Below, piece by piece: positions 1 through 64,000 of a DNA stretch of 64,000 nucleotides. Under the pieces are notes generated by a model. The model made no database searches and was not told the origin of the DNA. It was given only the letters and a program-made list of their open reading frames with translations. The translations under genes and the position numbers were made by a program. Position 1 is the first letter of the stretch, and every line of letters starts with the position of its first letter. The stretch spans positions 460,161 to 524,160 of the forward strand of contig PUQB01000222.1 of the NCBI GenBank assembly GCA_003024785.1, given 5' to 3'. The DNA is from Selaginella tamariscina (Eukaryota > Streptophyta > Lycopodiopsida > Selaginellales > Selaginellaceae).

Positions 1-1756
1 CAACCATGTGAGCTTGAAATCGTTGTCTACATCCTTTGTAGATTGAACAGACTTAGCCTTCGATCTTACTGGGTTTCTTTGCAGACTTTTTCTGAGGGCT
101 CCCCTTCACTTGTCTGCTTCTTCTTCAGTGTTCCTTTTGAAAAGGATTCCATAATCCCCAATCATTTGGCAAAGATCTTATCTTCGGGCAAGAAATCAAC
201 ATCATCAGAAAGGATGTTTTCTTCCCGCCACCTGGGCAAAATCAACTGCTGCAATTTCTTCAACTCTCTGAGGAAAAAGACAGATTAATATACCAGCGAG
301 ATAAATCCCGCCCAAACAATTTGCTTACCCGGTATTCCGCAGATTGTGTATTCCCTGCGGTAGCTCTTTGTGGTCGCTGAAGAGATTCCCACACGGTGCG
401 TGTGTTTAAACTTCTCCCATATTTTCCTGTTGTAGTGGTTGTGTCGGCAGGTCCCATTCCGCTGATAACTTATGGTACTGCTCGATTGTGAGATTCGGCT
501 TAGCTAAAAATGCCGATCTTTTTGTCAGTTTCACGGGTATGCTCGGAAAGTTTTGTTGCCATCGTTCCTTTGTTGTGTTCCTGAGAAGTCGTTGGGCTGC
601 CGTTATGTTGCTGGCCACTAATGATGTAGTACTTAACTGATTTTCTATTCTCCGTCTGAACCTTCCTCATTTGTTCCGGTGTTGTGATCCACACTTTGTC
701 AGCGCCTTCCTTCTTTCATAGTATGGACACAAAACAGCATTATGTGGAACGGTATAAGAATTGTCGTCCTTCATCTTCTCCATGAGCTCAGCTACACGTT
801 CCTGGTTGAGTGGCCTGTAATTGAAGTTTGGGTTGACGCTGCAATATTTAACCCTACAAGGATAAATCTTATCATCCAACATCATTTCCTTGTGATTTAT
901 TGCAGCATGAGATGCCACAGGTGCAGCTGACAAAACGATTGATGATTTTCTTTTGCGATCCGAATCAAACATGTGTGATCCCGACTACAGCTGTTCTAGT
1001 GTTTTCGGTACACTCTTCCAGCTCCCAAAGCTCCCTAAGCAAATTGAACGTGATCTGTAGAGAACCTGAGACCGAGCCACCTCTCAATCTCCATTATGAT
1101 GTCGATGTGTTCTTCTTCAATGTGAAGAGGGGAAGATTGCTGCACTTGCTGATTTTCTGTATTGTGAAGCATATCTCCTGACAATACACCTACTCGATGA
1201 GTCTGAAGATTTTCAAAGTAGACATCCAGATGGATCCCCTCCATAGATGGGCTTTCATTGAGTTGAAGAAGAACTCCAAGGTCAACATCATTAGTGAACA
1301 CGTGAACGTCATTATCCACAAGTCAACAAAACCACCCGAAATTAATGTTGTAACTGACGACCTCTGGATCCGAGAACGTGACATTGGATGGAACAAGGCA
1401 TATGTGTCGAGAATCGTCCAATCTGGGTTCGCAGCCTGCTTTCGGGTGCTTGACTAGCGAATCTACTTTCCATTGTTTTTGCTTGTCCATGAGATGTGAC
1501 AGAGGTTAATTTGACACAGCCATGGTGCTCCAATGCGCTTCCCATTTTATCTTAAAATATGGCCAAGTTGATTCCAGAATCCCCCTGCCCATCTCTTCTC
1601 CTGCTCTTGTCTTTAATGTCACCTCAATTCCACATCTGAATACAAAAATGATTAGTTCAAGTATCCGAGTATAACAAATTTATTTTAATTTTTACCCAGA
1701 ATTTGACGACGACTCCATACTATGACTCGATCTCCTTGTTTGATCAAATCGTCCTT
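1..1756 (-). pseudogene. ParB/methyltransferase-like transposon gene, copy A (partial, broken)
   Basis: This is the 5' half of the gene that reads openly in copy C; the rest lies left of the window. Exon 1696-1756, an intron at 1636-1695, a long exon (about 329-1635) and a 61-bp intron (268-328) are at the same places as in C. The ParB-like segment (Y/FRPLNQERVAELMEKM and following) is recognisable at about 667-972. The reading frame is interrupted several times by small insertions and losses relative to C, so this copy probably makes no full protein unless some breaks are assembly errors. The 61-bp intron holds a degenerate copy of the element's palindrome (295-312). Confidence 0.7.
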
Positions 1757-1858
1757 CTGCAAAATAATACACTATGAATACAAATATATAAAAACGCACA
1801 CACACTTGTATAAACCCGAATATACAAAAATAATACACAGAGAGAAGTAGACGTAATT

Positions 1859-1945
1859 AACTGTCCGAAGCTCACATTTGTGTTAGTGCAAAAGAAAGAT
1901 AACATTTCGTTTTAGAACCACCACAAATGTGAGCTCTGGACAGTT
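1859..1945. repeat. Hairpin with 24-nt arms, copy A
   Basis: The arms 1859-1882 and 1922-1945 are near-perfect reverse complements (AACTGTCC…CACATTTGTG against CACAAATGTG…GGACAGTT), with a loop of about 39 nt. The hairpin lies 5' of the minus-strand ParB-like gene and before the first palindrome cluster. It is present at the same place in copies B and C. Confidence 0.75.
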
Positions 1946-2054
1946 TTACATAGATTCCTAGCTTTTACTCGAAATATTATGATAAGATGATAAAAGTAAA
2001 TAAAATGAGATATGCAACTTATATATACTAATACACATATATTCACATGGAAGG

Positions 2055-3527
2055 TGCGGCGGGATTAATCTCGCCACCCCTTCAATGCCTCCTGAAAGAG
2101 TGGGCGGGATTAATCTCGCCACCTTTCTGGAGGCCTTGAACGGGACTGGGAATTAATCTTGCCACCCTTCTCGGTCTCAAGAGAACTGGCAGGATTTATT
2201 TCTCACACCTTCAGTGACTCCAGAAAGGGGGCGGGATTAATCTCGCCCACCATGTAAGTGATGGTTAAATGAATTTCCCCACCCTTCTCAATTCTCTCCA
2301 TTGGTATGTTGAAAACCTTCTACGTCTTAGACAGAAACGTTTGGGATTGGTCCGACTCACCAATGGAGAAACAAAGGAAGGGTGGCGGGATTCATTCCTC
2401 CAACAGGCATTGAAGGCTCGGTGGGATTAATCCTGCCGCCCTGGGCCTTCACTCGGTCCCTATGCGGTGGGATTAATCATGCCGGACGCCAATTCCCTGT
2501 GGATTAATCCCGCCGCCTAGGCACTTCAGGCAGGCCAATGCGGCGGGATAAATCCCGCCGATTCCACGCAGGGCATGCGTACGCGGCGAGATTAATCCCG
2601 CGTCCCAGGCCCTTCACTCAAGCCTTAGTCGGCGGGATTAAATCTCGCCGAACGCCAATGCCCTGTGCGAAATCTTGCGGGATTAATCCCGCCGCCTAGG
2701 CCCTTCAGGAAGGCCAATGGGCGGGATAATCCCGCCCGATTCCGCAGGCATGCGTACGCGCGGGATAAATCCCGCCGATTCCGCGCAGGGCATCATGCGT
2801 ACGCGCGGGATTAATCCCGCCCACCATGTAAGGGATGGTGAAATTAATCCCACCACCCTTCTCAGTTCCCTCCATTGGTATTTTGTAAACCTTCTTCGCT
2901 CAGACAGAGTTAGTCGGGATTGATTCAACATACCAATGGAGAAAAAAGAAGGGTGGCGGGATTAATCCCGCCACCGGGTAATGAAGGTTCGGAGAGACTA
3001 ATCCCGCCGCCCTCTCGTAAATCATGCGCTCACACATATATATTGGCTGCGGCATTTTGAACAGGGATGGGTGGGGGCGGGATTAATCCCGCCGCTTATA
3101 TCCTGCGGAAGTGCCTGAGCGGCGGGATTAATCCCGCCGCCCTCTGCGAAGGGCATGAGCGTGGGGCCGGATTAATCCCGCCGTTCATGTCCTGCGTGAA
3201 TTCCCTGGGCGGCGGGATTAATCCCGCCGCCTTACGCGCAGGACATGTCATGCAGGCTCTTCGGTTAGCCTTCCGTGCAGGATCTTTCATGCAGGCTCTT
3301 CGGTTAGCCTCATGAGCGGCGGGATTAATCCCGCCGCCCATCCCTGTAAATGCCCTGCGCGAAATCCGGCGGGATTAATCCGCCATTAGGGCCTTCACAC
3401 AGGCCATTGCCGCGCAGGGCATGGGTGAGCGGCGGGATTAATCCCGCCGCCATGGCCCAACCATATAGCGGCGGGATTAATCCCCGCCGAGGCATAAACC
3501 TATAGCGGCGGGATTAATCCCGCCGCT
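2055..3527. repeat. Palindrome cluster 1, copy A (GGCGGGATTAATCCCGCC units)
   Basis: Dozens of exact or near-exact copies of the 18-bp palindrome GGCGGGATTAATCCCGCC stand about 40-70 bp apart. The spacers are GC-rich and are themselves related and partly inverted, for example CCTAGGCCCTTCAGGC and GCGCAGGGCATGCGTACGC. Common variants are ATTAATCTCGCC and GGCGAGAT. The cluster is bounded on the left by the hairpin region and on the right by microsatellites. It lies upstream of the minus-strand gene. ORFs here translate as AGLIPP/GGINPA runs, which are artefacts of the repeat. Confidence 0.95.
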
Positions 3528-3539
3528 CGAGGGCTTAGC

Positions 3540-3613
3540 GTGTGTGCGAGAGATAAAATTAATAAATAAAAATTATACAGATAAAAACACACACATATAT
3601 ATATGTGTGTGTG

Positions 3614-3644
<31 letters not shown>

Positions 3645-4272
3645 GTATAGGAGTGTACGTGTGTGTGCAAGAGATAGATAAATAAATAAAATTATACAGT
3701 ACTGGTACACATAATATATGTGTGTACATAGGTATATATATGTGTGTATATGTATATCGTGTGTATGCGTGTGAGCGAAACAAATAAAATCATACAGATA
3801 AACAAACACACACACACATATATATACACAGGAGTGTGCGTGTGTGTGCGAAAGATAAAACTAATAAATAAATAAAATTATACAGATAAACACACACATA
3901 TATGTGTGTATATAGATATATAATCCATAGAGAAAGAGAGAGAGTCTGTGAATATATAAGCATATATATAAACTAGTGTTGTATGTATGTATATATGTAT
4001 ATAGGTATATATATATGTGTATATGTATATTGTGTGTATGCGTGTGTGAGCGAAACAAATAAAATCATACAGATAAACAAACACACACACACACACACAT
4101 ATACATACACAGGAGTGTGCGTGTGTGTGCGAGAGATAAAACTAATAAATAAATAAAATTATACAGATAAACACAACATATATATATGTGTGTATATAGA
4201 TATATAACCCATATGAATATATAAGCATATATATAAACTAGTGTTGTATACTATTTGTTAATATGCATTGAT

Positions 4273-4317
<45 letters not shown>

Positions 4318-4584
4318 AAAGCAGTGTGCGTGTGTGTGGGAGAGATAGATCAATAAAAAAAAATTTACAGATACTGGTACACATAATATATGTATGTATA
4401 TATGTATATAGGTATATATATATATGTGTATATGTATATCGTGTGTATGCGTGTGTGAGCGAAACAAATAAAATCATACAGATAAACAAACACACCCACA
4501 CACACATATACATACACAGGAGTGTGCGTGTGTGTGCGAGAGATAAAACTAATAAATAAATTATACGCACACTCCTATACATAT

Positions 4585-4617
<33 letters not shown>

Positions 4618-4620
4618 CAG
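3540..4620. repeat. TA/TG/CA microsatellite field, copy A
   Basis: Alternating runs of (TA)n, (TG)n and (CA)n contain a recurring block built from GAGTGTGCGTGTGTGTGCGAGAGATA, then AATAAATAAAATTATACAGATA, with a unit of roughly 250-300 bp repeated about four times. The block structure shows a decayed tandem repeat rather than plain simple sequence. No gene is seen; the Tyr/Ile/His-rich ORFs are translation of microsatellites. Confidence 0.85.
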
Positions 4621-4649
4621 ATCTCACCTGTGTGCACAGCCGCCGCCGC

Positions 4650-5580
4650 CGATTTCACAGCCGCCGCCTCTTGAAACCCTAAGAATATACCTAAACCCTA
4701 AAGGAATTAAATATATATATTAACCCTAATAGAATATTCCTTCTGAGAATATACTTAAACCCTAAAAAGAATAAAATATAGATTCGCCCTAAACGAATAT
4801 TCTTTCATTATATTATTAGCGCGTGCGTGTGCGTGGGTGTATCACATACACCCCAAAAATATAAATCATGCAGGGATTTAACATGTGTGTGTCCATGAGA
4901 GTGTTAAAGTTTCATGTGTATCAATACATACATACACATTGCATATATTAATACACATAATATATACATACACACGTGTATACACACAGACATACATACA
5001 TATTACATGGGTTTAGGGTTTAGGGTTTAGGGTTTTGGATTTAGGATGGATCATGCATGGTGTGTATGTATGAGAGAAGAGAGAGTGTTGAAAAATTATT
5101 TTTGTACACATTGCATATATTAGTACACATATATACTTACACATATTATACACAGATATACATACATAGTATATGAGAGAAGAGAGACAGTACATATTAT
5201 GGATCATGCATGGTGTGTATTATACACACAGACATACATACATATTAGTACATAATATTAAGAGACCGAGTACATATTATAGATCATGCATGGTGTGTAT
5301 GTTTGAGAGAAGAGAGACAGTACATATTAACATGGATCATGCATGGTGTGTATGTATGAGAGAAGACAGAAAGTACACATATATACATACAGAGTACACA
5401 TATATACATGCACACGTGTATACACACAGACATACATACATATTACATGAGTAAATTCATTGTGTTACATATTAGGGTTTTAGGATGGATCATGCATGGT
5501 GTGAAGAGAGAGTGTTGAAAAATTATTTTTGTACACATGTATACACAGGGTTTAGGGTTTAGGGTTTAGGGTTTGCTCCC
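4650..5580. repeat. Telomere-type repeats, AAACCCTAA boxes and GATCATGCATGG repeats, copy A
   Basis: Starting at 4671 are several AAACCCTAA boxes spaced by tens of bases. Short perfect runs of TTTAGGG occur at about 5009-5035 and 5546-5572. Between them a unit containing GATCATGCATGGTGTGTATG followed by GAGAGAAGAGAGACAGTACA recurs about five times. All parts recur in copy C, and in part in B. This is element-internal, non-coding DNA. Confidence 0.8.
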
Positions 5581-5838
5581 AACAAGCTTAATATAAATAT
5601 TACACATGTAAATTCAATGTGTTACATACACACAGATTGAGTACATATATCATACATGCGTTGAACATGATGTTTTTAAAGAAGCAACATATTTCTTCAG
5701 TTTGGTTTAGGGTTGTGCATGTGTGTGCATATGTGTTTTTGTAAGTTCTTGTAATGCGTGTGTAAATTTATGATTGTGTTTATATATGTGTGCAAAACAA
5801 ACATCGAATAATTAAGAAAATAATATTAATAAACACAC

Positions 5839-6238
5839 TATGAACATATTTTAAATTATACATAATATATATGATTTTATCTAATATATAGCCATATATA
5901 GTTTTAATAATATATATTAATTTAATATTGATAAAAAGGTTTAACATTGAAATATTCTTGAAATAATAAGAAATTAATTGAGAAAATCCCATTAATATAT
6001 ACAAATGTAAATTAAGTACTCAAATAATTAACTAAATTAATTATCATAATCATGTTTAATATTGGAATATTCTTGGAATAATAAGAAAATAATAAAGAAT
6101 ATCCCATTAATATAAAGAAGATTAATTACTCAAGTAATTAAGGAAATGATATTAATATATATATTATTAAAACTATATATGACTATATATTAGATAAAAT
6201 GATGTATTATTATGTATAATTTAAAATATGTTCATAGT
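5839..6238. repeat. AT-rich inverted duplication, copy A
   Basis: Arms at about 5839-5921 and 6151-6238 are near reverse complements (…GAACATATTTTAAATTATAC against GTATAATTTAAAATATGTTC…). They enclose about 230 bp whose flanks (GAAAATCCCATTAATATA) also occur as direct repeats. The same structure is in copy C; copy B has only one arm. The surrounding 5.6-6.75 kb is AT-rich with no gene. Confidence 0.75.
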
Positions 6239-6799
6239 GTGTATTAATTTAATATTGATAATAAGGTTTAACACATGAATATTCTTGAAATAATAACAAA
6301 TTAATTGAGAAAATCCCATTAATATATACAAATGTAGAATAATTACTGCAATAATTAAGAACAAGACTAATTTAATTATGATAATCAGGTTTAATATTAG
6401 AATATTCTTCAAATATTAATAAAATATTAAAGAATATCCCATTGATACTAGGAAATGAAAACTAAATACTCGAGTAATTAAGAAAATAATAATAATAAAC
6501 AGACTATGAATATATTTTAAATGATACATAATAATCAATTTATTTATTGTATAAGTATATATTTATATATATATATATAATATAAATATACTTGAATACT
6601 AAGAATGTAGAATATAGTCTAAAATTTCGTAATATTAAACAGCTTGAATCACTTGAATAACATTAAATGCAATTTTAAAATACTCATTGGAACTGGAGAG
6701 TATATATGTCAGAGTGTCGGATATTTGTGTCAACTCATCTTAAATTTTATTTTCTGTTCTTTTTAAAAATTTGAATTTCTGACATATGTATTGTCGGTC

Positions 6800-6996
6800 T
6801 GACATGTAAATTTGAAAATGCATTTAATTTCCCACTCAAATTCAGATCTGGTTCTTTCTCCGGCAAGGGTTTCTTCATTTCTGTATTTTTCACTCTTTAG
6901 ATCTTCTTTTTTCTTCATAGTGATCATCTCAGGAGCGAGATTAAATTGGGTGCTATTCTTTATAGGAAAGCACGGCGCCTTCAGTGCTGTTTACAA
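6800..6996 (+). promoter_or_regulatory. Putative 5' exon of the transposase gene with splice donor, copy A
   Basis: A stretch conserved in all three copies inside otherwise fast-changing DNA ends in TTTACAA|GTAAGTATT, a good plant splice donor. The next good acceptor is TTTATGTGCAG at 8212, immediately before the transposase ATG. The simplest reading is a 5' exon followed by an intron of about 1.2 kb that contains the whole second palindrome cluster. An ORF ending FIGKHGAFSAVYK covers the exon, but whether it is translated is unclear. The start is approximate. Confidence 0.45.
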
Positions 6997-7159
6997 GTAA
7001 GTATTATAAACAAATTTAAAAATACTTATAAAGATTCACTCTCTTACATTCTCTCTTAAAATTACAATTTAGGGGTTTAGAATGCATTAGGATTATAATA
7101 TATTCCGTTAGGGATTTATCCGTTTAAATATCCTTTTAACTTAATATTCTAGGTTAACC

Positions 7160-8066
7160 GGGCGGCGGGATTAATCCGGCCATTTCTTTTTCGCCTCTTC
7201 GAAGAGGTGGCGGGATTAATCCCGCCACCATCTCGGGCAATGCTTCTCCGCCACTGAAAAAGAGTGGCGGGATTAATCCCGCGATAACCTTCTCAACTGA
7301 TGAAGAGTTACCAGAATTTATTAGAAAAGAGTTGTCGGCGGATTAATCCCGCCAACCATTTTAGGAGGCAGGGAAGGGGTGGCGGGATTAATCTCGCCAC
7401 CACTTCCTGTTTTAAAGATTTGGGGACAGGATTTATCCCGAGATCTCTTTGAAATCATAGTTTTGGAGAGAGTTATGTGCGGGTTTAATCCCGCCACCCA
7501 TTCCCCGTCGTAAGAATTGTGGGCGGGATTAATCCCGCCTTGGACTCCCTCCGACAAGGAAGAGCCGGCGGGATTAATCCCGCCGCCTCTTCCTCCGGGG
7601 GGAGTCCGGGGGATTAATCCCGCCGACTCTCTCCGGCGAGGATGAGTCGGCGGGATTAATCCCGCCGGACTCCCTTCCTCGTCGGAGAGAGTCGGCGGGA
7701 TTAATCCCGCCGGACTCCCCCGAGGAGGAAGAGGCGGCGGGATTAATCCCGCCGGCTCTTCCTTGTCGGAGGGAGTCCAAGGCGGGATTAATCCCGCCGA
7801 CTCTCTCCGAAGGGGTTGAGTCGGCGGCGGGATTAATCCCGCCGGACTCCCTTCCTCGTCGGAGAGAGTCGGCGGGATTAATCCCGCCGGACTCCCCCGA
7901 GGAGGAAGAGGCGGCGGGATTAATCCCGCCGGCTCTTCCTTGTCGGAGGGAGTCCAAGGCGGGATTAATCCCGCCGACTCTCTCCGAAGGGGTTGAGTCG
8001 GCGGCGGGATTAATCCCGCCGACCGTTCCTCGTCGGAGGGATTCGTGGGCGGGATTAATCCCGCCC
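7160..8066. repeat. Palindrome cluster 2, copy A
   Basis: About twenty copies of GGCGGGATTAATCCCGCC or close variants occur here, from about 7560 on at a regular spacing near 40-46 bp. The spacers (GACTCTCTCCG…, CTTCCTCGTCGGAG) are themselves imperfect palindromes of the form GACTC…GAGTC. The cluster lies just upstream of the transposase coding start and probably inside intron 1. Confidence 0.95.
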
Positions 8067-8212
8067 ATCAGTTGTATTAATCAAACATGAGATATTATCT
8101 CTAAACATAATTATGTATTATTGCATATGCATATTATTAAGTAACCGTAATTCAGATTTCTTAAAATATTGCATAAACAGATATCATAAATAATACAATT
8201 ATTTATGTGCAG

Positions 8213-11200
8213 GACAATATGTTTAATACTGGAGATAAAGTATGTCTTCTTCGGAACAACGAGATAGTTGGCACTGGAACTGTGGAAGTTCGAGATAATA
8301 ATGCATCATGTCACAATATTGCCCAAGGATCTTGTGTGTACGTATGGGTGAACACCATTTACAAGCATGTTGAGGTTCTGGGAATGGAATTTGAGGAGGG
8401 TTCTCCTGTATTGTGGAATTTGGATGAAGTCAAGGCTGACACAGAATATGCAGAGTCACAAACAAATAGTAGCACGAGTTTACCAGATGATGGCTTGCCT
8501 GCTGTGATGGATGAGGTGATTCTCTTTCTTCGTGAGATTGAAGTCGGAAGAGGCATCATCACAGCTATAAATCCAATGGAAGCAGTGTCAGAAGAGAAAC
8601 TAGGGTCCGACTTCGTGGGTGTAGTTGTGACAGAGGTTTCACCTAATGGCACATTGTATCCTGGATCCCTCGTGAGGTGGCGAACATCTGAATTAAGACG
8701 GCAAGATGGTTCAACATATTCTGGGTTGGATTTCAATAATAACAACCCGGAAGAACAACTCATATTTGAAGAGGTTCCTTGCATTGGTCCTATTGTAAGA
8801 AAAAGGCGATTCATGGGTTGTAGATCTTCCCCTGCAAGTTTCAGCAAGAGGGTAAAGATGGATCCTACATCTTCCGAAAGTGTTACGAGCATTTCCACGA
8901 TTGACTGTTGCAAGAAGAAGTGTTGTCAGATGGCAGACCGGAATGAAATTACCCAATGTAGACATGTCTTTCGTATGCTCACCCAAAAGCAAAGGCATGA
9001 GTTTGTATATGCTGCACTAACTGGGTGTATTGATGGAATGGCCTCGGACACAGGTTATCAGAGTACATCCATGGTATTTAATAAGGTGGCCATCTGCTTC
9101 AAAGCTTGGTACAGTATATACGGGATCCCAAAGACCACGTTCTACCGTCGGAGGGATGAGTGGCTAGATGGAGCGCGAACCTCAGTTCATGGGAACACTG
9201 CTTGGTCAAAACCCGCTCTCACATCATGGCAGCCATAGAGATACTCAAGGCTTTTGTGGAAGCAAATGCAGACAGGATGCCTCACAAATGCCGAACCACA
9301 AATGCAGGGGTCAGGGAAAATCTCAAGGTTTTACCTTCAATCTACACTCAATTGAAACTGTGTGAACATGTGAACAAGTGCCTCAGTTTGATGGGGCTCC
9401 AAGCAATCTGCACTGGTACCTTCAACAACATATGGAATACTCATTTTAAGGATGTGGAGATTGCAAAACACTCTAGCTTTTCTAAGTGTGACACTTGTAC
9501 ATCATTGAAGGCTGCAGAGGCTTGTGCAAAAACCTTGGTGGAGATCACTACCATTCAAAGGAAGATGGAGGCCCACATGATTGCACAACAAACTTGTCGG
9601 TCTCAGTACTATGCACACCGCATGCTTTCTGTGTCACGCCCATCAGAGTACCTGTGCTTGATCCATGACAAGATGGATCATTCAAAGACCAGCATTCCAA
9701 AGCTCTTTGCAACACCAAAGTGCCTTGGAAATGTCATGAAACTTCCGATTTCTTTAACAGGTGTGCTAACACATGGACACGGTTGTGAGTCATATGGACA
9801 CTTTTCACTTCCACATTGGTCTAGCGACTCCAATTTCACTATTGGGTCGTTAGCCATGTGTTTCAGAAACCTTGAAGCCCACTCACAGACAAGTCCTATC
9901 AGTGATCTCAAAGTGAAGAAACAACACCTTCAACCTTTACATAATGCTCTCATGAACACGTCTGCACTTGAGGCTACTTGGGAATATGAGAGGCATTGTC
10001 AGCAACCTGCACAAAAAACAGATGGCCCTGTTGAGAGTTCAGGTTCAGTGGAGGGATCTAGCTCAAATAGTGTACATGTGTCCTCAACATCAAATAAGCT
10101 TCCTCGTCATTTGCTTTTACAGATGGATAATTGTGCAGGCGAGAACAAAAATAGGTAAATCATTTTACTTAAGGGTTTCTCAAGCTCATACTTACTTTTA
10201 TTTTCTAGATATGTGCTAGCATACTTGTCAATGCTTGTTGCCAAAGGTGTGTTTGAAACAATCACGCTCAGTTTCCTTATGGTTGGTCACACTCATGAAG
10301 ATATTGATGCGTTCTTCAGCAAGGTCTCCAACTCTACAAAAAGGACAAGTGCACTTACCTTACCGCATATGATGAATCTTTTTGAAAATTGCATCTCCAA
10401 AAAAAGTTGTGCTTTGCTTGTGACTGAGGTGCCAGACTTCAAAAAATTTCTCAAGGAGTATATAAAAGAAGGGAGTGATTCTTTAGTTGGTCACCTTGTG
10501 CCGCTACAATTCTTTTTCTCCATACGAGATGGTATACCTATTATGCAGTACAAGTTACGGCCATCAGAGCAGGAGTGGTTACCTGAAAGAGGGCTTAATG
10601 CTCTTCAAAAGTGGAGAGGATGGAAAGCCACTTCTCCCAAAAGGACAACCAGACCTATTCCATTGAGTGCCCAGCTCAAGGAACAAGAGGTTATTATTGA
10701 TGGCATCAAAAAATATGTGACATGGGTTCAAAAATCGATGCCAAAGAATTCTGATAAGGCAACTGGTTACTCAGAACTATAAGCATGTGGTCAACTATGG
10801 GAGACTATTGTTCGAGAGTTGGAAGGGCCTACTGTCACAAGTACAGAATTGCAACACCCTTTCTGGCTTAAAACAAGGTGGCGAGAGGAGATTGAAATGA
10901 CATCACTGAGCATAGACGACATAGAAGCCAGTAGTGATGTGGAAGTGCAAACCCACACTTTGTTGGACAAAGGAACCAAAAACCTAAAGCATACTTTGAT
11001 TGCTGCAAGGATCTTCAAAAACTAATGATGGTTCAGATGCGTCATATAATCAGCCTATTTGGATGGGTCAAATTATCGACACACTGAAGTAATCACAAAA
11101 AATAGTATTGTTAAGGTTGCATGGTTCAAACCACAAAAAAGGTGACACGAAAAGGAGAGCGAAGATATAATGGATGCCTAGAGAAAACATGGTCTCCCAA

Positions 11201-11321
11201 TCAAAAAGACCCAGCATGTTTTATAAATGTTAAATCCATTCGATATGGGTGGATGTCAAGAAGCGTTGATAAAGTCACGATTAACAAAACTGCAAGGGAA
11301 TGTATGTTTTCTGAAGCTTAA
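8213..11321 (+). pseudogene. DUF7869-type transposase-like gene, copy A
   Basis: The coding exon starts after the acceptor TGTGCAG, with ATG at 8219. Two N-terminal modules (VCLLRNNEIVGTGTVEV…, VILFLREIEVGRGIITA…) resemble En/Spm TNP1-like domains. They are followed by a Cys cluster CCKKKCC, a KAWYSIYGIPKTTFYRR segment, HGNT, FSKCDTC, IHDKMDHSKT, MDNCAGENKNR and MVGHTHEDIDAFFS. The last three fit an RNase H-like D/D/E site. A 54-bp intron (10155-10208) falls inside the NCAGENKNR-YVLAYL motif. Relative to B there is a one-base loss near 9200 and further small differences after about 10590, 10780 and 11030, so the frame is not continuous. The first 345 codons and the central part are each open. 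This is probably the autonomous transposase gene of the family, now damaged or affected by assembly indels. Confidence 0.75.
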
Positions 11322-11797
11322 AGCAATTACAAAATTATAAAATATCATATATTTAATATTCATAATTATTATAAACTCTTTAATAATAGTACCAAATTGT
11401 ATACTTAACTATATAAATTTAAAAAATGATATGGAAGATTGACTATATTATTATAGGATTTTATATATATATTATTATTACTACAAATTTTAATTAATAA
11501 TGTTATATTAAATATTAATATTTTAATAACAACATCAATATTTATATAATGTACCTCTTATGCTCTTCCTTAATTGTTATATTAGGCAATATATTATATA
11601 TTTAATACATTCTACTTTTATAATGTTATTAATTTTGTTCAATGAATGCTATAATTTATTAAAGGGTAGAATACAAAATAGAATATTCTAAAGAATATTC
11701 TCTTTTCAAACATATATTCTAAAGAATATTCCTTTAATATTAGAAAATGCTAATTAAATAGCTAAAATTGCTAATTATTAGGAAATGGGACTATAGC

Positions 11798-11824
11798 CAT
11801 GCCCATTTTAGTTACAACTTGCAT
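11798..11824. repeat. Right terminal inverted repeat, copy A
   Basis: The 27 bp ending GTTACAACTTGCAT match, as reverse complement, 25 of 27 bases of the left end of copy C (51716-51742). Directly to the right is LTR sequence. Confidence 0.8.
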
Positions 11825-12023
11825 CCTAACTTGCCCTAACCGAATCCTGTCCTCCTCCAACCGTCATAACTGTCTGCTTCCTGCAACCGTAGGATCCTTC
11901 CTACCCCGTAGGATTTTTCCTGTACACAGGATATTTTCTACTACTACTTTCCTACAAGTTACTCCTCCACCGTAGGAAAGTCCTATGTATGCAGTTCCTA
12001 CATGCTATTTTTGGCCTCTAACA
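11825..12023 (-). repeat. Left (3') LTR, inner part only
   Basis: The sequence matches the distal part of the right LTR (GCCCTAACCGAATCCTGTCC… to GGCCTCTAACA). It begins exactly where transposon copy A ends. A purine-rich tract (on the minus strand) follows its inner edge at 12024. Confidence 0.85.
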
Positions 12024-12329
12024 CTATTCCCCACCTTGAATCCTTGCAATGTCCTCATTGCAACTATCCTACTCCTTCCTTATGATGTTGATCTTCATGA
12101 TACTCTAGATTCTCCTCTTTATGCTTTTGAAAATTGTTCCTCTCTTCCTTTAGTTCTTGGTTGGAAGTTGATACCTTGAATTGTAGCACTTGATTTTCTT
12201 CATGTTCCTTAGTATCAGCAGTTTCTTCCTCTTCCTGTTCCTGAATAGTTTGTCCTTCTTGTTCCTGAATAGTTTGTCCTTCCTGTTCCTGAATAGTTTG
12301 TCCTTCCTGTTCCTTAGGCTCATCCTCTA

Positions 12330-12766
12330 AAACGGAATAGGAAAAACATCCTTCTTTGTGGCATCATTTAACTTCTTATAGTTTACACATACTCTCAACT
12401 TCCATTCTTTTTAGGAACAATCACAAGTGGTGATAACCATTGTGCACCCTGTATAGGATAAATAAACCTACACTTAACAGCTTATTTTATCTTCTCCTTA
12501 ACAAGCTGTGCATAATTAGGATTCATCCTATATGCTCTCTGTTTCACAGGCTCACTTCCTGGTAATAATTGTATAATATGTGTACACAATTTAGGAGGTA
12601 TGCCTTTAAGATCTTTATAGGACCAGGCAAAAACATCCTGATATTTTTCAAGCAAATTCAATCCTTTTTCACGGAATTCTTTATCTAATTCCTGAGCAAT
12701 GAATAGGTTTTTAGGATCATTTTCTGTACCTATATTCACTTGCTGCAAAGGATCTGTAGTATACAC
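12330..12766 (-). pseudogene. Start of Ty3-type reverse transcriptase region (fossil)
   Basis: The minus strand shows the Ty3/gypsy pre-RT and RT start: DVFAWSYKDLKGI, PVKQRAYRMNP and KKNGKWRVCVNYKKLN. Only this first part of the polymerase is recognisable. A short in-frame repeat encoding QEGQTIQE units lies to its left (about 12235-12310). Confidence 0.75.
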
Positions 12767-13015
12767 ATATGTATACTTTGCAGGCTATTCCTGTAAATCA
12801 ATCTCATATGGGATTGCCTTATAGAACTTTTCCTGCAATCTGGCCTATCTTCCTCCTTCTGCTGAACAGTTTTCTTTTCTTTCAACACTACGTTTAAGTC
12901 TATACCTATCAGGACTTTTAAGTCAGGATAAGCTTTCAGGATTTCTACTTCTTCCTGATCGTCTAAGCCATTAAACTAGTCATAACCTTCTAAAATAAGG
13001 GGTCTGTTTTCCTTT

Positions 13016-13774
13016 TTAACATACCTTTTTGTATGATTGTATATCACCGGTTTTTCCTTCTCCTTCTCCCAACGTCATCTTTCCTTTTCCTTCCATTTGG
13101 AGGACAATAAAGGATACTTTATATTTAAGACCCTTTATAGATATAGTCACTCCTCTCACTATACCTGTAGGCTTGACACTTCTCTGGTCTGCCATTTTTA
13201 AATTAAAAGGAGCAGGCTCAATGGGTCCTAAACCCATTTTCTTACAAGCATGTTCCTCAATAAAATTAACTCCTGAGCCTCCATCTATAAGGACTTCTTT
13301 TATCTTGTTTTTACCAATATATACAGTAATGCTGGGCACATACCCATCATAATTACCTTCTTTTTCACAATATTTTTCTACTCTATGAATTTCATTTCTT
13401 GTATATGCAGGTAAGGATTTTGGAACAATGTTCAACATTTCCAAGATTTGATTTTTAATATATGGGGCAATATGTATTAATTGTCCCAACGTGATTGTAA
13501 TTTCTTGGCTCAATGCACTTTGAGCCATTGATTCTGCCACGTCATCCTGAATCCGTTTCATAGGAATGCTCTGTTTTCTAGGGTTACTCTGTTTTATAGG
13601 AATATTCTTTTTCTCTTGAATATTCTTCCCTAAAATAGAATCAATTATTTTTAGATCTTTAGGTATATCCGTCGGTTGTGTATCATCATCCGAGATATAC
13701 TCAGGGAGATCTCGTTCTTGGAGATGAGTGTCCATCTCTCCTATTGTTTGCGTACTATCCCGCAATGGATTCAC
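13016..13774 (-). pseudogene. Retroelement protease region (fossil)
   Basis: The minus strand shows VLIDGGSGVNFIEEHACKKMG, a retropepsin-like active-site segment of the plant Ty3 kind, within an otherwise charged linker. It is part of the element at 11825-16191. Confidence 0.7.
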
Positions 13775-15513
13775 AGAATTTCCTTCTTCTGCTGGAAGGT
13801 ATTCCTGTTTCTGACATATATTTCTTTTGTACAGATTACTGCTCTCACGGCAGGATGGTTTTCCAGCTTATTCTCGTCCACATTAATGAACCGAGCTCCA
13901 AGCTCTCTCTTAGGAGCATTATTTGAGGTGGAAGGCTGATTCTTTGGACAGTTTGGAGAAATATGTCCTTTCTCTCCACATGTATAACAAATAAGATTAA
14001 TAGAATTCCTTCCTTGTACTTGTCTTTGTCTATAGTTATTTTGATCTCCATAACTTTCTTTTCTTGGATATCTTTCTGATCCTCTATAGGACGTCTCCTT
14101 CCTTCCCATATTAGGCTTGTATGGTGGAGCATATCTAGTTTGATTCCCCTCATACAGCCTATCATCTCCTCCTGTATAAGGAACATTCCTTCTGTTATTA
14201 AAAGGATTCATGTTTCTTCCTTCTTCCCAACTCCCAGGCTGTTCCTCATAATAGAGTTTCCTATTCCGAAATGGGAATGTGGTAACAGGTGGTTATCTCA
14301 CAGGAAACGGCCTGTTATACCAGCCTTCCTTTCTTCCTTCTTTTCCCTTTCTTTTTCCACACGTGCCACATTTTGATTAATAAAATACTTACAGTCTTTT
14401 GCCGAATGTCCTTCTTTATCACATATTTGACATTTTGGCAACTGTAGTCTACACTCATCCTTAGTATGTCCAGGATTTTTACACTTGGCACACCATACTT
14501 TGGCATCTAACTCCTTATACACAGGATTACCTTTCAAGGACTTAACTAGCTGTAATAACATTCTCTCATCAGCCTTATAATCCCGAACTTTAATAGGTTC
14601 ATCCTCATCATCTGAACTATCCTTCTTTCTCCTTAAGGATTTTATCTTTCCTTCTGCTATGTTTTCTATTTGTCTCCTCTTCTTCTCATAATCTTTAAGA
14701 TGCTTTACAAGATCTTTTCTATCTACTTCCTCAATTGTCATTGCATAATGCCTATATGGCTTCTGCAATCCTTGCTTATACCATTGAAGCAAAGCTTCTT
14801 CCTTAACATATAGTGAGCATTTCTTTTCATGCTTTTTAAAACGGTGTGTATATTCCTCTAGAGTTTCAGTTTTTCCTTGCAGGATATTTCTGAGCTTCTC
14901 TAAGTGCTCTTCAGGCAACTCTTCCTTTTTAAAGTATTCTTTAAAAGCTTCTGTAACTTTCTCATAATCTTCTCTCACATCCTTCTCCAACTCATAATAC
15001 CAATCAGATGCATTTCCTTTTAATGTGTGAGGAAATATAAGCAACTTATCTGCATTGCTTACTTTATACAACTTTACAACTTCCTCAAACTGCAATAAAT
15101 GTCTTTTAAGATTTTCCTTCTTTCCTGCGGAAAATATTGGGAACATCAATGTGCCTCCCAACATTCCGGGGAAAAGTGTCATATTAGACATATTCGGTGG
15201 GTTTTCTCTACCACCTTCCTCCTCACCAAGAGGGGAATTTCCAGGAGATACTCCTCCTGGTCTAATAGGAAAATCCTATTCTCCGAGGAGTTCCTTCCAA
15301 CTCCTCTTCTCCTGCAGTTTGATAGTCACCGTATTGTATATCCTCCACACCTTTAGCAACACTTTCTCCTATCTGATCAATGAGTTTTATAAGAGCTTCT
15401 TGCCTATTAGCAAGCTCTATTTGCTCAGCTCGGGCAGCCTCTCTCTCGACTTGCCTATTATCTCTCTCTCTTGCTAGAGACGAGTTAGGATTATGTTGCC
15501 TCCAAGGCTCCAT
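13771..15513 (-). pseudogene. Retroelement gag region with zinc knuckles (fossil)
   Basis: Minus strand: an N-terminal coiled-coil-like segment (about 15262-15513), then a retrotransposon gag core with FPHTLKGNASDWYYEL, then CCHC knuckles (CAKCKNPGHTKDEC, CQICDKEGHSAKDC and, further on, CYTCGEKGHISPNC). The family is Ty3/gypsy. The region is not read in one continuous frame. Confidence 0.8.
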
Positions 15514-15641
15514 CCATCATCATATATATACACACTTCTTTTCACTTAAGCTCTACTTCTCTCAGAGCTATATCACTTCTCACTTAGGAATTCAACAAAT
15601 TCCTTCACAACAATGGCGAAATCCCTCCGTGGTCGCCATGT

Positions 15642-16191
15642 GTTAACATACAAAACTTTTCTGTGTGCAGAAAACACTGTTCACAACGCAGGAAAAGCTT
15701 TGCAAGTTAAAGTGTAAGGATTTCGTCCAATAGAGAGCTCTATATATACTTATCTCGTCTCTAAGGTCAAGGATAGGATTTTGCTTTGGCCATTGCCATG
15801 TATAAGCATTCACAATACCCCATAAACATGCACTTGCATTACTATATGAATACAAAGAGATAGCAAGTGTGGAGACTTACTTCTCTCCCAAAGATACTTT
15901 CTCTCTCATGCATTGCTCTCCATAGCCTTCATAGCCTTCATAGTCTCTCTCTCTTCCTGCCCTTCCTTGCCCTAACTTGCCCTAACCGAATCCTGTCCTC
16001 CTCCAACCGTCATAACTGTCTGCTTCCTGCAACCGTAGGATCCTTCCTACCCTGTAGGATTTTTCCTACTGCTGTAGGATTTTTCCTGTACACAAGATAT
16101 TTCCTACTACTACTTTCCTACAAGTTACTCCTCCACCGTAGGAAAGTCCTATGTATGCAGTTCCTACATGCTATATTTTTGGCCTCTAACA
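15642..16191 (-). repeat. Right (5') LTR, complete
   Basis: It begins TGTTAACATA and ends GGCCTCTAACA on the plus strand (TG…CA). The adjoining internal bases form a primer-binding-like site. The right neighbour is transposon copy B sequence (CCATCAATCACC). Confidence 0.85.
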
Positions 16192-18020
16192 CCATCAATC
16201 ACCAAATCAGCCAAGACTTCCATCTCCTCCATCGTTGTTCCATTTAAAGGCTTCAACCATGTGAGCTTGAAATCGTTGTCTACATCCTTTATAGATTGAA
16301 CAGACTTAGACTTCAGCGTCTTACTGGGTTTCTTTGCAGACTTCTCTGAGGGCTCCACTTCACTTGTCTGCTTCTTCTTCAGTGTTCCTTTTGCAAAGGA
16401 TTCCATAAACCCCAACCATTTCGCAAAGATCCTATCCTCGGGACAAGAAATCAACATCATCAAAAAGGATGTTTCCTTCCGGCCCACCTGGGCAAAATCA
16501 ACTGCTACAATTTCTTCAACTCTCTGAGGAAAAAGACAGATTAATATACCGGCGAGATAAATCCCGCCCAAACAATTTGCTTACCCAGTATTCCGCAGAT
16601 TGTGTATTCCCTGTGGTAGCTCTTTGTGGTCACTGAAGAGATTCCCACACGGCTCGCGTGTGTTTGAACTTCTCCCATATTTTGCTGTTGTAGTGGTTGG
16701 TGTCTGCAGCGTCCCATTCCGCCGATAACTTATGGTACTGCTCGATTGTGAGATTCGGCTTCGCTAAAAACGCTGGTCTTTTCATCAGCTTCTCACGGGT
16801 ATGCTCGGAAAGTTTTGTTGCCATCGTTCCTTTGTTGTGTTCCTTGAGAAGTCGTTGGGCTGCCGTTATTATGTGCTGGCCACTAATGATGTAGTACTTA
16901 ACTGATTTTCTATTCTCCGTCTGAACCTTCCTCATTTGTTCCGGTGTTGTGATCCACACTTTGTCAGCGCCTTTGTGTCTCTCGTAGTATGCGCACAAAA
17001 CAGCATTATGTGGAACGGTGTAAGAATTGTCGTCCTTCATCTTCTTCATGAGCTCAGCTACATGTTCCTGGTTGAGTGGCCTGTAATTGAAGTTTGGGTT
17101 GACGCTGCAATATTTAACCCTACAAGGATAAATCTTATCATCCAACATCATTTCCTTGTGACTTATTGCAGCATGAGATGCCACAGGTGCAACTGACAAA
17201 ACGATTGATGATTTTCTTTTGCGATCCGAATCAACATGTGTGATCCCCGACTGCAGCTGTTCTAGTGTTCTCGGTACACTCTTCCAGCTCCCAAAGCTCC
17301 CTAAGCAAATTGAACGTGATCTGTAGAGAACCTGAACCGAGCCACCCTCTCAATCTCCATTATGATGTCGCTGTGTCTTCTTCAATGTGAAGAGGGAAGA
17401 TTGCTTCACTTGCTGATTTTCTGTATTGTGAAGCAATATCTCCTGATAATACACCTACTCGATGAGTCTGAAGATTTCGAAGTAGACATCCAGATGGATC
17501 CCCTCCATAGATGGGCTTTCGTTGAGTTGAAGAAGAACTCCAAGGTCAACATCATTAGTGAACACGTGAACGTCATTATCCACAAGTCAACAACCACCCG
17601 AAATTAATGTTGTAACTGGCGACCTCTGGATCCGAGAACGTGACATTGGATGGAACAAGGCATATGTGTCGAGCATCGTTCAATCTGGGTTCACAGCATG
17701 CTTTGGGATGCTTGACTAGCACACCCACTTTCCATTGTTTTGCTTGTCCATGCGATGTGACAGAGGTTAGTTTGACAGCAACCATGGTTGTTCCAATGCG
17801 CTTCCCGTTTAGTTTGAAATATGGCCAAGTTGATTCCAGAATCCCCCTGCCCATCTCTTCTCCTGCTCTCGTCTTTAATGTCACCTCAATTCCACATCTG
17901 AATACAAAAATGATTAGTTCAAGTATCCGAGTATAACAAATTTTATTTTAATTCTTACCCAGAATTTGACGACGACTCCATACTAATGACTCGATCTTCT
18001 TGTTTAATCAAATCGTCCTT
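16192..18020 (-). pseudogene. ParB/methyltransferase-like transposon gene, copy B (5' part)
   Basis: Same exon plan as copy C: exon 17959-18020, a long exon, and the 61-bp intron carrying the degenerate palindrome (16551-16568). The ParB-like stretch is open for 189 codons (16630-17199) and includes YYIISGQHIITAAQRLL. Elsewhere the frame is broken by small indels. The 3' half, with the methyltransferase-like and HAD-like parts, is separated by the retroelement insertion. Confidence 0.7.
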
Positions 18021-18123
18021 CTGCAAAATAATACACTATGAATACAAATCATATAAAAACGCACACACACTTGTATAAACTCGAATATACAAAAATAATA
18101 CATAGAGAGAAGTAGACGGAATT

Positions 18124-18210
18124 AATTGTCCAAAGCTCACATTTGTGCTAGTGCAAAAGAAAGATAACATTTCGTTTTAGAACCACCACAAATGTGAGCT
18201 CTGGACAGTT
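18124..18210. repeat. Hairpin with 24-nt arms, copy B
   Basis: Arms 18124-18147 and 18187-18210 correspond to the hairpin in A. The left arm has two extra differences from perfect pairing (TTGTCCAAAG in place of CTGTCCGAAG). Confidence 0.7.
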
Positions 18211-18321
18211 TTACATAGATTCCTAACTTTTACTCGAAATATTATGATAAGATGATAAAAGTAAATAAAATGAGATATGCAACTTATATATACTAATACA
18301 CATATATATTCATATGGAAGG

Positions 18322-19503
18322 TGCAGCGGGATTAATCTCGCCACCCCTTCAATGCCTCCTGAAAGAGTGGGCGGGATTAATCTCGCCACCTTTCTGGAGG
18401 CCTTGAACGGGAGTGCGGAATTAATCTTGCCACCCTTCTCGGTCTCAGAGAGAACTGGGCAGGATTTATTTGGCACACCCCTTCAGTAATTCCAGAAAGG
18501 AGGCGGGATTAATCTCGCCCACCATGTAAGGGATGGTTAAATGAATTTCCCCACCCTTCCCAATTCTCTCCATTGGTATGTTGTAAACCTTCTACGTCTT
18601 AGACAGAAACGTTTGGGATTGGTCCGACTCACCAATGGAGAAAAAAGCGAAGGGTGGCGGGATTCATTCCTCCAACAGGCATTGAAGGCTCGGCGGGATT
18701 AATCCCGCCGCCCAGGGCCTTCACTCGGTCCCTATGCGGCGGGATTAATCTCGCCAGACGCCAATTCCCGCTCGAAATCGGGAGGTATTAATCCCGCCGC
18801 CTAGGCCCTTTAGGCAGTCCTTTGGCGGCGGGATTAATCCCGCCCGATTCCGCACAGGGCAGCGGGATTAATCCCGTCGCCTCGGCCCTTCACTTTGGCC
18901 CTAGGCAGCGGGATTAATCCCGCCAGACGCCAATGCCCTGCGCGGAATTGGGTGGGATTAATCCCGCCGCCTAGGCACTTCAGGCAGGCCAATGGCGGCG
19001 GGATAAATCCCGCCCGATTCCGCGCAGGGCATGCGTACGCGGCAGGATTAATCCCGTTGCCCAGGCCCTTCACTCGGGCCTTAGTCGGCGGGATTAATCC
19101 CGCCGAAAGCCAATGCCCTGTGCAAAATCTTGCGGGATTAATCCCGCTGCCTAGGCCCTTCAGGCAGGCCAATGGCGGTGGGATAAATCCCGCCCGATTC
19201 CGCGCAGGGCATGCGTACACGGCGGGATTAATCCCGCCGCCCAGGCCCTTCACTTCGGCCCTAGGCGGCGGGATTAATCCCGTTGGACGCCAATGCCCTG
19301 CGCGGAATCCGGCGGGATTAATCCCGCTGCCTAGGCCCTTCAGGCAGGCCAATGGCGGCGGGATTAATCTCGCCCGATTCCACGCAGGGCATGCGTAGGC
19401 GGCGGGATTAATCCCGCCGCCGAGTGGCTAATTATATAGCAGCAGGATTAATCCCGCCGCTACACACGTCTCACCATATAGCGGCGGGATTAATCCCGCC
19501 GCT
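18322..19503. repeat. Palindrome cluster 1, copy B
   Basis: Same 18-bp palindrome family at about 50-60-bp spacing. A higher-order unit recurs about four times: palindrome, CCTAGGCCCTTCAGGCAGG, palindrome, GATTCCGCGCAGGGCATG. There are more mismatched units (CCCGTT, CCCGCT) than in A or C, which fits an older copy. Confidence 0.95.
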
Positions 19504-20400
19504 ACACACACACACAGATATATATATGTATATGTGTGTGTAGGAGAGTGCGTGTGTGTGCCAGAGATAGTCAAATCAGATAAAATTATACAGATATACA
19601 CACACATATATATATGTATATGTATATGTATATACACGTCTGTGTGCGAGAGATAGATAAATAAATAAAATTATACAGATACTGGTACACATAATATATG
19701 TATGTATACATAGGTATATAATATATTATATATATAATATAATATATATTTATATGTTGTGTGTGTGTGTGTGTATATGTATATCGTGTGTATGCGTGTG
19801 TGAAACAAATAAAATCATACATATAAACAAACACACACACACACATATATATACAGGAGTGTGCGTGTGTGTGCGAGAGATACAATTAACTAATCAATAA
19901 AATTATACACACACACACATATATATAGATAAATAAATAGAATATATATATATATATAATATATATAATATATATATATATATATATGATAGTATATATA
20001 GTAATCGTGGTGTGGTGGGGATGTATATTATATAATATAATATCTTGTTGTGTTTTGTGTGTATGTATACGAGTGTGCGTGTGTGCGAGAGATAGAGATC
20101 TATAGAGAAGAGAGAGAGAGAGGAAGATATATAATATATATATACAGATATATATATATATTTATATATATATATATCTATAGATGTGTGTATCGGCGTT
20201 GTGTGTAAGTGTTGGTGTGGTGTGTGTGTGTGTGTATGTGTTGTGTGTGTGTGTGTATGTATACGAGTGTGCGTGTGTGTGCGAGAGATAGAGATCTAAA
20301 TTATATTATTAAGATACACACATAATAAATATATAGTGAATAAAAATAAATAAATATCACAAATAAACGCAGAGGAGTGGCGTGTGAGAGAGAGAGAGAG
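19504..20400. repeat. TA/TG/CA microsatellite field, copy B
   Basis: Runs of (TA)n, (TG)n and (GA)n with the same GTGCGTGTGTGTGCGAGAGA signature as in A and C, but differently expanded. No gene seen. Confidence 0.85.
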
Positions 20401-20429
20401 ATCTCACCTGTGTGAGAAGAGAAGGAGAT

Positions 20430-21480
20430 TTCGCTGCCGCCCGCCTTACAAACCCTAGGAATATACCAAAACCCTAAAAGGAATAGAATATATATTAACC
20501 CTAATCGAATATTCCTTTTAAGAATATACTTAAACCCTAAAAAGAATAAACTATAGATTCGCCCTAAAGAAATATTCTTTCATTATATTATCAGCGTGTG
20601 CGTGTGTGTGGGTATCACATACACCCCAAGAAATAAATTATGCAAGGGTTTAACACGTGTATGAGAGTGTTAAAGTTTCACATACAGCGATACATATATA
20701 CACACATAGTATATACATAGACATACATACATATTAGTATATATTAATATTAGAGAGACAGAGTACAGGATCATGTATGGTGTGTATGTATGAGAGAAGA
20801 GTGACAATACATATTATGGATCATGCATGGTGTGTATGTTTGAGAGAAGAGAGACAGTACATATTTACATGGATCATGCATGGTGTGTATGTATGAGAGA
20901 AGAGTGAGAGTGTTAACAAATTAAATTCATACACATTGGATATATTAGTACACACATATACATACACACGTGTATACACACAGACATACATACATATTAC
21001 ATGTGTAAATTCAATGTAGGGTTTAGGGTTTAGGGTTAGGATGGATCATGCATGGTGTTTATGTATGAGAGGAGTGAGTGTTATACACAGATATACATTA
21101 TACATATTACATAATATTGTAACATCAGTACATATTATGGATCATGCATGGTGTGTATGTATGAGAGAAGAGACAGGCTACATATTATGGATCATGATCA
21201 TGCATGGTGTGTATGTATGAGAGAAGGGATTATGCATGGTGACACTGTGTATGTATGAGAGAAGAGATAGAGTGTTAACAAATGAAAATCGTACACATTG
21301 CATATATTATATTAGTACACATATATACATACACACGTGTATACACACAGACATACATATATATTACATGTGTAAATTCAATGTGTTACATACACACACA
21401 CTGAGTACATATAGATCATACATGCGTTGAACATGATGTTTTTCAATAAAGAAGCAACATATAATTTCTCAAGTTTGGTT
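20430..21480. repeat. AAACCCTAA boxes, telomere-type run and GATCATGCATGG repeats, copy B
   Basis: Counterpart of 4650-5580: AAACCCTAA boxes at about 20452-20540, a short TTTAGGG run at about 21017-21035, and about six units containing GGATCATGCATGGTGTGTATG followed by GAGAGAAGAG. Confidence 0.8.
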
Positions 21481-21544
21481 TAGGGCAATGTGCATGTGTG
21501 TGCATATGTGTCTCTGTAAGTGCTTCTAATGCGTGTGCACATGT

Positions 21545-22200
21545 ATATATAAATTTATGATTGTGTTTATATATAATATGTGCAAAACAAACATCGAATA
21601 ATTAAGAAAATAATATTAATATACACACTATGAACATATTTTAAATTATACATAATAATATATGATTTTATCTAATATATAGCCATATATAGTTTTAATA
21701 ATATATATTAATTTAATATTGATAATAAGGTTTAACACTAGAATATTCTTGAAATAATAACAAATTAATTGAGAAAATCCCATTAATATATACAAATGTA
21801 GAATAATTACTGAGATAATTAAGAATAAGACTAATTTAATTATGATAATCATGTTTAATATTGGAATATTCTTTGAATATTAAGAAAATAACAAAGAATA
21901 TCCCATTAATAGTAGGAAATGTAAATTAATTACTCGAGTAATTAAGAAAATAATAATATAAACAGACTATGAATATATTTTAAATGATACATAATAATAT
22001 ATCAATTTATTTATTGTATTAGTGTATATATATATATAATATAAACTTAATAATATATACTTGAATATTAAGAATGTAGAATAATTACAAAAATTTCGTA
22101 ATATTAAACAGCTTGAAGCACTTGAATGACATTAAATGCAATTTTAAAACACTCATTGGAATTGGAGAGTATATATGTCAGACTGTCGGTTATTTGTTTC
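21545..22200. other. AT-rich element-internal spacer, copy B
   Basis: Homologous to 5760-6750 of A but shorter. Only one arm (about 21628-21710) of the AT-rich inverted duplication is present. No coding signal is seen. Confidence 0.6.
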
Positions 22201-22289
22201 AACTCATCTTAAATTTTCTTTTCTGTTATTTCAAAAATTTTAATTTCTGACATAAGTATTATCAGTCTGACATGTAAATTTGAAAATAC

Positions 22290-22457
22290 ATTTAATTTCC
22301 CACTCAAATTCAGATCTGGTTCTTTCTCCGGCAAGGGTTTCTTCATTTTCACTCTTCAGATTTTCTTTTTTCTTCTTAGTGATCAGCTCAGGAGCGACAT
22401 TAAATTGGGTGCGCTATTGTTTATAGGAAAGCACGGCGCCTTCAGTGCTGTTTACAA
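22290..22457 (+). promoter_or_regulatory. Putative 5' exon of the transposase gene with splice donor, copy B
   Basis: Conserved counterpart of 6800-6996, ending TTTACAA|GTAAGTATT at 22457. It differs from A and C by small indels that change the translation, which suggests the exon may be untranslated leader. Confidence 0.4.
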
Positions 22458-22624
22458 GTAAGTATTATAAACAAATTTAGATATATTTATAAAGATTCAC
22501 TCTCTTACATTCTCTCTTAAATTTTAGAATTTAGGGATTTAGGAATGCATTAGGATTACAATATATTCTGTTAGGGATTTATCCCGTTTAAATATACTTT
22601 TAACTTAGTATTCTCGGTTAGCCG

Positions 22625-23438
22625 GGGCGGCGGGATTAATCCGGCCATTTTTTTTCGCCTCTTTGAAGAGGTGGCGGGATTAATCCCGCCACCATCTCTT
22701 TCATAGCTATGGCAGAATTAGTTCGGGCAATGCTTCTCCGCCTCTTAAAAAGAGCGGCGAGATTAATCCCGCCGATAACTCTCTCAACTGATAATGATTT
22801 ACTTGAATTTATTAGAAAGAGTTGTCGGCGGGATTAATCTCTTTTAGGATTTAATCTCGCCACTACTTCCCTGTTTTAAATATTTGTGGGCATTCATTCC
22901 CGAATCTCTTTGAAATCATAGTTTCGGAGAGAGTTGTGGGCGGGATTAATCCCCCGCTTATTCCCCGTCGTCAGAGTTGTGGGCGGGATTAATCCCGCCG
23001 CCTATTCTCCGTCGTCAGTGTTGTGGGCGGGATTAATCCCGCCCTCTTCCTCGTCGGAGGAATTTGCGGCGGGATTAATCCCGCCGACTCTCACAGACGA
23101 GGAAGATCCGCGGGATTAATCCCGCCGGTACTTCCTAGTCGGAGGGAGCCCGCGGCGGGATTAATCCCGCCTACTTCCTCGTCGGAGGGAGCCCGCGGCG
23201 GGATTAATCCCGCCGCTACTTCCTCGTCGGAGGGAGTCGCGGCGGGATTAATCCCGCCGGTACTTCTCGTCTGAGGGAGCCCGCGGCGGGATTAATCCCG
23301 CCGCCTCTCTCCGACGGGGTAGAGTCGGCGGCGGGATTAATCCCGCCGACTCTCTCCGATGGGGTAGAGTCGGCGGCGGGATTAATCCCGCCGACTCACT
23401 CTGAAGGGGTAGAGTCTGCGGCGGGATTAATCCCGCCC
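22625..23438. repeat. Palindrome cluster 2, copy B
   Basis: About sixteen palindrome units. Spacers such as CTTCCTCGTCGGAGGGAGCC and GACTCTCTCCGATGGGGTAG alternate. The unit count and order differ from A and C, so the cluster has turned over since the copies separated. Confidence 0.95.
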
Positions 23439-23582
23439 ATCAGTTATATTAATAAAATGAGATATTATTTTATATATAATTATGTATTATTGCACATGCA
23501 TATTATTAAGCAACTGCAGTTATGATTTCTTACAAATATTGCATAAACAGATATCATAAATAACACAATTATTTATGTGCAG

Positions 23583-26500
23583 GACAATATGTATAATACT
23601 GGAGATAAAGTATGTCTTCTTCGGAACAACGAGATAGTTGGCACTGGAACTGTGGAAGTTCGAGATGATAATGCATCATGTCACAATATTGCCCAAGGAT
23701 CTTGTGTGTACGTATGGGTGAACACCATTTTCAAGCATGTTGAGGTTCCTGGAATGGAATTTGAGGAGGGTTCTCCTGTATTGTGGAATTTGGATGAAGT
23801 CAAGGCTGACACAGAATATACAGAGTCACAAACAAACAGTAGCACGAGTTTTCCAGATGATGGCTTGCCTGCTGTGATGGATGAGGTGATTCTCTTTCTT
23901 CATGAGATTGAGGTTGGGAGAGGCATCATCACAGCTATAAATCCAATGGAAGCAGTGTCAGAAGAGAAACTAGGGTCCGACTTCGTGGGTGTAGTTGTGA
24001 CAGAGGTTTCACCTAATGGCACTTTGCATCCTGGATCCCTCGTGAGGTGGCGAACATCTGAATTAAGACGGCAAGATGGTTCAACATATTCTGGGTTGGA
24101 TTTCAATAATAACAACCCGGAAGAACAACTCATATTTGAAGAGGTTCCTTGCATTGGTCCTATTATAAGAAAAAGGCGATTCATGGGTTGCAGATCTTCC
24201 CCTACATGTTTCAGCAAGAGGATGAAGATGGATCCTACATCTTCCGAAAGTGTTACGAGCATTTCCACGATTGACTGCTGCAAGAAGAAGTGTTGTCAGA
24301 TGGCAGACCGGAATGAAATTACCCAATGTAGACATGTCTTTCGTACGCTCACCCAAAAGCAAAGGCATGAGTTTGTATATGCTGCACTAACTGGGTGTAT
24401 TGATGGAATGGCTTCGGACACAGGTTATCAGAGTACATCCATGGTATTTAATAAGGTGGCCATCTGCTTCAAAGCTTGGTACAGTATATATGGGATCCCA
24501 AAGACCACGTTCTACCGTCGGAGGGATGAGTGGTTAGATGGAGCGCGAACCTCAGTACATGGGAACACTGGCTTGGTCAAAACCCGCTCTCACATTATGG
24601 CAGCCATAGAGATACTCAAGGCTTTTGTGGAAGCAAATGCAGACAGGATGCCTCACAAATGCCGAACCACAAATGCAGGGGTCAGGGAAAATCTCAAGGT
24701 TTTGCCTTCGATCTACACTCAATTGAAGCTGTGTGAACATGTGAACAAGTGCCTCAGCTTGATGGGGCTGCAAGCAATCTGCACTGGTACCTTCAACAAC
24801 ATATGGAATACTCATTTTAAGGATGTGGAGATTGCAAAACACTCTAGCTTTTCCAAGTGTGACACTTGTACATCATTGAAGGCTGCAGAGGCTTGTGCAA
24901 AAACCTTGGTGGAGATCACTGCCATTCAAAAGAAGATGGAGGCCCACATGATTGCGCAACAAACTTGCCGGTCTCAGTACTATGCACACCGCATGCTTTC
25001 TGTGTCACCCCATCAGAGTACCTGTGCTTGATCCATGACAAGATGGATCATTCAAAGACCAGCATTCCAAAGCTCGTTGCAACACCAAAGTGCCTTGGAA
25101 ATGTCATGAAACTTCCGATTTCATTGACAGGTGTGTAACACATGGACACGGTTGTGAATCATATGGACACTTTTCACTTCCACATTGGTCTAGCGACTCC
25201 AATTTCACTATTGGGTCGTTGGCCATGTGTTTCAGAAACCTTGAAGCCCACTCACAGACAAGTCCTATCGGTGATCTCAAAGTGAAGAAACAACACCTTC
25301 AACCTTTACATAATGCTCTCATGAACACGTCTGCACTTGAGGCTACTTGGGAATATGAGAGGCATTGTCAGCAACCTGCACAAAAAAAGATGGCCCTGTT
25401 GAGAGTTCAGGTTCAGTGGAGGGATCTAGCTCAAATAGTGTACATGTGTCCTCAACATCAAATAAGCTTCCTCGTCATTTGCTTTTACAGATGGATAATT
25501 GTGCAGGCGAGAACAAAAATAGGTAAATCATTTTACTTAAGGGTTTCTCAAGCTCATACTTACTTTTATTTTCTAGATATGTGCTAGCATACTTGTCAAT
25601 GCTTGTTGCCAAAGGTGTGTTTGAAACAATCACGCTCAGTTTTCTTATGGTTGGTCACACTCATGAAGATATTGATGCGTTCTTCAGCAAGGTCTCCAAC
25701 TCTACAAAAAGGACAAGTGCACTTACCTTACCGCATATGATGAATCTTTTTGAAAATTGCATCTCCAAAAAAAGTTGTGCTTTGCTTGTGACTGAGGTGC
25801 CAGACTTCAAAAAATTTCTCAAGGAGTATATAAAAGAGGGGAGTGATTCTTTAGTTGGTCACCTTGTGCCGCTACAATTCTTTTTCTCCATACGAGATGG
25901 TATACCTATTATGCAGTACAAGTTACGGCCATCAGAGCAGGAGTGGTTACCGAAAGAGGGGTTAATGCTCTTCAAAAGTGGAGAGAATGGAAAGCCACTT
26001 CTCCCAGAAGGACAACCAGACCCTATTCCATTGAGTGCCCAGCTCAAGGAACAAGAGGTTATTATTGATGGCATCAAAAAATATGTGGCATGGGTTCAAA
26101 AATCGATGCCAAAGAATTCTGATAAGGCAACTGGTTACTCAGAACTATATAAGCATGTGGTTGACTATTGGGAGACTGTTGTTCGAGAGTTGGAAGGGCC
26201 TACTGTCACAAGTACAGAATTGCAACACCCTTTTTGGCCTAAAACAAGGTGGCGAGAGGAGATTGAAATGACATCACTGAGCACAGACGACATAGAAGCC
26301 AGTAGTGATGTGGAAGTGCAAACCCCACACTTTGTTGGACAAAGGAACCAAAAACCTAAAGCATACTTTGATTGCTGCAGGATCTTCAAAAACTAATGAT
26401 GGTTCTCATTACTCCAGATGCGTCATATAATCAGCCTATTTGGATGGGTCAAATTATCGACACACCTGAAGTAATCACAAAAAATAGTATTGTTAAGGTT

Positions 26501-26704
26501 GCATGGTTCAAACCACAAAAAAGGCGACACGAGAAGGAGAGCGAAAGATATAATGGATGCCTAGAGAAAACATGGTCTCCCAATCAAAAAGACCCAGCAT
26601 GTTTTATAAATGTTAAATCCATTCGATATGGGTGGATGTCAAGAAGCGTTGATAAAGTCACGATTAACAAAACTGCAAGGGAATGTATGTTTTCTGAAGC
26701 TTAA
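23583..26704 (+). CDS. DUF7869-type transposase-like gene, copy B (nearly complete)
   Basis: ATG at 23589 follows the acceptor TTATGTGCAG. The first exon is open for 480 codons: TNP1-like module 1 (about residues 8-75), module 2 (about 100-165), CCKKKCC (about 235), the KAWYSIYGIPKTTFYRR segment (about 305), HGNT, then FSKCDTC (about 430). Downstream come IHDKMDHSKT, MDNCAGENKNR and, after a 54-bp intron (25523-25576), MVGHTHEDIDAFFS; together these fit a D/D/E RNase H-like catalytic core. The C-terminal 110 codons (ITPDASYNQPIWMGQI…) resemble a small BAH/Tudor-like fold. Compared with A there are one-base losses near 25010 and 25135, and a frame change near 26390. It therefore appears lightly damaged, or affected by assembly indels. 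The role is inferred from position, motifs and family; I know DUF7869 proteins only from memory. Confidence 0.75.
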
Positions 26705-27182
26705 AGCAATTACAAAATTATAAAATATCATATATTTAATATTCATAATTATTATAAACTCTTTAATAATAGTACCAAATTGTTTACTTAACTATATAAA
26801 TTTAAAAAATGATATGGAAGATTGACTATATTATTATAGGATTTTATATATATTATTACTACTACAAATTTTTAATTAATAATGTTATATTTAAATATTA
26901 ATATTTTAATAACAACATCAATATTTATATAATGTACCTCTTATGCTCTTCCTTAATTGTTATATTAGGCAATATATTATATAATTTAATACCTTCTACT
27001 TTTATAATGTTATTAATTTTTGTTCAATGAATGCTATAATTTATTAAAGGGTAGAATACAAAATAGAATATTCTAAAGAATATTCTATTTTCAAACATAT
27101 ATTCTAAAGAATATTCCTTTAATATTAGAAAATGCTAATTAAATAGCTAAAATTGCTAATTATTAGGAAATGGGACTATAGC

Positions 27183-27209
27183 CATGCCTATTTTAGTTAC
27201 AACTTGCAT
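27183..27209. repeat. Right terminal inverted repeat, copy B
   Basis: Same 27-bp end as copy A with one difference (CCTATTTTAG for CCCATTTTAG). The flank TAAACACCCG is unrelated to the flanks of A and C and so marks the element border. Confidence 0.8.
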
Positions 27210-27296
27210 TAAACACCCGAGTTACCAAAAGGTGATCCACCAATTGCCGAGTCCCGCATCCGATCATTAAAACTATAAATAATATCACTCACTCAT

Positions 27297-27327
<31 letters not shown>

Positions 27328-27341
27328 TTATGGTATATATA

Positions 27342-27389
<48 letters not shown>

Positions 27390-30381
27390 ATCATATACCA
27401 ATAGTGTCTGCAAAATAAAGTGTGTCCAAATACATGCATTAAAAAACAAAGTACAATTTTGCAGATTGTCCATAAGCTACTGGAGAATCCCCTCAAGACA
27501 TTCTAAAATAACAACTTTACGCTCTTTCTATTGGTTAATTATGTTTAAAATGTTTCTTGAGTTCATTACCAAATTTGAAAGCTTTATTTTCTTGTTCTTT
27601 CTTTGTTTCTTGTGCATCCTCGTTAGTTGCAAGTAGTCCAATGTCTTCATTGTCAATAGCACCACATGACTTCATGGGCCCTATTACTCATGAACTTATC
27701 AATAAGATAATACCATTTGTTTGTTTCCCTGTTGTTGCCAAAGACTTCATTATATGCCTTCAACTTTTTATATTCTGCATACTTTGCTTTTCACTTATTA
27801 CAACATGCCTCTGCATCTTTTTTAAAATTTAGAGATTGTGTTATACAAAATTCAATAAAAAAGGTTTGAAAAATAAAAAAGACAACTTATCAACAATTTT
27901 GTCTACATAATTTACCACAAATTGATTCCTTGTTTTGGGGGCTTGTTAAATTTCTTCCAATATTTCTTTCTTAAAACAAATGAGGAGCTCCACATGTTTA
28001 TCTTTCCCCTTTATTTCATTAGAATCTTTCTTTGCTTTCTTGAACCTTCCTTCAGCCTTAAAAGCCTACCGCGCCTTTTCCTAATGTTATTTCCTGCAAC
28101 ACAAATAAAAAAGAAGTAATAAAAATAAAAAAGAGAGCACCTACACATTGGTATCGGATTCATAAAAAACAAACGACAAAGGAGATCAATTAACAGCCAC
28201 CACATGCTGTGGCGCCTTTAATGACAGTACCATCGATAACCCTAGAGAAGTCTCTATATATATCATGCACCTCCACAAATGTTACATCTATTCTGATAAT
28301 TAAGGAAAACCTAATAATAACCTGTAGGTTAAGTTATTATACACATGTTGCCATTTTATGCATGGTAGCATATAATTGGGCAAAATTGCCTAGTTATTGA
28401 CTACCATCATAAAGGCCATTTAGGCACCACATAAGTGCGTGAAAATTCAAACTGCGATAGAATAAATAATTTATTAAAATTTAATTAAATAATTTATTAA
28501 AATTCGATTGGTTAAGGCAATTAACTACCTGCTAGTGGAAAGTGGGCCTAAATAAGATTATGAAAATTATGTTATGAAACAAATAGATTAAAAGTAATAA
28601 CTTGAAAAGATAGTGTTAAACACAACAAACCCGAAATTGCATATAGGGTTGGAAACAAGCAAAAAAGTATGGTTGTCAACCCTATATAATTAATCGTTAC
28701 AAACTGGGTATCCTTAATAAAAATAATGTGTGAGAGAAAAAAAACATAGTCTTATAGCACTTTAAGAAGTTTCGTGTTTATACACAAACAAGTATGAATA
28801 AGTATATAATTTTTATAACACCATAGTTTTATGTAAAGAAACTTAGTCTTTGTAAACAAATCTTTATTTTTAATATAAATATTTACACAATCAAAAATAA
28901 ACTTAAGCTAATCCCATCTTAATTTGAATATTTAAGAGTTAAAAATGATTAAATATATAACACATTTCCACAAACAAGTTCTTGGGGCAAATGTGAAGGA
29001 AAGCACGTGGTGTAGCAGTGACCTCCGAAGGTATTATGGGTCATTTATGGCAGGCATGACGGTGTAAAATAAACAACATATTAAAATTAATAAACATGAG
29101 GTACATTGGATTGTGATTTTTTTAAAACTAAACTTTTATTTCTCAATCATTTTTCTTTAAGTTCCAATTCATATGTCTATTTTAGAATATGCTTCTTCCT
29201 TATGTTTTGTATTAACTTCTTCTCTTATTTATGAATAAACATGTGTTGTATTATTTAATAAAATAATTATATATTATATATGTGTATATATGTCACATGA
29301 TTATATGAAATGTTTATATATATATATATATATAGTGTGTATGTGTATTTTCTGTTTGATTGTCTTTTAATATAAATTCTTTTTCTCTTTCACTCTCACA
29401 CACATTCTTATGCTCTATAAATATGTAGCTTTTTTAAATGAATCATACTTACATAAGGAAATGACAATTAAATTCTTTAAATTTAAATAATGCAAATGAT
29501 AACTATGCATGAGTGTGTACAAATAACTAGAGATTACATATATATTTTAGTTTAACAAATGTTAATCGTGTTTATTTATGAAAAAAATCTATACTTATGA
29601 AAGAACTTTAAAATTGTTTAGAGAATGAAGATCGATGAGAAAAAAGCTTTACACAACAATTTGGACTCAAACTAAATTTTCACTTAGATCCCAATTAAAC
29701 ATTCATCTTAAAATAAAATAATGGAGTAACCACATATGGTGTAACTTATCTTATTCAATAACCACATATTGGTGTAACTTATATATAAACAATTATATTT
29801 AGTGTGTGTTCATCTCTATTGTGAACACCCATCAATGGTTATTCTATTACATTTAACAATTATCCTAAATTTTATTCAATAGCTATATTAAACTCAGTTT
29901 GATAGTTATCAAAATTCACAAGGTTACTTTTATGATAACGAGATTAGCGTGGGCCAACATAGGGATAAATTCAAAATACTTAAGCCCAAGCATGGTAAAT
30001 CTAAGGTTCAGATTCAAAATAGTTAAACCCAAACATAGCTAAATTTAGGGTTCAGCTTTGGTATAAACTCGTCAGATTAAGAATTATTAAATAGTTAAGG
30101 CTATCCAAACGACAAGCATCTCATCTAATGTCCTAGAAATTTTTTTCTTGAATGAGAAGCATCTCATTCTTTAAAACATTCTTTTCTAATTAGCAGAATA
30201 ACATATTTTTGGTACGAGATTACTCTTGTTTTGGAAAAACAAGCACCACAGCTTGAGTAAATCTCGCACATGTAAAGGAATATTTAGAATTGCTTCTTAA
30301 GAATAGAGAGGAGTCTGTAGAATGAGATGCTTCTACTAGGATTCTAACATAACAGAAATCAAGCTAAATCACTAAGATAAT
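27210..30381. other. AT-rich intergenic DNA, no supported gene
   Basis: Contains a compound (CT)n(CA)n…(TG)n(TA)n microsatellite at about 27295-27388 and a (TA)n at about 29315-29335. Short ORFs have no recognisable family. On the minus strand near 28.2-28.3 kb, VIDGTVIKG faintly recalls a PIF/Harbinger catalytic segment, too weak to call. Confidence 0.5.
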
Positions 30382-30592
30382 TGTTAGGCACCACTACGTA
30401 CAAATTAGAGACCCTCACAAAACCACCCAACCTCCCCGAGCTGTCTCTAGTCTCCACACACTGCTCTTCAAAAAGGCTTCCAATATTAGCATGTCCTTAA
30501 TTCTCTCTTAGATTTAGGTATAGCTCCTTAGGAATATTCTAGCTTATACCTTTTTGAAGAATATTCTTTGATTCGTTATATGGGTCATAACA
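30382..30592 (-). repeat. Left (3') LTR of the 30.4-33.6 kb fossil
   Basis: TG…CA ended and similar throughout to 33381-33583, with a few small differences. The purine tract lies just inside on the minus strand. Confidence 0.85.
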
Positions 30593-31107
30593 ATCCTCCC
30601 CCATTAGCAAGTCCTTGTCCTCAAGGGCAATATAACTTACTCAACTTGTCCTGTATCATTAACCTTGTACATCCACAAAGAATCTACTCGGGATTCGTTC
30701 CTTATGAGTACTCTCTTTAACTGGCTAACATGAAACACTGGGTGCACCCTCACTCTTGGCAGCCGTAGTCAATATGCCACCTTACCGATACACTCCAGAA
30801 TCTCATAAGGACCTAAGTACCTGGGAGACAACTTACCATTGTGTCCCTTCCGTAAGGCCACAACAGTGTTCCGCCTTACATGTGTGGCAAATACCACTTG
30901 GAGATATACATAATCTCCCACCTGGAACTCTTGGAAGCTTCTGTGCTCATTAGCAAACTTGATAGCTCAGCTCTGAGCTACTTGTAAGTTCTTCTTATAC
31001 AAACTCTAAATGTTTCCAAGTTCAATACTTAGATCTTTAGCTTCCTCATCCATGTTGCCTTGAACTTTCTTACTTGCTAAACCCAACTCAAAAGCTGTCT
31101 TGGGATG

Positions 31108-31557
31108 TCATCCAAACATAGCACAGTATGGACTCATTCCAATGCCACTGTGCTGACTATTATTATAAGAAAAATAAAGTAGTGGAATATACTTATCCCA
31201 CTTGCCTTCCTTCTGGTTAATAGTGCACCTTAGCATATCTTTCAGAACTTGATTCACCCTCTCTGTTTGCCCATCTGTTTTGGGATGATCTCCACTACAC
31301 AGCTTAAACTTCACTTCTATGCACTTAGAAAAACCTCTCCAAAAGTTAGAAGTGAACTTGGAGTCCCTATCACTTACAATATTATCTGGAAATCCGTGGA
31401 TAGGAAATATATGTTGTAAATACATCGTAGCTAGCTCGGATGCATTCACATTCTTCCCCAAGGGAACTAACATAACAAACTTTGTCAACCTATCCATAAT
31501 GACCCACACTTGTTCATTCTGCCTTTGTGTCTTTGGCAAATGGGTGACAAAGTCCAT
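31108..31557 (-). pseudogene. Retroelement integrase core (fossil)
   Basis: Minus-strand segment MDFVTHLPKT…VIMDRLTKF…VSDRDSKFTSNFWRG…SGDHPKTDGQTERVNQ is a Ty3/gypsy integrase catalytic core. It is part of the fossil at 30382-33583. Confidence 0.85.
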
Positions 31558-31879
31558 AGAGATACTGCATCATCGCCTGTCTAGAATAGGCAATGGTACT
31601 AATATCCCACCTGATTTTTCCCTGGGCACCTTTACTTGCTGACACTTATCACAAATCTTGCAGTACTCTATGATATTAGCTTTCATATTCCTCTAGTAAA
31701 ACCTCCTCTTGATCAACTCATATGTTTTTCTCCCCCAAAATGACCAGCCTCCGGGCAATCATGATGAAAATATAATACCTGGTTGATCAAATGGTCCAAC
31801 AAGAAAGGTATACACGGCCATTGTAGTACAAAACTCCATCCTGAAATGAGAATGGTGGCTCTACCTATCCTCTGAGCTC

Positions 31880-32571
31880 CTACACCTCGATGTCTTGTAC
31901 TAGAGCATGTTGAACTACATGGCTAAACTCATTGACCATTCTTGTTAATGCATTACATAAGCCTGTTTGGAATCTTCTCACTATTGTGGCTCTCCTAATG
32001 CGTGACAAAGCATCTGCCACCACGTTAGCCTTTCTCGCACGATGCTCAATAGGAAATTCGCCAAACTCCATGAGCTTAACCATCTAGCAAGCTTGCCAAG
32101 AGTTTAACTCTTTCTGTGTGAACAGATACACCAAAGGTTTGTGATCTGTAAACACCTTGAAACTTGCACCATAAAGATAGTGCCTCCAAACTCGTAATGC
32201 ATTAACAATATCTAGTAGTTCTTGCTCATACGTTGAGTACCGTTGCTCTGCAAGATTTAAAGTACGACTCTCATAAGCAATAGGCCTTCCCTCTTGCATA
32301 AGTACGGTGCATGTACCAAAGCTTGTTTCAAAGCTTGGAAACTGCTCTCCTCTGAAGCACTCCATGTAAAAGGAACATCCTTCCTTAACAACCTAGTTAA
32401 CGGAGAAGCTTTATTGGTATAATCCCTGACATACCGCCCATAATAACCAGCCATGCCTAAGAAACTCCACAACTCTTGTGCATTGCTAGGAACTGGCCAT
32501 TGCTCCAACCAACTCATCCCAAGGATGAGGTCCACATACACTAGCTCCGCAAGAAAGAAAGTCTCCACCAA
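31880..32571 (-). pseudogene. Retroelement RT end and RNase H region (fossil)
   Basis: Minus-strand segments FLGMAGYYGRYVRDYTNKAS, YSTYEQELLDIVNALRVWRH, FKVFTDHKPLVYLF and ANVVADALSR are the classic Ty3/gypsy RT-RNase H landmarks. They are not in one frame. Confidence 0.8.
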
Positions 32572-32573
32572 CT

Positions 32574-32990
32574 AGGTTTTGCCAACTTAGTGCTGTAACT
32601 CCTCCACACAAGCACTGTAGCTCTGTGTGATAGTTGAGCCCTCAATCTCGTATTGAGGCACAGTCTTCGTGCAACTCAAGCAGTTGGGTTTTGCCAACCT
32701 ACAACTGTAACTCTTCTACATAAGCATGTGATAGCTAAGCCCTCAATCTCGTATTGAGGCACAGTCTTCATGCAACTCCACCAGCTGGGTTTTGCCAACC
32801 TATAGCTGTAACTTCTCCACATAAGCACTGTAGCTCTATGTGATAGTTAAGCCCTCAATCTCGTATTGAGGCACAGTCTTTGTGCAGCTCCACCAGCTGG
32901 GTTTTGCCAACCTACAGCTGTAACTTCCTCCACATAAACACTGTAGCTATGTGTGATAACTGAGCCCTCAATCTCATATTGAGACACAGT
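32574..32990. repeat. Minisatellite of about 105-bp units inside the fossil
   Basis: About four units contain GGGTTTTGCCAACCTA, then CTGTAACT, TCCACATAAGCACTGTAG and CCCTCAATCTCGTATTGAGG. Each unit includes a small palindrome (CTCAATCTCGTATTGAG). The array lies in the protease-adjacent part of the retroelement and looks like local tandem expansion after insertion. Confidence 0.8.
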
Positions 32991-33071
32991 CGTCGTGGGC
33001 AAGCTACACTCCTCCACTAACTTTGTTGACACAAAGTTATTGTTACTCCTGTTATCCACAAGGACTCGCAC
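32847..33071 (-). pseudogene. Retroelement protease region (fossil)
   Basis: Minus-strand VLVDNRSNNNFVSTKLVEE resembles a plant Ty3 retropepsin segment. It overlaps the last unit of the minisatellite. Confidence 0.6.
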
Positions 33072-33380
33072 TGGACACTCACCAAGTCATCCCTTCACCA
33101 CAATAGCACGTGTGTGTGGCTCCTCCCATGCCATGCAGTTTACCTGTTAAGCAAGAACAGATAGAAATTTACCTCATGGCTTAGAGAAGTCTTCTTTGTG
33201 CTCCTCTAGCATGCTCCATCTCCTGAAGCTTCTTAGGCATCTCCTTGTCCTTGGCACCATTGAAACCCTTGTCCTTGGGCTTGTTCCTCCTTAGACAATT
33301 TGTCTTTCAATGTCCACACATGTGGTAATATCCTCTCCTTCACACAAGTCACTCCTCTCGAACCTTGCTCCAATACTAAT

Positions 33381-33583
33381 TGTTAGGCACCACTATGTAC
33401 AAACTAGAGACCCTCACAAAACCACCCAACCTCCCCTGAGATGTCTCTAGCCTCCACACGCTGCTCTCCAAAAAGGCTTCCAATATTAGCATGCTCTCTT
33501 AAATCTAGGTATAGCTCCTTAGGAATATTCTAGCTTATACCTTTTTGGGGAATATTCTTTGATTCGTTATATAGGTCATAATA
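33381..33583 (-). repeat. Right (5') LTR of the 30.4-33.6 kb fossil
   Basis: Begins TGTTAGGCACCACTATG and ends at GTCATAATA, followed by the ATAAT target copy. The left neighbour resembles a Met-tRNA primer site. Confidence 0.85.
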
Positions 33584-33588
33584 ATAAT

Positions 33589-35497
33589 AGAATAATATTT
33601 ACTTAAGCCATTATGAAGTTAGTGCAGTTGTGGAATTGCCACAAAAGCACTACATAAGCAATCATAAACGACATAAGCATTGCATAAACAATTAAAGATG
33701 ACATAAGCACTACATAAGTAAGACGGCAAACTCCAATGACTAAATTTATAAAAACCACCAATGGTATAAAACCAAATCAAACACTCAAATGACAAATTAA
33801 AAAAACTAAATGGCGAACAACTCAAACTACAGAGATATACAAAAATCCCAATCAATAAATCAATGGCAGAAAACCCAATCAATAAAATCAATGAATTGAT
33901 AAAAACCAATCAATACATAAAAAGGAATGTAAGAAAATGCACAAAAAAATATATGGAAAAACCACAATGGCAGCAAGCCCTAACGAGATGATGTCATAAA
34001 CCCGACAAATTATGAGGCAACAAGTTTGCAAACATGTGTCTAGACTTGTGTTTTAATGTAATATAAAATTGTCAAACTAATTGGTTCAGAACTTCAGGTT
34101 TTAAAAAATTATTAAGACCTTCTAGTTTTATACCTCAAGTATTACATAATTATCAAATTGGCCTTTAACTAAATTTATTCCTAATCATATTAAAAAACAC
34201 ATGGAATATTATAAAGCTAAAATATAGAATAAAAATGATAAACCTACTATTTATAATGCTAAAATAGTGTGTGTGTATTATTGTGCTTAAGACAACTTTA
34301 GAATTATATAAAATTAAATCAGTAATTTGATAATTATGTAATGTACCTATTTTATATGTACATCTATATACATATATACCTAATTACCAAAATGACCCTC
34401 TAGTTTTATATAATTATCAAATTGTCAGTTTGATAATTAAACTAGAGGGTGGTTTAGCGGTTTAGGGTTTAGGAGAGGGCTTAGGAGTTTAGGGATCACT
34501 AGGGTTATAAGATTAGGGTTTTGGAGCTTCTAGAAGATGAAAAAGAAGATAGGAGTGGATATATGGTCAATAGATTCTATGATTATAAAGAAAAGCACAC
34601 AATCTCTTGAAAAAAAGTATTATAATAGTATTTTGTCTACAAATAAGCACAAATTTTATATACGTGCATTATATGAATGTATAACTATACATATAAATAT
34701 GTATATATACATGCATGTGTTTGCATATGTTCGTGTATAGGTTATAAAAAATAATTTCCTAAAGAGGGCTTAAGGTTTAGGAGGGTTAGGAGTTTAAGAT
34801 TTAGGAGGGTTTAGAAGGTTAGGGCTAAAGGTTTAGAAGTGAGGGTTATGGGTTTAGGGTGTCAATTGCCAATCCCAAACCCTCCTAAACCCCAAACAAT
34901 AAACCCTAAACATTTACATAAAATTATAAACAATGTCTAGTCTGCAAATGTAATAGACCACAATAAGAAAGTATTGGTAATTATTAATTTAAATTATCAT
35001 CACTTAATCATCACTACTTATGTTCATGTAGCTCTACTTTAAAAAAAAAAAAGCACGTGTCTACCATGCAAGATGAAAAGTATTATAATTGACAGTAGTT
35101 ATGATGGATATATAATAACTAAAATGGAGGTACAACAATGCATTGGAGTGTACAATGGAAATAATCCATAAGTTAAAGGCCTTGACATGGGCTAGTGGAT
35201 GGATGCGTTAGCTGTGCAAGTTATTTGCACCAATTTCAATAGGTTGTCATAATATTGGTTATCAAAGTCAAAACCTTTACACCTTGGACAATAATGATGG
35301 AGGATAAGTAATTACACAATGTGAATTATAGAGTAAACTAGAGTACAACAAAGTAGAGTAGCTTGTAATCATATGAAAATAAATTTGACATAAAAGGATT
35401 GCTATGGATAATAGATTGTTAATGGATCTATGAGTTGTGACAATTTACTTTGTTGAGCCCAAGATTAGACTTACACAATCTAAAGTGTAGTGAATGA
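33589..35497. other. AT-rich intergenic DNA with degenerate telomere-type repeats
   Basis: Degenerate GGTTTAGGGTTTAGGAG-type repeats lie at about 34450-34520 and 34765-34865, with the reverse-strand form CCTAAACCCC at about 34880-34910. An A(12) run lies near 35040. No supported gene. Confidence 0.5.
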
Positions 35498-35595
35498 ATG
35501 ACAATTGCATTTAAAATTCAAACAAACACAGATATTAACAAGTACATGATAATTGCATTTGAAATTCAAACAAACACAGATATTAACAAGTAGGA
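35498..35595. repeat. Tandem duplication of a ~49-bp unit
   Basis: Two adjacent copies of TGATAATTGCATTTGAAATT…AACACAGATATTAACAAGTA differ at only a few bases. Confidence 0.8.
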
Positions 35596-35933
35596 AAAAA
35601 TTTTGTATATAAGGAATCACGAAAACTATATATAGGTTTCTTGTTCAATCCCTTATTCTTCAATAGCATATTACAACAAAGCAAACTACCATAATTAACA
35701 ACAACATATCACTTAGTGTGAGCACTTGGCTAAAACTTTTTTGTGATTTGGGTGCTTCAAGATTATTTACTTGGCGCTTGGCCAAATTTAAGGTCAGTGT
35801 TTCTAGTTTTGGCTGTGAGGAATGGCTGTAATGGCGACTAATGCATTTGCAACTAGAACCAAGGTTGAGCCAAGAGGAAAGACACCAGTGACAAAAAGGT
35901 GAGTCAAGTTTTCCTTACCTGCATCTACTATGG

Positions 35934-35969
35934 CCGATTGAGGACATCATTGCCCCGTCTCCTAGTCGG
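35934..35969 (-). repeat. 36-bp imperfect palindrome, copy 1
   Basis: Reads CCGACTAGGAG…CTCAATCGG on the minus strand with a GGGGCAATGA core. Same family as 36142-36177 and 36388-36423 but inverted. Confidence 0.7.
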
Positions 35970-36141
35970 TAGGAGCTGCAAATAGGTTCCAAGATTGCTT
36001 TTGTACAAGCTCGAGCTAACTTGCAAAAACAAAAATCGAAAGAGGTATGGATTTGTTCATGCTTGTCTTTTCTTTATTAACATTGTTTTTTCTTAACGAG
36101 TCCTCAAATTTTGAAAGGTAGCTTAGTACAAGTTACATTCT

Positions 36142-36177
36142 ACTGATTGGGGGATGGGGCAACGACCTCCCAATTGG
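36142..36177 (+). repeat. 36-bp imperfect palindrome, copy 2
   Basis: ACTGATTGGGGGATGGGGCA… then ACGACCTCCCAATTGG. Core and arm positions match copies 1 and 3, with more arm changes. Confidence 0.6.
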
Positions 36178-36387
36178 CAAAATATATTGATGGTAAAGTG
36201 GGAGCTCTAGAGTATATTAAGCTCGAGCTTGAGAGTGTATTCAACTGTGTTTTAAACCTTATAAGTTAAAGCCTTGTAACATGTAATTTTCAATGCTTAT
36301 TTAACCAAGCATCCTTCTATTTAAGTTTTAAATAGGGAACCTACAACTGAAGCAGCAAGGCAGCCTTGTGTTTGTCTACAAATACTA

Positions 36388-36423
36388 CCGACTGAGAGAT
36401 GGGGCAATTACCTTCCTAGTCGG
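36388..36423 (+). repeat. 36-bp imperfect palindrome, copy 3
   Basis: CCGACTGAGAGATGGGGCAA… then TTACCTTCCTAGTCGG. The ends CCGACT and AGTCGG pair, and GCC follows as in the other copies. Confidence 0.7.
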
Positions 36424-36499
36424 CCACATTTCTTGCACTTGCACATCTTGTGCTTGAATGTAAACTTCCAATTTATACTAATGTTGGCATATATTATAG

Positions 36500-38330
36500 A
36501 TGCATTCCTCACAACAATTACAAGATAAGAAGGCTAAGGCTCCAATTGAAAAAGGGGTTGTTGCTAGAGTTGTGATGCATAGGCCAAAAAGATGTCACAA
36601 CCAAGCTAATGTGGAAGGTGAAGCATCATAGTGAAGTGGAGGAAGTGGCTTTGTTACAATTGCGTCCACAATCGAAGAAAACATTGGCATCATAAACTCA
36701 AGCGAGCTTAAGGAGCATCCCAAACTTGACACAATCGACTTGGGCACTTTAGATGTAGACAATGATCTTGGAGAGGATTACCAGGAAGCACCTCCAAAGT
36801 TGAACTTTGGTGTTGAGTCAAAGGTCCTAATGGACACAGATGCAAGAGGCAGTTGCCATTTCTAGCAAAGAAGAAGAACCACAAAAAAAGAGAAAGTGAT
36901 GCAAGGGAGACCCAGATGTAGATAGTGCGGCCAAGAGGAAAGGGAAAGGCAAGCATAAGGATAAAGAGGTGTACAAGATAGCTGCAAATCTACATTCCGA
37001 TAGCCCCATTTGACAATTAGCACTTCTTACAATCTCCAACTTTGGAGACCCTCCAAATGTTCTGATTTGCCGCATCAACAAGAACAAAATGGTTCGCCGC
37101 ATGAACTCAATCATTTAAACAAGTTGTTGTGCAGTTTCTAGAGATTGGATGAATACCTAAAGAACATGACTCAGTTCATTCTATCAATCAAGGATAAGCT
37201 AAGTGGGGATGACATTCAAGACATAAAGGCAAATGAGAACATGCTCACAATTTGCAATGCCTTTGAAGCTAAGTTGAGAACAATGCCTTCAAGGACTGGC
37301 TTTGTTGCTTTCAATGAGAAAATTCATATGTTGAGATAGCAACCATAGGTTGCACGTTCTACAACAACTTTATGAAGAGGACATCAATGACAAAACCAGG
37401 TGGGCAGTTCGGGTGCGCTCTGCCTTCATACACCCAGACAAAGCAAACTCTCACTTGTGTTGCATGCAGCTCCTCTTCTATAGTTGTTGAAACCACACTG
37501 CCGCTTTTGCTCAAGTCAATCAAGACAGCAATTAGTGCTCGGGGGGCCTTGCTTGCATGATCAACAAGCTACTTGAGAAGAACATACTTGGCATCCAAAA
37601 TTAGAAGGAAAATGCAGCTAGCAAGACCTCGAGGTATCTAATGAAGGGTCCGATATTGGCCAAGATAATGTTTGAGGTCAGTGCCGAATTTGATTGTGCT
37701 GTTAGTTAGCTTTTCCAATGGATGACTTGGCTAGAGTTGTTGTAGCAACTAAGTGGAATTCACATATGGAGGAAAACTCAAACAACAAGTGTACAAGAAG
37801 CCTAACAAATTTAAAGAATGATGAAGTTTTTGGGGATTTCTAGACCCAATGCTAGGTCAAGAATGGTTTAACAAAGTGACACAAATTTCAAAGGACCAAT
37901 GCAAGTTGATGGGCATGGAGAAGCTTTATGCATTGTTAAGAGCCAAAATCCATGAGGACATGCACCTTGTCTACTTGGCTAAACTAAAGGCATCTAGACA
38001 TTAAGTCATAGCAGCAAACTTTGGGCCTACCAAGGATACAAGACAAAGAGTGGCTGAAGTGGTTTACAGTTGATATATATTGGAGGGTAGTGCAAGGATG
38101 AGCCATTGATATGGTCAACAGCATGAGAGCATACAAGGAATGGGTGGTTGCTGAGGTAGACTTTGAGATGTGGTTTGACGATATGCACGCACAATGTAAA
38201 ACTTAAATGTTCTTTGACTTCCACAACTGTGTGAAGTTCAGCTTTTCTATGGAGCCAATTGAGTATTTAGAGGTTGACAAGATAGCTCAAAGGATGGTAA
38301 TATGGAGGAACTTATAGCTTCTTCTTTAGA
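36500..38330 (+). pseudogene. Decayed coding relic of unknown family
   Basis: Base composition is more balanced here than in the neighbours, and several plus-strand stretches read as plausible protein: RKGKGKHKDKEVYKIAANLH near 36.94 kb, NMTQFILSIKDKLSGDDIQD near 37.17 kb, and GMEKLYALLRAKIHEDMHLV near 37.92 kb. They are in different frames and broken by stops. I recognise no family. The lysine/glycine-rich segment could be a nuclear-localisation-like linker. It could be an old transposon gene or a host pseudogene. The 36-bp palindromes lie just upstream. Confidence 0.35.
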
Positions 38331-38339
38331 TTGAGTTGA

Positions 38340-39889
38340 CTTTAACATATGTGGTGTATGTAAGTACTTAATGTGAAAAGGTGTGCCTCCATCCTTAAAT
38401 ATGAAGATGTGGATGAACCATAGAAGCCAGTCTCATATGTGATACAAGTTACATAGTGCATCACCAAGTTTGAGAGAACAAATGCACCTTTTTGGCTGGC
38501 TTTTCCTCAAGGGGAGCCGCCGAGATGAGAACATGACTTGTACTATCATAGTTTTCACTATGACTCCTCTTTACTTTGGATGTTAATTGTTGTTACCTAT
38601 CAAACTATGTTGATAAGCCCTAGGTCTATAAGAAACAGGCCCACTTAGTGCACTTGAATATCTAGTGATAGTCAAGCTGGGTGTCATTAGGTATTTACAA
38701 GAAACTCTAAATAAAACTAACACTTCCATTTAAAAATTTTTTACCCTTGTTTTCCATGTCCCAGTTAGGTTTTTGGGTGGTTCCAGTGAGTTCGGTATGT
38801 CGTAGAAACACCCTTAGGGTTGACCTAACCCTAGGGTGTATAATATGCATATTCTTTTTAGGTTTTTTTTTAAAAATTACCTTGATTTTAATTATATTTC
38901 ATGTCATATTACATTTGTTGAGCTAAATTACTCTATTTAAGATCTTTACATATAGGTAGAGCAAAGAGAAATCAAAATAACTACATTTAAATTTCAAATA
39001 TGAATTTTACATTAAGGTTCTTACCATTTCAAGATCAAGAAGAATTTTAAATAACAATTTTATTAATAGTTTAATCAAAATGTTTAAAACATAGAATACA
39101 AATACACGAGTGAGAATAAAGATTAATTTTGTGAAGCATACAAATGGAGCAGCTTGAAATTTAGAGTTCATAAGTTTGCATAACTAATGTTTAGACCAGA
39201 GCTATCCTTTTGGTAAAAGAATGTTCCTAAAAACAAAATTACACATAAGTTTTATTTATGCAAGCATGCATAATAATGGTAAAGTTTATATAGAATGCAA
39301 TATGCATATGAGCTAATATTTTAAATAATGTAAATACTACATACATACATATAATGCTTACATTGTATATGTATATTCATTATCCATATAGATAATTCTT
39401 TCTATTTAATGTTTAAAAAATATTAAAATCACATTAATAATAAAATAACTCATATAGCATATGTATGTGTATGGAGAGAGAGAATCACTTCTATAGTGCA
39501 AACATTAGCTAAAGTAATCTAAGCAAACATTAGTTTAAATTTTTTATAAAGTTTGTATAATTTATGTGCTATATGTAAATATATGTTAAATGCATAAGTA
39601 TGTATACTATATACAACATATGTAAGTATATAGGGACTTAATACTCCTTAATAATGTAGCATACTCTTTGCACAGAGCAATCCTCATAGTGTATGAAAAT
39701 TATATATCATTAATATAAACATAGATAAATATTGACATAATTTACATTTTATGAATGTAAACACTTTCTTTTTGAAAAGCCACCTAAAAGTGTATATTTC
39801 TTGTGCAGAGTTTAAACAATTCGTTACGATGAGAACGTTAATTCATATTTCTCAAAAATTTATTTTCATTTTGTGTATGTGTGTGCACG

Positions 39890-39923
<34 letters not shown>

Positions 39924-40150
39924 CTTTCTTACATATATGAGTGTTTATATATATTCTTACTTATAATGATAAGGATTCGTACGTAGAGTTCATTGATGCA
40001 TCATCCGATTTATCCTTTATTTTACATACAAACCCTAACCTTAGAAACAGAGTTGAATAGTTGCATCTTCCAAGTGAATACGGACTGAAAACAGAGGGCA
40101 CTCTGTATTATTAGATTTCAGTTAGTGACAGATTTTGAATCTGGCAAATT
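38340..40150. other. AT-rich intergenic DNA, nothing recognised
   Basis: Only a short (TG)n(GA)n microsatellite at about 39875-39925 stands out. Confidence 0.5.
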
Positions 40151-41250
40151 AGGGTTTTGTTTGGGCAAATGCCCTAATTAAGAAGACACATCATCAAATA
40201 TGTTTTATATGACATTTACCTTATATAGCAATTTCTGATGACAACGTGGCATGCCATTTAAGCATAAGTGCTTAATTAGTATTAATTATAGAATTAAAAA
40301 GAAGATTAGCTAGATAAATATATTAATTAACGTATTTAAGGTAAATTAAGCTTCTCAAATGTGAGAAAATGCGTGTGTGTATGTCTATGGCATATAAGTG
40401 TAAAATCACACATTTTTATTTTTTATTTACATATTTGTACTCAAATAAATTTATTTTAATATTAAAACTGTCTCTATTGCCATTAAATATCTAAAATATT
40501 TTTAAATTACTTAATTTAATATACCATACAGTTTAATTGAAAAATTAAATTAATTAATAGCTCATGTTTACACCATAGTTTAGGTTTTAGAGATAATTTA
40601 ATTTTAAATTTATATTTTATTTTTTCATAATTTTTATAATAATGAGAAAACTTCAATTAACAAAAAATTAATTTAGTTTTTATGCAATCAAAAGCAATTT
40701 TTAATTCATAAATTAATGTGAAAAATGTAAAAGGTATAAAAATAAATTTAAGAACCGAAAAATATAATTATATATAATAAGAAAGCAAGGAGCTTAACTT
40801 GTATAACATTTTTATATTATATTATTATAATGTCAAATTTGAATAAAATGAATCTAATTTGAAATACTAAGTAAAAAATTTCAAATAAATTTTAATATGC
40901 TATGTATTATTCAATTGAGTACTAAAACTTTTTTATTATAAAAATAAATTTAAATATCTAAAAAAAGTAAAAAATGTGTAATTTTGCACTTACATGAATT
41001 ATGCTATGAAATAAACGTACACACACACACATGCAAGTACACACATTTTGTTACATTTGTATGTTTAATTTACCTTAAATACATTAATTAATATATTTAT
41101 CTGACTAATCTCTTTTTAAATTATAAAATTAATAATAATTAAATTAATGCTTTGGTGGCATGCCACATTATCAACAACAAACAACGTCATTTGACACACA
41201 AGTCTTAAATGTATTACATCATGTCATAATGCAGAGATAAACACGAGGTA
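40150..41250. mobile_element. Foldback/MITE-like element with long inverted arms
   Basis: The segment from GTGGCATGCCA (about 40246) through AGATAAATATATTAATTAA (about 40311) to AAAATCACACATTTTT (about 40403-40420) reappears in reverse complement at about 41170 back to 40975. Arms are at least 190 bp, with weaker pairing extending further inward and outward. The middle is AT-rich and non-coding. The structure fits a non-autonomous foldback or MITE-type DNA element. Exact ends and target duplication were not resolved. Confidence 0.65.
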
Positions 41251-41719
41251 AACGGATTTATTCACTGATGTGACGTCATTGCCATATTGCCGTAGAATTT
41301 GACTCAATAGTATGGGTTATGGAACTTAATAAACATTATAATCATATACTTACATATGTACCCGTACATACATATATATCATATACATGTCACTTACATT
41401 CATGCAATAACAATATATTGTTATGCTTAACGTTAACGATACAATTTTATATAATGAATAATAATATACTCTATATTTCAGCAAACGTATAAAGTAGGTT
41501 ACATTGTTAAGATTGTAAATGATCATCATTAATATAAGTTGCAGAATATATAGATTCTTTATGAATATATAAATATTTATTTTAAACATTATTAAACATT
41601 AATTAAATTTACGGGAAGCAGCTTAAAATTAAACTCTGGCAAACGTTTTGTACAAGCACATAATTAAATATATATATATATAGGTTAGTTGAGAACCATA
41701 TAGTTTAAAACTGTACGGA

Positions 41720-41962
41720 TGCGTAAGATGGAGAATCTCTCTATATATGTATATTGAGTATAATGTATACTAAGGTAGATAGATACTTTTCAACATGAGT
41801 GGCAAAGACAAGATGTGTTTATGATCTCTCTATATAAATGATTAAGTCTGTAATATATACTTAGGTACTTTCAACATGAGTGGCAAGACAAGATGTGTAA
41901 GATGGAGAATCTCTCTATATAAATGATTAAGTCTGTATATTGAGTATAATATATACTTAGGT
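41720..41962. repeat. Irregular tandem repeat next to the MATE gene
   Basis: Two to three related units contain TACTTTCAACATGAGTGGCA, then AAGACAAGATGTG, GATGGAGAATCTCTCTATAT and AAATGATTAAGTCTG. It lies about 350 bp upstream of the MATE start. Confidence 0.7.
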
Positions 41963-42308
41963 CAGAAGCCAATTCTATATAGAAAACTCCAAGACGACAA
42001 GATCCTGTCAAAGTCGAGCATACAAATGTTGAATAGTCTTAACCTACATTTTTAACGTAAAATGACTTCATCCTAGGGTTTAACTAAACCCTAACAAGTG
42101 TGCCCTAGAAACTGACATGCACAGTTTTCCCCGTGATAAAAACAGTGAGCTGTCGAGCTGAGATTTTGTGTTCCTTATATTCTTTTTTTATTAGTGTCGT
42201 GCTCTACTGGGAACCGCCAAGGAGGGGATTTGAGAGAGAAAATGCGATAAAGTAGGGCATATTTAGAACTCTTTTTTGTTTCCACTCTTTCTTCTTGTGA
42301 GGGGAGAT

Positions 42309-43239
42309 ATGGGATCCCATGGGGAGTCCTTGTTCCTCCAAGAAGGTGATCGAGCGTGCAGTAGTCGAGATGAAGAAGCAGCTATGGCTGCGCTGCCGAT
42401 GATCGGTGTCAATCTGGTTCAATTCAGCCGCCAGATTCTGTCTGTTATTTGGTGGGTCATCTCGGGAGCTTGAATTATCTAGCGCTTCTATTGCCACGTC
42501 TTTCGTATCGTCACTGGATACAGCTTCTTGGTAAGTATTCGAAAATTCATGATTTGCATGAGAAATTATTCAATTTCATATACAGGTGGTGTTTAAACAT
42601 ATACTCACGTTTGTGTGTATGTATGCATGCATAAATATATTATCATGATTTATAGATTGGTTTCATGTACTTAGAGATTAATTACAGTTTAAATTATGGA
42701 TAAACGGACATACATATATGTATGCATATAATATGTATATACTTACATATAAGCATATGTATGCATGCTGCTCATATATATGTGTGTGTATTTATCATAC
42801 ACATGTTATTAACAAGATTGATTGGTTGTTGATGCAACTGCAACTTAATGTTTTAGTGGTTTTCGTAACACACACATGTATGCATGCATATGTCTATTGT
42901 TGTAGTTTATAGATTGATTTTGATGGGTTTGTGCATTTGATGTATGTATATATATACACATACAATTACACACGCACATTGTTAATGTTTTCTTTGTATA
43001 CATATTTTAGTTGGGGACAGCAAGTGCATTGGAAAACTATGTGGGCAAGTTATGGAGCAAAACAATACCATTTACTGGGAGTATACATGCAAAGAGCTAT
43101 GCTCATTCTCAGTTTGCTTTCGATACCTGTTGCGTGTTTATGGTTCAACATGAAGCACGTCTTCTCTTCTTTGGCCAATCTCCTGACTTCTCATAAGGTG
43201 TGTGTGGAGAGAGAGAGAGTGTGTGGTGTGTGTGTGTGT

Positions 43240-43274
<35 letters not shown>

Positions 43275-44111
43275 ATTTATATATTATTATATATATATAT
43301 ATATATATATATAGGTGCGTGTGTGTGGGTGTAGGTGTGGGTATGTGTGTTAAATTTATCTCTCTGTGCAAGCTTAAATGTAAAGTAAGTAGTACCAAAA
43401 TTCAAGAAGCTTGAATATAATATATATCTATATTATTACTTACCATCTTAAAACGTTGTGTGTGTGTGTGTGTGTGCGTGCGCGTGCGTGCGCGTGCGTG
43501 TATACACTTAAGTATGTGTATGCAGGCAGGGATTTACGCACGCTGTATGATTCCTGGATTATTTGCCATTGCCCTACTTCAACCGCTAGTCAAGTTCTTG
43601 CAAACACAGAGCAAAGTACTAATTATTAACCTACTTTATAATTAAAGTTTTGTTTATATTAAATATATTTTACTCTTAATTTATTATATGTTAACTATTA
43701 ATATATACAGGTTTTCCCGATGTTTATATGCTCAGCAGCACTTTGGTCATTCACGTTCCAACAGCGTGGTTTTTAATATATAAAGTGCAGTTGGGAAACG
43801 CAGGTGCAGCGTTAACAGTTAGTTTCTCATTTTGGTGAGCAAATTTTCAGTTATATTTATTATATATTAATAAATAATAACATAATTGTAAATATATGAA
43901 TGACATACTCCTCATGATGGACTAATGATTTAAGCGCCGATTATTATTCAGGTTAAATGTTGCTTTGCTCATAGTTGTGGTTGCTTGTACTCCTTCGGCT
44001 AGAGAGTGTTGGAATGGCTTTTCAAGTGAGGCTTTACGAGGATTTCGTGAGTTCTTTAAACTTGCTATTCCATCTACAATCATGATTTGGTAAGCTTATA
44101 TATATGTATAT

Positions 44112-44152
<41 letters not shown>

Positions 44153-46202
44153 AGGAATAGAAGGGTGTAACTTAAATGCAATCTCTTAAAGAGAATGTTT
44201 ATTGTACTTTCTCTTCTCGCTCGTTAACAGATGTATAAGAAACATAAATCTTTTTATAATGTATTTTATTTTTTATGTTTTATATTTTAATTTTGTGTTT
44301 TGTTTTCACCAGCTTGGAATGGTGTCTTTTGAAGCACTGGTATTGCTTTCTGGATTGCTACCAAATCCTCAGTTTGAAACTTCTGTTTTCTCAATCATGT
44401 AATCTTTCTAATATTCACACACACACACACATACACAACGTATCTCTGTATATATTATATATGTCTGGATATATATATACACACTTTATTTGTTTTGGTT
44501 ATAAATGTCGTATTGGTTTTGTAGTCTGAACTCAAATTCAGTTTGCTTCATGATTCCTGTCGGTATTGCGGCGGCAGCAAGGTATGTAATGCTCAATATA
44601 TGTGTTTGAACACACGCACACACACGTGTGTGCGTGCGTGCGCGCTTCCATGTACACATGTGTGAGTGTTTCATATGTTATATGTTTTATTCATGGATGG
44701 TTTTTTAATACAGTACAAGGATTGCTAACGAGTTAGGAGCAGGACGTCCGGACGCAGCGAGATTTGCATTTTATATATCCATTGGTTTAGTAGTAATTGA
44801 TGCATTATTAGTTTCAACAACAATATTATTGTGTCGTAATTTTATTGGATTAGCGTTTAGCAACGAGCCTGAGGTGGTAAACTATGTTGCAAGGTATATA
44901 TTTACACTTGAGTATACGTGTGTATATAATGTATACACGCACTAGCGTGTGTGTGTGTGTACATAAATAAATATATATGTATGGTTGATTTAGGATGGGT
45001 CCTTTTCTGGCTGGTGTTACAACTATGGATGCTGTTCAAGGTGTCATTTCAGGTATGTTTTATACTTCTAACTTTTAAAAATATACTAAAATTTAGTTTT
45101 ATAACTATTTTGCTTTTATTAGCATTTAATATATGTTTTTTGACTTAATTTAGAATTTTAATTATGCAGTCTAAACTTATTGCTACTTTAATTTATTTTT
45201 GTCATATAGGCACCATCGAAACGTGTAATACACGAGTATGTATATGTACACACACAATATATATTATATATAATTAATTATATATATATATATATATAAC
45301 TAAGTTGCAAACGTTATTATTTAAACTGTAAACTAATAGATGAAGGTGTGTTTCATAAAAGATATTAAATTTTATTTTTTATTTATAGATTTGTTTAGTA
45401 TATGCTAAGATTAGCGATGTCTTTGTAAATATTTAAATTTCATTCTCATTGGTTTAATATTTATAATTTGGATTAATTAAACAGGAGTAGCAAGGGGTTG
45501 CGGGTGGCAAGCAACTGCTGCAATTGCAAACCTGGGGGCTTTTATGTAATAGGTTTGCCTCTAGGATATGTTTTGGCATTTCATTTGGGTATGAGGGGAA
45601 AGGTTAGTAAATTAATAATATTATTAATATGAATTTTGATAATTATAATAATGTAAACCCTATTATAATAACATAATGAAATATTTATATAGAGAGTTAA
45701 TCTTAAGTATATTCTTAATGTTTTATTAATTTATTATAGGGATTGCTAATAGGAATTTGGTGCGGAGTAGCTACACAAGCCATTTCACTTCTAGTGATAT
45801 CTACATTGACAGACTGGACGCAACAGGTAAATTCTTAATATTAAAATAAACATTAACTAAAGATACTAGTTTGTTAAAGATTAATGTTAACATACACTTA
45901 GATAGGTCCTTTAAGGTCATATTTACAGTTGATACGCTTCAGTTAATAAGAGAGAGAAAGAGAGAGCTGCTTACGTATATGAAACAACAATATATGATGT
46001 TTTATAAGTCATCTATATAGTTAGTAAAACATTAACGTTAGAATACAACAGAATCTATAGAATATTAATATTTGTATATTATAAGCGCACGCGCACACAC
46101 ACACACACACACATTATATATATATATATAATTGGTTGTGTTTATGCAGGCTTAGCAGCAGTGAACAGGGTTGATGCCTCGTCTACTCCACTCTTAGACT
46201 GA
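42309..46202 (+). CDS. MATE (DTX-type) efflux transporter gene, 12 exons, with one-base losses
   Basis: Probable multidrug and toxin extrusion antiporter (12 membrane helices in this family), exporting metabolites or xenobiotics. Exons from splice signals: 42309-42530, 43011-43197, 43526-43615, 43711-43834, 43952-44089, 44313-44398, 44525-44581, 44714-44893, 44994-45052, 45485-45602, 45740-45836 and 46150-46202. Family landmarks include YGAKQYHLLGVYMQRAM, AGIYARCMIPGLFA, FEALVLLSGLLPNPQFETSV, STRIANELGAGRP, VISGVARGCGWQ and a last exon ending VNRVDASSTPLLD. All intron borders are GT-AG, and introns carry TG/TA runs. Exons 1, 2, 4, 6, 10 and 12 each seem to lack one or more single bases relative to the family reading, so the frame is broken several times. 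The other exons are clean. This is either a recent pseudogene or consensus indels in the assembly. Confidence 0.85.
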
Positions 46203-46474
46203 GTTTTGCGAGCGGGTTAGGATCGTGGTAGCAAAATTTTGATAATGAGATTTGCAAAAGATGCAAGTTTCCAACGCATATACACGCACCAATATATGTT
46301 TGCTTAACTCTTTAAGAACTATAGTAGTTAATCTGCATCTTTTCATAGATCTATCATAATCTGCATGTTCATTTACACACACACACATATATATGCATTC
46401 ATATCTTCGTACATATACATCTGGATATATATATATATATATATATATATACTACACATGTGTTTGTGTGTGAG

Positions 46475-46590
46475 AGTGTGTGTAGATATAAAGCTTTATG
46501 TATGACTGGATACACACACAAGCTTTATATCTACACACACACACACAAGCTATGTGTGTGTGTGTATCCAGTCATACATAAAGCTATATT
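46475..46590. repeat. Hairpin downstream of the MATE gene
   Basis: AGCTTTATGTATGACTGGAT…ACACAC is followed by GTGTGTGTATCCAGTCATAC…AAAGCT. These are near-perfect inverted arms of about 33 bp with a short CA-rich loop. A second partial arm (AGATATAAAGCT/AGCTTTATATCT) overlaps. It may be foldback sequence around a microsatellite. Confidence 0.7.
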
Positions 46591-46599
46591 TTTATAACT

Positions 46600-48885
46600 T
46601 AATATATTTAATACATTAATTCTACAACTCGTTAGTAAGTTATAAACTCGTTAATACAGCTCGATAGTATTTATACTTTAAAAAACTTATAACTGACTTT
46701 TATAACAATATGAGTATATAAGTTTTTGAGTATATCTTATTACTTCATGCATATAATTCTTACAGCAATTTAGTTTTACTAATGTATTAAATTTGTTGCA
46801 TTATACATATGCATACTTTATGCATACACATACTGGCGTAGATACATATATTTTTTATTGTATAGTGTGTACATGTTTTAGCAGTTTAAATACCGAAATA
46901 TATACGTCGTATGCATTGTTTTAAACCCGGTGTACAATTTAGAATACAGTCTCCTTAAATCTTTTTGCTTAATAAGAATATTGTATATAATATAATTTAG
47001 AATCTTAAACCTGAATAATTATCATTAAACCTAATATCATATAAATATACATAAATCATGTATACACACAAAACATATATGCACAGACAATGTATCATGT
47101 TTTAAATTACAATTTAAATGATAATATATTTAAATTATAATAGAATTATTATTTAAATTGTGTTTTAAACTTATTTAGAAAGTTATACATAGTGCACATA
47201 CAACATGTACAAAATTATAAGTTAAATAATAATTATTCTGTTATTTATAAGTATTTATAACTTAATAATAATTTATAATTTAAATTGTAGTTTATAAGTA
47301 TTTATAATTTAAATACTTAAATTAAAACTTAATTCATGATATAAATAAAAATAACCTGTTAGAAAATTAAATAACACGTCAATAAGATAATACAGTAAAC
47401 ACATGTAATATTATATGTGAAACATCCTAGTTAAAAACCAATTATAACATAAATACGGTTATACAGAACGCTCAACTAATCGATATATGAGGATGCACAC
47501 AGGACTTTTTCTACCATTAAAGAATCATATGTTATATATTAATTGACATATTATGTACAATAGTATGCAGAATATATTCTCTATAATCAAATTATGTCCA
47601 AAGCCTATACATATATATCCACCAATTGGCATTTCCTGGTGAAAAGTTAAAACAGGTCGGTTCAACGAGGTGTATGTTCTTATGGATAGGAAGGATCTGT
47701 AGCAGGAGACTTTTCATAAGCTGTTGGATGCACATTCTCAGTGAAGAACATGAGAGTACCAGTGGCTATGTACACTCTTTTACTTCATGGACTTCTAGGA
47801 CAGGCACGCTTTAGGACTGTATTCTCATATGTTGTCTGGCTCTTGTGTGTACATACACTGTTATGATTGATGGGCTGGGAAGGGCTGGAGAGGGAGAGGA
47901 GGCTGAGAATGTGTTCAATGCATGAGGTTACTTACACTTTGTAGCACTGATAGAGCTATTGAGATTGTCAAGGAAATGCCCGAGAAGGGATTGAAACTCA
48001 TGAGTTGTTGTGGGTGGCCTTTGCATGTTGAATAGGCTGCTTGTAAGCTAATAAAAAGAAAGCTAATATACATACATGAATGTTTGTATTATATATACAT
48101 AAACATAAATGAAATTATAAATTATAGGGATCCTTTGGAGGGAAAATATTTTAAAATTTAATGAATAGTACATTTTCTAATGATAACTCTCGGTACTTAG
48201 GGCAAGTAGCAGTAAAGTTGAGTTAACTCACCGAGTCAATAAAAGTCAACGATGGTCAGTGTGAATTTTGAAAAGAAAGAAGGAGAAGAAAGGTAGTACA
48301 CTCTCTTACTCATATGTTATACACCCCTTTAACCTAGCGTTCACTTATAAAAAACGTTAAGGAACACATTCATAAACATTATTACACCTCTAATATACAG
48401 TTAATATACATTATATTGACTTATTATGTTAAAATATTAACCAGAGTATAATTACTTAGCTGGTATGGAGTAGCCAACAGGAGAAATTTATTGAAAACTG
48501 TTACTAAGTTATATAGCTATAATTATAGTACTATATATGCAAGAATCAATGTGCCTCAAGAGTATACGAACTGCATATGCATGATTTTCATCATATTAGA
48601 ATAAGCAACATTGTCACTTCTATTTAATATGACATCAATAAAAATCTAATAGATTTAACTAATTATGAACTGAACTTGGAGACACTGAACCCGATATAGG
48701 CAAGCTTTCTTATTAAATTCTTCTCTTCCTAATAATGTATTTATATGATTAAATATAGATCAAATTAGAAATAATGATGTCATTTAAAAAAAAATTATTT
48801 TGTAGCATCTATCTCTCTTAACTTGAAAAAACAATATTTTTTAGCAGTTCTGAGACAGTTATTGAGGTCTAGGTCCACATCTTAG
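46600..48885. other. AT-rich intergenic DNA, no supported gene
   Basis: A moderately GC-balanced patch at 47.63-48.06 kb has an unremarkable 62-codon ORF (MAFPGEKLKQVG…) without recognisable relatives. It is probably a relic or chance. Confidence 0.4.
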
Positions 48886-48892
48886 CCACGTC

Positions 48893-49060
48893 GTGGTGGT
48901 GGTGGTGGTGGTGGTGGTGGTGGTGGAGGCGGTGGTGACCCTGGGGAGGTGGTGGTGGTGGCGACGGTGGTGACAAAGGCGGGAGGCGGTGGTGGTGACG
49001 GTGGAGGCGGTGGTGGAGGTGGCAGTGAGCTCACTGGTGGTGGTGGTGGTGATGGACATT
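48893..49060. repeat. GGT/GGC trinucleotide tract
   Basis: Long (GGT)n with interruptions (GGAGGC, GGTGACGG) on the plus strand. In other frames it reads as polyproline or polythreonine. No gene structure supports either reading. Strong strand asymmetry (G versus C). Confidence 0.85.
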
Positions 49061-50760
49061 GTTGTGGACTAAAGATGAAAGGGGACAAGAATATTGAATA
49101 GTACCAAATCTTGAAGTAGAATTTGTACAATTTGATAAAGAAATCTGAGATTGACCAGTAGGAAATGGGCAATTCCTGGGAATTGATGTTGTTCTTATCA
49201 CACAACTGGTTCCGATGTTGGCACATTACGGTCTTGTGTGATGAAAAACAAATTGTAGATACCTTGGGAGTTTGTATCGTCCGTCTTTGTCTTCTCCAAA
49301 CGTGCAGCTAACTTCAACTCTTACATCTAAACATAAATAAATTGTTTATATTTATATGAATGTCTATATTGAGTTCTTCACACCTCCGGAGTTAAAGAGC
49401 TACAATCTTGACAAACAACCATACCAGATTCGAAATTAGTAAGATTTGCTCTACTGCTCGCAATTAAAGCATGCTAATGCAAACAATAGAAGCAATTCTA
49501 ACTTTAGATTACCCATATTTTTGCCTTTAGAATGAGAACTGCAGTATATATTATATTCGAAAGATTGGTGAACAACGATAAAATGTTCGGTTGGAAACCT
49601 TAACCCGCGAATATTCGAGCAACATGGCACGAGCGAAAGTTACTTAATGGGTTTACCAACCTCAATAGTTAATAAACGTTTCTATACAAAGATGCTATTA
49701 CTGTCGTAAGCTTTCACTTTGACTTTTTTTTTCCACTTTATGAAGAATTTTGAGCATATGTACAGCATTTGATAACGACTATTCTTCCAGAGATTCGTTA
49801 AGTATTTTCATTGGATTTTTTTTTATTAAATTTTTAGAATATTATATACAATAATATTAACATATTCTTGTGTAGATTCCACGTCGTCATTCTGTGCATA
49901 TCAGCTAGCATGGCATTCCAATCGAGTCAAAGATGATCTGTATGCCCGTTCCGAGCATATGCAGAAAGCATAGCAGGTTTGACGTGCTTACACACACACT
50001 CGGCTTCCTCCAGATGTCCTTTCTTGTATAAGCAAGAGCATATCTTATATTCCTATAACAAAATTGTTTTATAATGTTTTTCAACATACAGCTGATTAAG
50101 AAGAGAGAACAACGTTGAAAAACATTAAACGTTGTATTAAGTGGATATTTTATTAAATTAAATTAAATTAACAGAATAATAGTCAGTTTCACTCAAGTTG
50201 AATTCTCTTTTTGATTGTATTATCATAATAAGGATCTCTTCGATGTGAGGCCTGTGAGATGTAATCTCATGGACCAGTGTCTACAACAAATGCCATTTTC
50301 GGGCAAATGCAACAAGCGGAGATGTCTTCAAAAGCATGCCTCTATTCAACTTGGTTTCCTGGACCTCACTGGTGGTGTTTTGATTCCATGCCTCAAAGAC
50401 CATGGAGTGCAATTTTTATAGCATTATGCCAAGCTAAAAATAAGAATATCTATAATATTCAAGGAATATTCTTAACCTTAAACCCTAATGGATAGGGTTG
50501 AACGTATTGTAGAAACAACTCATTTGAGCGATTAGTCTAGTGTACCTTTGAGTGATTAAAGTTTGTGCTTCTTTATGTTAAATTTGTCTTGCTTGTGTGT
50601 TTCTATGTGTGAATGTCAACATAATTATCACTCAGTCCACCAGTGCATTTATTTGGTGATTACCTCATTGATGAAATTTGTGATCGATATTGGCCCTTGT
50701 TATTACCACTTACATTGTTATGGATGTAATTACGAGTTGCCAGCTTGTTAATGCATAACA
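49061..50760. other. Intergenic DNA, no supported gene
   Basis: Scattered 60-70-codon ORFs only (for example 50215-50421), without recognisable motifs. Mean composition is AT-rich. Confidence 0.4.
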
Positions 50761-51060
50761 TACATAACCAAATAAGGCTAGTGGTCTATTCAATTATAAG
50801 TTCCATGCGGATAATGTTGTAAAGGGTCCAGTTGTTCACCTTGATTTAAAAAATTTAGCATCACATGAAAATGTACGAGGTTATACTTGATATGGTGGAT
50901 GTTGTTAACAAAAATTTTGAGATCCCTTTTTTTGAGATATGTATCTAAGTAGCTCACTAACTCGTCCATTACGTCAATATCCAGGTGAATACATGCAATG
51001 TTTTGGTTAAGCATAGTTTTATGAGGAGAATCATTCATTATAAAAGATCTTAGTGTTATT
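50760..51060 (-). pseudogene. Diverged fragment of the transposon's HAD-like gene outside copy C
   Basis: Minus-strand NDSPHKTMLNQNIACIHLDI…MDELVSYLDTYLKKRDL matches DDSPQKAMLNQNIACIHPIT…MDELVNYLDTCLRKKNL in copy C, in the same orientation, with many base changes and a small deletion. It lies left of C's terminal repeat, so it is not part of C. It could be a relic of an older related element, or of the host gene from which the domain came. Confidence 0.65.
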
Positions 51061-51715
51061 TACTATCCTCAACTAATTAATCTCCCATACAAGCCTTGTT
51101 TCTCTTTCCATTTGAAGAAGTATAATCATTATATAAAAGAAATTAATTAAATCTTTGGATGGAACATATTGGCATATCATAGAAGTTTGGCAGCACAAAG
51201 GGTATACCTTGATGACACAAGCTAAGTTTGTGCCAATGGAGGTGAAGGAGTTAAAAGACCTCTTTCTCTCATTAGTATGCTTGCCTCAACCTTACTTAAT
51301 TCATCATGGACTCGCCTTGCCCCATGTTTACTTTTAAGGATCCTAACTAGGGTGGTCTAACCACCAGCCCTAAGCCCTACCCAAGGGTGCCCCTAACTAG
51401 TTACTTGCCACGAGTAGTTATGGATCCAATCAAGAATTCATGAAGGAGAGTTTTTAAAAAGGTAAGTTTTACTTTCATTTAAAATTTTCTGAGGTATCTA
51501 ATAGTAATTGATTGAACCATCCTAATGCATTTAAAATGATTATTTCTCATTACACTCAACAATGTGGATAATAATAATCACCCTAGTAAAATAGTAAAAA
51601 AATTATGATAATTATGATTATCACCACAAGATAAGTAGGAGGATGGTATATGATGAGATTTTAATTACAGGGACTTTAGGAATAGTACCTTGATCTTGAC
51701 ATGTTATGTTGGGAT

Positions 51716-51742
51716 ATGCACGTTGTAACTAAAGTGGGCATG
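51716..51742. repeat. Left terminal inverted repeat, copy C
   Basis: 27 bp, starting ATGCACGTTGTAACTAAA, pairing with 25 of 27 bases at the right end of A and 24 of 27 at that of B. Similarity stops outside it. Confidence 0.8.
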
Positions 51743-52004
51743 ATACGTGAAAATGGGAATATAAAATAAATTACTAATTAATACTTAAGTTTTAATTATT
51801 AATTAATCATTTAATTAATATGTAATTAAGCCTTAAATATTAATTAATTAATTAATTAATCCTTCAATAACCTTACTTAGTAAGGAATATTCCTAAAATA
51901 TCTTAGAATATTCATATTATTCTAAAAATAGTTTACAATAATGAAGAAATACTATCAAACATAATTACAAATGAAATCATTTTCTTATCAACATGTTAAT
52001 TTTT

Positions 52005-53380
52005 TTATAAATACTTTCTTTCTATCATACAAAGAAATCTTTTCATTTTGTCTAAATCATCACTCTCCGGATTAATCAAATCATTTTGGTCAATATCTTG
52101 ATGTTGTTGCCACCACTTAACACTCTCACGAATGCAATTGGGAGTTGCCATCCTTGTTAATACATAAGATGTGATAGAGAAGGTCTGCATAAAGGCTCAT
52201 CTAAAAACTGACGTTCCTTAAGAATAATATTATAAAGCGCCCGGTTGCTATCCTTCATTTTATAAAATTCAATATCACGAGAAAGAAAAGCTTCAGGAAA
52301 TGTATGATACGGTGGATACTGCTCACAAAAATTTTCGAGATTCTTCTTTCTGAGGCACGTATCCAAGTAGTTCACTAGCTCATCCATGATATCGATATCA
52401 GAATATGGATCGAAAGTGATTGGATGAATACAAGCAATGTTTTGGTTGAGCATAGCCTTCTGAGGAGAGTCGTCTACTACTAAGATATGTGCATTCTTCG
52501 TTATCCTTAAGCGACTGATCTCCCCATGAGTCCCAATTATTCTTTCATTCTTGAAGAAGTATGGCTTGCTTTCCTTTCTATATTGTGAAATTCGAGAGGT
52601 TTATAACACATTCGCTGGTCAAAAATCCAATCTTTACGAATCACCTCTTCTGCAACACTACAATGTTTCTTAAGTAAACTCAACAGCGGTGTTAAGTTAT
52701 GAATCTGCATGCATGACCAAATCCCCACAAGCGCACCCATCTCCTTAAGCTTTTGAAAGAGACGATCCAACCCTGGACGAAAAATAATATCATATCGAAA
52801 TTTACCATGACAAGGAATGAAATCTCCTTGTTTGATTTCTGTTTTTCTATCCTCGGGCCTTTGTCGATGAAGCAGAACACCATTGACATCCAACAACACA
52901 ATATGGCCATGAGTAACGTGAGATAGCGTTGCCTCTTGAATACTTTGCAAATCACTTGTTTGCTCCCTTTCACATTTATCCGTTGCCACTATTTCGTTGC
53001 CTATCCCTTCATCATTTAATTGTACATCATCCTTACAAGATTCAGATATTGCATGCGCTGAAGAAATTGATTTCGGAACTGAAGCCAATAAAAATGATGA
53101 TGCAAAAACTGAAGTGGCCCCCATGGTAACGATGTTTTGAGCTGCATTATTATCCATTTCCTGCATGAACTCTGTCATTCTGACATGTGGCACAAAAAAT
53201 TGTCGCCAAACCCCTCTCTTACCTCATGGCAATGCTGAAAATCCATGTTCTCAATTATTTCATTACATCTGCAAAATGATAATTAGCTGACCTTAAAATT
53301 ATCAAGGTATATTATTTACCTTGTTAATGTGTGACCCATGTTTGAACTAAAAGCTTCATTAATCCTTGAGAATTTATTTT
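52005..53380 (-). CDS. HAD/FCP1-like phosphatase domain, probably the C-terminal part of the ParB/methyltransferase-like protein
   Basis: Minus strand: LLDVNGVLL (HAD motif I; FCP1 family usually LDLDxT), FRPGLDRLFQKLKEM, VGIWSCMQIHNLTPLL (motif II region), WIFDQRMCYK, then HILVVDDSP (motif III/IV) and YLDTCLRKKNL. This fits an NLI/FCP1-type HAD fold, a family that usually removes phosphate from proteins. The second motif-I acid is Asn here, so activity is doubtful. Exons 53320-53380 and 53223-53268, then one up to 53169, are joined by introns of about 51-53 bp. A further 101-bp intron (53381-53481) would join them in frame to the upstream gene. A one-base frame change lies near 52560; the stop is at 52157, and an open stretch to 52005 may be a last exon. 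The alternative is a separate gene starting at the Met near 53169. Confidence 0.6.
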
Positions 53381-53449
53381 CTGTACAAATATAAAAGAAA
53401 TATACAAAAATGCCTTATGTTACACTCATTTACAACTATTCATCACTTA

Positions 53450-56400
53450 TCAATTCATTATCAATTCTTCTTCGCTATTACCTTCTGAATGAGGCGAAGA
53501 AGGTCTAAGCCGCTTGTGAGATGGTTCAAGATCTTCTGCATCTTCTATTGATGTTTCCATGGGTCCTGGAGTGTGCGAATGTTCTGTACTCCTCGAGATA
53601 ACTTCCGGTCTAATATCTGATTGATGTTCGTTCTCAGACTCCGAGATTGAACCAGATTCACCTTCAGAGCTATCGCACTTATCTGGAGGGAACTTTCTCA
53701 AATACGCCTTTATGGAATCGTTGGGGTACTCAGTTGAGACCCAATCTATCCACTTGTTCAGGTCCTCAACCATGGTCTTATCCTTCTCAACGGCAAACAC
53801 ACATGTATGCCGAAGGTAACACTCCTTCAAGACGGACCCCCTAGTGCAGTAGTCAAAAACCCACGCATCACTGTGAGGACCCCTGATCAAGTTGACGATG
53901 CTCCGTGCCGCTTGACTTGTAATGTTTGGATAACGTACATTGCCGAATACGTCACTCATACCTATCGGTGTATCGGATGGAGGTTCAGGGCCGTTGGAGT
54001 GCAAACAGATGCCTGGCCAGTCATTTGGAAGCTTGAAATTGTTTGGCGCATTCCTAACAACCAAGTGAACAACAGTATCAATGCACTTGGGATTAGCATC
54101 GTTCATATAAAATCCTGTCCAACGATGTCTATTCTTCTTGGCGAAGGCGAAGGCAAAAGTATCGGTGACATGAGCAAGAATCAAGAAATAAATACCTGAA
54201 AAAGTAGGTATCAGTGAAGAGCGCAAGCATGAATTCAATAATAAATACCTTCTATGTATATGCTTGCACGGCTAAGTTTCTCCACCAGATCCTCTAGTGC
54301 CCTATCTGTCGAAAGATTTTTTGACACCCGCCGATCCATCACGAACAATTGAAACGGTTTCCTACAAGCAGTGATGTTACCCCATAAAGTCTCCGAATCT
54401 AACAACAAACATCTGTAGGGCTTGTCGTGATTCGTAGCATCCTCCTTTATAAGGTTCAATTCGGTTCTCCGCTGCTGAAGGACTGCCATAAGAGAAGGCG
54501 TCATCCCAATGTTCTCCTTTTTGGCGTTGGCGTGCAATAGATTCTTGCCTAGATCTTCCGATTGGTTCACCCATTCGACAAGCATATCATCGTTCGTCAC
54601 ATGCAAATATTTGCTAACCTCTTCATATGTTGAAGTCGAGGTCCAACCCAGTTTGTGGCAGTGTATTCCCAACCACTCCTTGAAATGCCTGACCGTCTTC
54701 AACTCCATTGCCTTGAGATGAAAAGGAGAGGTTGGGCTGCTGTTATTGATTTGTAGTTTGCCATCGATCACCAAATCAGCCAAGACTTCCATCTCCTCCA
54801 TCGTTGTTCCATTTAAAGGCTTCAACCATGTGAGCTTGAAATCGTTGTCTACATCCTTTGTAGATTGAACAGACTTAGCCTTCGGCGTCTTACTGGGTTT
54901 CTTTGCAGACTTTTCTGAGGGCTCCCCTTCACTTGTCTGCTTCTTCTTCAGTGTTCCTTTTGAAAAGGATTCCATAATCCCCAACCATTTGGCAAAGATC
55001 CTATCTTCGGGGCAAGAAATCAACATCATCAGAAATGATGTTTCCTTCCCGCCCACCTGGGCAAAATCAACTGCTGCAATTTCTTCAACTCTCTGAGGAA
55101 AAAGACAGATTAATATACCGGCGAGATAAATCCCGCCCAAACAATTTGCTTACCCGGTATTCCGCAGATTGTGTATTCCCTGCGGTAGCTCTTTGTGGTC
55201 GCTGAAGAGATTCCCACACGGCTCGCGTGTGTTTAAACTTCTCCCATATTTTGCTGTTGTAGTGGTTGGTGTCGGCAGCGTCCCATTCCGCCGATAACTT
55301 ATGGTACTGCTCGATTGTGAGATTCGGCTTAGCTAAAAACGCCGATCTTTTTGTCAGCTTCTCACGGGTATGCTCGGAAAGTTTTGTTGCCATCGTTCCT
55401 TTGTTGTGTTCTTCGAGAAGTCGTTGGGCTGCCGTTATTGTGTGCTGGCCACTAATGATGTAGTACTTGATAGATCTTTTATTCTCCGTCTGAATCTTCA
55501 TGAGTTGTTCTGGTGTTGTGATCCAGACTTTGTCAGCACCCTTCCTTCTTTCATAGTATGGACACAAAACAGCATTATGTGGAACGGTATAAGAATTGTC
55601 GTCCTTCATCTTCTCCATGAGCTCAGCTACACGTTCCTGGTTGAGTGGCCTGTAATTGAAGTTTGGGTTGACGCTGCAATATTTAACCCTACAAGGATAA
55701 ATCTTATCATCCAACATCATTTCCTTGTGACTTATTGCAGCATGAGATGCCACAGGTGCAGCTGACAAAACGATTGATGATTTTCTTTTGCGATCCGAAT
55801 CAACATGTGTGATCCCCGACTGCAGCTGTTCTAGTGTTCTCGGCACACTGCTCCAGCTCCCGAAGCTTCCTAAGCAAATTGAACGTGATCTGTAGAGAAC
55901 CTGAGACCGAGCCACCTTCTCAATCTCCCTTATGATGTCGCTGTGTTCTTCTTCAATGTCAAGAGGGAAGATTGCTCCACTTGCTGATTTTCTGTATTGT
56001 GAAACAATATCTCCTGACAATACACCTACTCGATGAGTCTGAAGATCTTCGAAGTAGACATCCAGATGGATCCCCTCCATAGATGGGCTTTCGTTGAGTT
56101 GAAGAAGAACTCCAAGGTCAACATCATTAGTGAACACGTGAACGTCATTATCCACAAGTCGACAAAACCACCCGAGATTAATGTTGTAACTGACGACCTC
56201 TGGATCCGAGAACGTGACATTGGATGGAACAAGGCATATCTGTCGAGCATCGTCCAATCTGGGTTCGCAGCCTGCTTTCGGGTGCTTGACTAGCGAATCA
56301 ACTTTCCATTGTTTTGCTTGTCCATGAGATGTGACAGAGGTTAATTTGACAGCAGCCATGGTTGCTCCAATGCGCTTCCCATTTATCTTAAAATATGGCC

Positions 56401-56594
56401 AAGTTGATTCCAGAATCCCCCTGCCCATCTCTTCTCCTGCTCTTGACTTTAATGTCACCTCAATTCCACATCTGAATACAAAAATGATTAGTTCAAGTAT
56501 CCGAGTATAACAGATTTTATTTTAATTCTTACCCAGAATTTGACGACGACTCCATACTAATGACTCGATCTCCTTGTTTGATCAAATCGTCCTT
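53450..56594 (-). CDS. ParB-like / DNA-methyltransferase-like protein gene (best copy)
   Basis: Exons on the minus strand: 56533-56594, 55154-56471, 54249-55092 and 53450-54195. All joins are in frame with GT-AG introns of 53-61 bp, giving about 990 residues. The ParB/Srx-fold-like domain is at about 275-380: CSVNPNFNYRPLNQERVAEL, then YYIISGQHTITAAQRLL in place of the usual Y-x-I-x-G-x-x-R-x-x-A. A basic KKPSKTPK linker lies near 530. From about 690 to 900 the order is that of N4/N6-adenine/cytosine methyltransferases: RCLLLD, then YPNITSQAARSIVNLIRG (like the usual HPTQKP…LI), then FDYCTRGSVL and CVFAVEKDK (like DPFAGSGT and IGIExD). The catalytic D/S-PP-Y/W motif is not evident. ParB-methyltransferase fusions are common in phages and bacterial mobile elements. 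The C-terminus is acidic (EGESGSISESENE). A further upstream exon is expected, because 56594 is preceded by an acceptor. Confidence 0.7.
55120..55137. promoter_or_regulatory. Solitary degenerate palindrome inside an intron
   Basis: GGCGAGATAAATCCCGCC lies in the 61-bp intron 55093-55153 of the ParB-like gene. The same intron carries it in A (295-312) and B (16551-16568). Confidence 0.7.
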
Positions 56595-56697
56595 CTGCAA
56601 AATAATACACTATAAATATAAATTATATAAAAACGCACACACACTTGTATAAACCCGAATATACAAAAATAATACACAGAGAGAAGTAGACGTAATT

Positions 56698-56784
56698 AAC
56701 TGTCCGAAGCTCACATTTGTGTTAGTGCAAAAGAAAGATAACATTTCGTTTTAGAACCACCACAAATGTGAGCTCTGGACAGTT
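56698..56784. repeat. Hairpin with 24-nt arms, copy C
   Basis: Arms 56698-56721 and 56761-56784 with a 39-nt loop, as in copy A. It lies about 100 bp upstream of the first recognised exon of the minus-strand gene. Confidence 0.75.
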
Positions 56785-56892
56785 TTACATAGATTCCTAG
56801 CTTTTACTCGAAATAATATGAAGATGATAAAAGTAAATAAAATGAGATATGCAACTTATATATACTAATACACATATATATTCACATGGAAG

Positions 56893-58437
56893 GTGCGGCG
56901 GGATTAATCTCGCCACCCCTTCAATGCCTCCTGAAAGAGTGGGCGGGATTAATCTCGCCACCTTTCTGGAGGCCTTGAACGGGAGTGCGGAATTAATCTT
57001 GCCACCCTTCTCGGTCTCAGAGAGAACTGGGCAGGATTTATTTCTCACACCCCTTCAGTGACTCCAGAAAGGAGGCGGGATTAATCTCGCCCACCATGTA
57101 AGGGATGGTTAAATGAATCTCGCCACCCTTCCCAGTCCCCTCCATTGGTATGTTGTAAACCTTCTACGTCTTAGACAGAAACGTTTGGGATTGGTCCAAC
57201 TCACCAATGGAGGAAAAAGGGAAGGGTGGCGAGATTCATTTCTCCAACAGGCATTGAAGACTCGGCGGGATTAATCCCGCCGCCCAGGGCCTTCACTCGT
57301 CCCTATGCGGCGGGATTAATCCCGCCGGACGCCAATTCCCTGCGCGGAATCGGGCGGGATTAATCCCGCCGCCTAGGCACTTCAGGCAGGCCAATGGCGG
57401 CGGGATAATCCCGCCCGATTCGCAGGGCATTGGCGTCGGCGGGATTAATCCCGCCTCCCAGGCCCTTCACTCGGGCCTTAGTCGGCGGGATTAATCCCGC
57501 CGAACGCCAATGCCCTGTGCGAAATCTTGCGGGATTAATCCCGCCGCCTAGGCCCTTCAGGCAGGCCAATGGCGGCGGGATAAATCCCGCCCGATTCCGC
57601 GCAGGGCATGCGTACGCGGCGGGATTAATCCCGCCCACCATGTAAGGGATGGTGAAATTAATCCCACCACCCTTCTCGGTTCCCTCCATTGGTATTTTGT
57701 AAACCTTCTCCGTCTCAGACAGAGTTAGTCGGGATTGATTCAACATACCAATGGGGTAATGAAGGTTCGGAGATTAATCTCGCCACCGGGTAATGAAGGT
57801 TCGGAGGCTAATCCCGCCGCCCTCTCGTAAATCATGCGCTCACACATATATATTGGCTGCGGCATTTTTGAACAGGGATGGGTGGGGGCGGGATTAATCC
57901 CGCCGCCCAGGGAATTCACGCAGGACATGAACGGCGGGATTAATCCCGCCGCCCTCCGCGAAGGGCATGAGCGTGGGGCCGGATAATCCCGCCGTTCATG
58001 TCCTGCGTGAATTCCCTGGGCGGCGGGATTAATCCCGCCGCTCTACGACAAACCGAAGAGCGGCGGGATTAATCCTGCCGCCCATTCCCTGTAAATGCCC
58101 TCGGAATCCGGCGGGATTAATCCCGCCCATTAGAACCTTCACACAGGCCATTGCCGGCGAGATAAATCCCGCCGCATTCCGCGCAGGGCATGGATGAGCG
58201 GCGGGATTAATCCCGCCGCCGAGGCCCCTCACGCAGGCTATGGGCGGCGGGATTAATCCCGCCGCTCTTCGGTTTGTCGTAGAGCGGCGGGATTAATCCC
58301 GCCGCCCATAGCCTGCGTGAAGGGCCTCGGCGGCGGGATTAATCCCGCCGCTCACCCATGCCTGAAGGGCCTCGGCGGCGGGATTAATCCCGCCGCCATG
58401 GCCCCAACTATATAGCGGCGGGATTAATCCCGCCGCT
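56893..58437. repeat. Palindrome cluster 1, copy C
   Basis: Same family and general order as A, with an extra inverted block at about 58200-58400. There GAGGCC…GCAGGCTATGGGCGG and its reverse complement flank a unit containing CTCTTCGGTTTGTCGTAGAG, so the cluster also forms a palindrome at a scale of about 170 bp. Confidence 0.95.
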
Positions 58438-58449
58438 CGAGGGGCTTAG

Positions 58450-59123
58450 CGAGATAAAAACACACACATATATATGTGTGTGTGTGTATATATATGTATG
58501 TATGTATGTATGTATAGGAGTGTACGTGTGTGTGCAAGAGATAGATAAATAAATAAACTTATACAGTACTGGTACACCTAATATATGTGTGTACATAGGT
58601 ATATATATGTGTGTATATGTATATCGTGTGTATGCGTGTGAGCGAAACAAATAAAATCATACAGATAAACAAACACACACACACACATATATATATACAC
58701 AGGAGTGTGCGTGTGTGTGCAAAGATAAAACTAATAAATAAATAAAATTATACAGATAAACACACACATATATATGTGTGTATATAGATATATAATCTAT
58801 AGAGAAAGAGAGAGTCTGTGAATATATAAGCATATATATAAACTAGTGTTGTATGTATGTATATATGTATATAGGTATATATATATGTGTATATGTATAT
58901 TGTGTGTATGCGTGTGTGAGCGAAACAAATAAAATCATACAGATAAACAAACACACACACACACACATATACATACACAGGAGTGTGCGTGTGTGTGCGA
59001 GAGATAAAACTAATAAATAAATAAAATTATACAGATAAACACACATATATATATGTGTGTATATTATGAATATATAAGCATATATATAAACTAGTGTTGT
59101 ATACTATTTGTTAATATGCATTG

Positions 59124-59178
<55 letters not shown>

Positions 59179-59286
59179 GTGTGTGTGTGTGTGTGTGTGT
59201 AAAGCAGTGCGCGTGTGTGTGGGAGAGATAGATCAATAAAAAAAAATTTACAGATACTGGTACACATATATATATATATATATATA

Positions 59287-59332
<46 letters not shown>

Positions 59333-59590
59333 GCAAGATCAATAAAAAAAATTTACAGATACTGGTACACATAATATATGTATGTATATATGTATATAGG
59401 TATATATATATATATATGTGTATATGTATATCGTGTGTATGCGTGTGTGAGCGAAACAAATAAATCATACAGACACATATACATACACAGGAGTGTGCGT
59501 GTGTGTGCGAGAGATAAAACTAAGAAAAAAAATTATACGCACACTCCTATACATATATACATACATACACACACACACACACACAGATCT
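58450..59590. repeat. TA/TG/CA microsatellite field, copy C
   Basis: Collinear with 3540-4620 of copy A. (TA)n and (TG)n tracts are longer here (59126-59200, 59268-59330), as expected of microsatellite drift after transposition. Confidence 0.85.
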
Positions 59591-59619
59591 CACCTGTGTG
59601 CACAGCCGCCGCCGCCGAT

Positions 59620-60480
59620 TTCACAGCCGCCGCCTCTTGAAACCCTAAGAATATACCTAAACCCTAAAGGAATTAAATATATATATCAACCCTAATAGAA
59701 TATTCCTTCTGAGAATATACTTAAACCCTAAAAAGAATAAAATATAGATTCGCCCTAAACGAATATTCTTTCATTATATTATTAGCGCGTGCGTGTGTGT
59801 GGTGTATCACATACACCTCAAAAATATAAATCATGCAGGGATTTAACATGTGTGTGTCCATGAGAGTGTTAAAGTTTCATGTGTACACATTGCATATATT
59901 AATACACATAATATATACATACACACGTGTATACACACAGACATACACACATATTACATGGGTTTAGGGTTTAGGGTTTAGGGTTTTGGATTTAGGATGG
60001 ATCATGCATGGTGTGTATGTATGAGAGAAGAGAGAGTGTTGAAAAATTATTTTTGTACACATTGCATATATTAGTACACATATATACTTACACATATTAT
60101 ACACAGATATACATACATAGTATATGAGAGAAGAGAGACAGTACATATTAATATGGATCATGCATGGTGTGTATTATACACACAGACATACATACATATT
60201 AGTACATAATATTAGAGAGACCGAGTACATATTATAGATCATGCATGGTGTGTATGTTTGAGAGAAGAGAGACAGTACATATTAACATGGATCATGCATG
60301 GTGTGTATGTATGAGAGAAGACAGAAAGTACACATATATACATACAGAGTACACATATATACATGCACACGTGTATACACACAGACATACATACATATTA
60401 CATGAGTAAATTCATTGTGTTACATATTAGGGTTTAGGGTTTAGGGTTTAGGTTTAGGGGGTTTAGGGTTTGCTCCCAAC
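59620..60480. repeat. AAACCCTAA boxes, telomere-type repeats and GATCATGCATGG repeats, copy C
   Basis: Counterpart of 4650-5580. TTTAGGG runs lie at about 59960-59985 and 60427-60470; the second is longer than in A and includes imperfect units. Confidence 0.8.
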
Positions 60481-60739
60481 AAGCTTAATATAAATATTAC
60501 ACATGTAAATTCAATGTGTTACATATACACAGATTGAGTACATATATCATACATGCGTTGAACATGATGTTTTCAATAAAGAAGCAACATATTTCTTCAG
60601 TTTGGTTTAGGGTTGTGCATGTGTGTGCATATGTGTTTTTGTAAGTTCTTGTAATGCGTGTGTAAATTTATGATTGTGTTTATATATGTGTGCAAAACAA
60701 ACATCGAATAATTAAGAAAATAAAATTAATAAACACACT

Positions 60740-61138
60740 AGGAACATATTTTAAATTATACATAATAATATATGATTTTATCTAATATATAGCCATATAT
60801 AGTTTTAATAATATATATTAATTTAATATTGATAAAAAGGTTTAACATTGAAATATTCTTGAAATAATAAGAAATTAATTGAGAAAATCCCATTAATATA
60901 TACAAATGTAAATTAAGTACTCAAATAATTAACTAAATTAATTATCATAATCATGTTTAATATTGGAATATTCTTGGAATAATAAGAAAATAATAAAGAA
61001 TATCCCATTAATATAAAGAAGATTAATTACTCAAGTAATTAAGGAAATGATATTAATATATATATTATTAAAACTATATATGACTATATATTAGATAAAA
61101 TGATGTATTATTATGTATAATTTAAAATATGTTCATAG
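60740..61138. repeat. AT-rich inverted duplication, copy C
   Basis: Arms at about 60740-60823 and 61052-61138, the same structure as at 5839-6238 in A. The surrounding 60.5-61.65 kb is non-coding. Confidence 0.75.
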
Positions 61139-61703
61139 TGTGTATTAATTTAATATTGATAATAAGGTTTAACACATGAATATTCTTGAAATAATAACAA
61201 ATTAATTGAGAAAATCCCATTAATATATACAAATGTAGAATAATTACTGCAATAATTAAGAACAAGACTAATTTAATTATGATAATCAGGTTTAATATTA
61301 GAATATTCTTCAAATATTAATAAAATATTAAAGAATATCCCATTGATACTAGGAAATGAAAACTAAATACTCGAGTAATTAAGAAAATAATAATAATAAA
61401 CAGACTATGAATATATTTTAAATGATACATAATAATATATCAATTTATTTATTGTATAAGTATATATTAATATATATATATAATATAAATATACTTGAAT
61501 ACTAAGAATGTAGAATATAGTCTAAAATTTCGTAATATTAAACAGCTTGAATCACTTGAATAACATTAAATGCAATTTTAAAATACTCATTGGAACTGGA
61601 GAGTATATATGTCAGAGTGTCGGATATTTGTGTCAACTCATCTTAAATTTTATTTTCTGTTCTTTTTAAAAAATTTGAATTTCTGACATATGTATTGTCG
61701 GTC

Positions 61704-61900
61704 TGACATATAAATTTGAAAATGCATTTAATTTCCCACTCAAATTCAGATCTGGTTCTTTCTCCGGCAAGGGTTTCTTCATTTCTGTATTTTTCACTCT
61801 TTAGATCTTCTTTTTTCTTCATAGTGATCATCTCAGGAGCGAGATTAAATTGGGTGCTATTCTTTATAGGAAAGCACGGCGCCTTCAGTGCTGTTTACAA
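61704..61900 (+). promoter_or_regulatory. Putative 5' exon of the transposase gene with splice donor, copy C
   Basis: Nearly identical to 6800-6996. The donor TTTACAA|GTAAGTATT is at 61900/61901 and the next good acceptor is at 63203. Confidence 0.45.
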
Positions 61901-62065
61901 GTAAGTATTATAAACAAATTTAAAAATACTTATTAAGATTCACTCTCTTACATTCTCTCTTAAAATTACAATTTAGGGGTTTAGAAATGCATTAGGATTA
62001 TAATATATTCCGTTAGGGATTTATCACGTTTAAATATCCTTTTAACTTAATATTCTAGGTTAACC

Positions 62066-63057
62066 GGGGCGGCGGGATTAATCCGGCCATTTCTTTTTCG
62101 CCTCTTTGAAGAAGTGGCGGGATTAATCCCGCCACCATCTCCCGGGCAATGCTTCTCCGCCACTGAAAAAGAGTGGCGGGATTAATCCCGTCGATAACCT
62201 TCTCAACTGATGAAGAGTTACCAGAATTTATTAGAAAGAGTTGTCGGCGGATTAATCCCGCCAACCATTTTAGGAGGCAGGGAAGGGGTGGCGGGATTAA
62301 TCTCGCCACCACTTCCTGTTTTAAAGATTTGGGGACAGGATTTATCCCGAGATCTCTTTGAAATCATAGTTTTGGAGAGAGTTATGTGCGGGTTTAATCC
62401 CGCCACCCATTCCCCGTCGTAAGAATTGTGGGCGGGATTAATCCCGCCTTGGACTCCCTCCGACAAGGAAGAGCCGGCGGGATTAATCCCGCCGCCTCTT
62501 CCTCCGACGAGGAAGGGAGTCCGGCGGGATTAATCCCGCCGACTCTCTCCGGCGAGGATGAGTCGGCGGGATTAATCCCGCCGGACTCCCTTCCTCGTCG
62601 GAGAGAGTCGGCGGGATTAATCCCGCCGGACTCCCCCCGAGGAGGAAGAGGCGGCGGGATTAATCCCGCCGGCTCTTCCTTGTCGGAGGGAGTCCAAGGC
62701 GGGATTAATCCCGCCGACTCTCTCCGAAGGGGTTGAGTCGGCGGCGGGATTAATCCCGCCGACTCTCTCCGAGGGAGTCGGCGGGATTAATCCCGCCGAC
62801 TCTCTCGGAGAGAGTCGGCGGGATTAATCCCGCCGGACTCCCCCCGAGGAGGAAGAGGCGGCGGGATTAATCCCGCCGGCTCTTCCTTGTCGGAGGGAGT
62901 CCAAGGCGGGATTAATCCCGCCGACTCTCTCCGAAGGGGTTGAGTCGGCGGCGGGATTAATCCCGCCGACTCTCTCCGAAGGGGTTGAGTCGCGGCGGGA
63001 TTAATCCCGCCGACCGTTCCTCGTCGGAGGGATTCGTGGCGGGATTAATCCCGCCCA
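62066..63057. repeat. Palindrome cluster 2, copy C
   Basis: About twenty units. Centres from about 62440 onward are 38-47 bp apart. Compared with A it has an extra block around 62750-62830 (GACTCTCTCCGAGGGAGTC, GACTCTCTCGGAGAGAGTC), where the spacers themselves are almost perfect palindromes. Confidence 0.95.
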
Positions 63058-63203
63058 TCAGTTGTATTAATCAAACATGAGATATTATCTCTAAACATAA
63101 TTATGTATTATTGCATATGCATATTATTAAGTAACCGTAATTCAGATTTCTTAAAAATATTGCATAAACAGATATCATAAATAATACAATTATTTATGTG
63201 CAG

Positions 63204-64000
63204 GACAATATGTTTAATACTGGAGATAAAGTATGTCTTCTTCGGAACAACGAGATAGTTGGCATGGAACTGTGGAAGTTCGAGATAATAATGCATCATG
63301 CACAATATTTCCCAAGGATCTTGTGTGTACGTATGGGTGAACACCATTTTCAAGCATGTTGAGGTTCTGGGAATGGAATTTGAGGAGGGTTCTCCTATAT
63401 TGTGGAATTTGGATGAAGTCAAGGCTGACACAAAATATGCAGAGTCACAAACAAATAGTAGCACGAGTTTACCAGATGATGGCTTGCCTGCTGTGATGGA
63501 TGAGGTGATTCTCTTTCTTCGTGAGATTGAAGTCGGAAGAGGCATCATCACAGCTATAAATCCAATGGAAGCAGTGTCAGAAGAGAAACTAGGGTCCGAC
63601 TTCGTGGGTGTAGTTGTGACAGAGGTTTCACCTAATGGCACATTGTATCCTGGATCCCTCGTGAGGTGGCGAACATCTGAATTAAGACGGCAAGATGGTT
63701 CAACATATTCTGGGTTGGATTTCAATAATAACAACCCGGAAGAACAACTCATATTTGAAGAGGTTCCTTGCATTGGTCCTATTGTAAGAAAAAGGCGATT
63801 CATGGGTTGTAGATCTTCCCCTGCAAGTTTCAGCAAGAGGGTAAAGATGGATCCTACATCTTCCGAAAGTGTTACGAGCATTTCCACGATTGACTGTTGC
63901 AAGAAGAAGTGTTGTCAGATGGCAGACCGGAATGAAATTACCCAATGTAGACATGTCTTTCGTATGCTCACCCAAAAGCAAAGGCATGAGTTTGTATATG
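63204..64000 (+). CDS. DUF7869-type transposase-like gene, copy C (5' part, cut by window end)
   Basis: ATG at 63210 after the acceptor GTGCAG. Both TNP1-like modules and the CCKKKCC cluster are present up to the window end. Relative to A it lacks single bases near 63264 and 63301, so the first 30 codons are out of frame with the rest. From about 63330 the frame is the same as in A. Confidence 0.7.

What the first reader, a model, noticed from the sequence alone, without database searches (positions are those of the whole stretch)
51716..64000. Unrecognised ~15-kb plant DNA transposon pairing a DUF7869-type transposase with a ParB/methyltransferase-like gene
Three collinear copies share terminal inverted repeats, two divergent intron-bearing genes and two palindrome clusters. 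Seen: the copies, the ends and the motifs. Known: ParB-methyltransferase fusions are typical of phages and bacterial mobile elements, and DUF7869 proteins are widespread in eukaryote repeats. Inferred: the family is an autonomous transposon with an epigenetic or DNA-binding accessory protein. I do not know of a described superfamily with this set.
Basis: partly seen in the sequence, partly recalled or inferred. Interest (0 to 1): 0.9.

Follow-up and report, generated by a model that had tools for sequence, protein, structure and literature searches.

The report
Three-gene DNA transposon with palindrome arrays
A 15-kilobase cut-and-paste jumping gene, present in many nearly identical copies in a plant-like genome, carries a transposase plus two helper genes and two dense arrays of one 18-letter palindrome that look like docking sites for a control protein.

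Summary
Copy C runs from 51,716 to window coordinate 66,831 (15,116 bp) between 26-bp inverted repeats ATGCA(C/A)GTTGTAACTAAA(G/A)TGGGCAT. Five full-length copies (C among them) have the same anatomy and 14.8-15.1 kb length; 6 of 13 copies with both ends read have an exact 4-bp target duplication (control: 5 of 156 mismatched end pairs). One copy outside the window (contig C861) has open transposase and accessory frames. The DUF7869 protein is a DDE/D transposase by conserved acids and predicted topology. The 'ParB/methyltransferase' label is not confirmed: no profile, homologue or usable structure supports it. Between the divergent genes lie two arrays of GGCGGGATTAATCCCGCC (37-45 sites per full copy, about 45-bp phase); cores diverge at least two-fold less than spacers in 5 of 6 comparisons. 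Best reading: an autonomous, recently active transposon with a self-recognition system, analogous to VANC motif arrays of Arabidopsis VANDAL elements; binding and function are inferred, not shown. New variant of a known kind.

The parts
51716..64000 (.). Element copy C; continues outside the window to coordinate 66,831 (15,116 bp in all)
51716..51741 (+). Left terminal inverted repeat of copy C
11799..11824 (-). Right terminal inverted repeat of copy A
27184..27209 (-). Right terminal inverted repeat of copy B (one mismatch in the 20-bp core)
52160..53223 (-). Third gene: NLI/FCP-type (NIF, PF03031) phosphatase-like; one unresolved change of reading frame near 52,513-52,540
   Evidence: Pfam E 6.9e-9; region present in all five full copies; dN/dS 0.38, 0.39 and 0.57 in three comparisons
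53450..56594 (-).
   Evidence: dN/dS 0.33 and 0.43 in exon 2
55120..55137 (.). Single palindrome inside the intron between exons 2 and 3 of the accessory gene, also in A (295) and B (16551)
56696..56790 (-). Long hairpin in the leader of the accessory gene
   Evidence: MFE z-score -8.4 for 56690-56800, kept in other copies and a relic
56897..58434 (.). Palindrome array 1 (23 sites in copy C)
58435..62070 (.). Variable spacer with microsatellites and TTTAGGG runs
62071..63055 (.). Palindrome array 2 (21 sites in copy C)
63210..64000 (+). Start of the DUF7869 transposase gene of copy C, with frame lesions
1..11824 (.). Element copy A (left part off the window; accessory and transposase genes broken)
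16192..27209 (.). Element copy B (left part missing; accessory and transposase genes broken)
23589..27209 (+). Transposase gene region of copy B with DUF7869 domain (PF25273)
   Evidence: E 5.9e-27
8219..11824 (+). Transposase gene region of copy A with DUF7869 domain
   Evidence: E 2.9e-27

Best explanation
This is a recently active, autonomous cut-and-paste DNA transposon. SHOWN by sequence: 26-bp inverted ends, a 4-bp target duplication, a DDE/D-type transposase gene, an accessory gene and a phosphatase-like gene, each with dN/dS below 1, in many near-identical copies. INFERRED: the DUF7869 protein cuts and pastes the element at its ends; the two arrays of phased 18-bp palindromes, set upstream of the two divergent genes, are clustered binding sites for an element-encoded protein, most likely the accessory protein, which brings itself to the element's own non-coding DNA and keeps both promoters active (anti-silencing in the manner of VANC) and/or assembles the transposition complex. 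The phosphatase, if active, may help transcription; that step is a guess.
Confidence: 0.6

Rival explanations
1. The palindrome arrays are bound by the transposase itself, as internal recognition sites that gather many transposase molecules; the accessory protein has another role.
For: The arrays lie upstream of the transposase gene as well as of the accessory gene; the transposase relative has Tudor/KOW-like modules at its N-terminus and a BAH/chromodomain-like (also MazF-like) match at its C-terminus, so it has parts that could contact chromatin or DNA.
Against: The arrays are 3.8-5.3 kb from the ends in the five full copies, unlike subterminal sites; the terminal repeats do not contain the palindrome.
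Confidence: 0.25
2. The accessory protein is a real ParB-methyltransferase fusion that writes DNA methylation on the palindromes.
For: By eye: PNFNYRPLNQERVAELMEKMK...YYIISGQHTITAAQRLL resembles the ParB/Srx pattern, and AWVFDYCTRGSVLKECYLRHTCVFAVEKD resembles the SAM-binding motif of N4/N6 methylases (patterns recalled, from no call). Palindromes are usual methylase targets (recalled).
Against: No profile match, no homologue, no signal against YbdM. The position where I would expect the catalytic DPPY reads DRRV.
Confidence: 0.1
3. The arrays are passive tandem repeats that grew by slippage, with no bound protein.
For: Array sizes vary between full copies (20-25 and 13-21 sites; C658 contains N) and the spacer between the arrays is rich in simple repeats. 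In array 1 A-C cores and spacers do not differ significantly.
Against: Flanks of the sites within an array are only 30-40% alike while cores are 87-96% alike (cores picked by resemblance); in 5 of 6 comparisons cores differ at least two-fold less than spacers; 64 of 117 intervals are 44-46 bp.
Confidence: 0.1
4. The arrays are sites for a host transcription factor that times transcription of the element.
For: They lie directly upstream of both divergent genes; half-sites GGCGGGAT resemble E2F-type GC boxes (recalled, not tested).
Against: A host factor would hardly need tens of strict palindromes with a regular phase (argument only). Host genes with such arrays were not looked for, because the genome-wide pattern search did not complete.
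Confidence: 0.12

Closest known systems
VANDAL elements (MULE superfamily) of Arabidopsis with VANC anti-silencing proteins
   Same: A transposase gene plus an accessory gene, and a short motif arrayed at high density in the element's own non-coding DNA, evolving by tandem repeats (PMC5735166, passages).
   Different: Transposase is DUF7869, not MULE; no VANC domain (DUF1985) found by Pfam; motif is an 18-bp palindrome with two CpGs, phased at about 45 bp and placed in two arrays; target duplication 4 bp; an extra phosphatase gene.
DUF7869 transposases in other organisms (19 proteins found, among them Riccia sorocarpa and Mytilus edulis)
   Same: Same transposase family: 25-49% identity, 12 of 19 covering 83% or more of the query part; same aligned acids.
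   Different: No relative of the accessory protein was found in the same database, though genes split by introns would be poorly represented there. Genomic context of these relatives could not be read.
TET/JBP-bearing DNA transposons of fungi (Kyakuja, Dileera, Zisupton, Plavaka, ESTA and others)
   Same: DNA transposons that carry a gene thought to act on silencing (PMC12730594, passages).
   Different: Different transposases, duplications and accessory protein; no dioxygenase domain was found here.
Sola superfamily
   Same: 4-bp target duplication (recalled from Bao et al. 2009, which is not held).
   Different: Relationship could not be tested: no Sola sequence or profile was available.

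Membership tests
DDE/D cut-and-paste DNA transposon | Terminal inverted repeats and a fixed-length target duplication | tested here: met
   26-bp TIRs; exact 4-bp duplication in 6 of 13 copies against 5 of 156 control pairs
DDE/D cut-and-paste DNA transposon | Three conserved catalytic acids in RNase H order | tested here: met
   D484, D637, D677 conserved in 20 of 20; strand/helix order in the model of P0003
DDE/D cut-and-paste DNA transposon | Structural match to solved transposases | tested here: inconclusive
DUF7869 family | PF25273 above the curated cut-off | tested here: met
   94.9 and 96.0 bits, cut-off 26
EnSpm/CACTA and the CMCT group | C(2)C and H(3-4)H motifs between second and last catalytic acids (definition from PMC12730594) | tested here: not met
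   The stretch D637-D677 of the C861 protein has a single cysteine, so no C(2)C (sequence)
Zisupton (KDZ) | 8-bp target duplication | tested here: not met
   4 bp; 8 bp from PMC12730594
Sola | 4-bp duplication (recalled) and Sola transposase homology | not testable with these tools
   Duplication length agrees; no Sola sequence held, source paper not held
VANDAL/VANC system | Accessory protein of the VANC family (DUF1985) | tested here: not met
   No Pfam hit for the 989-residue protein
VANDAL/VANC system | Short motif arrayed densely in the element's non-coding DNA | tested here: met
ParB/Srx domain proteins | Profile match to ParB | tested here: not met
   No ParB hit in Pfam up to E 10 for the segment, NCBIfam none, PHROGs unnamed family at 0.045
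ParB/Srx domain proteins | Fold | tested here: inconclusive
   Model unusable, pLDDT 32; YbdM comparison within the range of shuffles (17.5 against up to 18.3 in 30 shuffles)
N4/N6 DNA methyltransferases | Catalytic DPPY-type motif and SAM motif | tested here: inconclusive
   No Pfam hit; candidate motif reads DRRV in copy C, DQWV in an 81%-identical relic stretch
NLI/FCP-type phosphatases (NIF) | PF03031 above cut-off | tested here: met
   36 bits, cut-off 21.8; the expected catalytic motif reads DVNGV, activity not tested

The most novel reading that the evidence does not exclude
An undescribed class of plant transposon in which a DUF7869 DDE/D transposase is coupled to a self-recognition system: an orphan DNA-binding protein, perhaps built from ParB and dead-methyltransferase parts of bacterial origin, that coats 37-45 phased palindromes upstream of both genes to hold the element open against silencing, helped by a captured CTD-type phosphatase and a leader hairpin that may yield small RNA.
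Probability: 0.15. Interest if true: 0.9.

Novelty: new variant of a known kind. Interest (0 to 1): 0.62.

Why it matters
If the arrays are bound by an element-encoded protein, this would be an anti-silencing or self-recognition system of a different make from VANC, with a far more regular target, and it would make a direct test of how transposons escape plant silencing possible. It also gives an anatomy (ends, 4-bp duplication, open genes, copy set) to the DUF7869 transposases, for which the text searches here found no paper, and a natural case of phased palindromes kept inside fast-changing tandem repeats.

Tried and rejected
ParB/methyltransferase identity: Pfam, PHROGs, NCBIfam, protein database (full length and the ParB region), phage tblastn, viral contigs, PDB sequences, profile comparison with YbdM and an AlphaFold run all gave no support. 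The PDB hits are designed repeat proteins and mean nothing. Viral contigs hold no relative of the transposase piece and no palindrome pair. A target duplication of 2, 3, 5 or 6 bp is not above control. PF26133 (DUF8039) is listed for 8 of 19 relatives in the protein database but was not found by the Pfam scan used here in 4 relatives, 3 of which (P0003, P0005, P0008) carry that listing, so I do not rely on it. First reading of copy A's left end as truncated was withdrawn: the DNA left of the window reads N. Right ends of C801 and C760 were not found; the C801 piece holds 338 N, C760 is unexplained. The fetched stretches for C658 contain 3,227 N in all (counted per locus, overlaps included), so its length, palindrome count and base composition are approximate. 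Genome-wide counts of the terminal repeat and the palindrome, and a genome-wide search with the accessory protein, were asked for and never answered.

Full report
Setting. The window is contig C530:460161-524160 of an unnamed 300.7-Mb assembly. The host was not identified; TTTAGGG runs and a transposase relative in the liverwort Riccia sorocarpa agree with a plant, which I take as likely but untested.

The copies. Self-comparison gives copy A 1-11,824, copy B 16,192-27,209 and copy C 51,716-64,000. A and B share the right end ATGCC(C/T)ATTTTAGTTACAACTTGCAT; C has the left end ATGCACGTTGTAACTAAAGTGGGCAT. The DNA beyond the window supplies C's right end at window coordinate 66,831. Left of copy A the assembly reads N. 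B starts after a sequence that, by eye, also occurs close behind A's right end and looks like a retroelement terminus.

Full elements. Five copies with both ends were read: C1239 15,040, C658 14,924 (with N), C861 14,802, C462 14,828 and C530 (window C) 15,116 bp; all five carry the phosphatase, accessory and transposase regions in the same order. They are not all intact: C1239 and C462 show breaks in the accessory gene, C1239, C658 and C530 in the transposase gene, C658 and C462 in the phosphatase gene. C861 has open transposase and accessory frames. A probe over accessory exon 4 and the phosphatase start gave 40 scored hits of 1,798 first-look candidates; all 40 cover the whole probe, 18 round to 100% identity including the window itself. 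The right end gave 40 scored of 1,722 candidates, 97-100% (one extra short piece). DUF7869 gave 300 matches with 150 candidates scored of 4,249; the eight loci fetched from that search are all of this family, 79-99% identical in their longest piece. Candidates are not copies, so copy number is only bounded from below, and elements lacking the accessory gene were not counted.

Target site. Of 13 copies with both ends read, 6 have an identical 4-bp flank pair (ATGA, TTAT, TCAT, ATAG, ATAT, TTGG); 7 do not (C530C, C658, C462, C710, C971, C958, C607). At 3 and 5 bp 0 of 13 match. Mismatched left/right pairs match at 4 bp in 5 of 156. In C861 a neighbouring repeat unit has the same sequence with ATGA once. 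Copies without a duplication may be recombinants; window copy C is one of them. Ten copies were sampled at both expected ends: left ends were found in 10, right ends in 8, C801 and C760 failing; in C710 (left) and C1170 (right) the end has small changes. These 8 and the five full copies make up the 13.

Accessory gene. Four exons give 989 open codons in C and in C861 (the two proteins are not identical). Exon 2 against B: dS 0.117, dN 0.039; against A: 0.056, 0.024 (Fisher p 2.5e-5 and 0.016). A and B each show 2 stop codons against C in this exon. No database supports ParB or methyltransferase (see Tried and rejected). A weak pairwise match joins its N-terminus (35-71) to the transposase N-terminus (108-144), E 5e-4 in a two-sequence comparison, so both may share a Tudor/KOW-type module. 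An older relic beside the C462 copy keeps this gene in broken form.

Phosphatase gene. PF03031 at E 6.9e-9. Against diverged copies dN/dS is 0.39 and 0.38 (two parts, L043, which has 2 stops in the second) and 0.57 (a copy beside C1239), without a significance test. A change of frame between its halves is seen in copy C and, from the separate matched pieces, in the other full copies; it is unexplained. A further fragment lies outside the element at 50,839-51,041.

Palindromes. The window has 126 sites at up to 3 mismatches, none expected. In the six arrays 123 sites were counted; 64 of 117 intervals are 44-46 bp. The five full copies hold 37-45 sites each, one of them always alone in an intron of the accessory gene (C658 contains N). 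Core against spacer differences are given under Best explanation: cores differ two- to six-fold less, or not at all, in 5 of 6 comparisons; array 1 A-C is the exception. Of the six, four were tested: p 9e-15, 0.002, 5e-6 and 0.26. CpG observed/expected is 1.05-1.09 over the arrays, 0.62-0.70 in array spacers alone, 0.74-0.76 in accessory and phosphatase genes, 0.38-0.39 in the transposase gene and 0.47 and 0.30 in two stretches of neighbouring window. The high array value comes largely from the core, which contains two CpGs; I read it only as no sign of CpG loss in the cores.

Mechanism. What is shown is anatomy, selection and recent spread. That the transposase acts at the ends follows from its family and the target duplication. 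That an element protein binds the arrays is inferred from strict palindromy, phase, placement upstream of both genes and conservation of the cores. VANC21 is the closest working precedent: its motif is arrayed in one orientation at high density in non-coding VANDAL21 DNA and its targets grow by tandem repeats (PMC5735166, passages read). PMC12730594 (passages read) lists other transposons that carry genes acting on silencing. I put the transposon itself at about 0.95, the arrays as sites of an element protein at about 0.6, and anti-silencing as the purpose at about 0.35.

Novelty. Table 2 of the 2015 Repbase paper (PMC4455052, passages read) names no such family, and text searches for DUF7869, PF25273, PF26133 and DUF8039 found no paper. 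Repbase and Dfam themselves were not searchable, so a nameless or differently named entry may exist.

Noticed in passing
window 56696-56790 (-): Leader of the accessory gene folds into a long hairpin of pre-miRNA type (MFE -45 kcal/mol over 111 nt, z -8.4, 0 of 200 shuffles as good); sequence identical in 4 of the 6 other copies read, near-identical in the other two; a diverged relic still folds.
   Followed up: partly
window 59940-60480: Runs of the plant telomere repeat TTTAGGG inside the spacer between the two arrays, in 4 of 5 full copies; the fifth (C658) contains N.
   Followed up: partly
window 13016-15275 and 31108-31569 (-): Open frames that read like retrotransposon gag (zinc knuckles, aspartic protease motif) and integrase core; recognised by eye only.
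   Followed up: no
window 50839-51041: Second, degenerate phosphatase (NIF) fragment just outside the left end of copy C, about 55% identical in protein over 54 residues.
   Followed up: partly
C861, C1239, C658, C462, C530C: Transposase gene is far poorer in CpG (0.38-0.39) than the accessory and phosphatase genes (0.74-0.76) of the same element, as if the latter joined the element later or were methylated less.
   Followed up: no
L013 and L018 (contigs C1041, C75): Two copies on different contigs share nearly the same left flank, so they are probably one locus assembled twice or a segmental duplicate.
   Followed up: no
C462 right flank: This copy is inserted in or joined to an older, broken relative that has palindrome-like sites and the leader hairpin.
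   Followed up: partly
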